64,000 bases of DNA from Malania oleifera (taxonomy: Eukaryota > Streptophyta > Magnoliopsida > Santalales > Ximeniaceae): positions 2,418,001 to 2,482,000 of the forward strand of contig NC_080421.1 of assembly GCF_029873635.1 (NCBI RefSeq), given 5' to 3'. Position 1 is the first letter of the stretch, and every line of letters begins with the position of its first letter. Made by a program: the position numbers and the translations under genes. Below, piece after piece: positions 1-64,000 of this stretch. The notes below the pieces were generated by a model that was not told the DNA's origin, searched no databases, and saw only the letters and a program-made list of their open reading frames with translations.

Positions 1-785
1 TCGTCACTTTATTAATCTCCCTATAATCTATGCACATCCTCATAGACTCATCCTTCTTCTTTACAAATAGCACTGGAGCTTCCCACGGCGATACACTAGG
101 ACGTATGAAGCCCTTATCAAGTAAATCCTGCAACTGATCCTTCAATTTTTCCAACTCTGCCAGCGCCATTCTATACGGTGCTTTAGAAATCGGCGCTGTA
201 CCTGGAAATAGATCAATGGGAAAATCTACTTCACGATCAGGCGGCAGCCCTGGTAATTCATCTGGGAACACGTCTGTAAATTCTTTCACCACAGGTGTGT
301 TAATAAGCTTTAATTCATTTTCTGACATTTCCTTCACAAAAGCCACGAATCCCAGACAGTCATTCTGGAGCAGTCTCCTTACCTGAATAGCTAAGACCAT
401 CTGAGGTACAGATTGCACTCGTGACCCTGTAAATCTGAATTCTGATTTCCCTAGAGGTCTGAAAATCACTTCTCTTGCACGACAGTCTATAATAGAAGAA
501 TTAGCTGCTAGCCAATTCATGCCAAAGATAGTGTCAAACCCATGCATATCCAGTACCACCAAATCAGTAGATAAAATTCTCCCCTGAACATCAACTGGAT
601 AACCACGGAGCATCTTACTACATTTCACTGTTGACCCGGTCGGTGTTGCCACTAACAGTTCAACATCGAATGATTGCGTTTCCGCCCCACATAATTTAAC
701 ACACCCCAAGGACACAAACGAGTGTGTGGCACTAGAATCAAAAAGTGCAATAACTTTAAATGAAAATACATTAACAGTACCTGTC
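1..785 (-). pseudogene. pol: Element A pol start (protease to reverse transcriptase)
   Basis: Minus-strand translation shows a retropepsin-like stretch near 690-760, then the segment [17 protein letters not shown] near 480-540 that corresponds to [16 protein letters not shown] of element B. The linker [16 protein letters not shown] follows near 210-260. The reverse-transcriptase block [17 protein letters not shown] lies near 65-115, and the frame leaves the window at position 1. Order and motifs are those of Ty3/Gypsy chromoviruses. It is a fossil reading frame with few breaks in view. Confidence 0.88.
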
Positions 786-789
786 ACCA

Positions 790-1873
790 CGTCACCAGCT
801 GCCTCAGCGTCGCCCCGGCGTCAAAGAGAAAACTCTGGCTGGGGCCATATTCCTCTGCTGGCCTCCTTGTGGTGCCTGGTAATCTCCTCGTGCAGGTCTA
901 GGAGCAGGAGCAGTACCAGTCTGTGTCGGACATTCCCTCATCATATATCCTGGCTCCCCGCACCTGTAGCAAACACCTTACCCGGCATGACACTCCTCGA
1001 GGTACCTCTTCTCGCAAGATGGACAAGCTGGAGATGGCTGCACACCCTGGAAACCGCGATTCCCGGTCTCCTATCTCTGGTCTCTATAATAGCCACCTCT
1101 CTTCCATGAACTACACCCAACCCCCTGTTAGGAACTAGAAGGTATGGATCTCTTCTTCTACCTCTGCTCCTCAACCTCCAATCGTTCACCAATCTCTGCT
1201 ATAGTAGTTCTATCCATTAGTTCAGCGAAATCCTGCAACTTCAGAATCGATACCTGCTTATAAATTTCCCTTCTCAGACCTCTCTCAAACTGTCGTATCT
1301 TCTTCACTTCATTTGGAATGATGTACAGGGCGAAGCGATATAGCTCGATGAACCTCACCGCGTACTGCTGTACTGACAGCTGTCCCTGCTTCAGATTTAA
1401 GAACTCCTCAACTTAGCCTCCCTGAACGAGGCTGGAAAATACCTGTCGAAGAATATTTCTTTAAACTGCTCCCACGTCATCTCCACAGGTACAATCCTCT
1501 GCTGCTCTAATAATCTCACCGCCGACCACCATCTATCGGCATCTCCAGTCAGTTTATATGTGGTAAATAGTACCCTCTCCTCCTCCGAACACTACAGCAC
1601 TGCAAATATTTTCTTTATCTCCTGCACCTAGTTTTCAGCAACTGCAGGATCTGTCCCTCCTGAGAAGGTTGGAGGAATTATCTTAATAAACTTCTCAATC
1701 GAACTATCGTGGCCTGCCGATGGACCACCCTGTTCTTTCAAACTCTTGACAATTTATGCCATAACCTGTTGTGCCACGCTACGTAAAATGGCATCTTAAT
1801 CACTACCCGCAGCGCCTGAGGGTCCAGCACCCTCACTCCCATTGGCGTGGGCACTATTACCACCAAGGTCCAT
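790..1873 (-). pseudogene. gag: Element A gag (capsid/nucleocapsid) remnant
   Basis: The frame opens at an ATG at 1873 with MDLGGN and holds a retrotransposon gag domain, with RFALYIIPNEVKKIRQFERG near 1260-1330. Near 925-955 lies a nucleocapsid knuckle-type motif, CYRCGEPGYMMREC. The start matches in position and style the gag of element H at 63122 (MDLRNS) and of element B at 31202 (MEPKDN). Gag would coat the element RNA in cytoplasmic particles. The copy is broken in a few places and is not expected to make protein. Confidence 0.85.
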
Positions 1874-2173
1874 TCTGAAAAACATATAACTTAACTCAAA
1901 ACCTCCTTCTCTATACATATCACTCAACTCATATAGTATATCTTCTTATTTAATTCGTCTCTCCTGATTTTAATTCAAGGTTCAATCCTGCAACCTAGAT
2001 ACCCAATCCGACGATAGTTTACAATGACTTTCCTGAAATCGTCACCCCAGGAAAATCACACAAACCACTACGGAAGTCCTACATCTAGACTACAAAATCA
2101 GACCTCAAACCCTATTATCCTATACTCTGGTATTATTACTGCTGCACTCTAGAGTCTACAGAACCTAGTATCC

Positions 2174-2190
2174 TAGGCTTTGATAACAAA
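2174..2190 (-). other. Primer binding site of element A
   Basis: Directly inside the LTR, the minus strand reads TTTGTTATCAAAGCC. It resembles the site of element H (TTTGGTATCAAAGCC at 62739) and follows the TGGTATCA-type pattern complementary to the 3' end of a Met tRNA. This fixes the orientation of element A and marks 2191 as the LTR edge. Confidence 0.7.
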
Positions 2191-3065
2191 TGTAACAACC
2201 CTAAATTTCCTTAATATAAAATGTAACATGAAAAATAAAATGGTCAACCCGAACCTGTGGGTAACGGGGACACCTATCAATCACAGCGGAAACCTAAGCA
2301 GTAGTAAACATAAAATCTCAATCATCCAACCATAAAACATAATACCTGAGTTTACTATATCATCAAAATATTGTTCCTATATACAACCTCCAAAAATTCA
2401 AAATACACTAGGACCATACAACAAAAATCTCCTGATCCTAGTTCAACGCTTACCCTTATAGTAGGGAAGCTCCAATCACTCAACGGCAGCCTTGACCCGC
2501 TGGTCTCTCTGGATTTCTTGAAAATCATTTAATGTTCGGGGGTGAGACACTTCTCAGTAAGGGAAAATAAACTAAATACAGCTATGTGGTAACATGAATA
2601 TTTAATGTAATTATACATATACAGTACATTTCGTACATCTGTAGACATTTATCATAACATACTAAATAATCATATACTTTCATAATTGTTGATAAATCAT
2701 ATCATACGTAAACATCTGTTATATTGATAATACTAAAAATATTCCCAGGATGAATAGCTAGCTAATGTCATGTATTACCCCCCATGACAGGTTGTGCAGC
2801 CCGAAGGCGGGACCCGACAATGGCTGGCCGACCACTACTGAGTCAAATATGTCTGTAAGTATGATGAGCCCGCCACACCCTGGTCCGAACCGCCAGGTGG
2901 ACGTCCACACTCTATTGAAAGCCACATCAACTATCCATCTCCCATCCCCTCGTGGGATGGTTAGCACTAATCTGAACGTAGATATCTGATCTACATATAG
3001 CTACGGTACCGAGCTCCTGAAACTGAACTAAACTAACATCCGAGTTCTAATAACAAATAATACAT

Positions 3066-3235
3066 GATATAATAGCGGCCTCGTTTCGATCATTTTCATA
3101 AATACGGCCTCGCGCTGAAATCATACATACGGCCTCGTGCCGAAAACATAAATACGACCTCGTGCTGAAAACATAAATGCGGCCTCGTGTCGAAAACATA
3201 AATAAATATGGCCTCGCGTCGGAATCATTTCAAGT
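3066..3235. repeat. LTR-internal minisatellite, about 28-bp unit
   Basis: Five to six imperfect tandem copies of a unit like CGGCCTCGTGCCGAAAACAT, separated by AT-rich bases. It sits between the donor-like and acceptor-like signals of LTR A1. The unit is unrelated to the minisatellites at the same relative place in neighbouring LTRs. Confidence 0.85.
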
Positions 3236-3914
3236 ATATACATTATAAAAATAAATCCATTATCATATATTTGTCAAAATCATCATAACATAACACATTT
3301 TTTCATAATACCTAAAAATATGCTTTGCTCGTAAAATCTTTCATATCATATTACATTTCACGTAAAATAATATTCATGCCACACATATCCTGTATAAAAA
3401 TCATACTTCCAATTCTAAAATCATAATTTTCTGACATCTCATACATATATACACGTTTCAATATAATATCAGTAATTTTCAAGAAATCAATTTGCTCATA
3501 ATAATTCTAATTTTGTGTAAAAAGTAACTGTTTTAATTTATTCCCTTACCTGACTACTGAGAAAGCACCTAAAATATCCTGGCCTAATTCCCGTAGGATA
3601 TCCTGATCAATACTCTGAAACTGAAAACTTCCAGTTTTAAACTTCAGTATTTCTACGCGTACATCATTTCCTATAACTGTCGTAATATCAAATTTGATTT
3701 AAAAAACCTTACCTCAACTTAGGGATGATTTCCAACTCGCTTTCACCAACGATCCGCTCTGGCAAATTTGGAGAGAACTTCCCCAAGAGCATCGTGGTGA
3801 CTTCGGATTGTCGATCCGACGTAAATCTGGCCCAAAATCGATAAGAGAGAGAGAGGAAGAGAGTTAACTTAGTTAAGAAGATAAAAATCAGATTTTTGTA
3901 TATATATATAGAAC

Positions 3915-4105
3915 TGGATTCATCGACGAGCCACGTCATTCGTCGACGAATCCTTCATTAATTTCGTCGACAAAATTCAGTCATCGTTGATGAAATTCAG
4001 TCGGCTCAAAACCTCTATTTGTATTTCTTCGTCGACGAAATTCAGTTTTTGTCGACGAATTCTTTTAAGCCCTCATCGACGAATCCCCTGTATTCGTCAA
4101 CGAAG
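3915..4105. repeat. Array of CGTCGACGA-type palindromes in the U3 of LTR A1
   Basis: About eight exact or slightly decayed copies of TTCGTCGACGAA lie within 190 bp next to the TATA-like stretch of A1. Decayed copies differ mostly by C-to-T or G-to-A, as expected for methylated CG sites. They may be promoter elements or silencing targets; the sequence alone does not decide. Confidence 0.85.
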
Positions 4106-5145
4106 CCCTAGTGATCCCCCCTCGGTTATTTCTTCCAAAGTGCAATGTCACAACTTGCTCATTTTTCCACATATATTTTTTTTATAATATCAATATCACA
4201 TATCCCATATCCCATATTCCAACCTCAAATATCCTTGGATCCGTGGGTACTAGGGATACATCAGAGCACAAAACGGAAGCTTAAGCAGCAGAAAATATAC
4301 ATACCGTCATATCATACATCACAACATACCAGAGTTACTACAATCACTGTACTTCCATATATACATCCCAAAAATGAAATCTAGGGACAATTCCCACAAA
4401 ACCATACTATCCCTACCAAAAACTTACCCTTCAAAAAGGGCAGATAAACCACTCTAGATCAGCGAGGCTTTTCTCGCTCTCCTATCAGGGGCTCTTCTGA
4501 AAAGTTTGTAAAATTTAGGGGTGAGACACCTCTCAGTAAGGGAAATAAACTAATACTAGTGTGTGACAACATGAATATTCTGTGTTCAACATATACCATA
4601 CATAACATGTTCAGTACTATTTATCAAATATGGGAAAACATACATATACCATTAGAACATGGCAGAACATACTGCATTTTTCATAATCATATTTCATATC
4701 ATATAATAATAATAACATAAAACATTCCTGGTAGGTTAGTTGGCTGTTGTCATGTATTACCCCCACATGACTAGGTTGTGTGGCCCAAATGCGAGACCTG
4801 ACAATGGTTGGTCGACCACTGCCAAGTCAAACAGTAGTTTGTAGGTCTGATGAGTCTGCCAGACCTAGTCCGTACACCAGTGGCGATCAGCACACTTCTT
4901 ATAAACCACATTGACCATCCGATCTCACACCACTTCGTACAGCGGCGTTAACACAAATATCATGATCACGAAGACCATGGACACATAGCAACGGTACCGT
5001 GCAAGTGCTAGCCTAGATCAAGCCAACCAGGTTCTGATACTATATAACATATGTTAAAACTGTGATACAAGGATATCTCATATCGTTAATTAACAGATTA
5101 ATCATATCATTTTGCATATATACATATATCATGAAAATCATCGGC

Positions 5146-5425
5146 CGTACGCGGGTATTACACATTTTATCATAGCACGGCTTATTCGTCGACAATCACA
5201 TCATAGCACAACTCGTATGCTGGCAAATCACAACATAGCACGGCCCGTACACTGGCAAATCATATCATAGCACAGCCCGTACGCTGGCAAATCACAACAT
5301 AGCACAGTTCGTACACCAACAAACCATATCATAGCATAGCCTGTACGCTGACAAATCATAACATAGCACGACATATACGTCGGCAACCCACATATATAAA
5401 AATGTCGGCCCGTACACCGGTTTTC
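5146..5425. repeat. LTR-internal minisatellite, about 38-bp unit
   Basis: Roughly seven imperfect copies of a unit built on GCACGGCCCGTACGCTGGCA plus an AT-rich linker. It occupies the same place in LTR A2 as the unrelated array at 3066-3235 does in A1. Confidence 0.88.
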
Positions 5426-5559
5426 CCATTATAAAACCCATATCATAATCCAGAAAACAGTATTTCACAACATTTTATACTCATGCCACACTGAACAAGT
5501 TTTCTATATTCAACTTACGATCATATTCAACAATATTTCCCAAATATAAATCATATATC

Positions 5560-5564
<5 letters not shown>

Positions 5565-5602
<38 letters not shown>
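5565..5602. repeat. (TA)n microsatellite
   Basis: An almost pure TA run of nearly 40 bp inside LTR A2. Confidence 0.95.
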
Positions 5603-5603
<1 letters not shown>

Positions 5604-5942
5604 CAAGAATTAAACGCTATATATATTCTCAAAAAGAACTAACTTAATTTATCGCCTTACCTGATTCCTGCAAAGCCCCTAAGAAAATCTTCCTTACACC
5701 CGCAAGATTCCCAACTCAACAACCTTGGAAACGAAAACTCGTAGAATTAAAGTTCAGTATTTTTACGCGTATATCACTTTCTTCAACTGTAAAAAATCCA
5801 AATATTGAGTATAAAACCTTACCTTGGATTTGGGATGAAATCCAACTTCGTTTCCCTAACGATCCGCTTCGGTAGACTTGTAGAGAACTTCGCTAGGAAC
5901 ATCGTGGTGGCTTCGATTTATCGATCCGGCGTAAAACTGGCT

Positions 5943-5974
5943 CGAAATCGAAGAGAGAAAGAGAGAGAGAGTTG

Positions 5975-6048
<74 letters not shown>
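5943..6048. repeat. (GA)n microsatellite
   Basis: An almost uninterrupted GA run of about 100 bp near the transcription-start side of LTR A2. GA/TC runs recur at this place in the LTRs at 3841-3863 (short), 8121-8152, 17091-17112, 26053-26086 and 33214-33233, so a short GA tract near the start site is a habit of these LTRs. Reading frames over it are low-complexity artefacts. Confidence 0.95.
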
Positions 6049-6049
<1 letters not shown>

Positions 6050-6474
6050 AATGGGGCTTCCTAGGGAGGCTTGTACAATTATATATATTAATATTATAAT
6101 AACTTAGTAATTGAAGCAAAGTTTCTTACAGAAGTTTGTACAACTTTATATATATATTAATATTATCGTAACTTACTAATTAAAGCAAAGCTTCTTGGAG
6201 AAGCTTGTACAACTTTTTATAGATGACATATATATAATAATAACTTACTTATATATATATATATATATATATTTCTTATCATACTATTCATTTTACTTGT
6301 TAACTTAATTAATTTAATTTATTTTATTATTTTATTATTATTATTATTTTAAATTTTATTTTTTTTCTCGATTACTACATTTGTCGTCGACGAAGTTGAC
6401 TTTCTCCTTCTATTACTGTTTTCATTTCCCTTCCTCTTTATTATTTAAATTCCATTTTTATTTGGGTTGTCACA

Positions 6475-6532
6475 ACAACCCTGTCATGAGGGGTTAAATC
6501 ATGACATACAATTAACCACAGGGAAGTTTTCA

Positions 6533-6618
<86 letters not shown>

Positions 6619-7089
6619 TTTACAGAGACAGGCTTCTATTATTTGTATTGTATTCACAAATCCAGTTATACATGATTATATAGAAATAGATTTTTATAGT
6701 AATGTAACTCATTTGCCACACACTAGCAATAACATATTTCGTCTTACTGAACGTCGTCTCATCCCATAATTTAACATTTTTCAGGTGATCCAAGTAGGCG
6801 AGCAAAGCTTGCAGCTAGAGGGGCTTCTGTACTGCCCTATTATTAGGGTAAGTATTTTTAGGAGTATTTTTGTATAGTCCTAGCCCAGTTGTGGGTATTA
6901 TGGGGAACAGTCATACATGTATATTTTGGAGAATATGTTAGCACTCTGGTATTGTATATATGGTTGCGTTTATATGAATTTCGCTTCACGCTATTTAGGT
7001 TAATGGTTTGGTTTAATCTAGTTTGGTATCAAAGCATTATACATTTCATAGTATTGGAAAAAAATAATAATAAATAGCAGGTCGTTACA
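6475..7089 (+). mobile_element. Plus-oriented Gypsy LTR, 3' fragment
   Basis: It matches the last part of the solo LTR at 16783-18615 over most of its length: the hairpin TGTCATGA...TCATGACA, the block CTTACTGAACG...TCTCATCC, ATTTTTCAGGTGATCC, and the end GCAGGTCGTTACA at 7089. The first two thirds of the LTR are missing. It includes (ATT)n and (TA)n runs at 6536-6616. Confidence 0.8.
6536..6616. repeat. (ATT)n followed by (TA)n
   Basis: About 50 bp of ATT repeats followed by about 25 bp of TA repeats inside the LTR fragment. Confidence 0.95.
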
Positions 7090-7955
7090 GTTTTTTTTAA
7101 CATAAGATCTAAAGATGTTTTACCTTTTTTTTTTTTCTTTTTTTCTTTCCTTTTCTTTTGTTCTCGATTTTTCAATTCATCTTTATCCCTCTCTCTTACC
7201 TCTTTTGATCCCTCTCTTCTCTCTCTCTCTCTCTCATCTCCCATTTCTCTTTATTTCTCTTTTTATAGCCCCTTTTCTACTTCTTTCCGATTCTAATTTC
7301 TTTTTCGATCTCTATATTGTCTTCTCTCCCCGACCTTCGCTTCTGCCACCAATTGTAGCCCTCTTTGGCGGAGCCACTCCCTCCCCAAGCTAGGTAGATC
7401 TCCCACCTTTCCCTCATCTCCCTCATCTTCTCATTTCTCTTTTTGTAGCCCCCTCTCTACCTCTCTTTCCATAGGCGGATCCAAAGGATCCCCCTAGGTA
7501 AAACTCTTTCCTCCTAATATCTCTTTATTTTTCTATTTACTTGTATGATTTTCTTGTGATTGTTTGTGAACTTTTATGGTTGTTTCTTAGTTTTTATCAA
7601 GATCCAAACGAGGGATTGGGGCTAATGGGCCCAATTTAGTTTAGGTAGAGTGGGCTCGGGTTAAATTGGGCAAGGCTAGTTAAGCCAATTTTATGTTAGG
7701 TTTAGGTTTGAGGCAATTTGGGCTTAGGTTTGTTATAGGCTAAGTCAAGTCCAACTAGGCCTTAGGGTTTCTGGGTTTAGTAGCTTAGGACAACCATTTT
7801 TTTCTTGTTTAATGGCATCCACTTCAACCTTTAAATTTAAACCGCCAAATATATGTTGCGACGTCCCAGAAGCAAGGGTGCTCGGTGAACCGTGAGGTAG
7901 AATAAAATATGATTTTTTAAAAATTTTGAAATTTGGAATCGCCACTAACTTATTT
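7090..7955 (+). other. Worn LTR-type sequence, no gene
   Basis: Pyrimidine-rich DNA with two similar segments (TTTATAGCCCC near 7265, TTTGTAGCCCC near 7445), then text ending in TTTGGAATCGCCACTAAC. That ending resembles the area around the LTR/interior junction of old Gypsy elements. Continuity resumes at 9852 after the solo LTR, so both sides are one older element or repeat. The short frames here are low-complexity. Confidence 0.5.
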
Positions 7956-8118
7956 TGTAGTAACCCGACCCCGAAAAAAAAAAAAAAAGATATTTTGGAG
8001 AAGATATTTTGAAAAGAGATATTTTGAGATATTTATATATAAATATCTTGGAGAAGATATTTATTTAGATTACTTAAGGGCTAAGTTAGGATTTATTCTA
8101 TAAATTCTCTTATTCTCT

Positions 8119-8153
<35 letters not shown>

Positions 8154-9851
8154 AGATCCTTAGCCGTTTGTCGTCCGTTTCCAAAAACGGAGGGTACTGC
8201 GTGGATCAAAAGAGGAAACTCTACACTTTTAGTGGATCGGATCGTTGTTTCGGAGAGTTTCGGGTTTTCCCAAGAATCGAGGTAGGAATCTGATCCTAAT
8301 TTTGATTGGATATTTGGATAGCAATAGAAAATATAGTAAGGTTATGTTCTGTGGTTTTAGGTTTTTGGGATCTCGGGTTGTCGTTTTGGACCGTTTTCGT
8401 TCAAAGTTTCATTTCAAATATAAGGTAAGGGGAATTTGATTACAACAGCATATTTGGAAAACTAAATAGCTAAAAAGCTAGTTTATATTATTATTTATGA
8501 TTTAACTGCTTATTTGTAAAATTCTACCAAACAGAGATGCCGGTTTGACGATTTTACGGTTTTTGGTAAAAACGAGGATTTCGATATGTGATCTCCAAAT
8601 TTTACAAATATTGTTTATTTGTATTTATACTATAGTAGGAGAGGCTCGAATCCTTTATTTATTCAGTTAAACTATGTATATTGAATTTCTATCATTTAGC
8701 GGGTTTTTGTATTAAACTTGTGTGATATATGTTGAAATGGAAATGAATGTATTTTTTATACTACTGATATAGAATATGGGAATGAAATTCCAATTTGTTA
8801 TACTGACAATGTGATAAACAGAGGCTGATGATACATCGAGCCGCATTAGTAAACAAAGAGGGGTAAACTGAGTGGAAAGACGCTGGTTTGAACCCATTGG
8901 AATTATTTATATACTATTGATATAGATTATGGGAGATAAAATCATATTTGTATAAATTGAATTTATGATACACGGAACCACAGCTTGAGATTCTCGAGAG
9001 GGTTAAAAAATACTTTCTTTGCAGAGTTGAAATAAACTACTGTTATATGATACGACACGATATCGTAGCTAGATATACACGTGCAACCACACGTACGAAA
9101 CGATGTGGGTACCAAGATGGTCGGCTAGTAGGATGAAACCATTGGCTGATATTGGGCCAATGGAGGCAATCAGATCGTATGTAGGTACTCGGCAATGTCT
9201 GCACGAACAGGGCATTGACGAGTACCAGTGCACAACCCGAGCCACGGGGTAAAACTGGTTATAGGGATATTTTGCTGTTGGTCATCTGATAAATCATTAA
9301 ATGGTCGAAAGACAGATGTGAGAATTTTGTAATATGAATAATGATATACCTGATGCATTACTGTATTGAAAATATTTGATTTATATTCCAGATGTTGAAT
9401 GAAAATATGCATGTATGCAGTCACACACTGTTGTAACTCCTTCTTCCTTACTGAGAGGTGTCTCACCCTATCTTACAACCTTTGTTTTCAGGTTCGTCCG
9501 TGCATCGGTCCTAGTAGATAAAGGGACTGGGGAGGTTATTTTGGTTAGGTTACGTAAGCATCTAAATTTTGTACTAAACTTGATGAAAGTCCTTTTTGGA
9601 GGGTTGTAATATGACGATTACTCTAAATCCGAATGTATGTAAATTATGGATGTATTAGTGAACTTTGGTATAAGACTAGTAGTAATCCCAATGGATGTTT
9701 ATGTTTTTCCGCGACATTTACATCATGATTATGTATGATTTACACCCGTATGTCCCTATTTAGGGAGGGTTGTTTCCATATCTTGAACAGGTATAGGTAT
9801 TTGATGTATGTGAGTGACACCTGAGTCCATGTAAAGGGCCGGATCGTTACA
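7956..9851 (+). mobile_element. Solo LTR with perfect target duplication
   Basis: Starts TGTAGTAACCCGACC and ends GGATCGTTACA, flanked by TATTT at 7951-7955 and 9852-9856. It carries the shared leader layout: donor-like at 8282, acceptor-like ending 8360, donor-like GTAAGG at 8425, the TGAGAGGTGTCTCA hairpin at 9450-9463 and the acceptor-like TTTTCAG ending 9491. No interior is present, so it is the product of LTR-LTR recombination. Confidence 0.9.
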
Positions 9852-10667
9852 TATTTTCTATTGTGTAGTTAAAACACCCAATTAATACTTAAACAATAGT
9901 TTCAGTGTGCATATACGAGGATTGAGATTGGGAGTTCGATTATACGAGGGGAAGATATTCGCACACCCTACGCACCCTTCTACGAATGGTTCCTAATTAA
10001 TTAAGAATTATCCTCAAATTGAATTTAATAGTCTTTTATTTTACTCAATTTGAAAAATTATAAAATACTAAGGTACATGTAAAAAAATATGCCACACAAA
10101 TATTCACATAGTATATTTAATATAGAATATCCCTTAGAACTAAGACACATGAGGTTTAAAAAGGTCGTGCTTTTTTTTGAAATCATAGGGATGAAAATCG
10201 AGGAAATATTTTATGAAAATAACTCTCAGATTTATTTGCAAAATTTTGTAAAATTTTTCTAAATATTGAACAATATTTTGAAAATTTTCTGGGAGATTTT
10301 GGGAACCATTTTTTAGACCTCAAAAATATTTTTCAAAATTTTTCTCCGATTTTTCCTCTTTTTTTTTGATTTTTCATATTTTTCCTAAATTTTTAAATAA
10401 ATAAAATAAATAAGAAAATACGAGATTTCGGTTCAAAACTTGTTCAGTGGGGGTCAACCGGTTCAAGGGAACCTATCAAGGTCATCACAGGCCACGTGTT
10501 GTCTCAATCACCAACCTCCACTGACAGACCTCTCTCTCTCTCTCTCTACTCCCAATCTCTCCGTTCTCTACTTCCTCAATCTCTCCCTTTCTTCTCATCT
10601 CAGCGGGTCTCTCACTTTCTCAAACTCTCCGCCCTCTCTCTCTCTCTCTTCGTCGTTAATTGCATCA

Positions 10668-10695
10668 CCGCCGCCGCCGCCGCCGCCGCCGCCGA
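10668..10695. repeat. (CCG)n microsatellite
   Basis: Nine or so GCC/CCG units, unusual in this AT-rich setting. Confidence 0.9.
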
Positions 10696-12084
10696 TGCTC
10701 CGGATCCCAGCCCCGACTCCTCAGCCTTCGTCCGAAGTCGTGATCGTCTTCCAGGAAACGTTGACGGAAATCTCTTTGCCAGGTCGTCGTTGCTCTTCTG
10801 CTCTCTCGACCCTCCTCGGATCTACTCCGATTTTTGTTTTGTTGTTCTTTTTATTATTATTATTAGTATTTTTTTTATTTCTGTTCTTTTTTCTTATTCC
10901 CTTCTTTTCTATTCTTCTTTTTATCTTATTTCCCTCTCCGATCTAATTTCTTTTTTCTTTTGGCTTGTTTTGCAGGTTAAATATTTGGAGAATCAAAAAT
11001 CCCCAAATCGGAAATTCAAGATAAGTTCCCTTTTTTATTATTTTTATTCTCTTTGTTTGCATTTGATTTGAACAGATCACTTTGATATAGTTTGGTGAGT
11101 TTGTGTGGAATATGGTGATTCGGCGATTGAACCTAGGGATTCTGAGTTTGCTCAGAATGAGTCAACTCATTGAGTACTATTTTTGATAGCGAGTTGACTC
11201 GCCTAACTCAGTGAGTTTTGATTTAATTGATTTTAAAATAATTGGCTCCTCTATTATATTTTTTTTTATATGGGCCAAGACCGGTTATGTTTTTTTTTAT
11301 GTGGGCTTGAAAAAATTCGGGCCAGGGCTTTTCTCTTGAAAATATTAAGGTGTTGAAAATGGGCCCTATTTTTTATTTTTCATTTGGGCCAGCTTTCAAT
11401 CCCGGGTCTTTAGCTTTCAGAATTAAACCTGGGCCTGGGGTTCTTTTAATAGTGATCTAGGTCCAGGGGCTAAGGTCCAGCTGTACCTGGGCCTTGGGAT
11501 GGGTCAACGGGTCAAGCTATGCGTCGGGTTAGTGGGTCAGATTCGGTCTCGTGGGTCGGATCCGATTGATTTCAATACATTTCTACTCCTGTTTCGAATT
11601 GATATTAAATAAATAATATATGCAAGTATAAAGACCTACCTCTGTCTTCCACTCCTCCGTCTTTAAAGAGAAAACCGATAACCCCCCTGTGGTATAATGA
11701 TACTGCTGCAGGTAAATGGCTTTAATTTGATTTGCTTTGCTCTGGCTATTATGGGGTGCTGCTTCTTCGCTCCCAATTACTCGGTCTGATTGCTTCTGAT
11801 AAATCTCCAATTGCCTTCCGACTGCTTCCGAATTGCAGCTTCAGATTGCCTAGGTGATCTCTATGACTATATTGCTGCTTCAGGTGGCCGAGGTGATCTC
11901 TCTGACTATATGGCTACTATGATATTTCTCGGTATTCTCTCTGGGTACTCTCTGATAACCTTCTCCTCGCTCAGTTTTTTTTTGCTACTTCCTGCGCTCC
12001 ATCCAGCACTCTCCTCTCTTTTGTCCTCTCTTGGTGTGCATATTAGTAGAGTCCTAGACTTTATTTATTTATGTTGTATTTCAA

Positions 12085-12085
<1 letters not shown>

Positions 12086-12126
<41 letters not shown>

Positions 12127-12204
12127 TTTGTACTCTTCTGATGTATTCTGTTTTTGTATTTTTCTAATGTATTATTATACTTTTTTTTCTGCTCTAATTA
12201 TTGT

Positions 12205-12237
<33 letters not shown>
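12086..12237. repeat. (ATT)n and (AT)n microsatellites
   Basis: ATT units at 12086-12123 and AT units at 12209-12237, just before the inverted-repeat locus. Confidence 0.9.
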
Positions 12238-12241
<4 letters not shown>

Positions 12242-12334
12242 GTATTCTGTAAAATTGGCCCACAACAAATGGGGTGTCTGAAATATATAAATATGAGACC
12301 ACTTTCTTTGAAGCTGAAAAATTTTTTATTAAAT

Positions 12335-12617
12335 TTTAAAACTGCAAACATATGCATACGAGTGTTCACACATATAAATATCTACCAAGTGGTTCATGAA
12401 ATTAGCAAGAGAAATATCAAAATTAATATATTATTGTTCACCATATTGAGTTACTTCAATAAGTATTTATTGAACCACTTGGTAGATATTTATTGAAGTA
12501 ACTCAATATGGTGGACAATAATATATTAATTTTTATATTTCTCTTGCTAATTTCATGAACCACTTGGTAGATATTTATATGTGTGCACACTCGTATGCAT
12601 ATATTTGCAGTTTTAAA
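12335..12617. repeat. Inverted duplication, arms about 127 bp
   Basis: Left arm about 12335-12461 and right arm about 12488-12617 are near-perfect reverse complements, running from TTTTAAAACTGCAAAC outward to the centre TTACTTCAATAA. The spacer is about 26 bp. The arm matches the segment at 41580-41760, which lies upstream of the third copy of the unrecognised gene, so it is a 5' flank of that gene family turned back on itself. Confidence 0.85.
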
Positions 12618-12620
12618 AAT

Positions 12621-13892
12621 ATGAAATACCGGCATACGAGTCGATAATTTTCATATCATCCCCCCAAGTTCTGATAACGGATGTAGAATACATCCAGTCA
12701 CAGTAACAAATAAAAAATTCAACACTTATATTTGATTTGCTAGCAAAATTATGCAAAAACAGAGTATGAATTATTGTCATTTTCAAAAATTTTATTTCAA
12801 TTTCCAATTGTAAGTCATTGCTTTCTAATTACATTAAATTTGCACATTACTTAATGATATTAAAATAATTATTAATTTTAAAATTATTATGTTTAATTTT
12901 TTTTTTGACATTTCATAGTCACGTTTCGAACATGATCAAAATGTCAAAAAAAAATAAAAAAATCATCGGTTAAATCATGTCATTTTTATTTGTTATTGTC
13001 ACTCCTTAATTAACTAAACAATATAAATGGATGTTTAAATTTAATTATTGAAAAATAAAAATAAAAATAATTCACGTGACTACTTCGCATTGCGTGCGTG
13101 CGTGTGATTGCTTACTATATGTGTGGGTGTGTTTATATATATACATGAGTGCTTATTAATTAATGAGAGTCGCTTTCTTCAGAAATGTAGTCACTTTCTC
13201 CAGAAATGATGTCGTAGGAGCCGCTTTCGAAAGAAATGTGGGAGCTGCTTTCAGAAGAAATGTCATTGGAGCCTTGAGAAGAAATGTTGTCGCTGGAGTC
13301 GCTTTCAAAAAGAATGTAGTCAGGTGAGAAGAATGCTCGCACGAGCACTCTTGCCTGAAGAATGTCGTCTCTCACAAGTATTTCATCTCTTTCGGGATCC
13401 TCAGGTTTGCAAACACCGGTGTCGTAGCTTGACTCGAAAACAATGCGATAAGGTTCCCCCGGAGTTATGTCAAAATAAGTTATCCACTTAAAGTTGCATT
13501 TCACCTCAGGCTGAAGTCATAAACTTCCTCCGACCACTACAGTCATCACCGTTTGTTCAGGAGGAACCGCTCCTCCATTACCATCATTCATGAAGACTTC
13601 TGCCCCTTTCCCCCCTTCCAATATCATCAGCAAACCTAATTTGTTACAGGTGAGACACTTTTTGGAAACAATAAAAATAAAATAGTTAATTAATTCAATA
13701 GCATAATTAATATTGATATAATCGATCATTAAAGTAGATTTATATAATTTTTCATATTTCTATTTTGTACCTGTACAGCAGCATGAAAGTCAACATCATA
13801 CCCGTACTCGGCACCACGAAATATTGCTACGTTCCTTGCAATGCGAATTCATTAAGAGCTCCAATTATTACAGTTATCCCCACACTCAAACT
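12621..13892 (-). repeat. Left arm of the 1.26-kb inverted repeat
   Basis: The reverse complement of this arm matches 13937-15199 almost end to end: ATGAAATACC at 12621 pairs with GGTATTTCAT at 15190, and CACACTCAAACT at 13881 pairs with AGTTTGAGTGTG at 13938. Identity looks well above 90 percent by eye, with small indels in A/T runs. The distal 60 bp of each arm are LTR sequence and the rest carries the unrecognised gene. The loop is 13893-13936. Confidence 0.92.
13160..13729 (-). pseudogene. Unrecognised gene copy, left arm (minus strand)
   Basis: Two open stretches, 13517-13729 and 13160-13504, lie in different frames but together match the single 189-codon frame of the right arm. Shared text includes CNKLGLL, NDGNGGAVPPEQTVMTV and YDTGVCKPEDPERDEI. 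The C-terminus is rich in Ser, Asp and Glu in loose nine-to-twelve-residue repeats. I do not recognise the family. As a host-type gene copy it is interrupted relative to the right arm by a frame change and stop near 13505-13516, so it is probably a pseudogene. It faces its twin across a 44-bp loop. Confidence 0.6.
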
Positions 13893-13936
13893 GGTAAGTA
13901 AATAACATATTAAGTTGTTTTTCATTTCATCCCCCA

Positions 13937-15199
13937 AGTTTGAGTGTGGGGATAACTGTAATAATTGGAGCTCTTAATGAATTCGCATTGCAAGGAACGT
14001 AGCAATATTTCGTGGTGCCGAGTACGGGTATGATGTTGACTTTCATGCTGCTGTACAGGTACAAAATAGAAATATGAAAAATTATATAAATCTACTTTAA
14101 TGATCGATTATATTAGTATTAGTTATATTATTGAATTAATTAACTATTTTGTTTTTATTGTTTTAAAAAAATGTTCCACCTGTAACAAATTGGGTTTGCT
14201 GAGGATATTGGAAGGAGGGGAAGGGGCAGAAGTCTTCATGAATGATGGTAATGGAGGAGCGGTTCCTCCTAAACAGACGGTGATGACTGTAGTGGTTGGA
14301 GGAAGTTTATGGCTTCAGCCCAAGGTGAAATGCAAGTTTAAGTGGATAGTTGATTTTGACATAGCTCTGGGGGAACCTTATTGCATTGTTTTCGAGCCAA
14401 GCTACGACACCGGTGTCTGCAAACTTAAGGATCCTGAAAGAGATGAAATACTTGTGAGAGACGTCGTTCTTCAGGCAAGTGTGCTCGTGCGAGCATTCTT
14501 CTCACCCGACTACATTCCTTCTGAAAGCGACTCCAACGACAATATTTCTTCTCAAGACTCCAACAACATTTCTTCTGAAAGTAGCTCTCACATTTCTTCT
14601 GAAAGCGGCTCCTACGACATCATTTCTGGAGAAAGTGACTACATTTTTAAAGAAAGCGACTCCAATTAATTAATAAGCACTCATGTATATATATATAAAC
14701 ACACCCCACACGTATAGTAAGCAGTCACACGCAATGCCAAGCAGTCACCTGAATTGTTTTTTTTTTTTTTAATAATTAAATTTGAATATCCATTTATATT
14801 GTTTGGTTAATTAAGGAGTGACAATAATAAATAAAAATCACATGATTTGATCAATAAATTTTTTTTTTCTTGACATTTTGATCATGTTAGAAACGTGGCT
14901 GTGAAATGTCAAAAAGAAAAGTTAAACATAATAATTTTAAAATTATTAATAATTATTTTAATATTATTAAGTAATGTGTAAATTTAATGTAATTGGGAAG
15001 CAATGACTTATAATTGGAAATTGAAATAGAGTTTTTGAATATGGTAATAGTTCATACTCTGTTTTCGCATAACTTGGCTAGCAAATCAAATATAAGTGTT
15101 GAATTTTTTATTTGTTTTTGTGACTAGATGTATTTTACATTTGTTATTAGAACTTGGAGGATGATATGAAAATCATTGGCCCGTACGTTGGTATTTCAT
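13937..15199 (+). repeat. Right arm of the 1.26-kb inverted repeat
   Basis: Pairs with 12621-13892. A transcript across both arms would fold into a very long hairpin. On its right the arm runs directly into the rest of an LTR (15200-16078), whereas the left arm's matching LTR piece stops after about 60 bp. Confidence 0.92.
14100..14669 (+). CDS. Unrecognised open frame, right arm of the inverted repeat
   Basis: A 189-codon open frame. The first 20 or so codons are AT-rich and probably intronic; a likely exon begins near codon 23 at KCSTCNKLGLLRILEGG after a pyrimidine-poor ATTGTTTTAA stretch. The middle is hydrophobic-polar without membrane segments (KFKWIVDFDIALGEPY). The last 45 residues are an acidic Ser-rich tail of repeated SSES units. 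The same exon exists at 13160-13729 and 42490-42875. An upstream exon-like segment (about 13950-14060) may precede it. Function unknown; it may be a fragment of a small dicot family. Whether it is translated, or acts only as hairpin RNA, cannot be told here. Confidence 0.5.
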   Translation: MIDYISISYIIELINYFVFIVLKKCSTCNKLGLLRILEGGEGAEVFMNDGNGGAVPPKQTVMTVVVGGSLWLQPKVKCKFKWIVDFDIALGEPYCIVFEPSYDTGVCKLKDPERDEILVRDVVLQASVLVRAFFSPDYIPSESDSNDNISSQDSNNISSESSSHISSESGSYDIISGESDYIFKESDSN

Positions 15200-16078
15200 A
15201 TATATATATATATATATATAAAATGATGTGATGATATTGATTTGGTAACAAATAGTATAAATATTCATGTATCATAGTTTCATTATATGCTATATGTTAT
15301 GAGAATCTGGTTGGTTTGGTTTAGGCTATCATTTGCACAGTATCACTGCTATGTGTTCGTGATTATCACGATATTGTGTTAATACTGCTGTACGGAGTAG
15401 CATGACAACGGATAGTCGATGTGGTTCTAAGAAATGTGAGCTCCCATGGTGTACGGATCAGATCTGGCAGACCCATCGGACATATAAACTGTACTTTTGA
15501 TTTGGCAATGATTGGTCAACCATTGTCAAGTCTTGCCTTCGAGCCGTACAATTCAGTCATGTGGCTGTAATATATAATAGTCAACTAACTTATCAGGATT
15601 GTTTTCGTACTATTATTATATTAGATGAATTATGTTTATGAAAATACAGTATGTTATATCATGTTATGATGATATATGTTTTCCTAGATATGATATAACA
15701 GTAGTATTAGTTTATTTCTCTTATTGAGAGGTGTCTCATCCCGCTGAGATAGTTTCTGCAGATCTGCCATTTCTAAAGGATAAGCTTTTTGGTAGGATCG
15801 GATGGATTTTGGTGGGTAACGACCCTAGGACTCTTTTGGGTTGTAAATATAATTACAATGGTTATGGTAACTCTAGTATTGTGGTATGGTGTTATGTATA
15901 TGGTATTATGAGGTATTTATGATTCATGTTTGCTGTTGTTTATGCTTTCGTATTGTATTTTTATTGTATTCTTGGTACGCACGGGTTCAGGCTGATTATA
16001 GTATTCTGGAAATGTTATAACGGATTTATTTATATAAATAAAAAAAATTATTATACGAAAATTAAAGAGGTCGTTACA
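15200..16078 (+). mobile_element. Plus-oriented Gypsy LTR, 3' part
   Basis: Holds the shared landmarks: an ATGTGGC-type remnant of the leader hairpin near 15555, TATTGAGAGGTGTCTCATCC at 15723, TTTCTGCAG near 15761, and the terminal AGAGGTCGTTACA ending 16078. The 5' part is lost at the inverted-repeat junction. Immediately after it begins the gag of Copia element E, so this LTR probably inserted into or recombined with E. Confidence 0.75.
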
Positions 16079-16782
16079 ATTTATATGTCAAAGTCCTTAG
16101 TTAATAGATTGTGTTTGAAGAAACAGTTGTATCGGTTGAGGATGACTGAGGGCACAGAAGTCAGAGACCATCTCAATTATTTCAATAATATAATCACGTA
16201 GTTGCTAAGTATTGAGGTAAAAATTGAGAAGGAAGATAAAACTCTAATTCTATTGTATTCGATTCCCAGGTCACTTGATACTTTGAAAATCACACTACTG
16301 TTAGGTAAAGAAAGGAGACTTTTACAATTGATGAGGTGACTACTACCATTCTAGAGAGTAGGAATTTTCATAAGTCAGATTATCGAAGACATAAAAAAGG
16401 GTTGGTAGCTAAGTGTGAGTCTAGCCAACAGTGGGGCAAGAGTTCTAGTGGGCGAAATTGGATTTGAGGGAAATCTCGATCCAAGTCCAGGGATAAGAAT
16501 GAGAATTGGAGGAGTGGTTGTTTTTATTGTGGGAAAGAAGGGCATATGAAGAAGGATTGTCTAAGGAGGAAAAAAGATTTATAGGAAAAGAACAAGAAGA
16601 AGACTGAGCAGACTACTGTAGTGGAGAGCAGTTCATCAGTTTTTGATGAAGATCTTTTGGCTGTTACTACAGGTTCCAGTTACTTAGCTGATACTTGAAC
16701 TTAAGATTCGGCGTGCTCATATCATGTGTCCATACAAGGATTGGTTCGACTTCTATGAACCAATCTCTGGAGGGACAATATT
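16079..16782 (+). pseudogene. gag: Element E gag and protease start
   Basis: Shows the Copia gag text YMSKSLVNRLCLKKQLYRL, then the nucleocapsid knuckle CFYCGKEGHMKKDC near 16528-16570, then a Lys-rich stretch and the DSACSYHVS region that in Tnt1-like elements surrounds the protease. The segment ends at the target site of the solo LTR and the text resumes beyond 18615. It is a fossil with several breaks. Confidence 0.85.
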
Positions 16783-18615
16783 TGTAGTGATCCGAAGAAT
16801 AATAGTGTTTTAATAATAAAGAGGACGAGAAATTTTTAGGGGCTTCGTCGATGAACACAGGAGATTCGTCGAGTAAGGCATAAGATGACTTCGTCGACGA
16901 AGACAAGATTTCGTCAATGAGAAAATACCGAGAGACGAATTTGCGCTACTTTGAATTTCGTCGACGAAGGATAAGGTTCGTCAACGAATTTACTGAATGA
17001 CTCATCGACAAGGTGACGTGTCTTGTCGACGAATCTGACCCTATAAATAGTGAAAATTCAAATTTTTATTCTATTTCAGCGCAAATTATTCTCTCTCTCT
17101 CTCTCTCTCTCCTATGGCCCCTCTCACTTCTCTTGTCGATTTTGGCCTCGCCAGTTGCCAGATCGAAAATCTGAAGCTACCATGACGTTCCTAGCGAAAT
17201 TGTCTTCAAGTTTGCTGGGGCAGATAGTCGGTGAGATCAAGTTGAATTTCATCCCAAATTCAGGGTAAGACTTTTTAGTCAATTTTTGGTCTTCTGACAG
17301 TTTTAGGAAATGATGTAAGCGAAAAAATATTGATATTTTGTTCTGACAAACGTTTTTTTTAGGGTGTTGTGTATAATGCCCTGCGGGTGTTAAGCCAGTA
17401 TATCATAGGGACTTTTCAGTAATCAGGTAAGAGAAATGTGTTATGCTAGACAATTTCACTATGTTCAATATAAACTACATGTATTTAACAGATGATATTT
17501 CACGATAGAAATTTATACAATTTATCATTTATATATATATATATATATATATAATATGTTTAAAATTTTTTGTGTGGCTTGAGAATATGAAAATAGTACG
17601 AAAATATGTTTTATAGTTTTCAGTACCATGATGTACGAATTACAGTTACAGTTTATTCAGTATTATAGTTATTACAGTTATTTTAGAATCATGGTAAATC
17701 AGATAGTTGTATATAGAAATATATTATATAGTATCAGATCCTGTTGGACTATACAATTATAGAGTACGGTACCGTAACTACAAATATTTTAGTTATGAGT
17801 ACAACTACCTATTTAGATAATACATAGTAGTAGGTCGATCGTATAATGCCCTAGACGTGGACAGACTCCCTATTAGATATGGGTTGAGGAGGACCAATCA
17901 GATCGAGAGAGTATAATGATTTACCCTGATCGGCCAGTCAGGGTAAATCCTGCCTACGGGCCGCAAAATCCTGTTATGAGGGGTTAAATTATGACACACA
18001 ATTATCCACATAAAAAGTTTTCAGTTTCTATTACGTATATACAGTTTTACAAAAATAAGGAATATACTTATGTACATTAGAAGTATTTTGAATAGTAACT
18101 TATAATACTGTTATGTTAAGTAATATGGAAAGGGTGATGAATTTTATTACTTATACTGTACTTACGTATCCAGTTATACATAATTATATAAAAACAGATT
18201 TTTATAATATTGTAGCTCATTTATCACACACTAATAATAACATATTTTGTCTTATTGAGCGTTGGCTTATCTCAGTGTTGAATCATTTTTCAGGTGATCT
18301 AGGTAGGCGAGCAGACCAGGCTCGCAGATAGAGGGGATTTCAGTATTGTCCTGACAGTGAAGTGAGTATTGTGGGTGTATTCTCTATAACCCTAGCCAGT
18401 TGAGGGTGTTTTGGGAAAGTAGATATATTTATGTATATTTTGAGAATACATTCTAGCGCTCTGTATTGTATATTTTTACATATGGTTATGTTTATGTGAT
18501 TTTTACTTCTCGCTGCTTAGGTTGATGATTGGATTTAACTAGTATGGTATCAGAGCATGTTAAATATCATAGTATAAAAAAAAAAAAAAATCCAATTAAA
18601 TAGCAGGTCGTTATA
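16783..18615 (+). mobile_element. Solo Gypsy LTR inserted in Copia element E
   Basis: Runs from TGTAGTGATCCG to GCAGGTCGTTATA, flanked by ATATT (16778-16782) and ATGTT (18616-18620), a 5-bp duplication differing at one base. It contains CGTCGACGA-type palindromes (16840-17035), TATAAAT at 17042, a TC run, donor-like GTAAGA at 17265, acceptor-like ending 17362, donor-like GTAAGA at 17427, hairpin 17972-17996 and acceptor-like TTTTTCAG ending 18293. It is the clearest example of the leader layout and is 1833 bp long. Confidence 0.9.
16840..17035. repeat. CGTCGACGA palindrome array upstream of TATA
   Basis: About nine exact or decayed copies of TTCGTCGACGAA in under 200 bp, ending a few bases before TATAAAT at 17042. 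Confidence 0.88.
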
Positions 18616-20783
18616 ATGTTCATGGGTAATGATACTTCCTGTGGTATTCTTGGTATTAGAACGGTCAGAAGCAGGATGTTTGATGGTGTGGTTAGAACCA
18701 TCAGGGATGTGAGACATGTTCTAGATTTGAAAAAGAATCTAATTTCCTTGAGCTCTTTGGACAGTAATTATTTCTTTTTTTTAGTTAGGTATGGTGTGCT
18801 GAAAGTGGCTAAAGGTTCACTAGTAGTAATGAAGGGTCATCTGAGGAACAATTTGTACACTCTGGTGGGTAGCACAGTAACAGGTGGAGCTGCAGCTAGT
18901 ATATCTTCAGATATAAATACAAATGATACTACACTGTGGCATATGAGGCAGAGTTACATGAGTAGGCGTGGTTTGCAGGAATTGTACAGGCAAAATTTAT
19001 TGGGAGGAAATTCTTGTTGTAAGCTTAAGTTCTGTAAATATTGTTTGTTTGGCAAACAGCAGAGGGTAAGTTTCAGAATAGGAAAGCATACAAGCAAGGA
19101 GATGCTGGAGTACATTCATTCAGATGTATGGGGTCCAATATAGGTACAGTCTCACAATGGTGCTATTTATTTTGTCTCATTTATTGATGACTTTTCTAAG
19201 AAAGTCTGGGTGTATTTTCTGAAGCACATGAATGAGGTATTTAGTAAGTTCAGGGAATGGAAAACTTAGGTAGGGAAACAAACAGGGAAACATGTGAAGT
19301 TTCTGAGATCTAACAATGGACTGGAGTACAAAAACAACAAGTTAATTGACTTATGTAAGGAAGAAGGGATCACTAGGCACTATACAGTTTCACATGGGCC
19401 ACAGCAGAGTGGAGTGGCTGAAAGGATGAACAAAACATTACTAGAGAGGGCAAGATGTATGAGGATTCAGGCTAATCTGCCTTAGTCATTCTGAGCAGAA
19501 GTAGTGAGTATGACATGCTACTTGGTAAACAAGTTTCCTTCTGTAGCTATTTACGCAAATATTCTTGAGGAGATATGGACAGGTAAGCCAGTAGATTACT
19601 CTCTGTGTTGAGAATATTTGATTGTCCATCATATGTGCATGTGCAGGAACAGAACAGATCAAAGTTGGACTCTTAAGTCCAAATCGTGCGTATTTCTTGG
19701 TTTCAAGAAGGAGTGAAGGGGTACCGGTTGTGGGGCCCTATAGCATGAAAGGTGGTCATTAGCAGGGATGTGGTCTTTGATGAGGAAGTCATGTTGAAAA
19801 AGAATGTTAAGAAGGTGGATTCTAATTCAGCGGGAGTACCTATTCAGGTGGAGCTGGACAGTATTCAAAATTCAGGTATGGGTAATACTCAAACTACTGT
19901 TGTTGATTCTGTTGCATAGGATACAGTGAGACGAGCTATAGTTCCTTAGGAAATTCCTCAGACAAGTGATAAACATGAGCCTATAGGGCTAACTACCGGC
20001 AGTGAAAGGAGGAATGTTAAGCCTTAGATCAGGTGTGGGTTTGAAGGTTTAGTTGCATTTGCTCTGATTACTAGTAGTGGGGAGATCCTTCTAATTTTGA
20101 GGAAGCAGTTTAGAGTTCTGAACGAGATAGTTGGCTTTGAGCCATAGTTGAGAAGATGGAGTCTCTTCATAAGAATAACACTTGGGTGTTGGTTCAGAAG
20201 CCCAAGGATAGGAAGTTGATTGGTTGTAAGTGGGTTTTCAAAAAGAAAGAATTCGCTTTCGAATCAAAAGGGATAAAATATAAGGCCAAGTTAGTAGCAA
20301 AAGGATATAAACATGAAGAAGGTATAGATTATAATGAAATCTTTTCTCCTGTTGTCAAGCATACTTCTATTACATCCTTGTTAGCATTGGTTGGCATGCA
20401 TGATTTAGATCTGGAACAGGTGGATGTAAAGATAACTTTCTTTCATGGTGAGTTGGAGGAAGATATCTTTATGGAGCAACCGGAGGGGTTTGTGGAATAA
20501 GGTAAAGAGCACCTGGTATGTAAGTTTAATAGGTCTTTTTATCGTTTAAAGCAATCCCCTAGGTAATAGTATAAAAGGTTTGATTCTTATATGTTGAAGA
20601 TTGGGTATGTTAGAAACAGTTATGACAGTTGTGTTTACTTTAGATTGCTTAACAGTGGTGTATATGTGATCCTTATGCTATATGTGGATGACATGTTGAT
20701 TGCTTGTAATAGTACTGATGAGTTGAATGTGTTAAAAGGCAGGTTACAACTAAAAAGATCCTTGGCATGGAAATCAGTAGGGA
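18616..20783 (+). pseudogene. pol: Element E pol: integrase and reverse transcriptase
   Basis: Begins FMGNDTSCGI and continues with the GAG-pre-integrase region (LWHMRQSYMSRRGLQEL near 18938) and the integrase zinc region (LKFCKYCLFGKQQRV). The integrase core follows with SHGPQQSGVAERMNKTLLER near 19390. Reverse transcriptase starts near 20156 (NTWVLVQKPKDRKLIGCKW) and includes the YVDDM active-site motif near 20682. All are Ty1/Copia hallmarks. The frame is broken many times. Confidence 0.9.
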
Positions 20784-22856
20784 CAAACCCTATGGGTCAT
20801 ATCTCGATTTTGATAATAACAAATACTCATGTATTTAATGACTATCTAATTCATGTACAGATTTATATTAGTAGATACACTGATTGCACATGAAGTAAAA
20901 CATGAAAACCCTAAAGATTATTTTTATTGTATTACATCATTATTCAATTCGGGTATATAATAGTAATTAGGAGAAAAAGGTTTGTAACAATCTGCATTGC
21001 ATACATGTAGGAACTTATAAGCTTAGAAATGTTGTAGATTGATCATAGGGACCGAATGACTTTAGAGCATCCTTCAGTCAACCGACGCAAGGTTTTTGGG
21101 CGTACTTGAAAAAATCCTAAGATCCCACACATTGTGCACAAAGTCTCCATAATCACTTGCATAATCATGAGAATCAATTGGTTTAAAAATGGACTAAATA
21201 GGAAAAAATTTTTAGAGGTTGGGCGATCGAACCCTAGGTGTTCAAAACACCTCGGGTGCCTGAATCGCTGAGAAGTCAGCGGATTGATCAGGTTTCAGGC
21301 TACCGAACCTGTAATGAACGTATCGCCGTCGGGCGATCGAACCTACGTCAGAGTGCTTTTCACCAACCCAGGCACCCGAACCTTCACTCTCAAAAATGCC
21401 TCGGGCGACCGAACTTACTGATTCAATTAACCGAACTTAGCTTCAAGCACCCGAATCGCAGATAGAAAGTTTCTATCTTTGGTTTAGCCAATCGACCCTG
21501 ACTTTGGGCACCTGAACCTTTAAAAATTGAATTTCTTACTGAGTCTATTCGGGCACCCGAACCTTAACCAAGCGCCCGAATTTTGCGGGTTAAATTATTT
21601 TTTACCGGTGTTAAATTTAATTAAATAGGGTTAATTTTTCTAAACTGTTTTAAAAAATTTTAAAAATATCATACATGTCCCCAATGGTTATAATTGTCAT
21701 TTTCTATATATAGGTGCTCATTTGCAAAATTAAAGGGAGATTAACAATATAATTAATTAAAAATCCTCTCAATCTCAAAATTTTATTTTGCCTATAATAC
21801 TACTATATACTCTCAAACCTTCATTCCCTTGAGACATCATATCCTTGTGAGAGTGTTATATTGTGTTATTGATTAAAGTAGTTTGCTCATACTCCGATTT
21901 ATTTGGTTGTTTATTTGATAGTGCTTTTGGGGAGTTAAGTAAAGAGTTATCCCACAGACTTTACTTGATAAGTCTTGTGTTGGGAAAAACTCATTAGCTT
22001 GAGGATCTTAATATTGTCATTGCAAGATTCCTTAAAATTTTATTTGTTTTGTATGTGCAAAATATTTTACAAAGTTAGATTTCAAACAACTCCCGTACTA
22101 AATACTTTTGAGAAAATACTTTTGAGTTCGTTTGAATATTATTGTTAACATCTTTGAAACACTAATCTAATATTGAGATTTGATATAATTTGCTTAGTTT
22201 CAATGATTAGCTTGTAATACACTTTTTTGCTTGATTAGATAAAATCATTATTCTGAGTATTAATTGCATACGTAGAGCACCAAGCATATAGTTCTTACAT
22301 ACTTGAGCTGCATTGATTAGATATTGTGTGTAATGATACATATCAGCTTATGTAAGAAGTATTTGTTTGTACACAATTTTATATTGAATGTTTGTATTCT
22401 AGACGCGGGCTTGAAGAGAGAGACTAGCCCTTTTGAATAATTCTGGATTGGTTTAAACCCGGTTAGGAAAGTTAGGTGCGCCATCTTGGTAAGGCGTGTT
22501 GGTTAAGGTCAGCCCCTTGAATTGACCTAGTTGTTGCTGGTGCCGCTCCACTCGTTAAATGAGCATTAGTGGAATCCTCGGGCTTGCGAGTTAGAGGTAG
22601 GGACGTAAGCATAGTTGGTCGAACCTCGATAACATATCGTGTGTGCACTTTACTTTTTCGTAATTTTTTTTACACGTGTATATTATTTTATGAATGTCGC
22701 GTATGATTTAATCTCTGCATATTATTTCCGTGTTTGGGTTTATGTGCATATGGAAAGATCTTAGGTTGGAAATACTGCTATAAGATTAGCTAAACCTAGG
22801 AATAAATTTAAAATACCCAATTCACCCCCCCTCTTGGGAATACACCAAAGCTAACA
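20784..22856 (+). mobile_element. LTR F1, probable solo LTR inside element E
   Basis: Interrupts the Copia reverse transcriptase between EISRD and QEKKLWLSQGKYIE. It ends CTTGGGAATACACCAAAG then CTAACA, and its interior matches the reverse complement of the LTR at 53858-55918. It has TATATATAGG near 21713 and an array of decayed GGTCGACC-type motifs in U3 (21225-21590). The 3' edge is firm to a few bases; the 5' edge and target duplication are not clear. Confidence 0.75.
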
Positions 22857-23084
22857 CAGACAGGAGAAGAAGTTGTGGTTGTCACAGGGTAAGTATATTG
22901 AAATGGTATTAGAAAGGTTTAATATGGATAAGGCTAAATAGGTAAGTACACCTCTAGCTGCTCATTTTCAGTTGTCTGCTAAACTGTGTCCTTCTGCTAA
23001 TGAGGATAAGTTAGATATGGCTAGTGTTCCTTATGCCAGTGCAGTAGGGAGTTTGATGTATGCTGTGGTATGTAGTAGAATTTG
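22857..23084 (+). pseudogene. pol: Element E reverse transcriptase, last segment
   Basis: Reads LWLSQGKYIEMVLERFNMDKAK then ASVPYASAVGSLMYAVVC, the conserved Copia text at the reverse transcriptase to RNase H passage. The match stops near 23084 and the element is truncated there. Confidence 0.85.
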
Positions 23085-23774
23085 AATTTGTTCAAAGTTA
23101 CAATAGAATTTTGAGCTTAAAGAACTAAAAAATTTGAAATAATTTTTTACACAATTTTTAAAATTGAAAATCTAAAATTTAAATTTTAAGTTCAAATCAA
23201 TGAATCTAAGCACATGCTGGGCTTTATCTAAAAAAATACCATGAATGAACATGCAAAAAAATTAATTTTTCTAAATTACATGTGGGAAACTACATGATCT
23301 CGAGTCAATAAAATCTAGATTTTTTTTTTCAACTGATATATGAACTTTGTAACACCTACTGGCTTTACCTCAAATCAAGGCATCTAAACAGCCAAAAAGA
23401 AAAGAAGACAATAAAAAATAAAAAAAAAACATTTCCCAATTTGCACATCTGTCTATGGATCGATCACAATCCAAAATGTGTGTCACAATCTAATGAGCTT
23501 GCAAGTGATAGATATGTTGAAAGATTGTTAACAAGAGAAATAATAAAACTCTAATATATTGAAGAAGGATCACTGGGAGGGTGGTTGGTTAAGAACAGGA
23601 TCGTTGATGGTTTGGATTCTCAGATGCACATGTTTTGTTTGGTATATAAATCAATTTTGAATTTTTTATATATATATATACTTGACTAATTTCTTACTAA
23701 CGATCTCTAACGAGTCTTAATATTCCCTGCTCTAATCTTAATCAGCCATTCCATGCGGTCTTATGTGTTTTCCA

Positions 23775-23817
<43 letters not shown>

Positions 23818-24021
23818 CCAACCTTTTTCTTAAATAACAGAATTTCATGGCACCATGTTCTTTAGATATTGTATTCCCTGGTTAAGATATACTACATGTT
23901 GTAGTATTTATATGTTTACAATTAATATAGTTAGGGCATGGGTTAGACTGATGTTATAAGCTAGAATGAATATTAATGATGGGTAGACGAGTACATCAAT
24001 GGACAAAAATACTACTTCTTT
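23085..24021. other. AT-rich intergenic DNA, no gene seen
   Basis: Contains a (TC)n run at 23777-23813 and no long open frame or repeat family that I can name. It separates Copia relic E from Gypsy relic C. Confidence 0.6.
23777..23813. repeat. (TC)n microsatellite
   Basis: About 37 bp of uninterrupted TC units. Confidence 0.95.
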
Positions 24022-24364
24022 TTAAACAATAGTGTCCTGCAATATCATTGGAGTCATTCTCCGCGAATACCCCTTAACGAACTTCCGGCAATATCTAGTA
24101 AGCCCAAGAAAGGAAAGCAACTCCTTCACTGTCGTGGGGATCTTTCGTTCTTGAATCATCCTTATCTTCTCCATACCCCTCTGAATACGACCTTGTTCAA
24201 CTACATGACTAAAGAATTTGTTGCTCTGCTGAGGGAAAGAGAACTTTATTTTCTTCACATACAGACTGTTTCCTCTCAGCCTGTCGAACATCTTCCGTTG
24301 ATGCTCTTCATGTTTTCCTCTGAAACAACACCAATGCTCCCAACGATGTTTTGGAAGGGTGAAC
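24022..24364 (-). pseudogene. pol: Element C pol fragment, distal side of element B
   Basis: Minus-strand text SLYVKKIKFSFPQQ and KELLSFLGLTRYCRKFVKGYS corresponds to the end of Gypsy reverse transcriptase and the connection to RNase H. It belongs with the gag-side pieces at 33597-35118, on the other side of element B. The copy is truncated and clearly ancient. Confidence 0.8.
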
Positions 24365-24969
24365 TGTTACGCCCCGAACCTACAGGTGGGTCCCAGGTGT
24401 GAAAATTAGTAATCTAACCTGTCTCTGTATCAATTAAAACATACATGATACAACACAAAAAAAGGGTCTGACCCCGTGGGGTGAACAGATGCTCCATATA
24501 CATACACATAAACATTCATACTCATCAAAATATGTAGCGGAATACGGTCTTTTTATACATAAACTGTACCATACTAGAGTCTATACCATACAAGGACATA
24601 CATCCCTATGAATACCATACATACAACGGGCGTCTACAAAGTCCATCACGACAACCTGATTACAAAAACTTGTACCTATCAGGTACTAGCAGTAGCTAAT
24701 GACACCCCTGTTTCCACACGCTAGGATGCTAATTACAGCTACCAAAAGGACCTGAAACTTTGTACATATGTTCGGGGTGAGACACCTCTCAGTAAGGAAG
24801 ATAACAAGTTATATCACTGTGTGGCATACCAGTGTTATTTTACATACTTCATAACATGATAAAAAATACGATACAGTTAGAAACATTTTCATACAATTTC
24901 ATACAGTTACATACAGTTCCAATATTTTCACAAAACCATTCTAATACATATTATACCCAAAACATACAG

Positions 24970-25200
24970 TCAGTGTCGTTACACTAGTACGCAACTACAC
25001 AAGGTCACCTAAGTCTCACAGCGAATATATTGCTACATACGCAACTATGCCGCAACGACCGAGGCCCACAGTGATTACATTGCGCCATACGCAACTACAC
25101 AAGGTCACCTAAGTCTCACAACGATTACATTGCTACGCATGCAACTACGCTGCGACGACCGAGACCCACAGTGATTACATTGCTCCATACGGTGTAGAAC
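24970..25200. repeat. LTR minisatellite, about 58-bp unit
   Basis: Four imperfect units, each with ACGCAACTA, CACAGYGATTACATTGC and an alternating middle (AAGGTCACCTAAGTCT or CGACCGAGGCCC). The same array lies at 32150-32355 in the other LTR of element B. Confidence 0.88.
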
Positions 25201-26049
25201 ACACCCATCGGTGACCAGCCGGAACATACTGGTGATATTTCACACCCCGGATATAGAGTCGGCCACTCTCGCCTATGGTAGTTAACTGGTACATGGCGCA
25301 GCGTATGGTAATTAGCCGTAACATAGTTGTTTCGGTTCACGGTTATTAGCCGCCCCTAGCCAATTTCATAAAACCTGGAATTATTTTGGAACTCACGTTC
25401 CTATACATTTCAATGTACAGTAATAAGCTATCACATAACTGTTTTACAAATATTTGGAACAAATACATATAACCAAACATACCACACTTATTTGGTTTAC
25501 GGCAAATCATATTGTTTACAAATTCAAGTATACAGTTTATGTAAATATGGATTACGGTCACCTCAATAATACAATTTCAATGTAACTAACAGTTTTTCAA
25601 ACCAAGTAAAGATGATACTCGAAATCCCCAATTTTTTCAGAAACTGTAACCCAAAAATCCCACATTTTCGTCCGATAGATTTCTCCAAATAAGTTACCAA
25701 AACATACATACGATCGTAGCATATAAGTTTACCGATCCTAATTTTGAAAATAAACTGATATAAACAGAATCTCTTACCTTAACCCGAATTTCAATTATGA
25801 ACTCTATGGTTCCCAAAACTATGAATCGAGACTCCAGAACCTACAAACCACAGTACAATATATGCTTACAATTCGTACTACTACACATATACTGAATTAG
25901 AAATGAAAATCGAGTCTTACCTCGATTTTAGCTTGAAACCCGAAAACGCTCAAAACGAGATTTTGATCCGCTAGAAACGTAGAGAATCCTTCCCTGATAC
26001 TCGCAGTAACATTGGATTTACGAATCAGGAGACGAACGGCGAAGAAATT

Positions 26050-26094
<45 letters not shown>

Positions 26095-26159
26095 AGAGGA
26101 ATTTCCAAAACTTAGCAACTAAGCAACCCCAAAAGATCTTTTAAAGGCCTTTGACTCGG

Positions 26160-26300
26160 GTGATTTCGTCGACGAGATGGCGTCCTCGTCGACGAACCTG
26201 ATATTTCATGCTTTCCAGATCTCTCAGCTTTTCCTTGTTGACGAGCCTCTGAATTTCGTCGACGAGGAGCCTTCAACCTTCGTCAGCGAATGATGGCCTC
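26160..26300. repeat. CGTCGACGA palindrome array, element B 3' LTR
   Basis: About six exact or decayed copies, including GATTTCGTCGACGAGA and ATTTCGTCGACGAGGA. The matching array in the other LTR is at 33320-33530. Confidence 0.88.
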
Positions 26301-26377
26301 GTCGACGAAGTCTGTACAATTACCCTTTTACCTTTCTTTCCATGTTAAACCCACATACTACAGTTTGGGTTCCTACA

Positions 26378-26393
26378 ACCTCCCTTACTAAAA
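26378..26393 (-). other. Polypurine tract of element B
   Basis: On the minus strand AGTAAGGGAGGT lies directly before the LTR start TGTAGGAACC. This marks 24365-26377 as the 3' LTR. Confidence 0.75.
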
Positions 26394-26739
26394 TTTCGTC
26401 TTCGAAATTTGCAATCTCTCTTTACGAACACATTCATACTATTACATACATACACACTTAGGCAAAATGACGACCATTTATATGCAATCCCGTTACAATA
26501 CATACATACATACTCTAGAGAATACGTCAGTCATTTATAGGCAGCCCCGTTACAATACATACATACATTTCCTTACTTATGGCGGAGGAATACCGTGGTT
26601 ACATGCATACATGGTTTCGAAAGCTCACAATACTATAAGACTCTCCTAGAGACTAATCACACAATACTACTATGATAATAGAGTATTACATACATATATA
26701 CATACTCATACCACCCTGCTATCCAAATACTACTCAAAA

Positions 26740-28100
26740 CAACTGCTGATACTTCCGGCGTATTTCCGTCTTTAGTTCCCAAGAAGCTTCCTTGATCTCG
26801 TGATTTCGCCACAATACCTTCACCAATGGTATTTCTTTGGTACGAAACTTATGAACTTTATGGTCCAGAACCTGAACAGGTATTTTTTTCATATGCTAAA
26901 GTATTCTCGATTTCCAACTCATCATAACTAATAACATGAGATGGATCCAACACGTACCTTTTTAGCATGGATACGTGAAACACATCATGAACCATCGAGA
27001 GTGCTAGGGGTGGTGCAACTCTATAGGCTACCAGACCCACTCGCTCAATAACCTCGAATGGTCCGATGTACCTCGGGCTCAACTTGCCCTTCTTTCCAAA
27101 TCTCATTACTCCCTTCATTGGAGTGATTCTAAGGAATACTTTGCTCCCTACCTTGAACTTCAACTCACGGCGACGAACATCTGCGTAGCTTTTTTGCCGA
27201 CTCTAAGCCATTCTAATCCTCTCTCGGAACAAACCTAACTTCTCAAATGCCTACCGCACGAGTTCAGGTTTTAAAACCTGACGTTCCGGACCTCGTCCCA
27301 ATACAAAGGAGATCGACACTTTCGACCATACAAAGCCTCGAACGATGTCATCCCTATACTAGCATGGAAGCTATTGTTATAGGCAAATTCCACTAGTGGC
27401 AGAAATTGAATTCAACTACCACCGAAGTATAATACACAAGCCCGTAACATATCCTCCAAGATATGTATCGTCCTTTTTGACTGTCCATTAGTTTGGGGGT
27501 GGAATGTTGTACTGAAAGTAAGCTTCATCCCCAGTGCTTCCTACAAGCGCTTCCAAAATCGAGAAGTAAACCTCAGATCCCGATCTGAAACAATGGAAGC
27601 AGGCACTCCGTGTAATCTAATTATCTTCTGCATGTACATGTCTGCTAACTTCCTTAAAGGATAGCCAATCTTCATAGGTACAAAGTAAGCAAATTTCGAA
27701 CAACTTGTTCACGATCACCCAGATAGTATTATGCCTGTGAAGTGCTAACAGCACTTCACAGGCATAATACTGTAACAAAGTCCATGAAAATATACTCTCA
27801 TTTCCATACCGGAATAGGTAAAGGCTGCAACGACCCTGTCGGCCTCTAACGTTCAGCTTTCATCTGCTGACACGTCAGACACTGCTCTACAAATCGGACA
27901 ATATCCCTCTTCATACCACTTCCACCAAAAGGACTCACGCAAATCCCGATACATCTTCGTACTATCCGGATGTACCGTATACAAAGAACGATGTGCTTCC
28001 TCCAGAATCGTCCTTCTGATCTCATCGTCATTTAGAATACATAGCCTGGTCCCAAATCTTAACACACCTCTGTCAGAGATATTAAAATCCGCAGCCAAAC
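26740..28100 (-). pseudogene. pol: Element B integrase and chromodomain
   Basis: The integrase zinc region shows IVRFVEQCLTCQQMKAER near 27850. The C-terminal part (26858-27163) has FKVGSKVFLRITPMKGV, KLSPRYIGPFEVIERVG and MVHDVFHVSMLKRY, as in chromovirus integrases. A chromodomain follows near 26745-26860, with IPLVKVLWRNHEIKEASWE. Chromodomains are known to guide this clade to heterochromatin. The segment is broken in several places. Confidence 0.9.
27725..27771. repeat. Perfect short palindrome, 22-bp arms
   Basis: AGTATTATGCCTGTGAAGTG plus CT is followed after AAC by its exact reverse complement. It lies in the integrase part of element B. Such perfect short inverted repeats are typical of a template-switch event. 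Confidence 0.95.
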
Positions 28101-28206
28101 CCTGCTACACTTTCACCACAATCTCAGCTAACTCTGCATCATTAGCCTGCGCGGCTTTAATACGCTCATACAAGGTCGGCTGAATCACCAAGCTAGCAAT
28201 GAAAGT

Positions 28207-29892
28207 CTAATGATCACTGGACACCATTTCCACGCCAAGGCTTTCCAGATCCCGCCTGACATAATGCTGAGCTACAACTGCAGACACTGCTGCATGTTCT
28301 GACTTTCGACTCAACGTATCTGCTACCACATTAACCTTTCCCGGGTGATAACTGATCGTGCAATCGTAGTTCTTAATCAATTCTAACCACCGCATTTGCC
28401 TCATATTCAGCTCCTTCTGCATGAAAAAGTACCTGAGGCTTTTGTGGTGAGTGAAAATCTCACACTGAACATCGTACAGGTAGTGTCGCCAGATCTTTAG
28501 GGCATAAACTGTAGCAGCCAATTCTAGATCATGCGTAGGGTAATTCTTCTCATACTCCTTAAGTTGCCGAGAAGCATAAGCTACCACCTTACCCTGTTGC
28601 ATAAGCACACATCCCAAACCTTTCAGAGACACATTGTTATAAATCACAAAACCCTCATTCCCCAAAGGAATGGTCAATACTTGAGTAGTAACCAGCCGGT
28701 GCTTCAACTCGAGAAAGCATTGTTCGCAATCACTAGTCCAGTCAAATTTCACTCCCTTCTTAGTCAATCGTGTTAGAGGTCTAGACAATTTAGAGAATCC
28801 CTCCACGAACCGATGATAGTAACTCGCCAGTCCCAAAAAACTTCGAACCTCCTACACAGTCTTCGGTCTAGCCCAGTCGACCACAACATCAATCTTGCTA
28901 GGATCAACAGAGATACTGCCCCTAGACACCACATGACATAAGAACGCAACCTGATTCAAACAGAACTCGCACTTCTTCAGCTTAGCATACAACTTCTTCT
29001 TTCGCAGAATCTGTAGCACCAACCTCAAATGATTTTCATACTCTTCCGGACTTCTCGAGTTTACCGGAATGTCATCGATGAACACCACCACGAACTGGTC
29101 CAGGTATTCACGGAAAACCCGGTTCATCAGATCCATAAATACTGCTGGTGCATTGGTTAACCCAATTGGCATAACTAAGAATTCATAAGGATCATATCTG
29201 GTTCGAAAAGCAGTCTTTGCTACATCCTTAGATCTAACCCTCACCTGATGATATCCTGACCGTTGGTCGATCTTCGAAAAGACTTGCGTTCCCTGTAGCT
29301 GGTCAAAAAGATCATCTATTCGAGGCAAAGGGTAACGGTTCTTCACCGTCACTTTGTTGATCTCACGATAGTCAATGCACATACGCATCGACCCATCCTT
29401 CTTCTTCACAAATAATACTAAAGCTCCCCACGGCGAAATACTCGGTCGAATAAAACCCTGGTCCAGTAATTCTTGCATCTGCTCCTTCGACTCTCGAAGT
29501 TCTACTAGAGCAAACCGGTACGGAGCTTTAGAGATTGGTGCCTTGCGAGGCAGCAACTCTATCGCAAACTCCACCTCACGATCTGGATGTAAACCGGGTA
29601 GATCATCTAGAAACACATCTGGAAACTCGTTGATCACCCGAATATCCTCGAGTCTCAACGCATCCCGCGACGGTTCCTTCACGCAAGTTAGGTATCCCTG
29701 ACAACTATCCAAGAGTAACCTCCTCGTTTGCAATGCTGATAAAATCTGTGGCGTCGAACGCACACACGATCCCACGAACTCATACTCCTGCTTCCCAGGA
29801 GGTCTGAACACTACTACCTTTTTACGACAATCAATCACCGCATAGTTGGAGAACAACCAGTCCATTCCCAGTATGACGTCGAAACCCGACAT
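28207..29892 (-). pseudogene. pol: Element B reverse transcriptase and RNase H
   Basis: Two long minus-strand frames. The first (28852-29892) starts in the protease-RT link ([18 protein letters not shown]) and includes [30 protein letters not shown] and [19 protein letters not shown]. The second (28207-28836) starts [13 protein letters not shown] and holds RNase H text ending in [11 protein letters not shown]. These are textbook chromovirus blocks and are nearly open. Confidence 0.93.
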
Positions 29893-31202
29893 GTCGTATA
29901 TTACAAGATTTGCCTGTAGCAGTCTCTTTTAAATCACAACTGGGTAGTTTCCTAACGTCTTACTACAAATCGTTACACTCCTAGTCGGTGTAGTCATAGA
30001 CAACATCTCATTCATCACACAGGTTTCCGCCTCATACAACTTCACAAAACTAGCAGATATGAATGAATGAGTTGTCCCCGAATCAAATAAAACAATAGCT
30101 CTATTCGAAAGCAATAACATGGTACCTGTCACCACATTCCCTGCGTGTTCCGCATTTGTTGGAGTAAGTGAATATACTCTCGCCGGAGCCGTGGTTACTT
30201 GGTGATTCCCCCGAGGCATCTGATTACTCCCACGGTTCTGACTTTGTGCAGGCGTAATCCTCCTCTGTTCCTGACAGCTATTCGCCATGTGGCCCGATTT
30301 GCCACAATTGTAGCAGACACCCCAGAATTGCTGACATTCGCCATCGTGCCATTTACGGCACTTGACGCACGGTGCGGAGGATGGGTCCCCTTGAGAACTC
30401 AGCCGCTCGGTGTTCCGCCGATAAATAAAGCTGTAGTTCTTTTTCTTCTTCCATTGACCTTGCCAAAGACCACTCTAAGGACCAAAAGATACTGACCTCT
30501 TCCCTTGATCCTGCACTCCTTCATCTCCCCGAAGGTCGGTCTCAACTGTGGTGGCTTTATCCACCAGGACAGAGAACTCACGGATCTGCAGCATCCCCAC
30601 AAGATGGCGGATGTCTTTCCTCAGACCCCTCTTAAACCTTCAAGCCTTCTCATGCTCATTCGGAACCAAGTATGGCTCAAATCGAGATAACTCGATATAT
30701 CTGGCAGCATACCTCTGCACTATCAAAGTTCCTTGTGTCAGGCCGAAAAACTTATCAGCCTTTGCATCCCGAATGGAGACCGAAAAGTTTCTCTCGAAAA
30801 ATACCTTTTTGAAGCAGCCCCACGTCATACTAGATGGACCAGCTCTTTGCCTCTCAAGCAGATTCACCACCGTCCACCATCGCCCTACCTCCCTAGTCAG
30901 CTAGAAGGTAGCGTACAGGACCTTCTGCTTCCAATGCAGTGGAGGACTTTCAAAATCCTCTTGGTCTTCTCGACCCAGTCCTGCGCCACTATCGGATCAG
31001 GTCCTGCCGTAAATGTCGGAGGATGCATGCGTGTGAACCTCTCGATGGTACACCCCGCATCAATAGGAGAGCTCTCACGTCTCCTAACACTCCGCCCAAT
31101 CTCTCGGATTACTTGTCTCGACAAACCACGAGACATAGAATGACACTTATCGCTTGTCGCCTCCTTGGAGCCACTCTCCAAGTTATTATCCTTGGGCTCC
31201 AT
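29893..31202 (-). pseudogene. gag: Element B gag and protease
   Basis: ATG at 31202 opens MEPKDNNLES, with TIERFTRMHPPTFTAGPDP matching the gag of element H (CTIEQFTHIRPPSFAGEVDP). A zinc-knuckle region lies near 30300-30360. The protease has LFDSGTTHSFISASFV near 30060-30110 with the DSG active-site triplet. Several breaks. Confidence 0.88.
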
Positions 31203-31527
31203 TCTGAAAACAGAATAGGAATCAATTAGAATTCCTATATCATACGCAGTTAACACAATCATAGACCTAATCATGTCAACTATTATTCTCACAGATCTAA
31301 GCCTGTCTCGTCACACAGACACGAATTCATCAATGGTCTGCCCTGCCTTTACTGGAATCGTCATTTTAGGAAAAACACATAATACCACCGACACATCTCG
31401 ATCCAATAACAGAACAACTCTTGACCAACACTACCCATTTCCTACATCCTATACTCTGGTATGTACACATCAATACTCCTAACCAAATTTATAAGACCTA
31501 ACAACCTAGTTAGCTCTAATATCAAGT
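31203..31527 (-). other. Element B leader with primer binding site
   Basis: Between LTR and gag. The bases next to the LTR read TTGATATTAGAGC on the minus strand, a decayed form of the Met-tRNA pattern TGGTATCAGAGC. Confidence 0.6.
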
Positions 31528-33596
31528 TGTCACGCCCCGAACCCACAAGTGGGTCCCAAGTATAAAATTTAGTAACCTAATCTGTTTCTGTATCAATTAA
31601 AACATACATGATACAACAAAAAAAGAGGGTTCGACCCCGTGGGGTGAATGGATGCTCCATATACATACACATAAACATCCATACTCATCAAAATATGCAG
31701 CGGAATACGGTCTTTCTATACATAAACGGTACCATAGTAGAGTCTACTATACAAGGACATACGTCCCTAAGAATACCATACATACAACGAGCGTCTACAA
31801 AGTCCATCATGACAACCCGATTACAAAAACTTGTACCTATCAGGTACTAGCAGTAGCTAATGACACCCCCACTTCTACATGCTAGGATGCTAATTACAGC
31901 TATCTGAAGGACTTGAAAAACATTGTACATACGTTCGGGGTGAGACACCTCTCAATAAGGAAGAAAACAGGTTATATCGGTGTGTGGTATACCAGTGCTA
32001 TTTTACATACTTCATAACACGATAAAAAATACGATGCAGTTAGAAACATTTCCATACAATTTCATACAGTTACATACAGTTTCAGTATTTTCACAAAACC
32101 ATTCCAGTACATACTATACTCAAAACATATGGTCAGTGTCATCACACTAGTATGCAACTACACAAGATCACCTAAGTCTCACAGCGATTACATTGCTACA
32201 TACGCAACTACGTCGCGACGACCGAGACCCATAGTGATTACATTGCTCTATACGCAACTACACAAGGTCACCTAAGTCTCACAGCGATTACATTGCTATG
32301 CACACAACTACGCTGCGACAACTGAGGCCCACAGTGATTACATTGTTCCATACGGTGTAGAACACACCCATCGGTGACCAGCTAGAACATACTGGTGATA
32401 TTTCACACCCCGGATATAGAGTCGGTCACTCTCGCCCATGGTAGTTAACCGGTACATGGCGCAGCGTACGGTAATTAGTTGCCACATAACTGTTTCGGCG
32501 CATGGTAATTAGTCGCCCCTAACCGATTTCACAAAACTTGGAATCATTTTGGAATTCACGTTCCTATACATTTTAGCATACGGTAATAAGCCGTCACATA
32601 GTTGTTTTACAAATACCTAGAACAAATACATACAATCATACATACCACACTTATTTGGTTTACGGCCATATCGTTTACAAATTCAAGTATACAATTTATG
32701 TAAATATGGATTACGGTCACTTCAATAATACAGTTTCAACTAAACTAACAGTTTTCCAAACCAAGTAGAGATGATGCCTAAAATTCCAAATTTTCTCGAA
32801 AACTGTAACCCAAAAATCTCGCATTTTTACCCGATAGATTTGCTCAAATAAGTTACCAAAACATACATATGATCGTAGCATACAAGTTTACCGATCCTGA
32901 TTTCGAAAATAAATTGATATAAATAGAATCTCCTTACCTTAACCTGAATTTCAATTACGAACTCTACGGTTCTCAAAACTACGAACCAAGACTTCACAAC
33001 CTACAAACCATAGTACAATACATGCTTACAATTCGTACTACTACACATATACTAAATCATAAACGAAAATCGAGTCTTACCTCAATTTTTGCCCGAAACC
33101 CGAAAATGCTCAAAACGAGATTTTGATCAGCTAGAAACGTAGAGAATTCTTCCCTGATCCTCGCAGTAACATTGGATTTATGAATCAAACGATGAACGAT
33201 GAAGAAAAATCAAGGAGAGAGAGAGAGAGAGAAAGTTTCGAGTTCTAAAGAGAGGGAGAGAGGAATTTCCAAAACTAAGCAACCCCAAAAGATCTTTTAA
33301 AAGCCTTTGACCCAGGCGATTTCGTCGATGAGATGACATCCTCGTCAACAAGGTCTTTAGGGATTTCGTCGAAGAGACGGAGATTTCGTCGAAGAGACGG
33401 AGATTTCGTCGACGAACCTGATATTTCCAACTTTCCAGATCTCTCGGCTTTTCCTCATCGACGAGCCTTTGAATTTCGTCAACGAGGAGCCTTCAACCTC
33501 GTCTACGAATGATGGTCTCGTCGACGAAATCTGTACTATTACCCTTTTACCTTTCTTTCCATGTTAAACCCACATACTACGGTTCGGGTTCTTACA
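31528..33596 (-). mobile_element. Element B 5' LTR
   Basis: Begins TGTCACGCCCCGAACC and ends GGGTTCTTACA. It has the same internal landmarks as the 3' LTR: TGAGA-type block at 31937-31960, minisatellite 32150-32355, palindrome array 33320-33530 with a local duplication of TTTCGTCGAAGAGACGGAGA near 33363-33404. Confidence 0.9.
33320..33530. repeat. CGTCGACGA palindrome array, element B 5' LTR
   Basis: About nine exact or decayed copies. It is longer than the matching array of the other LTR because of a local duplication, so the array changes length. Confidence 0.85.
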
Positions 33597-35118
33597 CGAA
33601 CACATTCCGCTTCCAATTCATCAAGTTGTTTCACTAACTCTACTATCTCAAGAGGTACAATCCAACATGACTCTTTAGCAGGTGGTTTCACTCGTGATAA
33701 CAACTTGATCTCATGCTCCATAGTCCGTCGTGAAGGCAAATTGTGAGGCATATTATCCGGCAACACCTCTTTATCCTCATCCAACACCGCTTGGATGGTC
33801 ATAGGCACCAGCTCTTGGTCTACTGCTTTGTCTATCACCACCGTGGCTAGACGTGTCTGTTCATCCTGACCCAATCCCTTATTGAGTTGTATGGCTGAAA
33901 GGGACTTCTTATCATCTCCTTTTGTTGCAACGACTTGCACCATGCATTAGTGATCTCCCATCAGATATAGGGAACCAGTCGAAAGCATCAACACTGCCCT
34001 CATTCCCCTTAGGAACTCCATTCCTACAATGACTGGAAATTCATCCAATGGCACCGCTGTGAAATTCGCATGACCTTTCCACTGTCCAAGCTTTACAATC
34101 ACTTGCTTGGCTACTCTCAAAGTCAGTTGCACTATAGAATTAACAGCTTTCATGCGTCCTATATCCTTCTCTAAGGATAAGTTGAGTCTTCATGCTTTCA
34201 ACTGCGAAACAAAATTATAAGTAACCCTCGTATCCACCATAACGCGAGTACTCTTCCTATGTACCCTCAAGTCCACAAACATTAACCTTTTTGCTCGTGT
34301 AACTTTCGGTGCTTTTGTCTACCTTTCCAATGCACTCACCAGCCGCACTGAACCTACTCTCGGGGCATGATCTCTTCCTCCTCGCTTCCTACCACTTTTC
34401 CTGAAGTGGAAGCTTGTAAGGCATTGAGTAATCTTTTGTGTTGACACTCACTCACTCTATGAGGTTCTCCACACAAGTACCACAAAATTTTACTCTTCCC
34501 CTCTCCATTGGGTGTATTGAACCCTTGAGACGACGAAACTTCCTTTGAGGTTGATAATTTAGAGTCAGCTCCCCCACTCTTGGGTTTGCCTTTATTGAAA
34601 GACTTTCCACTGTTTCCCTCTCCACCAAACCGTTTGGACGAAGCGATATATTCACCAGCATAGTCAGTCAAGTGTTCTGCAGCAGCTTGTGCAGTTGACA
34701 AGTCTTGAACTCTTTGCCTATGAAGTTCGGTTCTTGCCCACGGTTTCATCCCCTCTAGAAAATAGAACAACTTGTCATTCTCCAACACATCCTGAATATC
34801 CAACATCAAAGTAGAAAATTGTTTCACATATTCCCTGATTGATCCTGTATGCTTGAGATCTCTCAGTTTTCTCCTTGCATTATACTTAACATTCTCAGGA
34901 AAGAATTAGGCCTTCAGCTCTCTCTTCAAGTCTGCCCAACTATTGATAACACAACGTCCAGTTTCAATCTCTTGGTACTTGGTACACCACCACAGTTTGG
35001 CATCACCAACCAAGTACATGGTCGCAGTATTCACCTTTGTCTATTCTGAAGTCATCCTCATAGTGCGAAAGTACTGCTCCACATCAAACAAGAAGTTCTT
35101 TAACTCCTTGGCATCTCG
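33597..35118 (-). pseudogene. gag: Element C gag and protease region
   Basis: The minus-strand frame at 34354-34827 starts MKQFSTLMLDIQDVLENDKL and has AAAEHLTDYAG and a knuckle-like LCGEPHRVSECQHKRL. The downstream frame 33947-34153 holds a protease-type stretch (FPVIVGMEFLRGMRAVL), and 33597-33943 leads towards reverse transcriptase. Its gag differs strongly from that of elements A, B and H, so C is another Gypsy lineage. It is interrupted by element B on the pol side and truncated by element D at 35118. Old, many breaks. Confidence 0.85.
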
Positions 35119-37718
35119 TGTAACGCCCTGAGCCTCTATGTGGGCTCGGAGTGCTACTAATCCATTCATTTACCTGATAATTCACATTCTAATTAATGTA
35201 CGCAGCGAAAAATATAAATATAATCTTCCAAAAAATATAATACCAGAGTTTTCTAAATCTATCTACACACCATAATAAATTAATCATCCACATGTAATCA
35301 TATATATACATGTCTCCAAAACATAATCACTAAATACTAGTATTCTCAACCATCCATATCTCAGAAAACTTAAAACATAGAACATAAAACATAAATTTAT
35401 ACATCTCAAAATTAAATAAAAATATACTCTTTTCTCTTTCTATTTTTCAAAAATGTTATAAAACATCGATCTCTCTAAGCTCGATCTCGAGGAGGTCCTG
35501 AAAAAGATAAATTCATATTCGGGTGAGATACATCTTAGCAAAGGAAGAAACAATATATTAAATCAGTGTGTGACTAACATGAGTTTATATAACAACATAG
35601 TATTTAACATTTGAAAATCGTTAACGTAATTTTTGAAATCATTCTCTGAACCTAATCAATTACATGCAAAAGATTTAACCCATGAGATTACCTAAGGATA
35701 GAGGTGATTAACCGCTCATATAAGTAGTACCCCTCTACTCTGATACTTAGGCAACCTTAGGATCGCTACTGAAGCATACTAGAGTACTCACCTTACTCAG
35801 TAAGCCCTCAAGTATTAGATTGATCTCGTACTCACACAGTTCAAAAAAAGGTTTACCAATGAAGATCCCAAAGATAGGGAAATCTACTCGCCCATACAAG
35901 TAGGTTCCCTCTGTCCTAGTACGTTGTGCAGTTACTGCCACATTTGAAATTATTAGCGCACTTGCCTTTCTCAGCAAGCCCTCGGGCGAAGAGTACGTCC
36001 TGCCCAATCGTAATATGTTTTACAAGCATAGATACTTCTAGTATCATAATACATTATTCTTTTTGTCATTACTCAACCATTAACATATGTTCATGTTCAT
36101 AACTTTAACATAACATTTCATTTCATTTCACTTTAAGTGACTCTTTCACATTTTACATTATTCACATTTCACACTTCATTTCTATTCCATTCATTTCCAT
36201 TTTCATTTCATTTCATTACATACCTAGCATCTTTCAATTGTTTTATCCAACATTTTTCAATTATTTTACCCAACATTTTTCAGCTGCTCTACCCAGCATC
36301 TTTCAGTTGTTTTACCCAACACTTTTCAACTATTTTATCTTACATCTTTCAGTTATTTTACTCAGCATCTTTCAATTGTTTTATCCAGTATCTTTCAACT
36401 GTTTTACATGGTTGCATTAACATACACAAGCAGTATGGTTCATGTCATATTTTATTCTTAATGCTTCACTTACTTAGCTCACATCTCATACATTTAACAT
36501 ATATTCGCACAAAACTTACATTTTCTCATGTCACACAATTTAATAATAAAATTCATATATTGTCTGTAAAATAAGTCAACCAACATTTAACGTCTATATA
36601 TTGAAAATACTTTTCATTTCTTAAATAATTATTTTGAAAATATTTTCCACTTTCATTAGTTCATTTTCGCATATAAGTATCTAATAAACAGTCCTAAACT
36701 CGAAAAAATACAATTTAAATGGTTGGCATTTTAAACTCATATCAAAACATATACACGTATATATAACACAATCATTTTTCATTAAATTCATACAAATTCT
36801 GGTTTAATATATATTTTTCTTCTTACCTAGTTTTTTGAACTACGCCAATAGGGACCCCGAAAAGATGTCTGCGGCACTCACACAGACCCTAAAATAAAAA
36901 TCATAATTTCATCAAATTAATCCTAAATAAAATATTATTTTAATATTTTCTAAACTCATAAAAATTAAATAAATGGTTATACCCTCATATATAACCAATT
37001 TACCAAAATTTTTAAATCTCACTCTCGCTTTGAAGTGGGGCCTAGAAAACCTCAATTGAAATTTTATTTCAACCAAAATGACGACGATCATGACTAGAAC
37101 CTCATGGTGGTACCTGATCGTCGATTTGACAGAAGATCTAATGAGAAATTGAGAAATTAGGAAAAAATTGTCTTACCTTAAGAATGGTGTCTACACCGCT
37201 CCAACGACAAATCCGCTTCAGTAAAAATGTCGGTGGCGGAGTTAGGAACCCAACGGTACCTTCCGCTTTCCGATCGGCGCTCGTTAGGCTAACAAAATTG
37301 ATGAGAGAGAGAGACGTAGACGGATGAGTGGACGGAGAAAGAAGAGAGTGAGAGAGGCTGAGTGACGATGCAAGAGAACTTTTGTTCTGTCTGCAATCTC
37401 CCAGGAAGCTTTAACTTTCTTCTTTTCTCTTTTCTTTTATTTTTTTCCCTTTACTTACTTTATCATATGATAATAATAATAATATTATATATATATATAC
37501 TTTAACCATTGCATATGTATATCATATTATTTATTTAATAAATCAAATTTAACAATACTTAATTAATTAATTGATTAGTAATAAATAATTTTAATTTAAT
37601 TTATTTTTTTATTCCTTTTATTTATTTATTTTATACATTAATTTAATAATGTTCAATTAGTTAATTGATTAATAATTTTAATTAATTAATTTTTTTATTT
37701 TTTTCTCGAGTTATTACA
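35119..37718 (-). mobile_element. Element D 3' LTR (2.6 kb)
   Basis: Starts TGTAACGCCCTGAGCC and ends CTCGAGTTATTACA. A direct partner starts at 38485. Landmarks: the TGAGATACATCTTA-type block at 35524, CTTTTTCAG on the minus strand near 35505, minisatellite 36225-36415, donor-like CTAG|GTAAGAA near 36828 and TTAAG|GTAAGAC near 37175. It belongs to the same broad family as the LTR of element H (TGTAATAACCCC...GCATCACA). Confidence 0.88.
36225..36415. repeat. LTR minisatellite, about 21-bp unit
   Basis: Nine or so copies of a unit like CATCTTTCAGTTGTTTTACC. The matching array of the other LTR is at 39585-39765 with shuffled variants. Frames over it are artefacts. Confidence 0.92.
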
Positions 37719-38484
37719 TTCTTCTCTCCTTCAAGAAATTTCGTCTTTGAAATTTTGCTAACTAATTAATCATTTCCTCATTTTAGACATTCATTAACTC
37801 ACTATATCTCAATATTTATCCAATGAATTCCTACATTATCCATAATGAAATAAAATCATCATATAAACTTTTCAATTATCTATAACCAAATTAAATCATT
37901 ATTATTTTAATCATTAACTCATACCTGCCCCCTAACAATATTTGCTTCAGTCGGGATCAACGAGTACACTCGTCCTGGTCCACCTCTTTCTAGTAGTACT
38001 TCTTGTTTCCCCCGATACCATAACTTCTGAAATCAACTAACCAACATCATATCATATATTTCCATATCCTCCAATTTAAATATCAAACACTCAACTTGAC
38101 CACAAACCATTTAATCACATCACCTAAATTATTTTCCTTCAAAAATTTTTCTCCCTAAATCAACCAACCTAACCTTCGAGTTCAAATTCCAAGTTTTAAT
38201 TTTTATGCTCGGAAACATCACCGTTGATGGATTTATCATGATTTTCTAAAGCTAACTACTTCTTTAGAAAAACACAGAAGACTGCTATCAAGGGATTTCT
38301 GCCCCCAAACTTACGAAACACAACTCAAAATTCCTAACGGTATCTTAATTTACTCATCTCTATCCTTATCGCAACCCAATCCTATACTCTGGTATAAATC
38401 ATTCCTAACCTAATACTAACATTTTTTTATCCAGGCGATGTGAAATTAATCACACTTCCGGCTAGACATTTCTCTGATACCATC
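37719..38484 (-). mobile_element. Element D interior, only 766 bp
   Basis: On the minus strand the interior starts GATGGTATCAGAGAAATG, a Met-type primer binding site next to the LTR, and ends in the purine-rich GAAGGAGAGAA. In between only a short match to the gag-protease passage survives (GRVYSLIPTEAN near 37930-37990, compare ARVYSLTPTNAEH in element B). Gag, reverse transcriptase and integrase are absent, so it is a large-LTR, non-coding derivative. Confidence 0.8.
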
Positions 38485-40297
38485 TATAACGCTCCGACCC
38501 TCTACGTGAGCCTGAAATGCTACTAATCTATTCATTTACCTGATAATTCACATTCTAATATCATGTACGCAGTGAAAAACATAAATATCATCTCCCAAAA
38601 AATATAATACCAGAGTTTTCTAAATTTATCTACACACCATAATAAATTAATCATTCACTTGTAATCATATATATACATGTCTCTAAAACATAATCCCCAA
38701 ATACTAGTATTCTCAGCCATCCATATCTCAGAAAATTTAAAACATAGAACATAAAATATAAATTTATACATCTCAAAATTAACATAAAAATATACTTTTT
38801 TCTCTTTCTATTTCCCAAAAATGTTATAAAATATCGAGCTCTCTAAGCTCGATCTCGAGGAGATCCTGAAAAAAAATAAATTCATATTCGAGTGAAACAC
38901 ATTTCAGTAAGGAAAGAAACAATATATTAAATCAGTGTGTGACTAACATGAGTTTATATAATAACATAATATTTAACATTTGAAAATCGTTAACATAATT
39001 TTTGAAATCATTCTCTGAACCTAATCAATTACATGCAAAAAATTTAACCCACGAGATTACCCAAGGATAGGGGTGATTACCTGCCCTTACAAGTAGCACC
39101 CATCTGCTATAATACTTAGAAAGGTCGTTAAAGCATAACAGGGCACTCACCTTACTCAGTAAGCCCTCAAGTATTAGATTGATCTCGTACTCATACAGTT
39201 CAAACAAAGGTTTACTGGCGAAAGCCCCAAGGATAAGGAAATCTACTTGCCCATACAAGTAGATTCCCTCTGTCCTAGTACGTTATATAGCTATTGTCAC
39301 ATCTGAAGTTACTAGCATACTGGTCTTTCTCAGTAAGCCCTCGAGCGAAAAGTACGCCTCGCCCAATCGTAACATGTTCTACAAGTATAGATACTTCTAG
39401 TATCATAATACATTGTTCTTTATGTCATTACTCAACCATTCACATATGTTCATGTACATAACTTTAACTTTTCATTTCATTTCACTTTAAGTGACTCTTT
39501 CCCATTTTACATTGTTCACATTTCACACTTCATTTCCGTTCCATTCATTTTTATTTTCATTTCATTTCATTTCATTACATACTTAGCATCTTTCAGCTGT
39601 TTTACCCAACATCTTTTAGCTATTTTACGCAACATCTTTCAATTGTTTTACCCAACATCTTTTAACTGTTTTACCCAATAATTTTCAGCTATTTAACCAA
39701 CATCTTTTAGTTGTTTTACCCAATATCTTTCAACTATTTTACCCCACATCTTTCAGTTGTTTTAGATAGTTGTATTAACATACACAAGTAGCATGATTTA
39801 TATCATATTTTATTCTTAATGTTTCACTTATTTAACCCACATTTCATACATTTAACATATATTTGCACATAACTTACATTTACTCATGTCACACAATTTA
39901 ACAATAAAATTCATACATTGTCTGTAAAATAAGCCAACCAATATTTAACGTCTATATACTGAAAATACCTTTCATTTTTTACATAATTATCCTAAAAATA
40001 TTTTCCACTTTCATCAGTTCATTTTCGCATATAAGTATCTAATAAACAGTCTTAAATTCGGAAAAATATAATTTAAATGGTTTGCATTTTAAACTCATAC
40101 CAAAACATATGCACGTATATATAACACAATTCATTTTTTATTAAATTCATAAAAATTTTAGTTTAATATATATTTTTCTCCTTACTTGGTTTCTTGAATT
40201 ACGTCAACAGGGACCCCGAAAAGATGTCTGCGGCGCTCACCCAGACTCTAAAATAAAAATCTTAATTTCATCAAATTAATCTTAAATAAAATATTGT
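38485..40297 (-). mobile_element. Element D 5' LTR, truncated
   Basis: Matches 35119 onward for about 1.8 kb at roughly nine bases in ten, with the same block at 38890, minisatellite at 39585-39765 and exon-like block near 40195-40250. The match stops near 40297, so the U3 end and the outer target duplication are lost. Confidence 0.85.
39585..39765. repeat. LTR minisatellite, about 21-bp unit (second LTR)
   Basis: Eight or nine copies related to 36225-36415, with units in a different order. Confidence 0.9.
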
Positions 40298-41565
40298 TAA
40301 ACTTATGTTTAGAAACATGAATTTTGACTTTAGTGTGTGTGAAAGAGACCCATGAATCAAATTTTAATTTAAGGAGAAGTGTTCCCTTCATACTCGGATT
40401 AACACCAACCCAACTCAATAACTAAATTGGGTAGGCTGAAAACGCATATCCTCATGGTCACCCTCTATTATAGAAAGTATTTGACCTATTCATATTCTAT
40501 TGCCTCTTACTTAAATTTGATACACGTGCTAAACAAATTTTACTTCTTTTAATATTATGATTTATTATGAATGTGACTCACATAGCATTCATTTTACAAA
40601 CAAATAAAAAACACATGATTTGACCGATGAATTCTTTTATCGACATTTTGATAATGTTTTAATAATAAAGAGGCATATATTAATAATCATCCAAAATGCT
40701 TGAAAGAAAGAGGGTTTCAAAAGAGATGTTAGACACGTGGTAGTGAAATGTCAAAAAGAAAAATTAAACATAATAATTTTAAAATTATTAATAATTATTT
40801 TAATATCGTTAAGTAATGTGCTCGGCCAAGAGCATATATTCTAATTTTCTACTTGGCTAGCAAATGAAATATAGGTGTTGAATTTAAATTTGTTGAATTG
40901 AAGTGTTAAAAATTAAATTGGACTGAAGGTTTTAGTTGAATCGGTACTCACAATATAATAAAACGTGTCCAAAAGCGATTTGTGTTTAAAAAGGGCAAGT
41001 GTTAATGAAAAGTTTAGTATCCAAGCACCCGACCACAAAATAAAACGGAATAAAATTAGATAAATTTTCAACCTAAATATTTAGCCTCAAATCTCAATCA
41101 TAGTTGTGCCCAAATTGAGCCTATACAAAGTTTGCAATAATATTTGCATTAACAATGTATTATTGACATTTTCCAATGTTTATTGGTGAATCAAATCGAA
41201 CCAAACTCATAATAAAATCATAGTCTAATTAACTTTCAATTCGGTTATCAAATATCTTACTTTTTAAAAGAAAAAAGGATTTTTTACTTGGGTTCTAATT
41301 CAATGAAGGCAATCATAGTTTTACTAAGATGGGTTTCAAGCACCAAAACAATTAAATTAGTCGCTCAAATCTGTTCCAAAAAGAATATGTGAGATCTTCC
41401 ATGTGCGAAAAATTAGAATAAAATAAAAGTTATCCTACATTTCTTGCTCAATCAAAATTTCAAAACTATGCATAAGAAATTGCTAATTTTGTCGAAAGAT
41501 AAAGATAGATATAGTAAATTATATGTTTCAAAAGTATCTCGAGCACATCAGATTTTAACCGCCAA
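40298..41565. other. AT-rich DNA with a repeat shared with the inverted-repeat locus
   Basis: No coding frame seen. The segment around 40710-40820 (GTGAAATGTCAAAAAG and the following TTAAACATAATAATTTTAAA) matches 14890-14970, the downstream flank of the gene in the inverted repeat. Thus gene-family flanks are present here in a different order. Confidence 0.6.
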
Positions 41566-41569
41566 ATGT

Positions 41570-42880
41570 ATAAATATGAGACCTTTTTCTTTGAAGCTAA
41601 AAGTTTTTTTATTAAATTTTAAAGCTACAAACATATGCATAGGTACGCGCGCACACATATATAAATATCTATTAAGTGGTTCATGAAATTAGCATAAAAA
41701 ATATAAAAATTAATACATTTATAATCCGCCATATTGAGTTCAATAAATATTCATTTATAATATATATATTCATACACACGCATGTAATATTATAATATTA
41801 TTGTAGGTGCTGAATATAAATTATATAATTATGGTCTAATTAATGCATGGATGCATACTTGATATAACATCCATGCATACTTTTATGAATATGAGATATA
41901 GGGGGAAAGATTACATCAATGTATTGAAGAAATTTTCCCAAACAAGCCTCATCATATCCATCAAATAACTTGCTACGCATTCGCATCGATATTAATTAAT
42001 TTCAACTTCTTGCTTGCTTGCAACTGATTGCTTGTGGTTCCATTCAAAATGCAGCAGGTGGACTCGTGCGTTAAAGTGGGTTGTCTTGAATTTGCCGCCA
42101 ATCTTCTTCCGGCCGGCCGGGCGCTATGGATGGGACGACCCCTCTCTTTCCTACATTGTACAGGTGATGTCCATATTTGTAGTAAGTGCTCGCCCACGTA
42201 ACACTATGTTTAATCAATTAATTAGGTGTTCTTAATTTAATTTAATGACATGCTTAATATGTTATTTACTTATCAATTTGAGTGTAAAGATGACTATGAT
42301 AATTGGAGGTCACACCAAATCCCCACTACAAGGAACGGAGCAATATTTCGTAGTGTCGAGTTCGAGTATGATGCTAACTTTCATGTTGTTGTGCGAGTGC
42401 AAAAGTAGAAATATAAAAAATTATATAAATCAATTTAATGATCAATTATATCAATACTAGCTCTTGAATGAACTGTTTTGTTTTTGTTTTTGTTGTTTTA
42501 AAAAATGCTCCAAGTGTAATGAAGTGGGTTTGCTGAGAATGTTGAAAGGAGAAGCGTCAGAAGCCTTTATGGAAGATGGTGAGGCATTCCACATCGGATC
42601 AAAGCCTTAACTCCCTCCTCAACAGACAGTGATGAGGGTAGAGTTAGAAGGGAGTTTAAGGGTTCGACCTGAGGTGGAATGCAACTTCAAGTGGATAGCT
42701 GATTTTAGCATAGCCCCTGGGGACCTTATCGCATTGTTTTCAAGTTGTGCTACGACAGCGGTGTCTACGTATCTGTGAATCGCAATGGAGATGGAATACT
42801 CCTAAGAGACAACGTTCTTCTGGTGAGAGTGCTCTTGCAAGCATTCTTCACACCCCGACCACATTTCTTCTGAATGCAAC
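41570..42880 (+). pseudogene. Third copy of the unrecognised gene family
   Basis: From left to right: a 5' flank (41570-41760) matching 12270-12460; a possible first exon at 42044-42181 followed by GTAAGT at 42182; a second exon-like block at 42285-42408 (WRSHQIPTTRNGAIFR, FEYDANFHVVVRV); and a third at 42490-42875 (KCSKCNEVGLLRMLKG, ECNFKWIADFSIAPG). Relative to the right arm copy, the third block has a stop at 42607 and a frame change near 42720, so this copy looks non-functional. It shows what a fuller gene of the family looks like: at least three exons, with no domain I can name. Confidence 0.5.
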
Positions 42881-44098
42881 TGAAGAAAATAGATCTATTT
42901 TATATATCGTTAACATTTAACTTCTTTAATTTTTAATCATACTAGACCAATTTTATTTTTAATAATATTTGATATAGAAAAAAAAATAAAATAAAAAATA
43001 AATTTCCTTCTTATGTTCTAAGTTATGGTCATTGAATTGTAGAAAATATTTTTTTTTTTCTAGTTTTCTAAAGATTTACAAGAATGTTTTTTTTTTTTTC
43101 TAATTTTTCAAAATTTCTATTTAATTTTTTTCTATAACTAATTGAATTCTAGACTCTTCGAAGCCCAAGTAATCTTTTCAACGGCACGTAATCTCTTTAG
43201 TCCTTTCCCTCTTTGCAATGACAGGAATATTATGTGTATGAATATTCATTGTCTAAGTTTCAATTATTATGAAGATATTAATAAAAATTTTGAAATTTCG
43301 GAAGTGATTAGTGTTCTTTTGTTAAATTTAAAGGGATGACTATGTTTCCCCATACAAAATGAATTTCCAACCTCAAGTCTAATTTTATTTTTTAAAAATA
43401 GGCACTCCATTTTAAAAGAAAAGAGTTGCTACTTATTTTTAGTTTTTTAATAAAACTAAAATAAGAAAAAATATAAAATAACATTCTATACAATGGTTTC
43501 AAGTTAAACACTCTACGGGTCATTTGGTTTTCCACGTGCAAATTATAGAAATGTGAATAGTTCTTCCTTAATGTTTCTTATTATTTCATTCCACATATGA
43601 TAAGAAGAATAGACATGGCTTATGGTGAAATATGAAAATAACTATTGCTAATCTATTCCATTTTATTGACTCATAAAAAGAGAGGAAGAGAGAGAGAGAG
43701 AAAGAGGGGGAGAGAGAGAGAACTATAATTTCTCTTTTTTCTCTTTTCTTTCCCCTCTTTTTTTCTCTCTTCTCCCTAATTTTCTTTTGACCTTTTCTAT
43801 TGACCTCCCCTCGAAGAAAATTTAAAGACCCATTTAATTGTAAAAGATATTTTATTTTAATTTTAATTTTCTAAAAACTTGCAAAAAAATTAATTAATTT
43901 TTTATTTTTACAATATTTGTATAAAATAAATAAATAACAATGAACAATTTTAACCCTATTTTGACACTATTTGCATGTGAAAATATTTTTATTTTTTGTT
44001 TTCAATTTTTCGAGTAATTACAAAACTACAACCTTTTTTTTTTTTTTTTTAAATTTTATATAAACAATTGAAAAAATATTTTTTCATTATTTTAATAG
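42881..44098. other. AT-rich intergenic DNA, no gene seen
   Basis: Many A/T runs, a GA-rich patch at 43679-43722 followed by a TC-rich patch to 43795. No supported gene or named repeat. Confidence 0.6.
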
Positions 44099-44103
44099 AT
44101 TTA
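44099..44103. other. Target-site duplication of element K, left
   Basis: ATTTA directly before the left LTR; an exact copy follows the right LTR at 48543-48547. Confidence 0.92.
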
Positions 44104-44850
44104 TGTAATGAATCTGCTAGTATGAGCTGTATGAATGGATCAATTTCAATAGGAAAATAGAATGAATGAAATGAATGGATGAATTTCAATAAGAAATTAG
44201 AATGAATGGAATGAATGATTGAATGGAGATTTATTGAATGCAATAAAAATGAAAATGAAGTTACAGGATGGCTGGTTCGAGAGAGCCACTCTCCAAAAGA
44301 AACAAAAAGACAAACAGATTCTCAATTTTCTACTCTCTCTATTCCCGTTGCCCCTTAACTTTATACCTAGCAAACTCTAACTAACTATTCTGGAATACCC
44401 CTTGCGCTCTACTACAGTTGGCCCCTTAACACGTAAGCAACGATGAGTCGTTAAGGGAGTTCGGCCCAGCACCCAGCCCAGCTGCCACGTGATCCACGCC
44501 TCGGTCCATGACAACCCGAGCTACGAAGAGCGGACCTGCGAATGGCCGACCTACCCACGCGCTCACTCTGTTCAGCCTCTTCTGACGACCCCAGCTCAAC
44601 ACCATCTGCCCGAGCTCCCCTGCGATCAGCTGTTCTGTCCGAGCCCCTCAAGCCCTCTATTCGAGCTCCCCTGTGATGGGTCGTCTTGTCCAAGCCCTCA
44701 ACCAGCTCGGCATCTCTTCTATCTGACAACCAGCTCGGACCCCTTCTATTTGCATTCCCTAGTGACGAGTTACCTTGTCCGAGCCCCTCGATCTGCTTGG
44801 ATTCCCCTCTAGTCAGCGTCTCCGACCTTCCTCTGTCTCGGCTTGTAGCA
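44104..44850 (-). mobile_element. Element K 3' LTR (747 bp)
   Basis: Plus-strand start TGTAATGAATCTGC and end GCTTGTAGCA. GC-rich in the half nearer the polypurine tract, with degenerate tandem units around CGAGCTCCCCTGYGAT. Open frames read from this LTR on either strand are not genes. Confidence 0.92.
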
Positions 44851-44851
44851 A

Positions 44852-44868
44852 TACCCTCCCCTTTTGAG
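44852..44868 (-). other. Polypurine tract of element K
   Basis: On the minus strand, CAAAAGGGGAGGGTAT lies directly before the 3' LTR. Together with the primer binding site it fixes the element's orientation. Confidence 0.85.
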
Positions 44869-44926
44869 CACCTTGCCCACAAGGTGAGGAAAACTTCTCC
44901 TTCCACTTATGATACCACTTCCACGC

Positions 44927-46789
44927 ATCTTTTACTTTGTATTCCCAAGACTCGTGATGAACTAAAACATACTGAAGAGAGAATATGACGAGCAATGACA
45001 AAATCATTTTCAACACGTCTCCACAAGCTGCATGGTGAACTCTCACACTGAAGTAGTTAATGGGCAATAGCTGTCATTCTGCTCACGGTCTATTAAAAGA
45101 AATGTTGCAAGTTTTTCAGAAAGCAACCATGAGGCACTTCTTGTAACATTACAGCCAACACCAAATGTATTTGTTGCTAAATTCACCTCAAATATATTTG
45201 TCTTCAGAGCCACTACTGTCACATGAGATCGTGAACATTTCAATATCTTTGCCAAAATGCTAACACCCATGGACACTACAACACTGCCATGCAAATTAGG
45301 TGATAATTTTTTGATGAATGTGCATACAATCCCTACCACATCAACCCACAGTTTTGTTTCCATCTGGCCATTTGTATGAGTTTCCAAAACAAGCAATGGG
45401 TTGCCAACATTTATCAAATTAACACATACAATTGTGTTGAAGGAAACTAGTTGACAAAGCAGATTAGGAGTAACAAGGACTTCCTTATTGCTATCAATAT
45501 GAAGCTCTTGAGCCAGGCGAAGAAGCAGTACTAGCACCCCAGATTGAGCATACTCCCACCATACAAGAGCAACATTTTGGTCAATTACTTTCAAAACATG
45601 GCCATGGGTTTCACTAGGAATAATCAAACCTTCCACTCCAGGATCGTGCAAAGGCAAATGTGTTTCGGCAATTTGAGAAGTATTATCCATCAAAGTATTG
45701 CTGCTAATCTCAAACGAAGATGATATACCAACGGATTTATCTAGGAAATTTTACACACATTTTGCCGGCCAAGCTCCTTCAAAGAGAGCAGATAAAAGGC
45801 GAATAAATTCCACAATCCTAAATGGGAATTCACCCTCTAAGTTCCAAAGAAGATGGTGAATAGGCCCATCAATGAAGCTGTCCTTGTCCCAAGACTGCAC
45901 ACAAAATGACTCCTCTCCTTGATAAACGCTACAAAGGAGGTCCAGAGTCAACTTGAGGGTATTATCTTCTACCTGATGATTGATCTTATAAGACGCTATG
46001 AATGCAAAAACAAATGTTCTCATAACACTTCTGTAACCAGCAACTGGTACATCAAAATCCTCCAATACATCGCTCTGAAGGATCTCAAGAAAATTGTTCA
46101 ATGATACGGCCTCAAAAACTTGACAAACCAAACCTATATGGTCAATCTCCATTAGCAAATTAATTTCCTTTTTTTCCTGAAAGTGGTGAAATTAAACAAA
46201 GAAACACTGCCCATGTAAAAATTGAAGGCCTAGCTTCTTTTGTTTGAAACACATCAAACACAGAATTTATAGCATCCAGCTCTTGCATATCAGTCACAGA
46301 AGACACAAAGGAACCCTGCGTGCACGGTGTTTCATCATGAATCATTTGAAGAAAATTACTCGGGTCCAAGGTTTCTATAACGATAAGTGAGAGTCAAACT
46401 TTGGCATGATAACTTGACAGTACTACTTCAGTGGATACTGCCAGCTTTCCACAGTTAAATGACCCAAATATGATTCCCTTATAAGTTGAGCATAATATTT
46501 TCCATTGCTCACTGTTGCCACTGCAAAATGACTCGTAATAAGCATAGAGGAGGATGTCCAATATCAAATTTTCTTCTATCAGTATCTCCTCAGCCCACAA
46601 AGTGAACAAATCAACATCCATATGCTCAAGATGGCTAGAAGATAGAGGGTTCTGGAGAACAGATAACAAGTTGCCTTCCAATCCATTAGAAACCAAATTC
46701 AGTACCTCCTTTTTAATGGCACTGTTTTCTTTGGAGCAAATTCCATGATATAAAGCATGCATAAAATTCTGCTTGGTGCATTCCACCAC
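44927..46789 (-). pseudogene. NUP188: Captured NUP188 segment (nucleoporin)
   Basis: Text typical of plant NUP188, a large scaffold nucleoporin of the inner pore ring, runs in order: CTKQNFMHALYHG, LFTLWAEEILIEENLILDIL, LDPSNFLQMIHDETP, FTWAVFLCLISPL, LEGEFPFRIVEFIRLLSAL, LPLHDPGVEGLIIPS, WWEYAQSGVLVLLLRLAQEL, SMGVSILAKILKCS and FSLQYVLVHHESWEY. It spans about 620 codons of a protein near 1900 residues, taken from the N-terminal half. Coding blocks are collinear with no intron-sized gaps, although nuclear NUP188 genes are expected to be multi-exonic. A few breaks make it a pseudogene copy. The true NUP188 gene should lie elsewhere. Confidence 0.9.
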
Positions 46790-47164
46790 TAAAAAGGAAT
46801 GAAACAATAGACTCACAGTCAAAGCCGTAAAATTAGCATTCACGTCCTCCCAACAAAAATTCAGCAATCGCGGAAGCCAATTGCTCCTCTCCAGTCCCTT
46901 TCGACCAAACTTCTCAGAAATCTCAGCGAACTGCTCAAAAATCTCTTCATATTTCTCATCTTCTTCGTCCTCATAACACCCTGTTCCCCCTTTATCCACT
47001 TCCTCAACTACCGAAACCTTGCTAGCAGGAAGCGGTTTCAACCCTTGCAAAAACTCCATTATAGGGGGACCCTTGAACGAAGACATTCCTAAAGCCCCCA
47101 TAGAACTCGCTTTCGAGACACCCGCTTATGACTTCATCAAGGAAATCAAACCCAACACAAGATA
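46790..47164 (-). pseudogene. Captured thylakoidal processing peptidase (TPP/PLSP) N-terminal segment
   Basis: Minus-strand text LISLMKS, SSFKGPPIMEFLQGLK, VDKGGT and FTALTVSLLFHSFL matches the region before and including the membrane segment of chloroplast type I signal peptidases (TPP, also called PLSP1-type). In the real gene the next residues are the AEPRSIPS-type block with the catalytic Ser; here the text switches to NUP188 instead, so the catalytic part was never captured. The junction lies near 46789, and the frame stays open across it. Family assignment rests on memory of plant TPP sequences. Confidence 0.78.
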
Positions 47165-47490
47165 GTGAGATTTTATGTGATTGCAGCCCTGGAACGGGTG
47201 CGAGAACCTCGTTTTTTTGGTCTCAGCGTAGCTCGGTAGCTTGGCGAGCGCTTCTGGGGTTGTGAGCTGATTTCCGTAAGCTCGCATGCGCTTTATCAGC
47301 TTGACATCTCGATGAAATCCCTTTCCGCAGATCTCATAGAATTGGATGTGCTCGACAAGCGACTCCTTAGCGTCGAGCTCCATGATCTCGCACTGATCGT
47401 CACTGTCCATCTCATCAACCGCCTCCTCGTTGACCGCCTCCCCCTTCATCGAAATTTTGTTCCGATCATCGGAAGAGTTACTGATAAGTT
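47165..47490 (-). pseudogene. Captured STOP1-like C2H2 zinc-finger segment
   Basis: The text EIMELDAKESLVEHIQFYE, then ICGKGF, RAYGNQLTTPEALAKLP and RFSHPFQGCN follows the first zinc finger and linker of STOP1/STOP2 (SENSITIVE TO PROTON RHIZOTOXICITY) transcription factors, whose usual forms read ICGKGFKRDANL and GNQFKTPEALAKP. Those proteins act in the nucleus in proton and aluminium tolerance. The zinc-ligand set is incomplete, so this copy is not expected to bind DNA. The piece joins the TPP segment near 47164. Confidence 0.8.
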
Positions 47491-47800
47491 CGCAGAGGAT
47501 GATCTCCGCTTGGAACGCTAATGTCTCTGCCTCTGCTCTGTCTATAATGTGTTGCTCCCCATTGGAGCTCTCACGGTGTTGGTATTTGAAGTCGCGGCTC
47601 GATGTCTCTCCTGACCCTTCCTAGTCGAGTTTCTGCTTGCCAAGAAGCTTCACAGCATCGGAGAGAGCTCCCAACTGTTGAGTCACGGTGATGAGAAGCT
47701 TCTGCTGTTCGGCTTGAGTGATTTGCTGCTCTTCTTGTGATCTCTTCAGGGTAGCAATGGACTCCCACATCTGGTTCATGCAAGTTTCCTCTCCCATGGT
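47491..47800 (-). pseudogene. Element K leader frame, possible gag N-terminus
   Basis: After the primer binding site an ATG at 47797 opens MGEETCMNQMWESIATLK and a Gln/Glu-rich helical stretch (EEQQITQAEQQKLLITVTQQ). That style is common at the N-terminus of plant LTR-element gag proteins. It is short, broken, and runs into the STOP1-like piece. It could instead be a fourth captured fragment that I do not recognise. Confidence 0.45.
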
Positions 47801-47807
47801 GGTAGAA

Positions 47808-47825
47808 GTTTGGCTCTGATAACAA
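47808..47825 (-). other. Primer binding site of element K
   Basis: The minus strand reads TTGTTATCAGAGCCAAAC just inside the LTR. The core TATCAGAGCCA follows the Met-initiator tRNA pattern TGGTATCAGAGC. Confidence 0.85.
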
Positions 47826-47826
47826 T

Positions 47827-48542
47827 TGTAATGAATCTGCTAGTATGAGCTGTATGAATGGATCAATTTCAATAGGAAAATGGAATGAATGAAATGAATG
47901 GATGAATTTCAATAAGAAATTAGAATGAATGATTGAATGGAGATTTACTGAATGCAATAAAAATGGAAATGAAGTTACAGGTTGGCTGGTTCGAGAGAGC
48001 CACTCTCCAAAAGAAACAAAGAGACAAACAGATTCCCAATTTTCTCTCTCTCTATTCCCGCTGCCCCTTAACTTTATACCTAGCAAACTCTAACTAACTA
48101 TTTTGGAATACCCTCTACGCTCTACTACAGTTGGCCCCTTAACACGTAAGCAACAATGAGTCATTGAGGGAGTTCGGCCTAGCACCCAACCCAGCTGCCA
48201 CAATGACCCGAGCTGCGAAGAGCCGACCTGCGAATGGCCGACCTGCCCACGCGCTCGCTCTGTTCGACCTCTTCTGACGACCCCAGCTCAGCACCATCTG
48301 CCTGAGCTCCCCTGCGATCAGCTGTTCCGTCCAAGCCCCTCAAGCCCTCTGTTCGAGCTCCCCTATGACAAGTCGTCTCGTCCGAGCCCTCAACCAGCTC
48401 GGCATCTCTTCTATCTGACAACCAGCTCGGACCCCTTCTATTTGCGTTCCCTGGTGATGAGTTACCTTGTCTGAGCCCCTCGATCTACTTGGATTCCCCT
48501 CTGGTCGGCGTCTCTGACCTTCCTCTGTCTCGGCTCGTAGCA
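47827..48542 (-). mobile_element. Element K 5' LTR (716 bp)
   Basis: Starts TGTAATGAATCTGC and ends GCTCGTAGCA on the plus strand. It lacks a short stretch present in the partner near 44488-44510. The near-start part holds a 36-bp tandem pair (ATGAATGGATSAATTTCAAT). The 5-bp duplication ATTTA follows at 48543-48547. Confidence 0.92.
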
Positions 48543-48547
48543 ATTTA

Positions 48548-50937
48548 TAACTCTTGCAAAAATTTTCACATCTCTCTCCTCTCTCTTTAAGACTCCTCAT
48601 GATAAATCTAAATTATCTATTTATTTATAGTTTTTTCTTCCAATTAATATCTCTTTTTTTTCAGATTCATTGGGATTTATATCAAAATTTTGACCTTTAT
48701 TTTACATATAAGCTAATTTTCTCTTTCATTTAAAAACTAAAAACAAAAATTGGTACAGGTAGTGTGAAACCTTGAGAGCTTTGAATTCAAATAATGGATT
48801 CCAATTTGTGCAAATCTAAATAAAATACAATACAAAATTATATTAAACTTGGAACAAATGCACAAAAGTTCAAATCTAAAATTTAAAATGCAATCACAGC
48901 ATATTAAAAAAAAAGTCTCAAAAGTTATAAAGCACTTATGCATCCATAGCGTACAAAGTCCTTTAGTAAAATACAATTGTCCAGACAACAAATCCAAGCT
49001 TCCCTTAATGGTTTGACAGTTGCATCATGGCTTGTGTGTATTCACTAACTTAACATTTTACATTTGGTTCACAATACAGATGCGGCCCAAAATATTGACA
49101 ATGCCCATTAAAAAGGAAGAACTTCACCAGCAGGAATGCAGTTGGTGAAAGCAAATGCCAATGCAGAAGATAAAAAACAAATTCTACCTATGACACAAGC
49201 ACATTACCAGCAGAGTCCAAATACAAACCAATTTCAAATTAGAATTAAATGATGAGTAGCATGAGAATAGCTGTTAAAGAAAGCATATCTAGATGTAAAA
49301 CATATATATATATCCATTTGGATGTCCACCTTACGTATTTGGTATGGTCATTTAGTTCATTTCTTCCTTATGAAACACGAGGCAAAATTAAATCATCACT
49401 TGATCCAACCCAACCTACATAAACATAATAGGAAAGCTTGTAATGAAAAAGTTAACTGGTATACTTGAAATTATAAAATGAAGAAAGAAACTGCAGTGTG
49501 CTTCACTTCAAGACAACTAGTAGATGAATGCTACTAGCGTTAAAGACAGTCATGACTATTCATGGGTAAAGCAATTTTCTTTTTAAATCAGACACATCAC
49601 CAATATATAATTAGAAGCAACTCATTGATAATCTGATATGCCTCAGTGGGGAAATGAATTAAATCATCAAGAAGATGTTGACAGTGTAATACTGATGTCT
49701 AATTTCTGTTGCATGGGGTATTTCTCAACAGATTAAAAAGACTCCAGAATAGTGTAAATATTTGTTACACCTTTTCCTATTTGGTAACATGTGTTCTTTT
49801 TTTGATTGTAAGAACAACATCAATCATATATATATGGGTCATACAGGCAAATTTCTTTATCTACTGTCAAGTGAAGTTTGTCAAGTTCATATGCAGCTCT
49901 AAACAAAAGAAAGAAAAGAAACGGAAGCCCCTTGGACTGCAGATACCAGCATAGTACCAAAAATTGTATGTAGAAATGTAGTGAGCAGCCAAAATTAAAA
50001 TTATAAGAGAAGTAGCATAATGTTAAGGGTAAGGAAAAGTCACATACAGCTGAATATGGCTCAAGCAATAGTATATTTATGCTGTTTAGGAGGAGAACTA
50101 CTGAATTCAACACTCACTCAAAACCATTTTGGCCCTCCCAAAGTATGATCAGAAGAAGCATTCATGTCATGTTTGGTTTGCGGATAGAATGGAAGTAGGA
50201 AAGGAATGAAAAGAAAATTTGGATGGGAAATATGACAAAATTAAGTGACAAATTTGATTCCTTTCCTCTAGATTCCATTCCATTCTTACGTATCAAACAA
50301 GTAGTCAATGTAATCATTTTTCTTCAATTGTGATTGAGATACATATTCTAAAAAATTTATATCATGTACACTGCTCACTTGTCAACCTAGATAATGGTAA
50401 TCATGAAAAATTGCTTTACCCCAATATTTGGCCAAGAAAATTTCAAGTCCAGCAATATTTTTTTTTTTTTCAAAAGAGGAAGCTAGTAATGGTCAGAAAA
50501 ATCTTCTGTACCAAATCAAAAGATCAAAACAAAAACAGAAACAACAACAAAGCAGTCAAAACAGTTTTCAGTTCATGGAATTTTTTTATCATTTGTTGCT
50601 CTTGTATAATACATCAAGCAACTGCAGTAAATAAAAATGTTAAACCCCAAGTCATCGTTCATATCATATAATGACTGGCTATGAGTTTCAAGAATTCCAT
50701 AGGAGTGCTTATAGTTCTGACAAAAGGAAAAAATGTTTACCACGCAAACAAAGTTTTGAAACTCGTTTATACTTTACATCACCTACTATTAATTCTACAC
50801 GATGTCAGCTATCTGGTGTGCATGCCAAAACCAGTAAGAAATTCCAACAAGCATCAAAGTTTTAGCATCAATTAACAAAAAGAGACTTTCACTGAATAAC
50901 CAAAATCCCAAATTAACAACACCACTTGAAGCAAAAT
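48548..50937. other. Intergenic DNA downstream of the F-box gene
   Basis: Less AT-skewed and less repetitive than most of the window. No open frame of note on either strand. The part next to 50937 should include the 3' untranslated region of the F-box gene. A small MITE-like element is at 50170-50299. Confidence 0.6.
50170..50299. mobile_element. MITE-like terminal-inverted-repeat element, about 130 bp
   Basis: The left end TGTTTGGTTTGCGGATAGAA and the right end, read in reverse, TGTTTGATACGTAAGAATGG form imperfect inverted repeats that continue through GGAAAGGAAT. The TGTTTGGTT...GGAATGGAA style is common for small non-autonomous DNA elements in plants. No clear target duplication was seen. 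Confidence 0.55.
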
Positions 50938-52098
50938 CTAGTCCTCACTTACATCCAATGACATTGCAGTAATCCAAGCAGGAGGTGGCCAAAACAGTTC
51001 AGAGCAACCTCGGGAATCATCTATCCTGCGACCTTCATCCAAATCAAATACTTCTATATCCCCTAAATCAGTGAAATATATGCAATTTCCTTTACGCCCA
51101 TAGAAATCAGAAGCCGAGGCAGAGAATGCACAATTGTCCCCCAAGAACAAAATACGATCTCCCAAGCTTCTCACTTCAACCCACTTCTGCTCGCTTCGTG
51201 ACAACCTGTAAACTTTGAACCGACCCATCCTCTCACTCAAAATCCGTGGTAATTCCTCAGAAGAACCGTCACCCTCGTCAACATCTGAATCTTCTTCCGC
51301 TAAACCCATTCTCAGATAGACGTCGACCAGCAACAATTCGCCATTCGACTCAACCAAACATTTCTTGTCACCACCAAACATCGCACCCGCAATCAAATTC
51401 ACACTCGGAGACGGCTCCATTTCCACAACCACAGCCCTTCCGTTGCCATCAACTGCGTAGAATCGCCCATCGAAGAGCGCCACATCGTCGTAAGGCGACG
51501 GGAAATCCTCAATTACAGACCAATTCTCGTCCCCAGACTTGAACACAGCCAACTTTCCAGAGATATGAATTGTCAAAACCGCGAAAGTACCATCTGGATT
51601 CGAAGCAAAAACCACCTTTTCCATGTACAAATTATTAACATCGCCTAGGGCATCAGCAAATGGACGAGAATTAACGTACTGAAGAACGTATTCGCGACCC
51701 AACTCGGAGATACGAATGTTAGACAAGTCCAGGGTTCTGGGAAATGTTGAGGAGAGGCATTTCGATTTGAGGGAAGAAAGGGGGTTGAGCAGGCAAATCG
51801 ACTGAGGAACGTTCTCCTCGACCTTGATGAGCCAATCATCAGAGGGAACCCGGCGGCGAGGCTCCGGTAATCCCAGGCGGCAGATGGTGCGTTTGGATAG
51901 GTAGAAACCGCCGGACGTCTCGGTAGTACCGTCGTTTTGAATGATCGGGAAGCGTGAAGGTAAGCTGGGAGCTCGGGGCGAAACGGAGCACCGCCAGGAG
52001 GAGCAGACGGATCGGAATCGGAGGAGATCAAAGTGGTTGTCGAGGCGTTTAGCAATTAGTACTAAGAGTTCTCTGGGGAGATCAGACCACTCGGCCAT
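50938..52098 (-). CDS. F-box protein, SKIP23-like (DUF295)
   Basis: A single open frame of 386 codons without introns. Residues 3-45 form an F-box (WSDLPRELLVLIAKRLD, LRFRSVCSSWR), the surface that binds SKP1/ASK proteins in SCF ubiquitin ligases. The C-terminal half carries the DUF295 beta-rich region: NGELLLVDVYLR near 255, WVEVRSLGDRILFLGDN near 310 and GNCIYFTD near 340. Length and layout are as in Arabidopsis SKIP23-type proteins, which act as substrate adaptors; the substrate is unknown. An acidic insert (EEDSDVDEGDGSSEE) near 270-285 is of the variable kind. The ATG at 52098 is the first in frame and begins the conserved MAEWSDLP start. No breaks are seen and codon use is ordinary, so this is a resident gene, the only intact one in the window. 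Confidence 0.95.
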   Translation of the reverse strand: MAEWSDLPRELLVLIAKRLDNHFDLLRFRSVCSSWRCSVSPRAPSLPSRFPIIQNDGTTETSGGFYLSKRTICRLGLPEPRRRVPSDDWLIKVEENVPQSICLLNPLSSLKSKCLSSTFPRTLDLSNIRISELGREYVLQYVNSRPFADALGDVNNLYMEKVVFASNPDGTFAVLTIHISGKLAVFKSGDENWSVIEDFPSPYDDVALFDGRFYAVDGNGRAVVVEMEPSPSVNLIAGAMFGGDKKCLVESNGELLLVDVYLRMGLAEEDSDVDEGDGSSEELPRILSERMGRFKVYRLSRSEQKWVEVRSLGDRILFLGDNCAFSASASDFYGRKGNCIYFTDLGDIEVFDLDEGRRIDDSRGCSELFWPPPAWITAMSLDVSED

Positions 52099-52198
52099 TT
52101 TTTGGGAATAGAGTTTTCCGGCAAAAGGTCGAGAGAGGAGGAATTAGAAAATGTTGGCAGAGAGAGAGAGACCGGGCAAAGGGAAGACTGAGAAGTTG

Positions 52199-52216
52199 GA
52201 ACCTTTTATGAAGACA
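52199..52216 (-). promoter_or_regulatory. TATA-like box upstream of the F-box gene
   Basis: The minus strand reads TTCATAAAAGGTTCC about 105 bp before the ATG at 52098, a reasonable place for a TATA box with a short 5' leader that contains a GA-rich patch. Confidence 0.4.
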
Positions 52217-53852
52217 TTGAAGAGGGCTCGAATGGGCCTGGGTCTGGGCCTGGGCCTGTGAAGTGAGAGCCGAACAGCGTTAACCTGAATTCTAGGAAAA
52301 AAGGAAGGAGCCTTAGTGGACCGTTGGCCGTGGGCCACGGGCTGTTCTTTAGAAGTTGGGTTAGGCTAACCCAAGTTGCGTATGCAGCATCCTAATTAGG
52401 TTTATATAGGTTTGAATAAAATATAATATAAATTATATTAAAATTTCTTTTAAACTCAAAAAAATTTAAATTTAAAGTTTCAGATGGTATGCTACTTTAG
52501 GCAATATATGAAAATGCAGATTTCAATACTGTTTGGAAACATAAATCTAAAATTTTTATTTTTATTTTTAAAATTTTAAATAAACTCAATATAATTTTAT
52601 ATTAAATTTTTTACAAATTCAATAAATCGAGATTCAAAACTTCAATTCCATGCTCTCAAAGGCAAAGTAGTATTCGACAACATAGAAGTTGAATTTGAGA
52701 TTCTAATAATTTTAAGGATTTAGTTTAGGAAAAAGAAAGAAAAAAAATTAATAAAAAATTTGTATTCCATGCTATTTTCTTTTTATATTAAGAAATGAAA
52801 ATTTGTTTTAATATTATTAAAATTTGAGAAAAATCAAATGATAAGAATGTATAAAATCAAATGTTTGTTCATTGATTTGATTTTCTTTTCTCTCACTTTT
52901 CTTAATAATTAAACATAAAAACAAAAAACAAAATTCTTTATATATTTTCTTTCTTTTTTGAATATTTCTTTAAGATCCAAGGAGCAATAAAAGTCTTTAT
53001 ACAATTTTATATTATATTTTTTTCTAAATCACATAAATTTAAATTCAATATTTAAATTTATATTCCAAGATAAACTTTCTCAAGGAATTGTGGTTCATCC
53101 AATATCTTCAAATATACACAATCAAGTGGATCCAATGGCAATAGATTATAGTGAATCAATCAAATGTCATCAAATATTAGGTCATTTTTATTACAATTTC
53201 GAATTTTCTTAGCACTTGTCGTATAAAAACATGTCTTATTAGGAAGAAATCAAACTTACCGAAAAATCAATTCTTTTGATATGATAATAGTACAAAAATA
53301 TATATTTTCAGCACATGAGACATGCAATTTTATGTGGAAAATATCTTTAAATCAAAGGGTAAAAATCACGGGACATGAGAGTTTGCTTTAAAACTTTACT
53401 ATGATAAAAGTGTGGGTACAATATCACAATTTTCAACTATCACATTGAATACATAACTCTATTTTTAGCTAACAACAAGAGATTTTAAAATCAAAGAAGG
53501 AAAGTTAAGAATTTCACCAAAAATTTGATTACTGTTTAAACCTAATATCTGATTCTACAGCACTTGGAGGATCAATCCGACTGTTAAAAATCAACCTCGA
53601 CGGGTCATCTATCTATTGATGAAAATCATCTCGATTGGACAACAGATGACACCCCAATCATCGGTTGATCAAAACTTCATACTATTGCAAAAATCCATAT
53701 TTTCTCAATGTTTTTACTATTCAAACCCGATATCTAACACTACACTACTTGGGCGACCAATCCAATTGTTCAAAATTAGAGTCTAAATTAATAATTAAAA
53801 AGTAATCATATATTATTTTATTATGCATTATAACCATTAATTATTAATAAAA
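52217..53852. other. AT-rich intergenic DNA, no gene seen
   Basis: No long open frame. Around 53530-53800 a segment of about 55 bp (AAACCTAATATCTGATTCTA and what follows) recurs about 190 bp later in diverged form (AAACCCGATATCTAACACTA), indicating an old local duplication. Confidence 0.6.
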
Positions 53853-53857
53853 TATAA

Positions 53858-55918
53858 TGTTGGAATTTGTGTATTCCTAATAGGGGGTGAATTGAAATTT
53901 TAAAATTTTCTCCTAAGTTAAATCAGATATCAGTATTACACAATTTAAGGTCTTTTTAAACATATATAAAATCAATATATAAACAATATAATCAAAGTAA
54001 TAAAAAATATCATACAGGTGCAAAAAATAAATTGTAGATAAATAAAACTGACACTAGATATGATACTGGGATTCGGCCAATACTGCCTACGTCCCCACCT
54101 TAAGCCACAACTCAAGGATTCCACTAGATGTTCACTTCATGGGTGGAGCGACACCGTTTACAACACCTTATCAGGATGGTGCACCAAGTTCTTTTAATCG
54201 GGTCTGAACCAATCTAGGACTATTCACAGGGCTAGTATCCCTCTTCTGACCATACGTCAGGAATATAATATATATGAATAATTTGTGTACAATCAAATGT
54301 GCTTCTTACGCTAAGCAAATGTGTACAACAATACACCTCAAGATACACTCACGTATGATGTGAAAATAAGTTCAGTGTGAGAATGTAATTTTCTTACTAA
54401 AAATAATCCTTAAATAAAAATATACATGATGGATGCTTAAGGATTTAAATCTAACATAATATTTCTCCAAATATGTTTTTCCTAAATAAAGTGCAGGAGA
54501 ATTTAGGGTTTTTGTTTGCTTACAAATGAACTTACAAAATAGTATGTGTGAGTATAAGCACGATTGCAATAAGACTTTCCTAGCACAAGTTATATGTGCT
54601 CAAGTCTTTCAAAAATAACTAATATAAATTTTCTCCCAATAATATTTATCAATAAAATATATGACACATCCAAGAAGCTAACTCTCAAAAATAAATTTTC
54701 ACAAACAAAGAACAAGTGAAAGTATAAGATTTGAATGAAGAAAATAAATGCCCAAAGATTTAAGTGCTCTCTTTTAAAATGATTTTTCAAAGATATGTAA
54801 AAAAAGGAGGAAGTATGAATAGGATACTTTGAAAAAGATTGAAAGAAATTGTCCAAAATGAATATAAAAATTTGAGAGAAATTTTTCTTAATGATTTTGC
54901 TAATCTCACCCTAATTAAGATAAATGAAGGGGTATATATAGACTTGGAAAAAAATATGACCGTTGGAGACACGGAGATCATTTTAGAAAAAATTAATGAT
55001 GTTTAATTAAAAAAAACCTCATTTTCCTGCGGTAAAAAATTGATCAACCCGAGAGGTTCGGTCAACCATCTCACTAAGTTTGGTTGACCAGGACATTTTT
55101 GAACTATAGGTTTGGTCGCCCGTCTAAAGGTGATTATGAACCCTCTGAGATTCGGTCGACCAGACTAAGTTTGGTTGATTGAACTTTATGAACTTCGGTC
55201 GACCAGGGCGTTGGGACTTCCCACGTGTCAGTTTGATCGACCAGGATGTTGGAGTTCATTTTAAGATGGCCGACCAACTAAAGTCAAAGTGTTGACCCTG
55301 GGGAGGTTCGGTCGACCAAGGCATTAATACTGCTAAGGTTTAGTTGACCGAAACTTTGACTTTGGTCAACTTCTTAGTTCGGTCAACAGAGGTCAAATGA
55401 CCTTATGATGTTCATTCGATTGAGACAAGTGAAATTCCAATTTTGCCCCTAAGTTCAGCTACGGTCTTTGTTTGATTCCCTACAGTCGAGGCTTTTGAAT
55501 TAAGCCCAAAAACCTGACATTGGTTAATCGAGTTTTTGTAAACTTCGTTTTGACCCTAATCTTTAATCTTAATAAGTTAGCTATTTAAGAAATGAGTTTT
55601 TGTGTAAAATTGTTGGTCCCTAAGATTTGTCTGTGGTCATTCTGAGCTATCCATTTACATCATGCATGTAATGCATTATTACATACCAGAATATAAAAAT
55701 AAATGCAATTATGATAGAAAGTGTATGTCTTCTTCTATCTTACTCTTCAGTTCTATGGAATGCTCCAGATTGATGTGCGCTTTAAGTTCCTGCTGGCTTC
55801 TATTATCTGGTATGTTATGTCTGTGCTAAAATAAAAATCTGTTCACGCACTAAATGCACACATAAGACACTGATGGTTTGTCAGCATCAAAATAGATATC
55901 GGATTCAAAAAGTCAACA
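53858..55918 (-). mobile_element. Solo LTR F2 with perfect target duplication
   Basis: Plus-strand start TGTTGGAATTTGTGTATTCC and end GTCAACA, flanked by TATAA at 53853-53857 and 55919-55923. It is the same family as LTR F1 (20784-22856) in opposite orientation. The passage CCTAATAGGGGGTGAATTG is the reverse of the CACCCCCCCTCTTGGGAAT passage of F1. It has TATATATACCCC on the minus strand near 54935 and a U3 array of GGTCGACC motifs (55035-55390). Confidence 0.88.
55035..55390. repeat. GGTCGACC-type palindrome array in LTR F2
   Basis: A dozen or so copies of motifs such as TTCGGTCGACCAG and decayed forms (GTTTGGTTGACC) lie just upstream of the TATA-like box. The matching array in F1 is more decayed (GGGCGATCGAACC, GGCACCCGAACC). 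Confidence 0.85.
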
Positions 55919-55949
55919 TATAATTAAATTCAAGAATGGATAAAAAGAA

Positions 55950-57470
55950 CCATCTATAAATTTAAATTGACATTAAATAAATTAAAAATTTTAATTTAAT
56001 TATTAATACTATTTTTAACATAAATTAATGTGATAACCATATGTTATAAAATATACATTAGTAACACGATTATTTTCATTTAACAAATAATATTATATTA
56101 CTTTATTTTTAAAAAAAATTAAATTATAAATTAACATAATTATCATTTAAAAAAATAATTATAAATTTTAATATTTTTATTTAAATATATATTTAAAATA
56201 TATATTAATTATTATAATTCAATTTTGGGTCTAACAATAGCTATTTATTAATTTAAATCAGCATTAAGTAAATTAAAATTTTAAATTTAATTGAGAATAT
56301 TACTTTTATCACAATTTAATATGATTGTAATATGCTATAAATATACGTGACAAGATTATTACTAATTAAAAATAATAATCTTATATTATTTTTTAATTCC
56401 AAATATTTACATTTTAATTATAAATAATTAAAATAATTGTTAATTAAATTATTAATTAAAAAATGTTATTATTTTTTTAATTTAAAATATGTTTAAAATA
56501 TTCACATAATAACCTATAGTAAAAGTATTTATCCAAATATCACTTGTTTCAAATACAACCAAAAACGACTTATAACTTTTAGTACTTATTAAATTCAAAA
56601 CTTTTCTGAGTACTTCTACATAGTTCCAAACAATCCATATGTGGTATTTGATTATGTTTAAGTGGTATTTGAATATTTACTTTTATTTTATGATACTATA
56701 TAATTATTTTAAAAGATATTTCAGATTACAAATATTAATATTTTCTAATCAAAAATTTTATTAATAATTATGTTAATTTTTTATAATTAAAATTTAATTA
56801 TTTTTATTTAAAATAATATAATCTTATTTTTTTTAGTTAACAATAATCTTGTTATTTATAACATGTTACTATCATATTAAATTAAGATAAAAATAATATT
56901 ATAAATTAAATGTAAAATTAAATTCATTTAATATTAATTTAAATTAATAAATAGTTCTTGTTCAATCTAGAATTGCATTATAATAACTAATGTCATAATA
57001 CATAGTAAAATAATATATAGTTATTTTTAAATATATTTTAACTAAAAATATTAATATTTTTATAATTAAAAATTTCAATGATAATTATATTAATATTCAA
57101 ATTAAATTTTTAATATTTTTTTAAATAAAGTTATATAATAATATTATTCATTAATTAAAAATAATCTTGTTATTAATGTATGTTTATAACAATATGATTA
57201 TCACATTAATTTATGCTAAAGATAATATTAATAAATTAATTAAAATTTTAATTTATTTAATGTTAATTTAAATTTATAAATGTTTATGTTAAAAATAATA
57301 TTATCAATAAAATTAATATTTTTAATTTTTATTATTATTTTAAATTAATAGATGGTTATTCTTCATTTCAGAATTGAATTGTGTTTAATTAATAATTAAT
57401 ATATTGTAATACATACTAAAATAGTATATGATTATCTTTTATTGTATTTTTAAATTATAAAATAGCCACT
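55950..57470. repeat. AT-rich array of direct and inverted units
   Basis: A unit of roughly 250-300 bp (landmarks TTAAATTGACATTAAATAAA, TAATGTGATAACCATATG, ACACGATTATT) occurs twice in one direction (about 55955-56230 and 56240-56480). It returns in the other direction at about 56700-56990, 57040-57300 and partly to 57470. The whole forms a loose palindrome centred near 56590. No coding capacity. Confidence 0.7.
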
Positions 57471-58122
57471 AAATTTTCTTATATTTATAAAATTGACTCG
57501 TCTATGAACAATACCACTTATAAGTGGCCAAAAAATTATTTTAAATTACTTCCAAAAATTCTCTTAAATATTTCTTTAAAAAGTGATTAGGGAAAACACA
57601 TTTTTGTAATAAGTATTTGTTTGTAGTACAAGTCAAACACCACTTTTTTTATAAATATGTTTATTTTAAGTGATAAATACTTTTTTTTAAGTACTTACAA
57701 ATAAAAGCTTAACACTTAATTTCATAAAACGTCTCGTAACAGTTAAGAATTGATAGCAACATACACGGAAAATGAATACATGAAATGAAGATGAATTTAA
57801 TCAAATAAAATGAATTGATTTATAATTTGGTTCATAGTAAAGTGTAAATCATGCACTATTTTTGTAAAATTGACTACAAATAAAATTGAATAATGTTTGA
57901 GCATGTAACTTAAAGAAAGCAGGTTCTTCTATAATTATGGAATATGTCTAACATTTTGTACCATTCTAACAATGTCATCAAACATTTTAACTTTCACGAT
58001 GCCAACTCCAATTATAAGACAAGGATGATCATCACAAGAACTACCAACCCATCATCACATTTCTCGTACGTATCAAATTTTTGCTTATATGAACAAATGA
58101 AATGAGTAACCAAAATCCATAG
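57471..58122. other. AT-rich intergenic DNA, no gene seen
   Basis: Includes text such as AAGTACTTACAAATAAAAG near 57690 that echoes, in reverse, the centre of the adjoining array near 56530-56590. No supported gene. Confidence 0.55.
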
Positions 58123-58275
58123 TGTAATAACCCCAAAAAATAGTTATACAATATTAGTGAAGTGATTCTCAAAAAAAATTAATTAATTAATTAAAAAGAA
58201 AAGAAAAAAATATAATATAATATATTAATTAACATTTATTTTTACTTTATTAATAAAATATATTATTATTAATTA

Positions 58276-58317
<42 letters not shown>

Positions 58318-59984
58318 ATATATATATATAAACATATAACACCTCCTGAAGCAAAAGCTTCAAGAGGATTCAATTGCTGCGCCAGCCCCCTTTTTTTTCC
58401 TTCTTCTTCCCATCTTCTTCTTTTCTTCTGCGCACAATCACTCTCTCTCCTCACGTTCTCTCTCCCTCATTTCTCAGTTTCTTGATGGATTTTCACCTGA
58501 TCGAAAATCGAAAGATAGCGCTAGACTCCATTTTTCGCTATCGTCATTTCTACCGGAGCGGATCCGTGGTAAGAGCAGCGTAAACGTATCTCCTGAGGTA
58601 AGTCAATTTCCCTTTTTTTCTTTAATTTCTTGCAAATTATAAGCCCAATCGACGAACGGATACCACCACGAGAATTTAGGTATGATTCTCTACAAGTCTA
58701 AGTGGACGAAATTCTCGTGGGGTCGTTGTGGGCAAAACCCCAAATTTGGGGTACGGGAGTTATTAAGGGACTTATTTTTAATTAATTAGTATTAATTTAG
58801 AAATACTAAAATATTGAGTATCTGGGGTTGAAGTAGGATTTTAAAATTTAGGATCCGGATGAGCGCCGCGGGTGTAATTTTGGGACTCACAGGAAAAATT
58901 CAAAAAATTAAGTGCGGCTGTTAAATAATAGTTTAAATGATAATTAGGGGTATATGGAGCTTAGGGAAGGATGGATGTGTGACGACCTGCTTAATAAACT
59001 AGGTTATTTTTTTTTCTTTATACTAGTCTACATGCTCTGATACCATACTGGGGAAAAGCCCAATCATAAACCTAAGTAGCAAGAAGCATAAATCACATGG
59101 ACATAACCATATGAAAATATGTACACAATACAAAAACCAATACCAGAGTACTACATGTTTCCCAAAATATACACATATCACTATTTTCCAAAAATACCCC
59201 TAATATGCTGGGATATTCAAAAACACTCCCAAAACATACTCACTCTCTGACAGGGCACTACTAAAGCCCCTCTATCTGCGAGTCTGATCTGCTCGCCTAC
59301 CTGGCTCACTTGAAAAATGAATCAACACTGGGATGAGTCAACGCTCAGTAAGAAGAAATATGATATTACTAGTGTGTGGCAAATGAGCTACTAAATCATG
59401 AAAATCAGTTTTCAAATAAACATGTATAACTGAATAGATAAATAAAGTATAAGTAATAAAATCCACCACCCCTGTCCCTATTGCTTAACATGTCAGTATC
59501 GGAGCATATTATTCAAAATACTTCTAGTATAAGTAAGTATGTTCCCTGTTTCTGCAAATCTATACATACATAATAATAACTAAAACTGTTCCTTATGGAT
59601 ATCTGTGTGTCATGACTTACCCCCTCAAGACAGGGTTGTGCGGCCCGTAGGCGGGATTTACCCTGGTTGGCCAACAAGAAATAAATCACTATACTCCATC
59701 GGTCAATCTGCCCACCTCAACCCATATCTGGATGGGGAGCCTAACCTCTTCAAGGGCCTAGGTGATCGACCTTACCACGTATTATTTAAATAGGTGGTTG
59801 CACTCATAAAGTAACATAATATCTGTAGCAACGGTACCGTGCTCTGTAACTGCATAGTCCAATAGGGTCTGATACCATATATTGCATTTCTATATACAAC
59901 TATCTGATTTACCATGAATCTAAAATAATCGTAATAATCATTATGCTGCATAAACTGTACTGTAAATTTGATAAATGTATAATC

Positions 59985-60120
59985 ATAATACTGTAACTGC
60001 ATAATCATAATACTGTAACTGCATAATCATAATACTGATATTCGTATAATCATGGTACTGAGATTCATAAAATCATGGTACTGAAATATCGTAAAATCAA
60101 GATACTGAAATATCGTAAAA
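59985..60120. repeat. LTR minisatellite, about 20-bp unit
   Basis: Six or seven imperfect copies of a unit like ATAATCATAATACTGTAACT, drifting to AAATCATGGTACTGAAATAT. It is at the same place in LTR G as the unrelated arrays in A1, A2, B and D. Confidence 0.9.
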
Positions 60121-60609
60121 CATATCTTCGTACAATATTCTTATTCACAAGCTACATGATACTTTAATTCATAATTTTCATAATTTAATAAACTATATAA
60201 CATTTTAAAAATACCTAGCATAGCATATTTCCCTTACCTGACTACTGGAAAGCCCCTATGGAATACTAGCCTAACATCCGCATGGCCTTCTACACAACAC
60301 CCTAAAAACCACATTTGTCATAACGAAATATCAGTACTTTTCTGCCTATATCATTTCCTATAACTATCATAAGACCAAAAATGGATTAAAAGACCTTACC
60401 CTGAATTTGGGATGAAATCCAACTTCGTTTCCCCAACGATCCACTCCGGCAGACTTGTAGAGAATTTCTCCAAGAGCGTCGTGGTAGCCTCAAATCTTCG
60501 ATCCAGCGACTGGCGGGGCCAAAATCGAAGAAAGAAGGGAGAGAGAATCGTAAGAGAGAGAGAGGAGCGCAGAGAGTGAATAAAAATCGGATTTTGAGCT
60601 ATTTATAGG

Positions 60610-60760
60610 GCCAGATTCGTCGATGAGACACGTCACTTTGTCTACGAATCCTTCAGTAAATTCGTCGACGAGACCCTGTATTCATCGATGAAATTTAGAG
60701 CAACCCATTTTTTACTCGGTATTTTCTATTATCCCCCAAAATGCAATGTCGTTCGTCGAC
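60610..60760. repeat. CGTCGACGA palindrome array in LTR G
   Basis: About five exact or decayed copies next to the TATTTATAG box (60600 on the minus strand). Confidence 0.85.
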
Positions 60761-62736
60761 GAAGTCTACAGCCTCCTTCTGTTTCCGTTTCTATTTTTCT
60801 TTCTCTTATTATTTAAATACTATTATCTTTTGGGTCACTACACGATGAATATTATTTTGGAGAAATAAATTAATTAATCTAGGAAAAATGTGAATTTCAG
60901 GATTTGAGTTTCGGGCGCCAAGGGCGTAAGATTTGGATTCTATCGATACTCTCACTAAGCTAGGTAAGGGAAATAAATTATAGTAGTATTTTTAGAATTA
61001 CTATTTAAATTAATATGTGAAAATGTGCTTATGGTATTTTTTCTGAAAATTATTACTATATAAATATCAGATAAATTGTGTGGCATTTGAGTAATTTTAA
61101 ATTGTGATATTTTGGAGTGTGAAATATAATGATGAGTAATTTCTGAAAAAATATTGAAATGAGAATTATTGATGTGATTAGTGAAAAATAATGAAATATG
61201 GTATTTATATGTGAGTAGAAATGTTTTGCTTGAAAGATGAGATTTTGTGAATTTATGATATTGAAAAATAATGAAATGTGGTATTTATTTGTGAGTAGAA
61301 ATTATTTGCATAAGAAATGAGTTTGTACAAATTATTGATATGAGTATTTTGGGAAAAAGTGAAAAATACGTGAAATATGATATATGTTATTATGAGATTA
61401 TGAAATGTGCACAGAAAACGATGAGAATATTTATATTAAATTGAATTATGATATACTGGAATATGATTGATGAAATGCCAATACCGCATAATGAATGCAG
61501 GTATGTGGTAGTGAACCCTGATGGATGGTTATGATATTGAGCACAGTACCTTTGCTAGTGGTGTTAGTGCAACCACACAAACTCTTGGAGCCTGTGGCAT
61601 GACAGTCGACTGAGCCATTTTGTAGGGTTGTTAGGCTCCGTGAGTCCGGATCAGGGTTATAGGCCGGCCAGTCGTACTACAGATATGATATGTGCTATGA
61701 TATTTGATCTAACCGAGTTGGCCAATCGCGGTTAAATCCAGCCTTTGGGCCACACAACCTTGACCATGGGGGCAAACATGACATGGATAGAAAGATCTTC
61801 AAGGTGGCCATGAGTTACAGACGCGATGTTGGTATTTGATACTGAGGATACTCATGAGCCAGAAAGAAAAATGGAAACGAAAAGTGAAAGAATGATAAAA
61901 TTGGCTAAAATGAGAAATGAAAGAAAGAATGGAAATTGAGAAATAAATGATGATAAAATTAAGAAATGGAACCGTGTGAGTTAATAAAATAATTTATTGA
62001 GGCGAAGTGAAACTCTCCGCCTGAGGGCTTACTGAGTAAGGTGAGTGCCCTGATAGGTATCAGATGTGGTTATACCTGACTGCATAACGTGTTAGGGTAA
62101 AGGGAAGCTACTTTTATGAGTGGGTAATTTTCCTTATTCTCGGGAACTTTGCAGATATTTATGTGTTGAAATTATTGAATTTAAGAAATGATTTTAAAGC
62201 TTGTGTTGTATATCTATATGAGTATGAGAATGTGTATATCAGTGTATTTTCTCAGATGAAACGATGGTTTGAAAAGTAAAGCATGTTATAACTGAACTTA
62301 TATGGTCACACAGTGTAAATAATTTATTCCTTCTTACTGAGATGTGTCTCACCCAAATTATCTAAATTTTTCAGGAAACAGGGATAAATCTGGTGATAGA
62401 GCTCCGTGACGATAGGGAGCTGGGACCCTGACACACAGGGTGAGTTTTTGGTGGACTAGGGGGGTGTAATTCCCTAGGGTTGTATTGTTTTTGGGCATGA
62501 GATAGTATTGTGTATATGTGTATATTGATACTCCGGGTATTGTATTCTAACTGATATGTATATACTATCTTTCGCTGTTAAGTTGTATAATAAAATAATT
62601 TTTTACTCGGTACCCAATGCGGGTCGGGTTGTATGAATGATAGTAGGATTGTTGACGTGACCGATTTATGAATGTTGTCGATGACGTGATTATTTATTAT
62701 TAAGAAAAAAAATTGTACGAAAATCAGGGCATCACA

Positions 62737-63121
62737 GTTTGGTATCAAAGCCTGGGTTGCTAGGTTCTATAGACTTTAGTAGACAATGGAATACAGTACC
62801 AGAGTATAGGAGTGGATTTTAAGGGAAATAGGAGATGGGTAGACAGAAATGTGAGTTAATGGTTGTTAGAGGATGAGGTGAGAATTTAGGGTTCTATCTT
62901 GTGGCCTAGAGACAGGAGTACCATGGTTGTTTTTGTGTTTTTCCTGGGGTGACGATTTCAGGAAAACCATGGATACTATCGATGGGTCGTGTTTCTAAGT
63001 GGTAGGACTGAATCTTAATTGGGGATTAAAAATGTGGATAGAAGAATAATTTATGAGTTATTGTAGTATATAGGTTGCATGATAGTGATTGTATGCTGAG
63101 ATTAGTTGTTTCCTTTGTAGG
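62737..63121 (+). other. Element H primer binding site and leader
   Basis: GTTTGGTATCAAAGCCTGGG follows the LTR directly and matches the primer-site pattern of element A. The remaining 360 bp is an untranslated leader. Confidence 0.8.
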
Positions 63122-64000
63122 ATGGATCTGAGGAACAGTAACACGAATGCGGGAGGTGATAGAGTAGGACCTTCCAGTATGGGTGGTGTAGACCCTAAAG
63201 CGGTATTGCATAGCGTCACTCAGCAGGTGATGGCTGAGATGGCGAGGAGCTCGGGGGAGCAGAGCTGCACGATCGAGCAGTTCACGCATATACGACCCCC
63301 ATCTTTTGCTGGAGAAGTGGACCCACTAGTAGCATAGAACTGGGTTCAGGACATAGAGGATATACTGGTAGTCCTCTCATGTACAGATGAGCATAAAGTA
63401 TTATTTGCTACCTTTAAATTGACTGGAGAGGTAAAGCGCTGGTGGAGGTTAGTGAGAGTACTGGAGGAGCAGAGGTCAGATCCTATGGTGATGACATGGA
63501 GTCGCTTTAGGGAGATTTTTTTCAAGCAGTACTTTCCCGCTATGGTTAGGAGTGCGAAGGCGTCAGAGTTTCTGTATCTGACACAGGGGTCTATAATGGC
63601 GCAACAGTATGCAGCGAGGTTTGTTGAGCTGTTCCGGTTTGCCCCGTATATGGTGCTAGATGAGGAGAGGAAGGCAAGGAAGTTTGAGGAGGGCCTGAGA
63701 CAGAACCTGTATGAGCAGATGGTAGGTTTTCGAGCTCAGACCTTCTCGGAGATAGTGGACAGTGCTGCAGTGATTGAGAGCAGCATACAGAGAGGTGCAA
63801 CAGCCCAGAGCCAGAGGAAGAGGCTCGCACCTTCTGATTTTCAGGCAGGGCCCAGTCGAGGACCGTGGAGGAGATATGATAGCAGAGGGGGACAATGACA
63901 GGGAGGAGGAGATCGAGCAGTATAAGGCAGACAGATGCCCCATCCTTGTCCCAGATGTTTGAGGAGGCACCTAGGAGAGTGCCGAGCAAGAAAGGTTGTT
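63122..64000 (+). pseudogene. gag: Element H gag, running off the window
   Basis: ATG at 63122 opens MDLRNSNTNAGGD. The capsid part shows TIEQFTHIRPPSFAGEVDP, FKLTGEVKRWWRL, TWSRFREIFFKQYFP and QQYAARFVELFRFAPY. It is the best preserved gag in the window and closely parallels those of elements A and B. It is nearly open, with very few breaks in view, and continues past 64000. It is probably the youngest chromovirus here, but its second LTR is not visible. Confidence 0.9.

What the first reader, a model, noticed from the sequence alone, without database searches (positions are those of the whole stretch)
44104..48542. LTR element whose cargo is three unrelated host genes
Seen: two LTRs, a perfect ATTTA target duplication, primer site and polypurine tract, with an interior made of STOP1-like, thylakoidal processing peptidase and NUP188 segments in one orientation and no gag-pol. 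Known: gene capture by LTR elements is documented (for example Bs1 in maize), but three donors in one small element would be notable. Inference: successive template switches between element RNA and host mRNAs during reverse transcription, with mobilisation by another element. LTR divergence near 6 percent dates the insertion to a couple of million years.
Basis: partly seen in the sequence, partly recalled or inferred. Interest (0 to 1): 0.92.

Follow-up and report, generated by a model that had tools for sequence, protein, structure and literature searches.

The report
Retrotransposon family stitching host genes together
In the genome of the tree Malania oleifera, a family of jumping elements has copied pieces of about ten ordinary plant genes from their messenger RNAs and joined them, mostly in reading frame, into long hybrid genes; the element in this window carries four such pieces and a young relative carries eight in one unbroken frame.

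Summary
The window holds a complete LTR element (44104-48542, sense on minus) with TSD ATTTA, a tRNA-Met-like primer site, a polypurine tract and LTRs 6.3% apart. The genome is Malania oleifera. I read 26 relatives: 11 keep gag or gag-pol, 15 carry host cargo in other combinations, adding trehalose-6-phosphate synthase, a heavy-metal ATPase, a DHX29-like helicase, a PPR gene and more. A young copy (LTRs 0.7% apart) has eight donors in one uninterrupted 1104-codon frame. NUP188's parent spreads the captured part over about 48 kb of exons; the cargo is contiguous, so spliced mRNA was the template. Three of five resolved joins share 8-13 bases; 15-16 of 17 junction types keep frame. Best reading: Bs1-like transduction by template switching, repeated and recombined, with selection for an open hybrid frame. 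Bs1 already has three donors; scale, recombination and frame filter look new.

The parts
44099..44103 (.). target-site duplication ATTTA, left
44104..44850 (-). 3' LTR (747 bp)
44854..44865 (-). polypurine tract AAAAGGGGAGGG (minus strand)
44866..44924 (-). native 3' tail of the family; the 75-nt tail+PPT query matches 19 of the 20 relatives (all but L026) and 6 of 6 gag-pol copies
44925..46789 (-). captured NUP188 mRNA piece (residues about 138-760 of a 1940-aa homologue), without introns, with stops and frameshifts
46790..47161 (-). captured thylakoidal processing peptidase piece (residues about 95-214 of P0011), 89.5% nt identity to the parental gene on C8
47165..47458 (-). captured STOP1 zinc-finger piece (about residues 192-289 of P0005)
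47460..47545 (-). captured HSP90 N-terminal piece with an in-frame internal deletion of about 15 codons between two Glu-Ile pairs
47549..47797 (-). gag N-terminus, 83 codons, one nonsense change
47811..47826 (-). primer-binding site (tRNA-iMet-like, recalled)
47827..48542 (-). 5' LTR (716 bp)
48543..48547 (.). target-site duplication ATTTA, right

Best explanation
This is a decayed copy of a non-autonomous Ty3/gypsy-type element from a Malania oleifera family that repeatedly acquires host coding sequence. Shown: gag-pol relatives share its gag start and 3' tail; the NUP188 cargo lacks the introns of its parent; modules occur in different combinations in different copies; several joins lie at short shared words; nearly all junction types keep the natural frame of both partners; a young copy has its whole interior as one open frame with eight donors. 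Inferred: host mRNAs and sister element RNAs are co-packaged in particles supplied by the gag-pol relatives, and reverse transcriptase switches template at short identities, placing mRNA pieces between the retained gag start and 3' tail. Also inferred: only chimeras that keep one long frame from the gag start codon go on multiplying, because translation stabilises the RNA (escape from nonsense-mediated decay) or is coupled to packaging, while the amino-acid sequence drifts with little constraint.
For: Helpers: L029-L034 match gag-pol probes and carry the tail; L027 has RT, RNase H and protease domains. Spliced template: the NUP188 parent lies in separate exon matches on C5, residues 194-771 over 47,986 bp, while the whole cargo piece is 1,865 contiguous bp with no inserted stretch apart from 5 residues at its 3' join; the best candidate parent of the helicase module is split over 27 kb on C9. 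Parents apart: STOP1 on C7, TPP on C8, NUP188 on C5 at 5.7 Mb. Mosaic copies: module maps. Microhomology of 8, 13 and 8 nt at 3 of 5 resolved joins. Frame: 15-16 of 17 junction types, 4.5e-6 or 2.7e-7 at 1/3 each. L012: 1104 codons without a stop, LTR K2P 0.007, although its STOP1 piece differs from the parent at 50 of 302 alignment columns; 9.1 stops expected at 0.08 substitutions per site, P(0) 1.1e-4. Damage rises with LTR age (Spearman 0.61, p 0.036, 12 copies) from an intercept of 2.1 +- 2.3 per 1000 codons.
Against: One junction type (TPS start|VARLMGL gene, L022) is out of frame and another (gag|helicase gene) is in frame in only 1 of 3 copies. The module peptides were mostly cut from long open frames of L012, L021 and L019, so cargo captured out of frame and without a long ORF could have been missed; one search looked at ORFs of 90 aa or more in all six frames, which only partly covers this. 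Two of the five resolved joins share 0-3 nt, and two further joins asked there (both sides of the ATPase piece in L013) could not be resolved. The linear slope of damage on age is not significant (p 0.11). Pairwise omega (group medians 0.38-0.74) is mostly within the neutral range for this mutation spectrum (0.48-0.74); only TPS lies below it, so there is little sign that the hybrid protein does anything. Expression, packaging and mobilisation were not observed. Inherited junctions are not independent events.
Confidence: 0.86

Rival explanations
1. DNA-level capture: a Helitron or Pack-MULE that had collected gene fragments inserted into an LTR element.
For: In maize, Helitrons and other DNA transposons capture more gene fragments than LTR elements do (passage).
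Against: DNA capture keeps introns, but the NUP188 piece is contiguous where its parent is split over about 48 kb. No inverted repeats of 20 nt or more flank the cargo (shorter ones were not searched). The cargo lies between the same gag start and 3' tail in copy after copy.
Confidence: 0.03
2. The hybrid coding sequence first arose as a host chimeric gene and was captured once, whole.
For: The STOP1-TPP join is the same in the 7 copies displayed.
Against: Copies differ in donors and order; L010 and L012 join modules of two or more subfamilies, partly at microhomologies. The STOP1 and TPP searches of the genome returned separate parents besides element copies.
Confidence: 0.05
3. Template switching made the chimeras, but the frame agreement is chance, inheritance or a bias of detection, and no selection acts on the hybrid frame.
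For: Several junctions are inherited by many copies; most module peptides were cut from long open frames, so out-of-frame cargo may have been missed; the amino-acid sequence evolves near neutrality.
Against: 15-16 of 17 junction types are in frame, and the frames of STOP1, TPP, NUP188, TPS, ATPase, helicase and PPR are the natural ones by independent homologues. The young L012 has 1104 open codons despite old cargo.
Confidence: 0.15
4. LINE-type retroposed gene copies landed inside an LTR element.
For: The cargo is of mRNA origin.
Against: No A or T run of 8 or more lies in the window copy's interior; the STOP1, TPP and NUP188 pieces are internal and cut at both ends; copies share the same joins.
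Confidence: 0.02

Closest known systems
Bs1 of maize
   Same: LTR element with segments of three host genes and a chimeric gene reported as transcribed and translated (review passage; [quoted passage not shown] PMC2899935 is not held)
   Different: Four donors in the window copy, eight in L012, about ten across the family; several mosaic subfamilies that recombine with each other; gag-pol relatives found in the same genome
LTR elements with gene fragments in maize B73
   Same: 425 intact elements with gene fragments from at least 189 captures (passage in PMC2774510)
   Different: That survey reports no case, under its conditions, of one element with fragments of more than one standard nuclear gene
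LTR-captured genes of rice and sorghum
   Same: 672 and 1,343 captured genes (abstract and passages of PMC3726574)
   Different: The passages I saw describe single captured genes; the tables were not read
Veju TRIM and BARE-2 elements
   Same: Abnormal template switching between unlike RNAs in one particle gives chimeric LTR elements (review passage)
   Different: There the partner is an unknown sequence or another retrotransposon, not a series of host mRNAs

Membership tests
LTR retrotransposon | two LTRs with TG..CA ends, PBS, PPT, short TSD | tested here: met
   PBS identity to tRNA-iMet is recalled
Ty3/gypsy family (non-autonomous member) | gag and ends shared with elements that have Ty3/gypsy-type domains | tested here: met
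   gag piece 86% to P0159 (Retrotrans_gag, RVP_2); gag-pol relatives
Ty3/gypsy family (non-autonomous member) | integrase after RT-RNase H (order that separates Ty3/gypsy from Ty1/copia) | not tested
   only protease, RT and RNase H were scanned
Ty3/gypsy family (non-autonomous member) | own pol missing | tested here: met
   the 2,977-nt interior is filled by gag start, host pieces and tail
Bs1-type gene-transducing element | spliced host mRNA pieces between LTRs, in sense orientation | tested here: met
   splicing was testable for NUP188 and, as a candidate, the helicase
Bs1-type gene-transducing element | hybrid open reading frame | tested here: met
   all modules in one frame in the window copy, with stops; unbroken in L012
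Bs1-type gene-transducing element | transcription and translation of the hybrid frame | not testable with these tools
   no expression data
Helitron or Pack-MULE | cargo with introns of the parent gene | tested here: not met
Helitron or Pack-MULE | TIRs or Helitron ends around the cargo | tested here: inconclusive
   no inverted repeats of 20 nt or more; shorter TIRs and Helitron ends were not searched

The most novel reading that the evidence does not exclude
An LTR retrotransposon family works as a continuing, reading-frame-filtered exon-shuffling engine. It keeps its gag start and 3' end, samples host mRNAs and sister elements by template switching, and only in-frame hybrids spread, because the open frame itself (not its sequence) is needed for RNA survival or packaging. 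This would explain how retroelements build multi-gene chimeric coding sequences, and it predicts frame agreement at new junctions well above one third in other families too.
Probability: 0.5. Interest if true: 0.92.

Novelty: new variant of a known kind. Interest (0 to 1): 0.86.

Why it matters
Gene capture by LTR elements is usually described as single: a maize survey found no element with pieces of more than one standard nuclear gene, and Bs1 with three donors is the classic exception. Here it is serial, modular and, it seems, filtered by reading frame, in one genome that also holds the likely helper elements and the three parental genes checked. That makes three old questions testable: whether retrotransposons build chimeric genes step by step, how template switching picks its sites, and why non-autonomous elements keep an open frame. 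The young eight-donor copy is a natural case for asking whether such hybrids are transcribed and translated.

Tried and rejected
Pfam on the window's ORFs gave only weak, irrelevant matches; the donors were found through homologues. A chance HSP90 match was tested with shuffled DNA and shuffled peptides and rejected. Intron evidence from recurrent gaps in annotated NUP188 proteins was weak and is superseded by the parental gene. STOP1 and TPP cannot test splicing: STOP1 is a single exon and the captured TPP part lies within one exon match. An estimate from the window alone that the cargo is older than the insertion agrees with the parental STOP1 comparison. dN/dS as a sign of protein function was set aside: group medians of 0.38-0.74 against a neutral range of 0.48-0.74, with TPS alone below; STOP1 cargo against its parent gives 0.21-0.41, which includes the constrained parent's branch. 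The TPS and heavy-metal-ATPase parents were asked for and never answered; the HSP90 and PPR parents were not searched for on their own.

Dropped rows: 12 of 16 cargo copies were used; L011, L018, L022 and L024 were left out (truncated, interrupted, or without a usable LTR pair). Of the 21 copies, I take 16 LTR pairs as this family's own; L022 and L024 have none, and the pairs printed for L011, L018 and L026 do not sit at this family's LTRs. L041 and L042 were only partly read and are not in the junction count; that the oxidoreductase piece of L041 lies inside the element was not checked against a 3' LTR. In one search, 8 junction views were asked: 6 were displayed (5 distinct joins, the TPP|TPS join twice) and 2 could not be resolved. 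The family was not enumerated: searches return the scored part of their candidates.
Full report
WHAT IS IN THE WINDOW. The element fills 44104-48542 exactly, with its sense strand on minus. The LTRs are 44104-44850 (3') and 47827-48542 (5'), flanked by ATTTA at 44099-44103 and 48543-48547. LTR divergence is 45 of 716 sites, K2P 0.067, with 43 transitions and 2 transversions. With recalled rates of 1.3e-8 or 7e-9 per site per year this is 2.6 or 4.8 million years, to be read with care given the transition excess. No second copy lies in the window.

CARGO. In sense order: 5' UTR, 83 codons of gag (86% identical to Malania protein P0159, which has Retrotrans_gag and retroviral protease domains), HSP90 N-terminus, STOP1, thylakoidal processing peptidase, NUP188 (E 3.5e-220), 3' tail, polypurine tract. 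The modules start in the same reading frame as gag; in the mapped modules the frame is now broken by five stops and one frame change, and the last NUP188 stretch near 45001 is again in another frame. The copy is dead as coding sequence: at 98 NUP188 columns that are at least 95% constant among 95 plant proteins it differs at 20 (20%), against a median of 1% and a maximum of 11% in those proteins.

THE GENOME. The window lies at C5:2418001-2482000 of a 1.49-Gb assembly. The Malania STOP1-like protein P0005 is found there at 100%, and contig C296 has the length given for the contig of P0159. I take the species as Malania oleifera.

PARENTAL GENES. STOP1: one exon on C7; the cargo is 83-87% identical at the nucleotide level in 12 of 12 copies compared. 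TPP: C8; 88-91% identical in 7 copies compared, with one 138-nt piece of L009 at 86%; 372 contiguous nt in the window copy. NUP188: C5 at 5.71-5.80 Mb, in separate exon matches; residues 194-771 span 47,986 bp, against 1,865 bp for the whole cargo piece. An alignment of the cargo with plant NUP188 proteins shows no inserted stretch apart from 5 residues at the 3' join. Helicase module: the best candidate parent has pieces of 58-81% identity spread over 27 kb of C9. So at least the NUP188 template was spliced RNA, and the three donors located sit on other chromosomes or 3 Mb away. The parents of HSP90, TPS, the ATPase and PPR were not mapped; the TPS/ATPase search did not complete.

THE FAMILY. 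The element search returned 59 matches, with 40 of 236 candidates scored; the gag-start search returned 40 matches, with 40 of 80 candidates scored. I read 26 relatives. Eleven keep gag or gag-pol (L015, L016, L026-L034); L027 shows reverse transcriptase, RNase H and protease domains, L029-L034 match gag-pol probes, and L026 was read only in part. Fifteen carry host cargo. Subfamilies: A, HSP90-STOP1-TPP-NUP188 (window, L009, the first half of L010, parts of L011 and L012); B, a longer STOP1, TPP, TPS, with a heavy-metal ATPase piece inside TPS (L013, L014, L020, L021); C, HSP90-STOP1-TPP, then TPS (L023, L024), TPS with the ATPase piece (L025), or another gene with a VARLMGL motif (L022); E, DHX29-like helicase and PPR (L017-L019). 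Family names rest on Pfam (GT20 1e-143, trehalose phosphatase 2e-38, HMA 7e-20, PPR 2e-8, VARLMGL 1e-5) and the PDB search (DHX29 1e-45, PPR10 2e-23). Two further loci, L041 and L042, carry STOP1 after gag, and L041 has a pyridine-nucleotide oxidoreductase piece behind it (5e-17), not checked against a 3' LTR. That makes nine host genes seen inside read elements and a tenth likely; two of the ten (VARLMGL gene, oxidoreductase) were seen in one copy each.

L012. This copy on C9 has LTRs that differ at 5 of 695 sites and TSD GGGTC (read). Its interior is one frame of 1104 codons without a stop: gag start, HSP90, STOP1, TPP, TPS, helicase piece, PPR, heavy-metal ATPase, NUP188, tail. In L012 itself Pfam gives GT20 2e-130, PPR 8e-5 and HMA 0.005, the last two below Pfam's cut-offs; the helicase, PPR, ATPase and NUP188 pieces are placed by similarity to the modules of other copies (81% to the L019 helicase module, 92% to the L021 ATPase module, 87% to the window's NUP188).

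HOW IT WORKS. Five distinct joins could be compared with both sides in other family members. NUP188|helicase in L010: both sides share AGATAATA. PPR|ATPase in L012: both share TCTAGAAGAAATG. ATPase|NUP188 in L012: both share TGTTGGCA (L012 itself has one change in it). TPP|TPS and TPS|helicase: 0-3 nt, judged by eye. Under a simple model a join with 8 or more shared bases has probability 1e-4. This fits template switching during reverse transcription, between element RNA and mRNA and also between element RNAs. The shared gag start, primer site and 3' tail are what a helper-dependent RNA would have to keep; mobilisation by the gag-pol relatives is inferred, not shown.

THE FRAME. Frames at junctions, from the translated searches, by junction type. 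In frame in at least one copy: gag|HSP90, gag|STOP1, short gag|HSP90, HSP90|STOP1, STOP1|TPP, TPP|NUP188, TPP|TPS start, TPP|TPS short cut, TPS|ATPase, ATPase|TPS end, TPS|helicase, helicase|PPR, PPR|ATPase, ATPase|NUP188, NUP188|helicase, and gag|helicase gene (L019 only; L017 and L018 out). Out of frame: TPS start|VARLMGL gene (L022). That is 16 of 17, or 15 of 17 if gag|helicase is counted as out; at one third each the chance is 2.7e-7 or 4.5e-6. This overstates the case: not all joins are independent, and most module peptides were cut from long open frames of L012, L021 and L019, so out-of-frame cargo could have been missed, except where one search showed an ORF. Single copies are out at STOP1|TPP (L014) and TPS|ATPase (L025), where other copies are in. 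In 12 copies damage rises with LTR age (Spearman 0.61, p 0.036; linear slope p 0.11; intercept 2.1 +- 2.3 per 1000 codons), as if frames were open at insertion. L012's STOP1 piece differs from the parent at 50 of 302 alignment columns (32 transitions, 16 transversions, 2 gap columns); if about half of that arose in the element, 9 stops would be expected in its frame and none is there. Yet pairwise omega (medians 0.38-0.74) is mostly within the neutral range of 0.48-0.74, TPS alone lying below it. An open frame kept while its sequence drifts points to selection on translatability more than on a protein function. That last step is inference.

LITERATURE SEEN. Review PMC13317346, passages: Bs1 has segments of three host genes and a chimeric gene. 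PMC2774510, passages: 425 maize LTR elements with gene fragments and no case of more than one standard nuclear gene under its conditions. PMC3726574, abstract and passages. PMC4838847, passages. In eight listings searched for gene capture, multi-donor or hybrid-frame LTR elements I saw no title or abstract start that describes a family like this one; the listings show 6 to 44 or more hits cut at 10-20 rows (2), and most subscription papers are not held.

Noticed in passing
window 24365-33596: Another LTR element: direct repeats of about 1.8-2.0 kb (88% alike) around gypsy-like protease and RT frames at 28207-30474 (identity of the frames recalled, with a 25% match to P0159).
   Followed up: no
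window 35121-40298: A pair of 1.8-kb direct repeats (88%) with only about 1.5 kb between them: probably a second non-autonomous LTR element.
   Followed up: no
window 12334-15201 and 55948-57285: Inverted self-matches (12619-15201 at 89%, 12334-12618 at 92%, 55948-57285 at 75%): foldback or palindromic structures.
   Followed up: no
window 50938-52143: A 401-aa frame on the minus strand that looks like an F-box gene (recalled), about 2.4 kb from the element.
   Followed up: no
window LTRs 44104-44850 and 47827-48542: Very high transition excess (43:2) in this copy, against 16:8 in L009 and 18:6 in L010: perhaps strong methylation-driven decay at this site.
   Followed up: no
L009:1585-5796: A 4.2-kb insertion inside the TPP module; the two query matches around it overlap by 9 nt, and it holds a BED-finger/hAT-like transposase frame (recalled).
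   Followed up: no
L012:1459-4770 (minus): The 1104-codon hybrid frame runs on past the interior (1193 aa stop to stop).
   Followed up: partly
L041, L042 and further STOP1 matches (C7:6704422, C10:6891528, C8:14466929, C11:6540975, C4:1347865, C2:40484310): A further subfamily with gag, STOP1 residues about 122-257 and, in L041 and L042, helicase pieces; L041 adds a pyridine-nucleotide oxidoreductase piece.
   Followed up: partly
matches (for example C2:106059335, C13:29064529, C9:4715075, C6:107474771): Many more loci carry the helicase-PPR module than were read.
   Followed up: no
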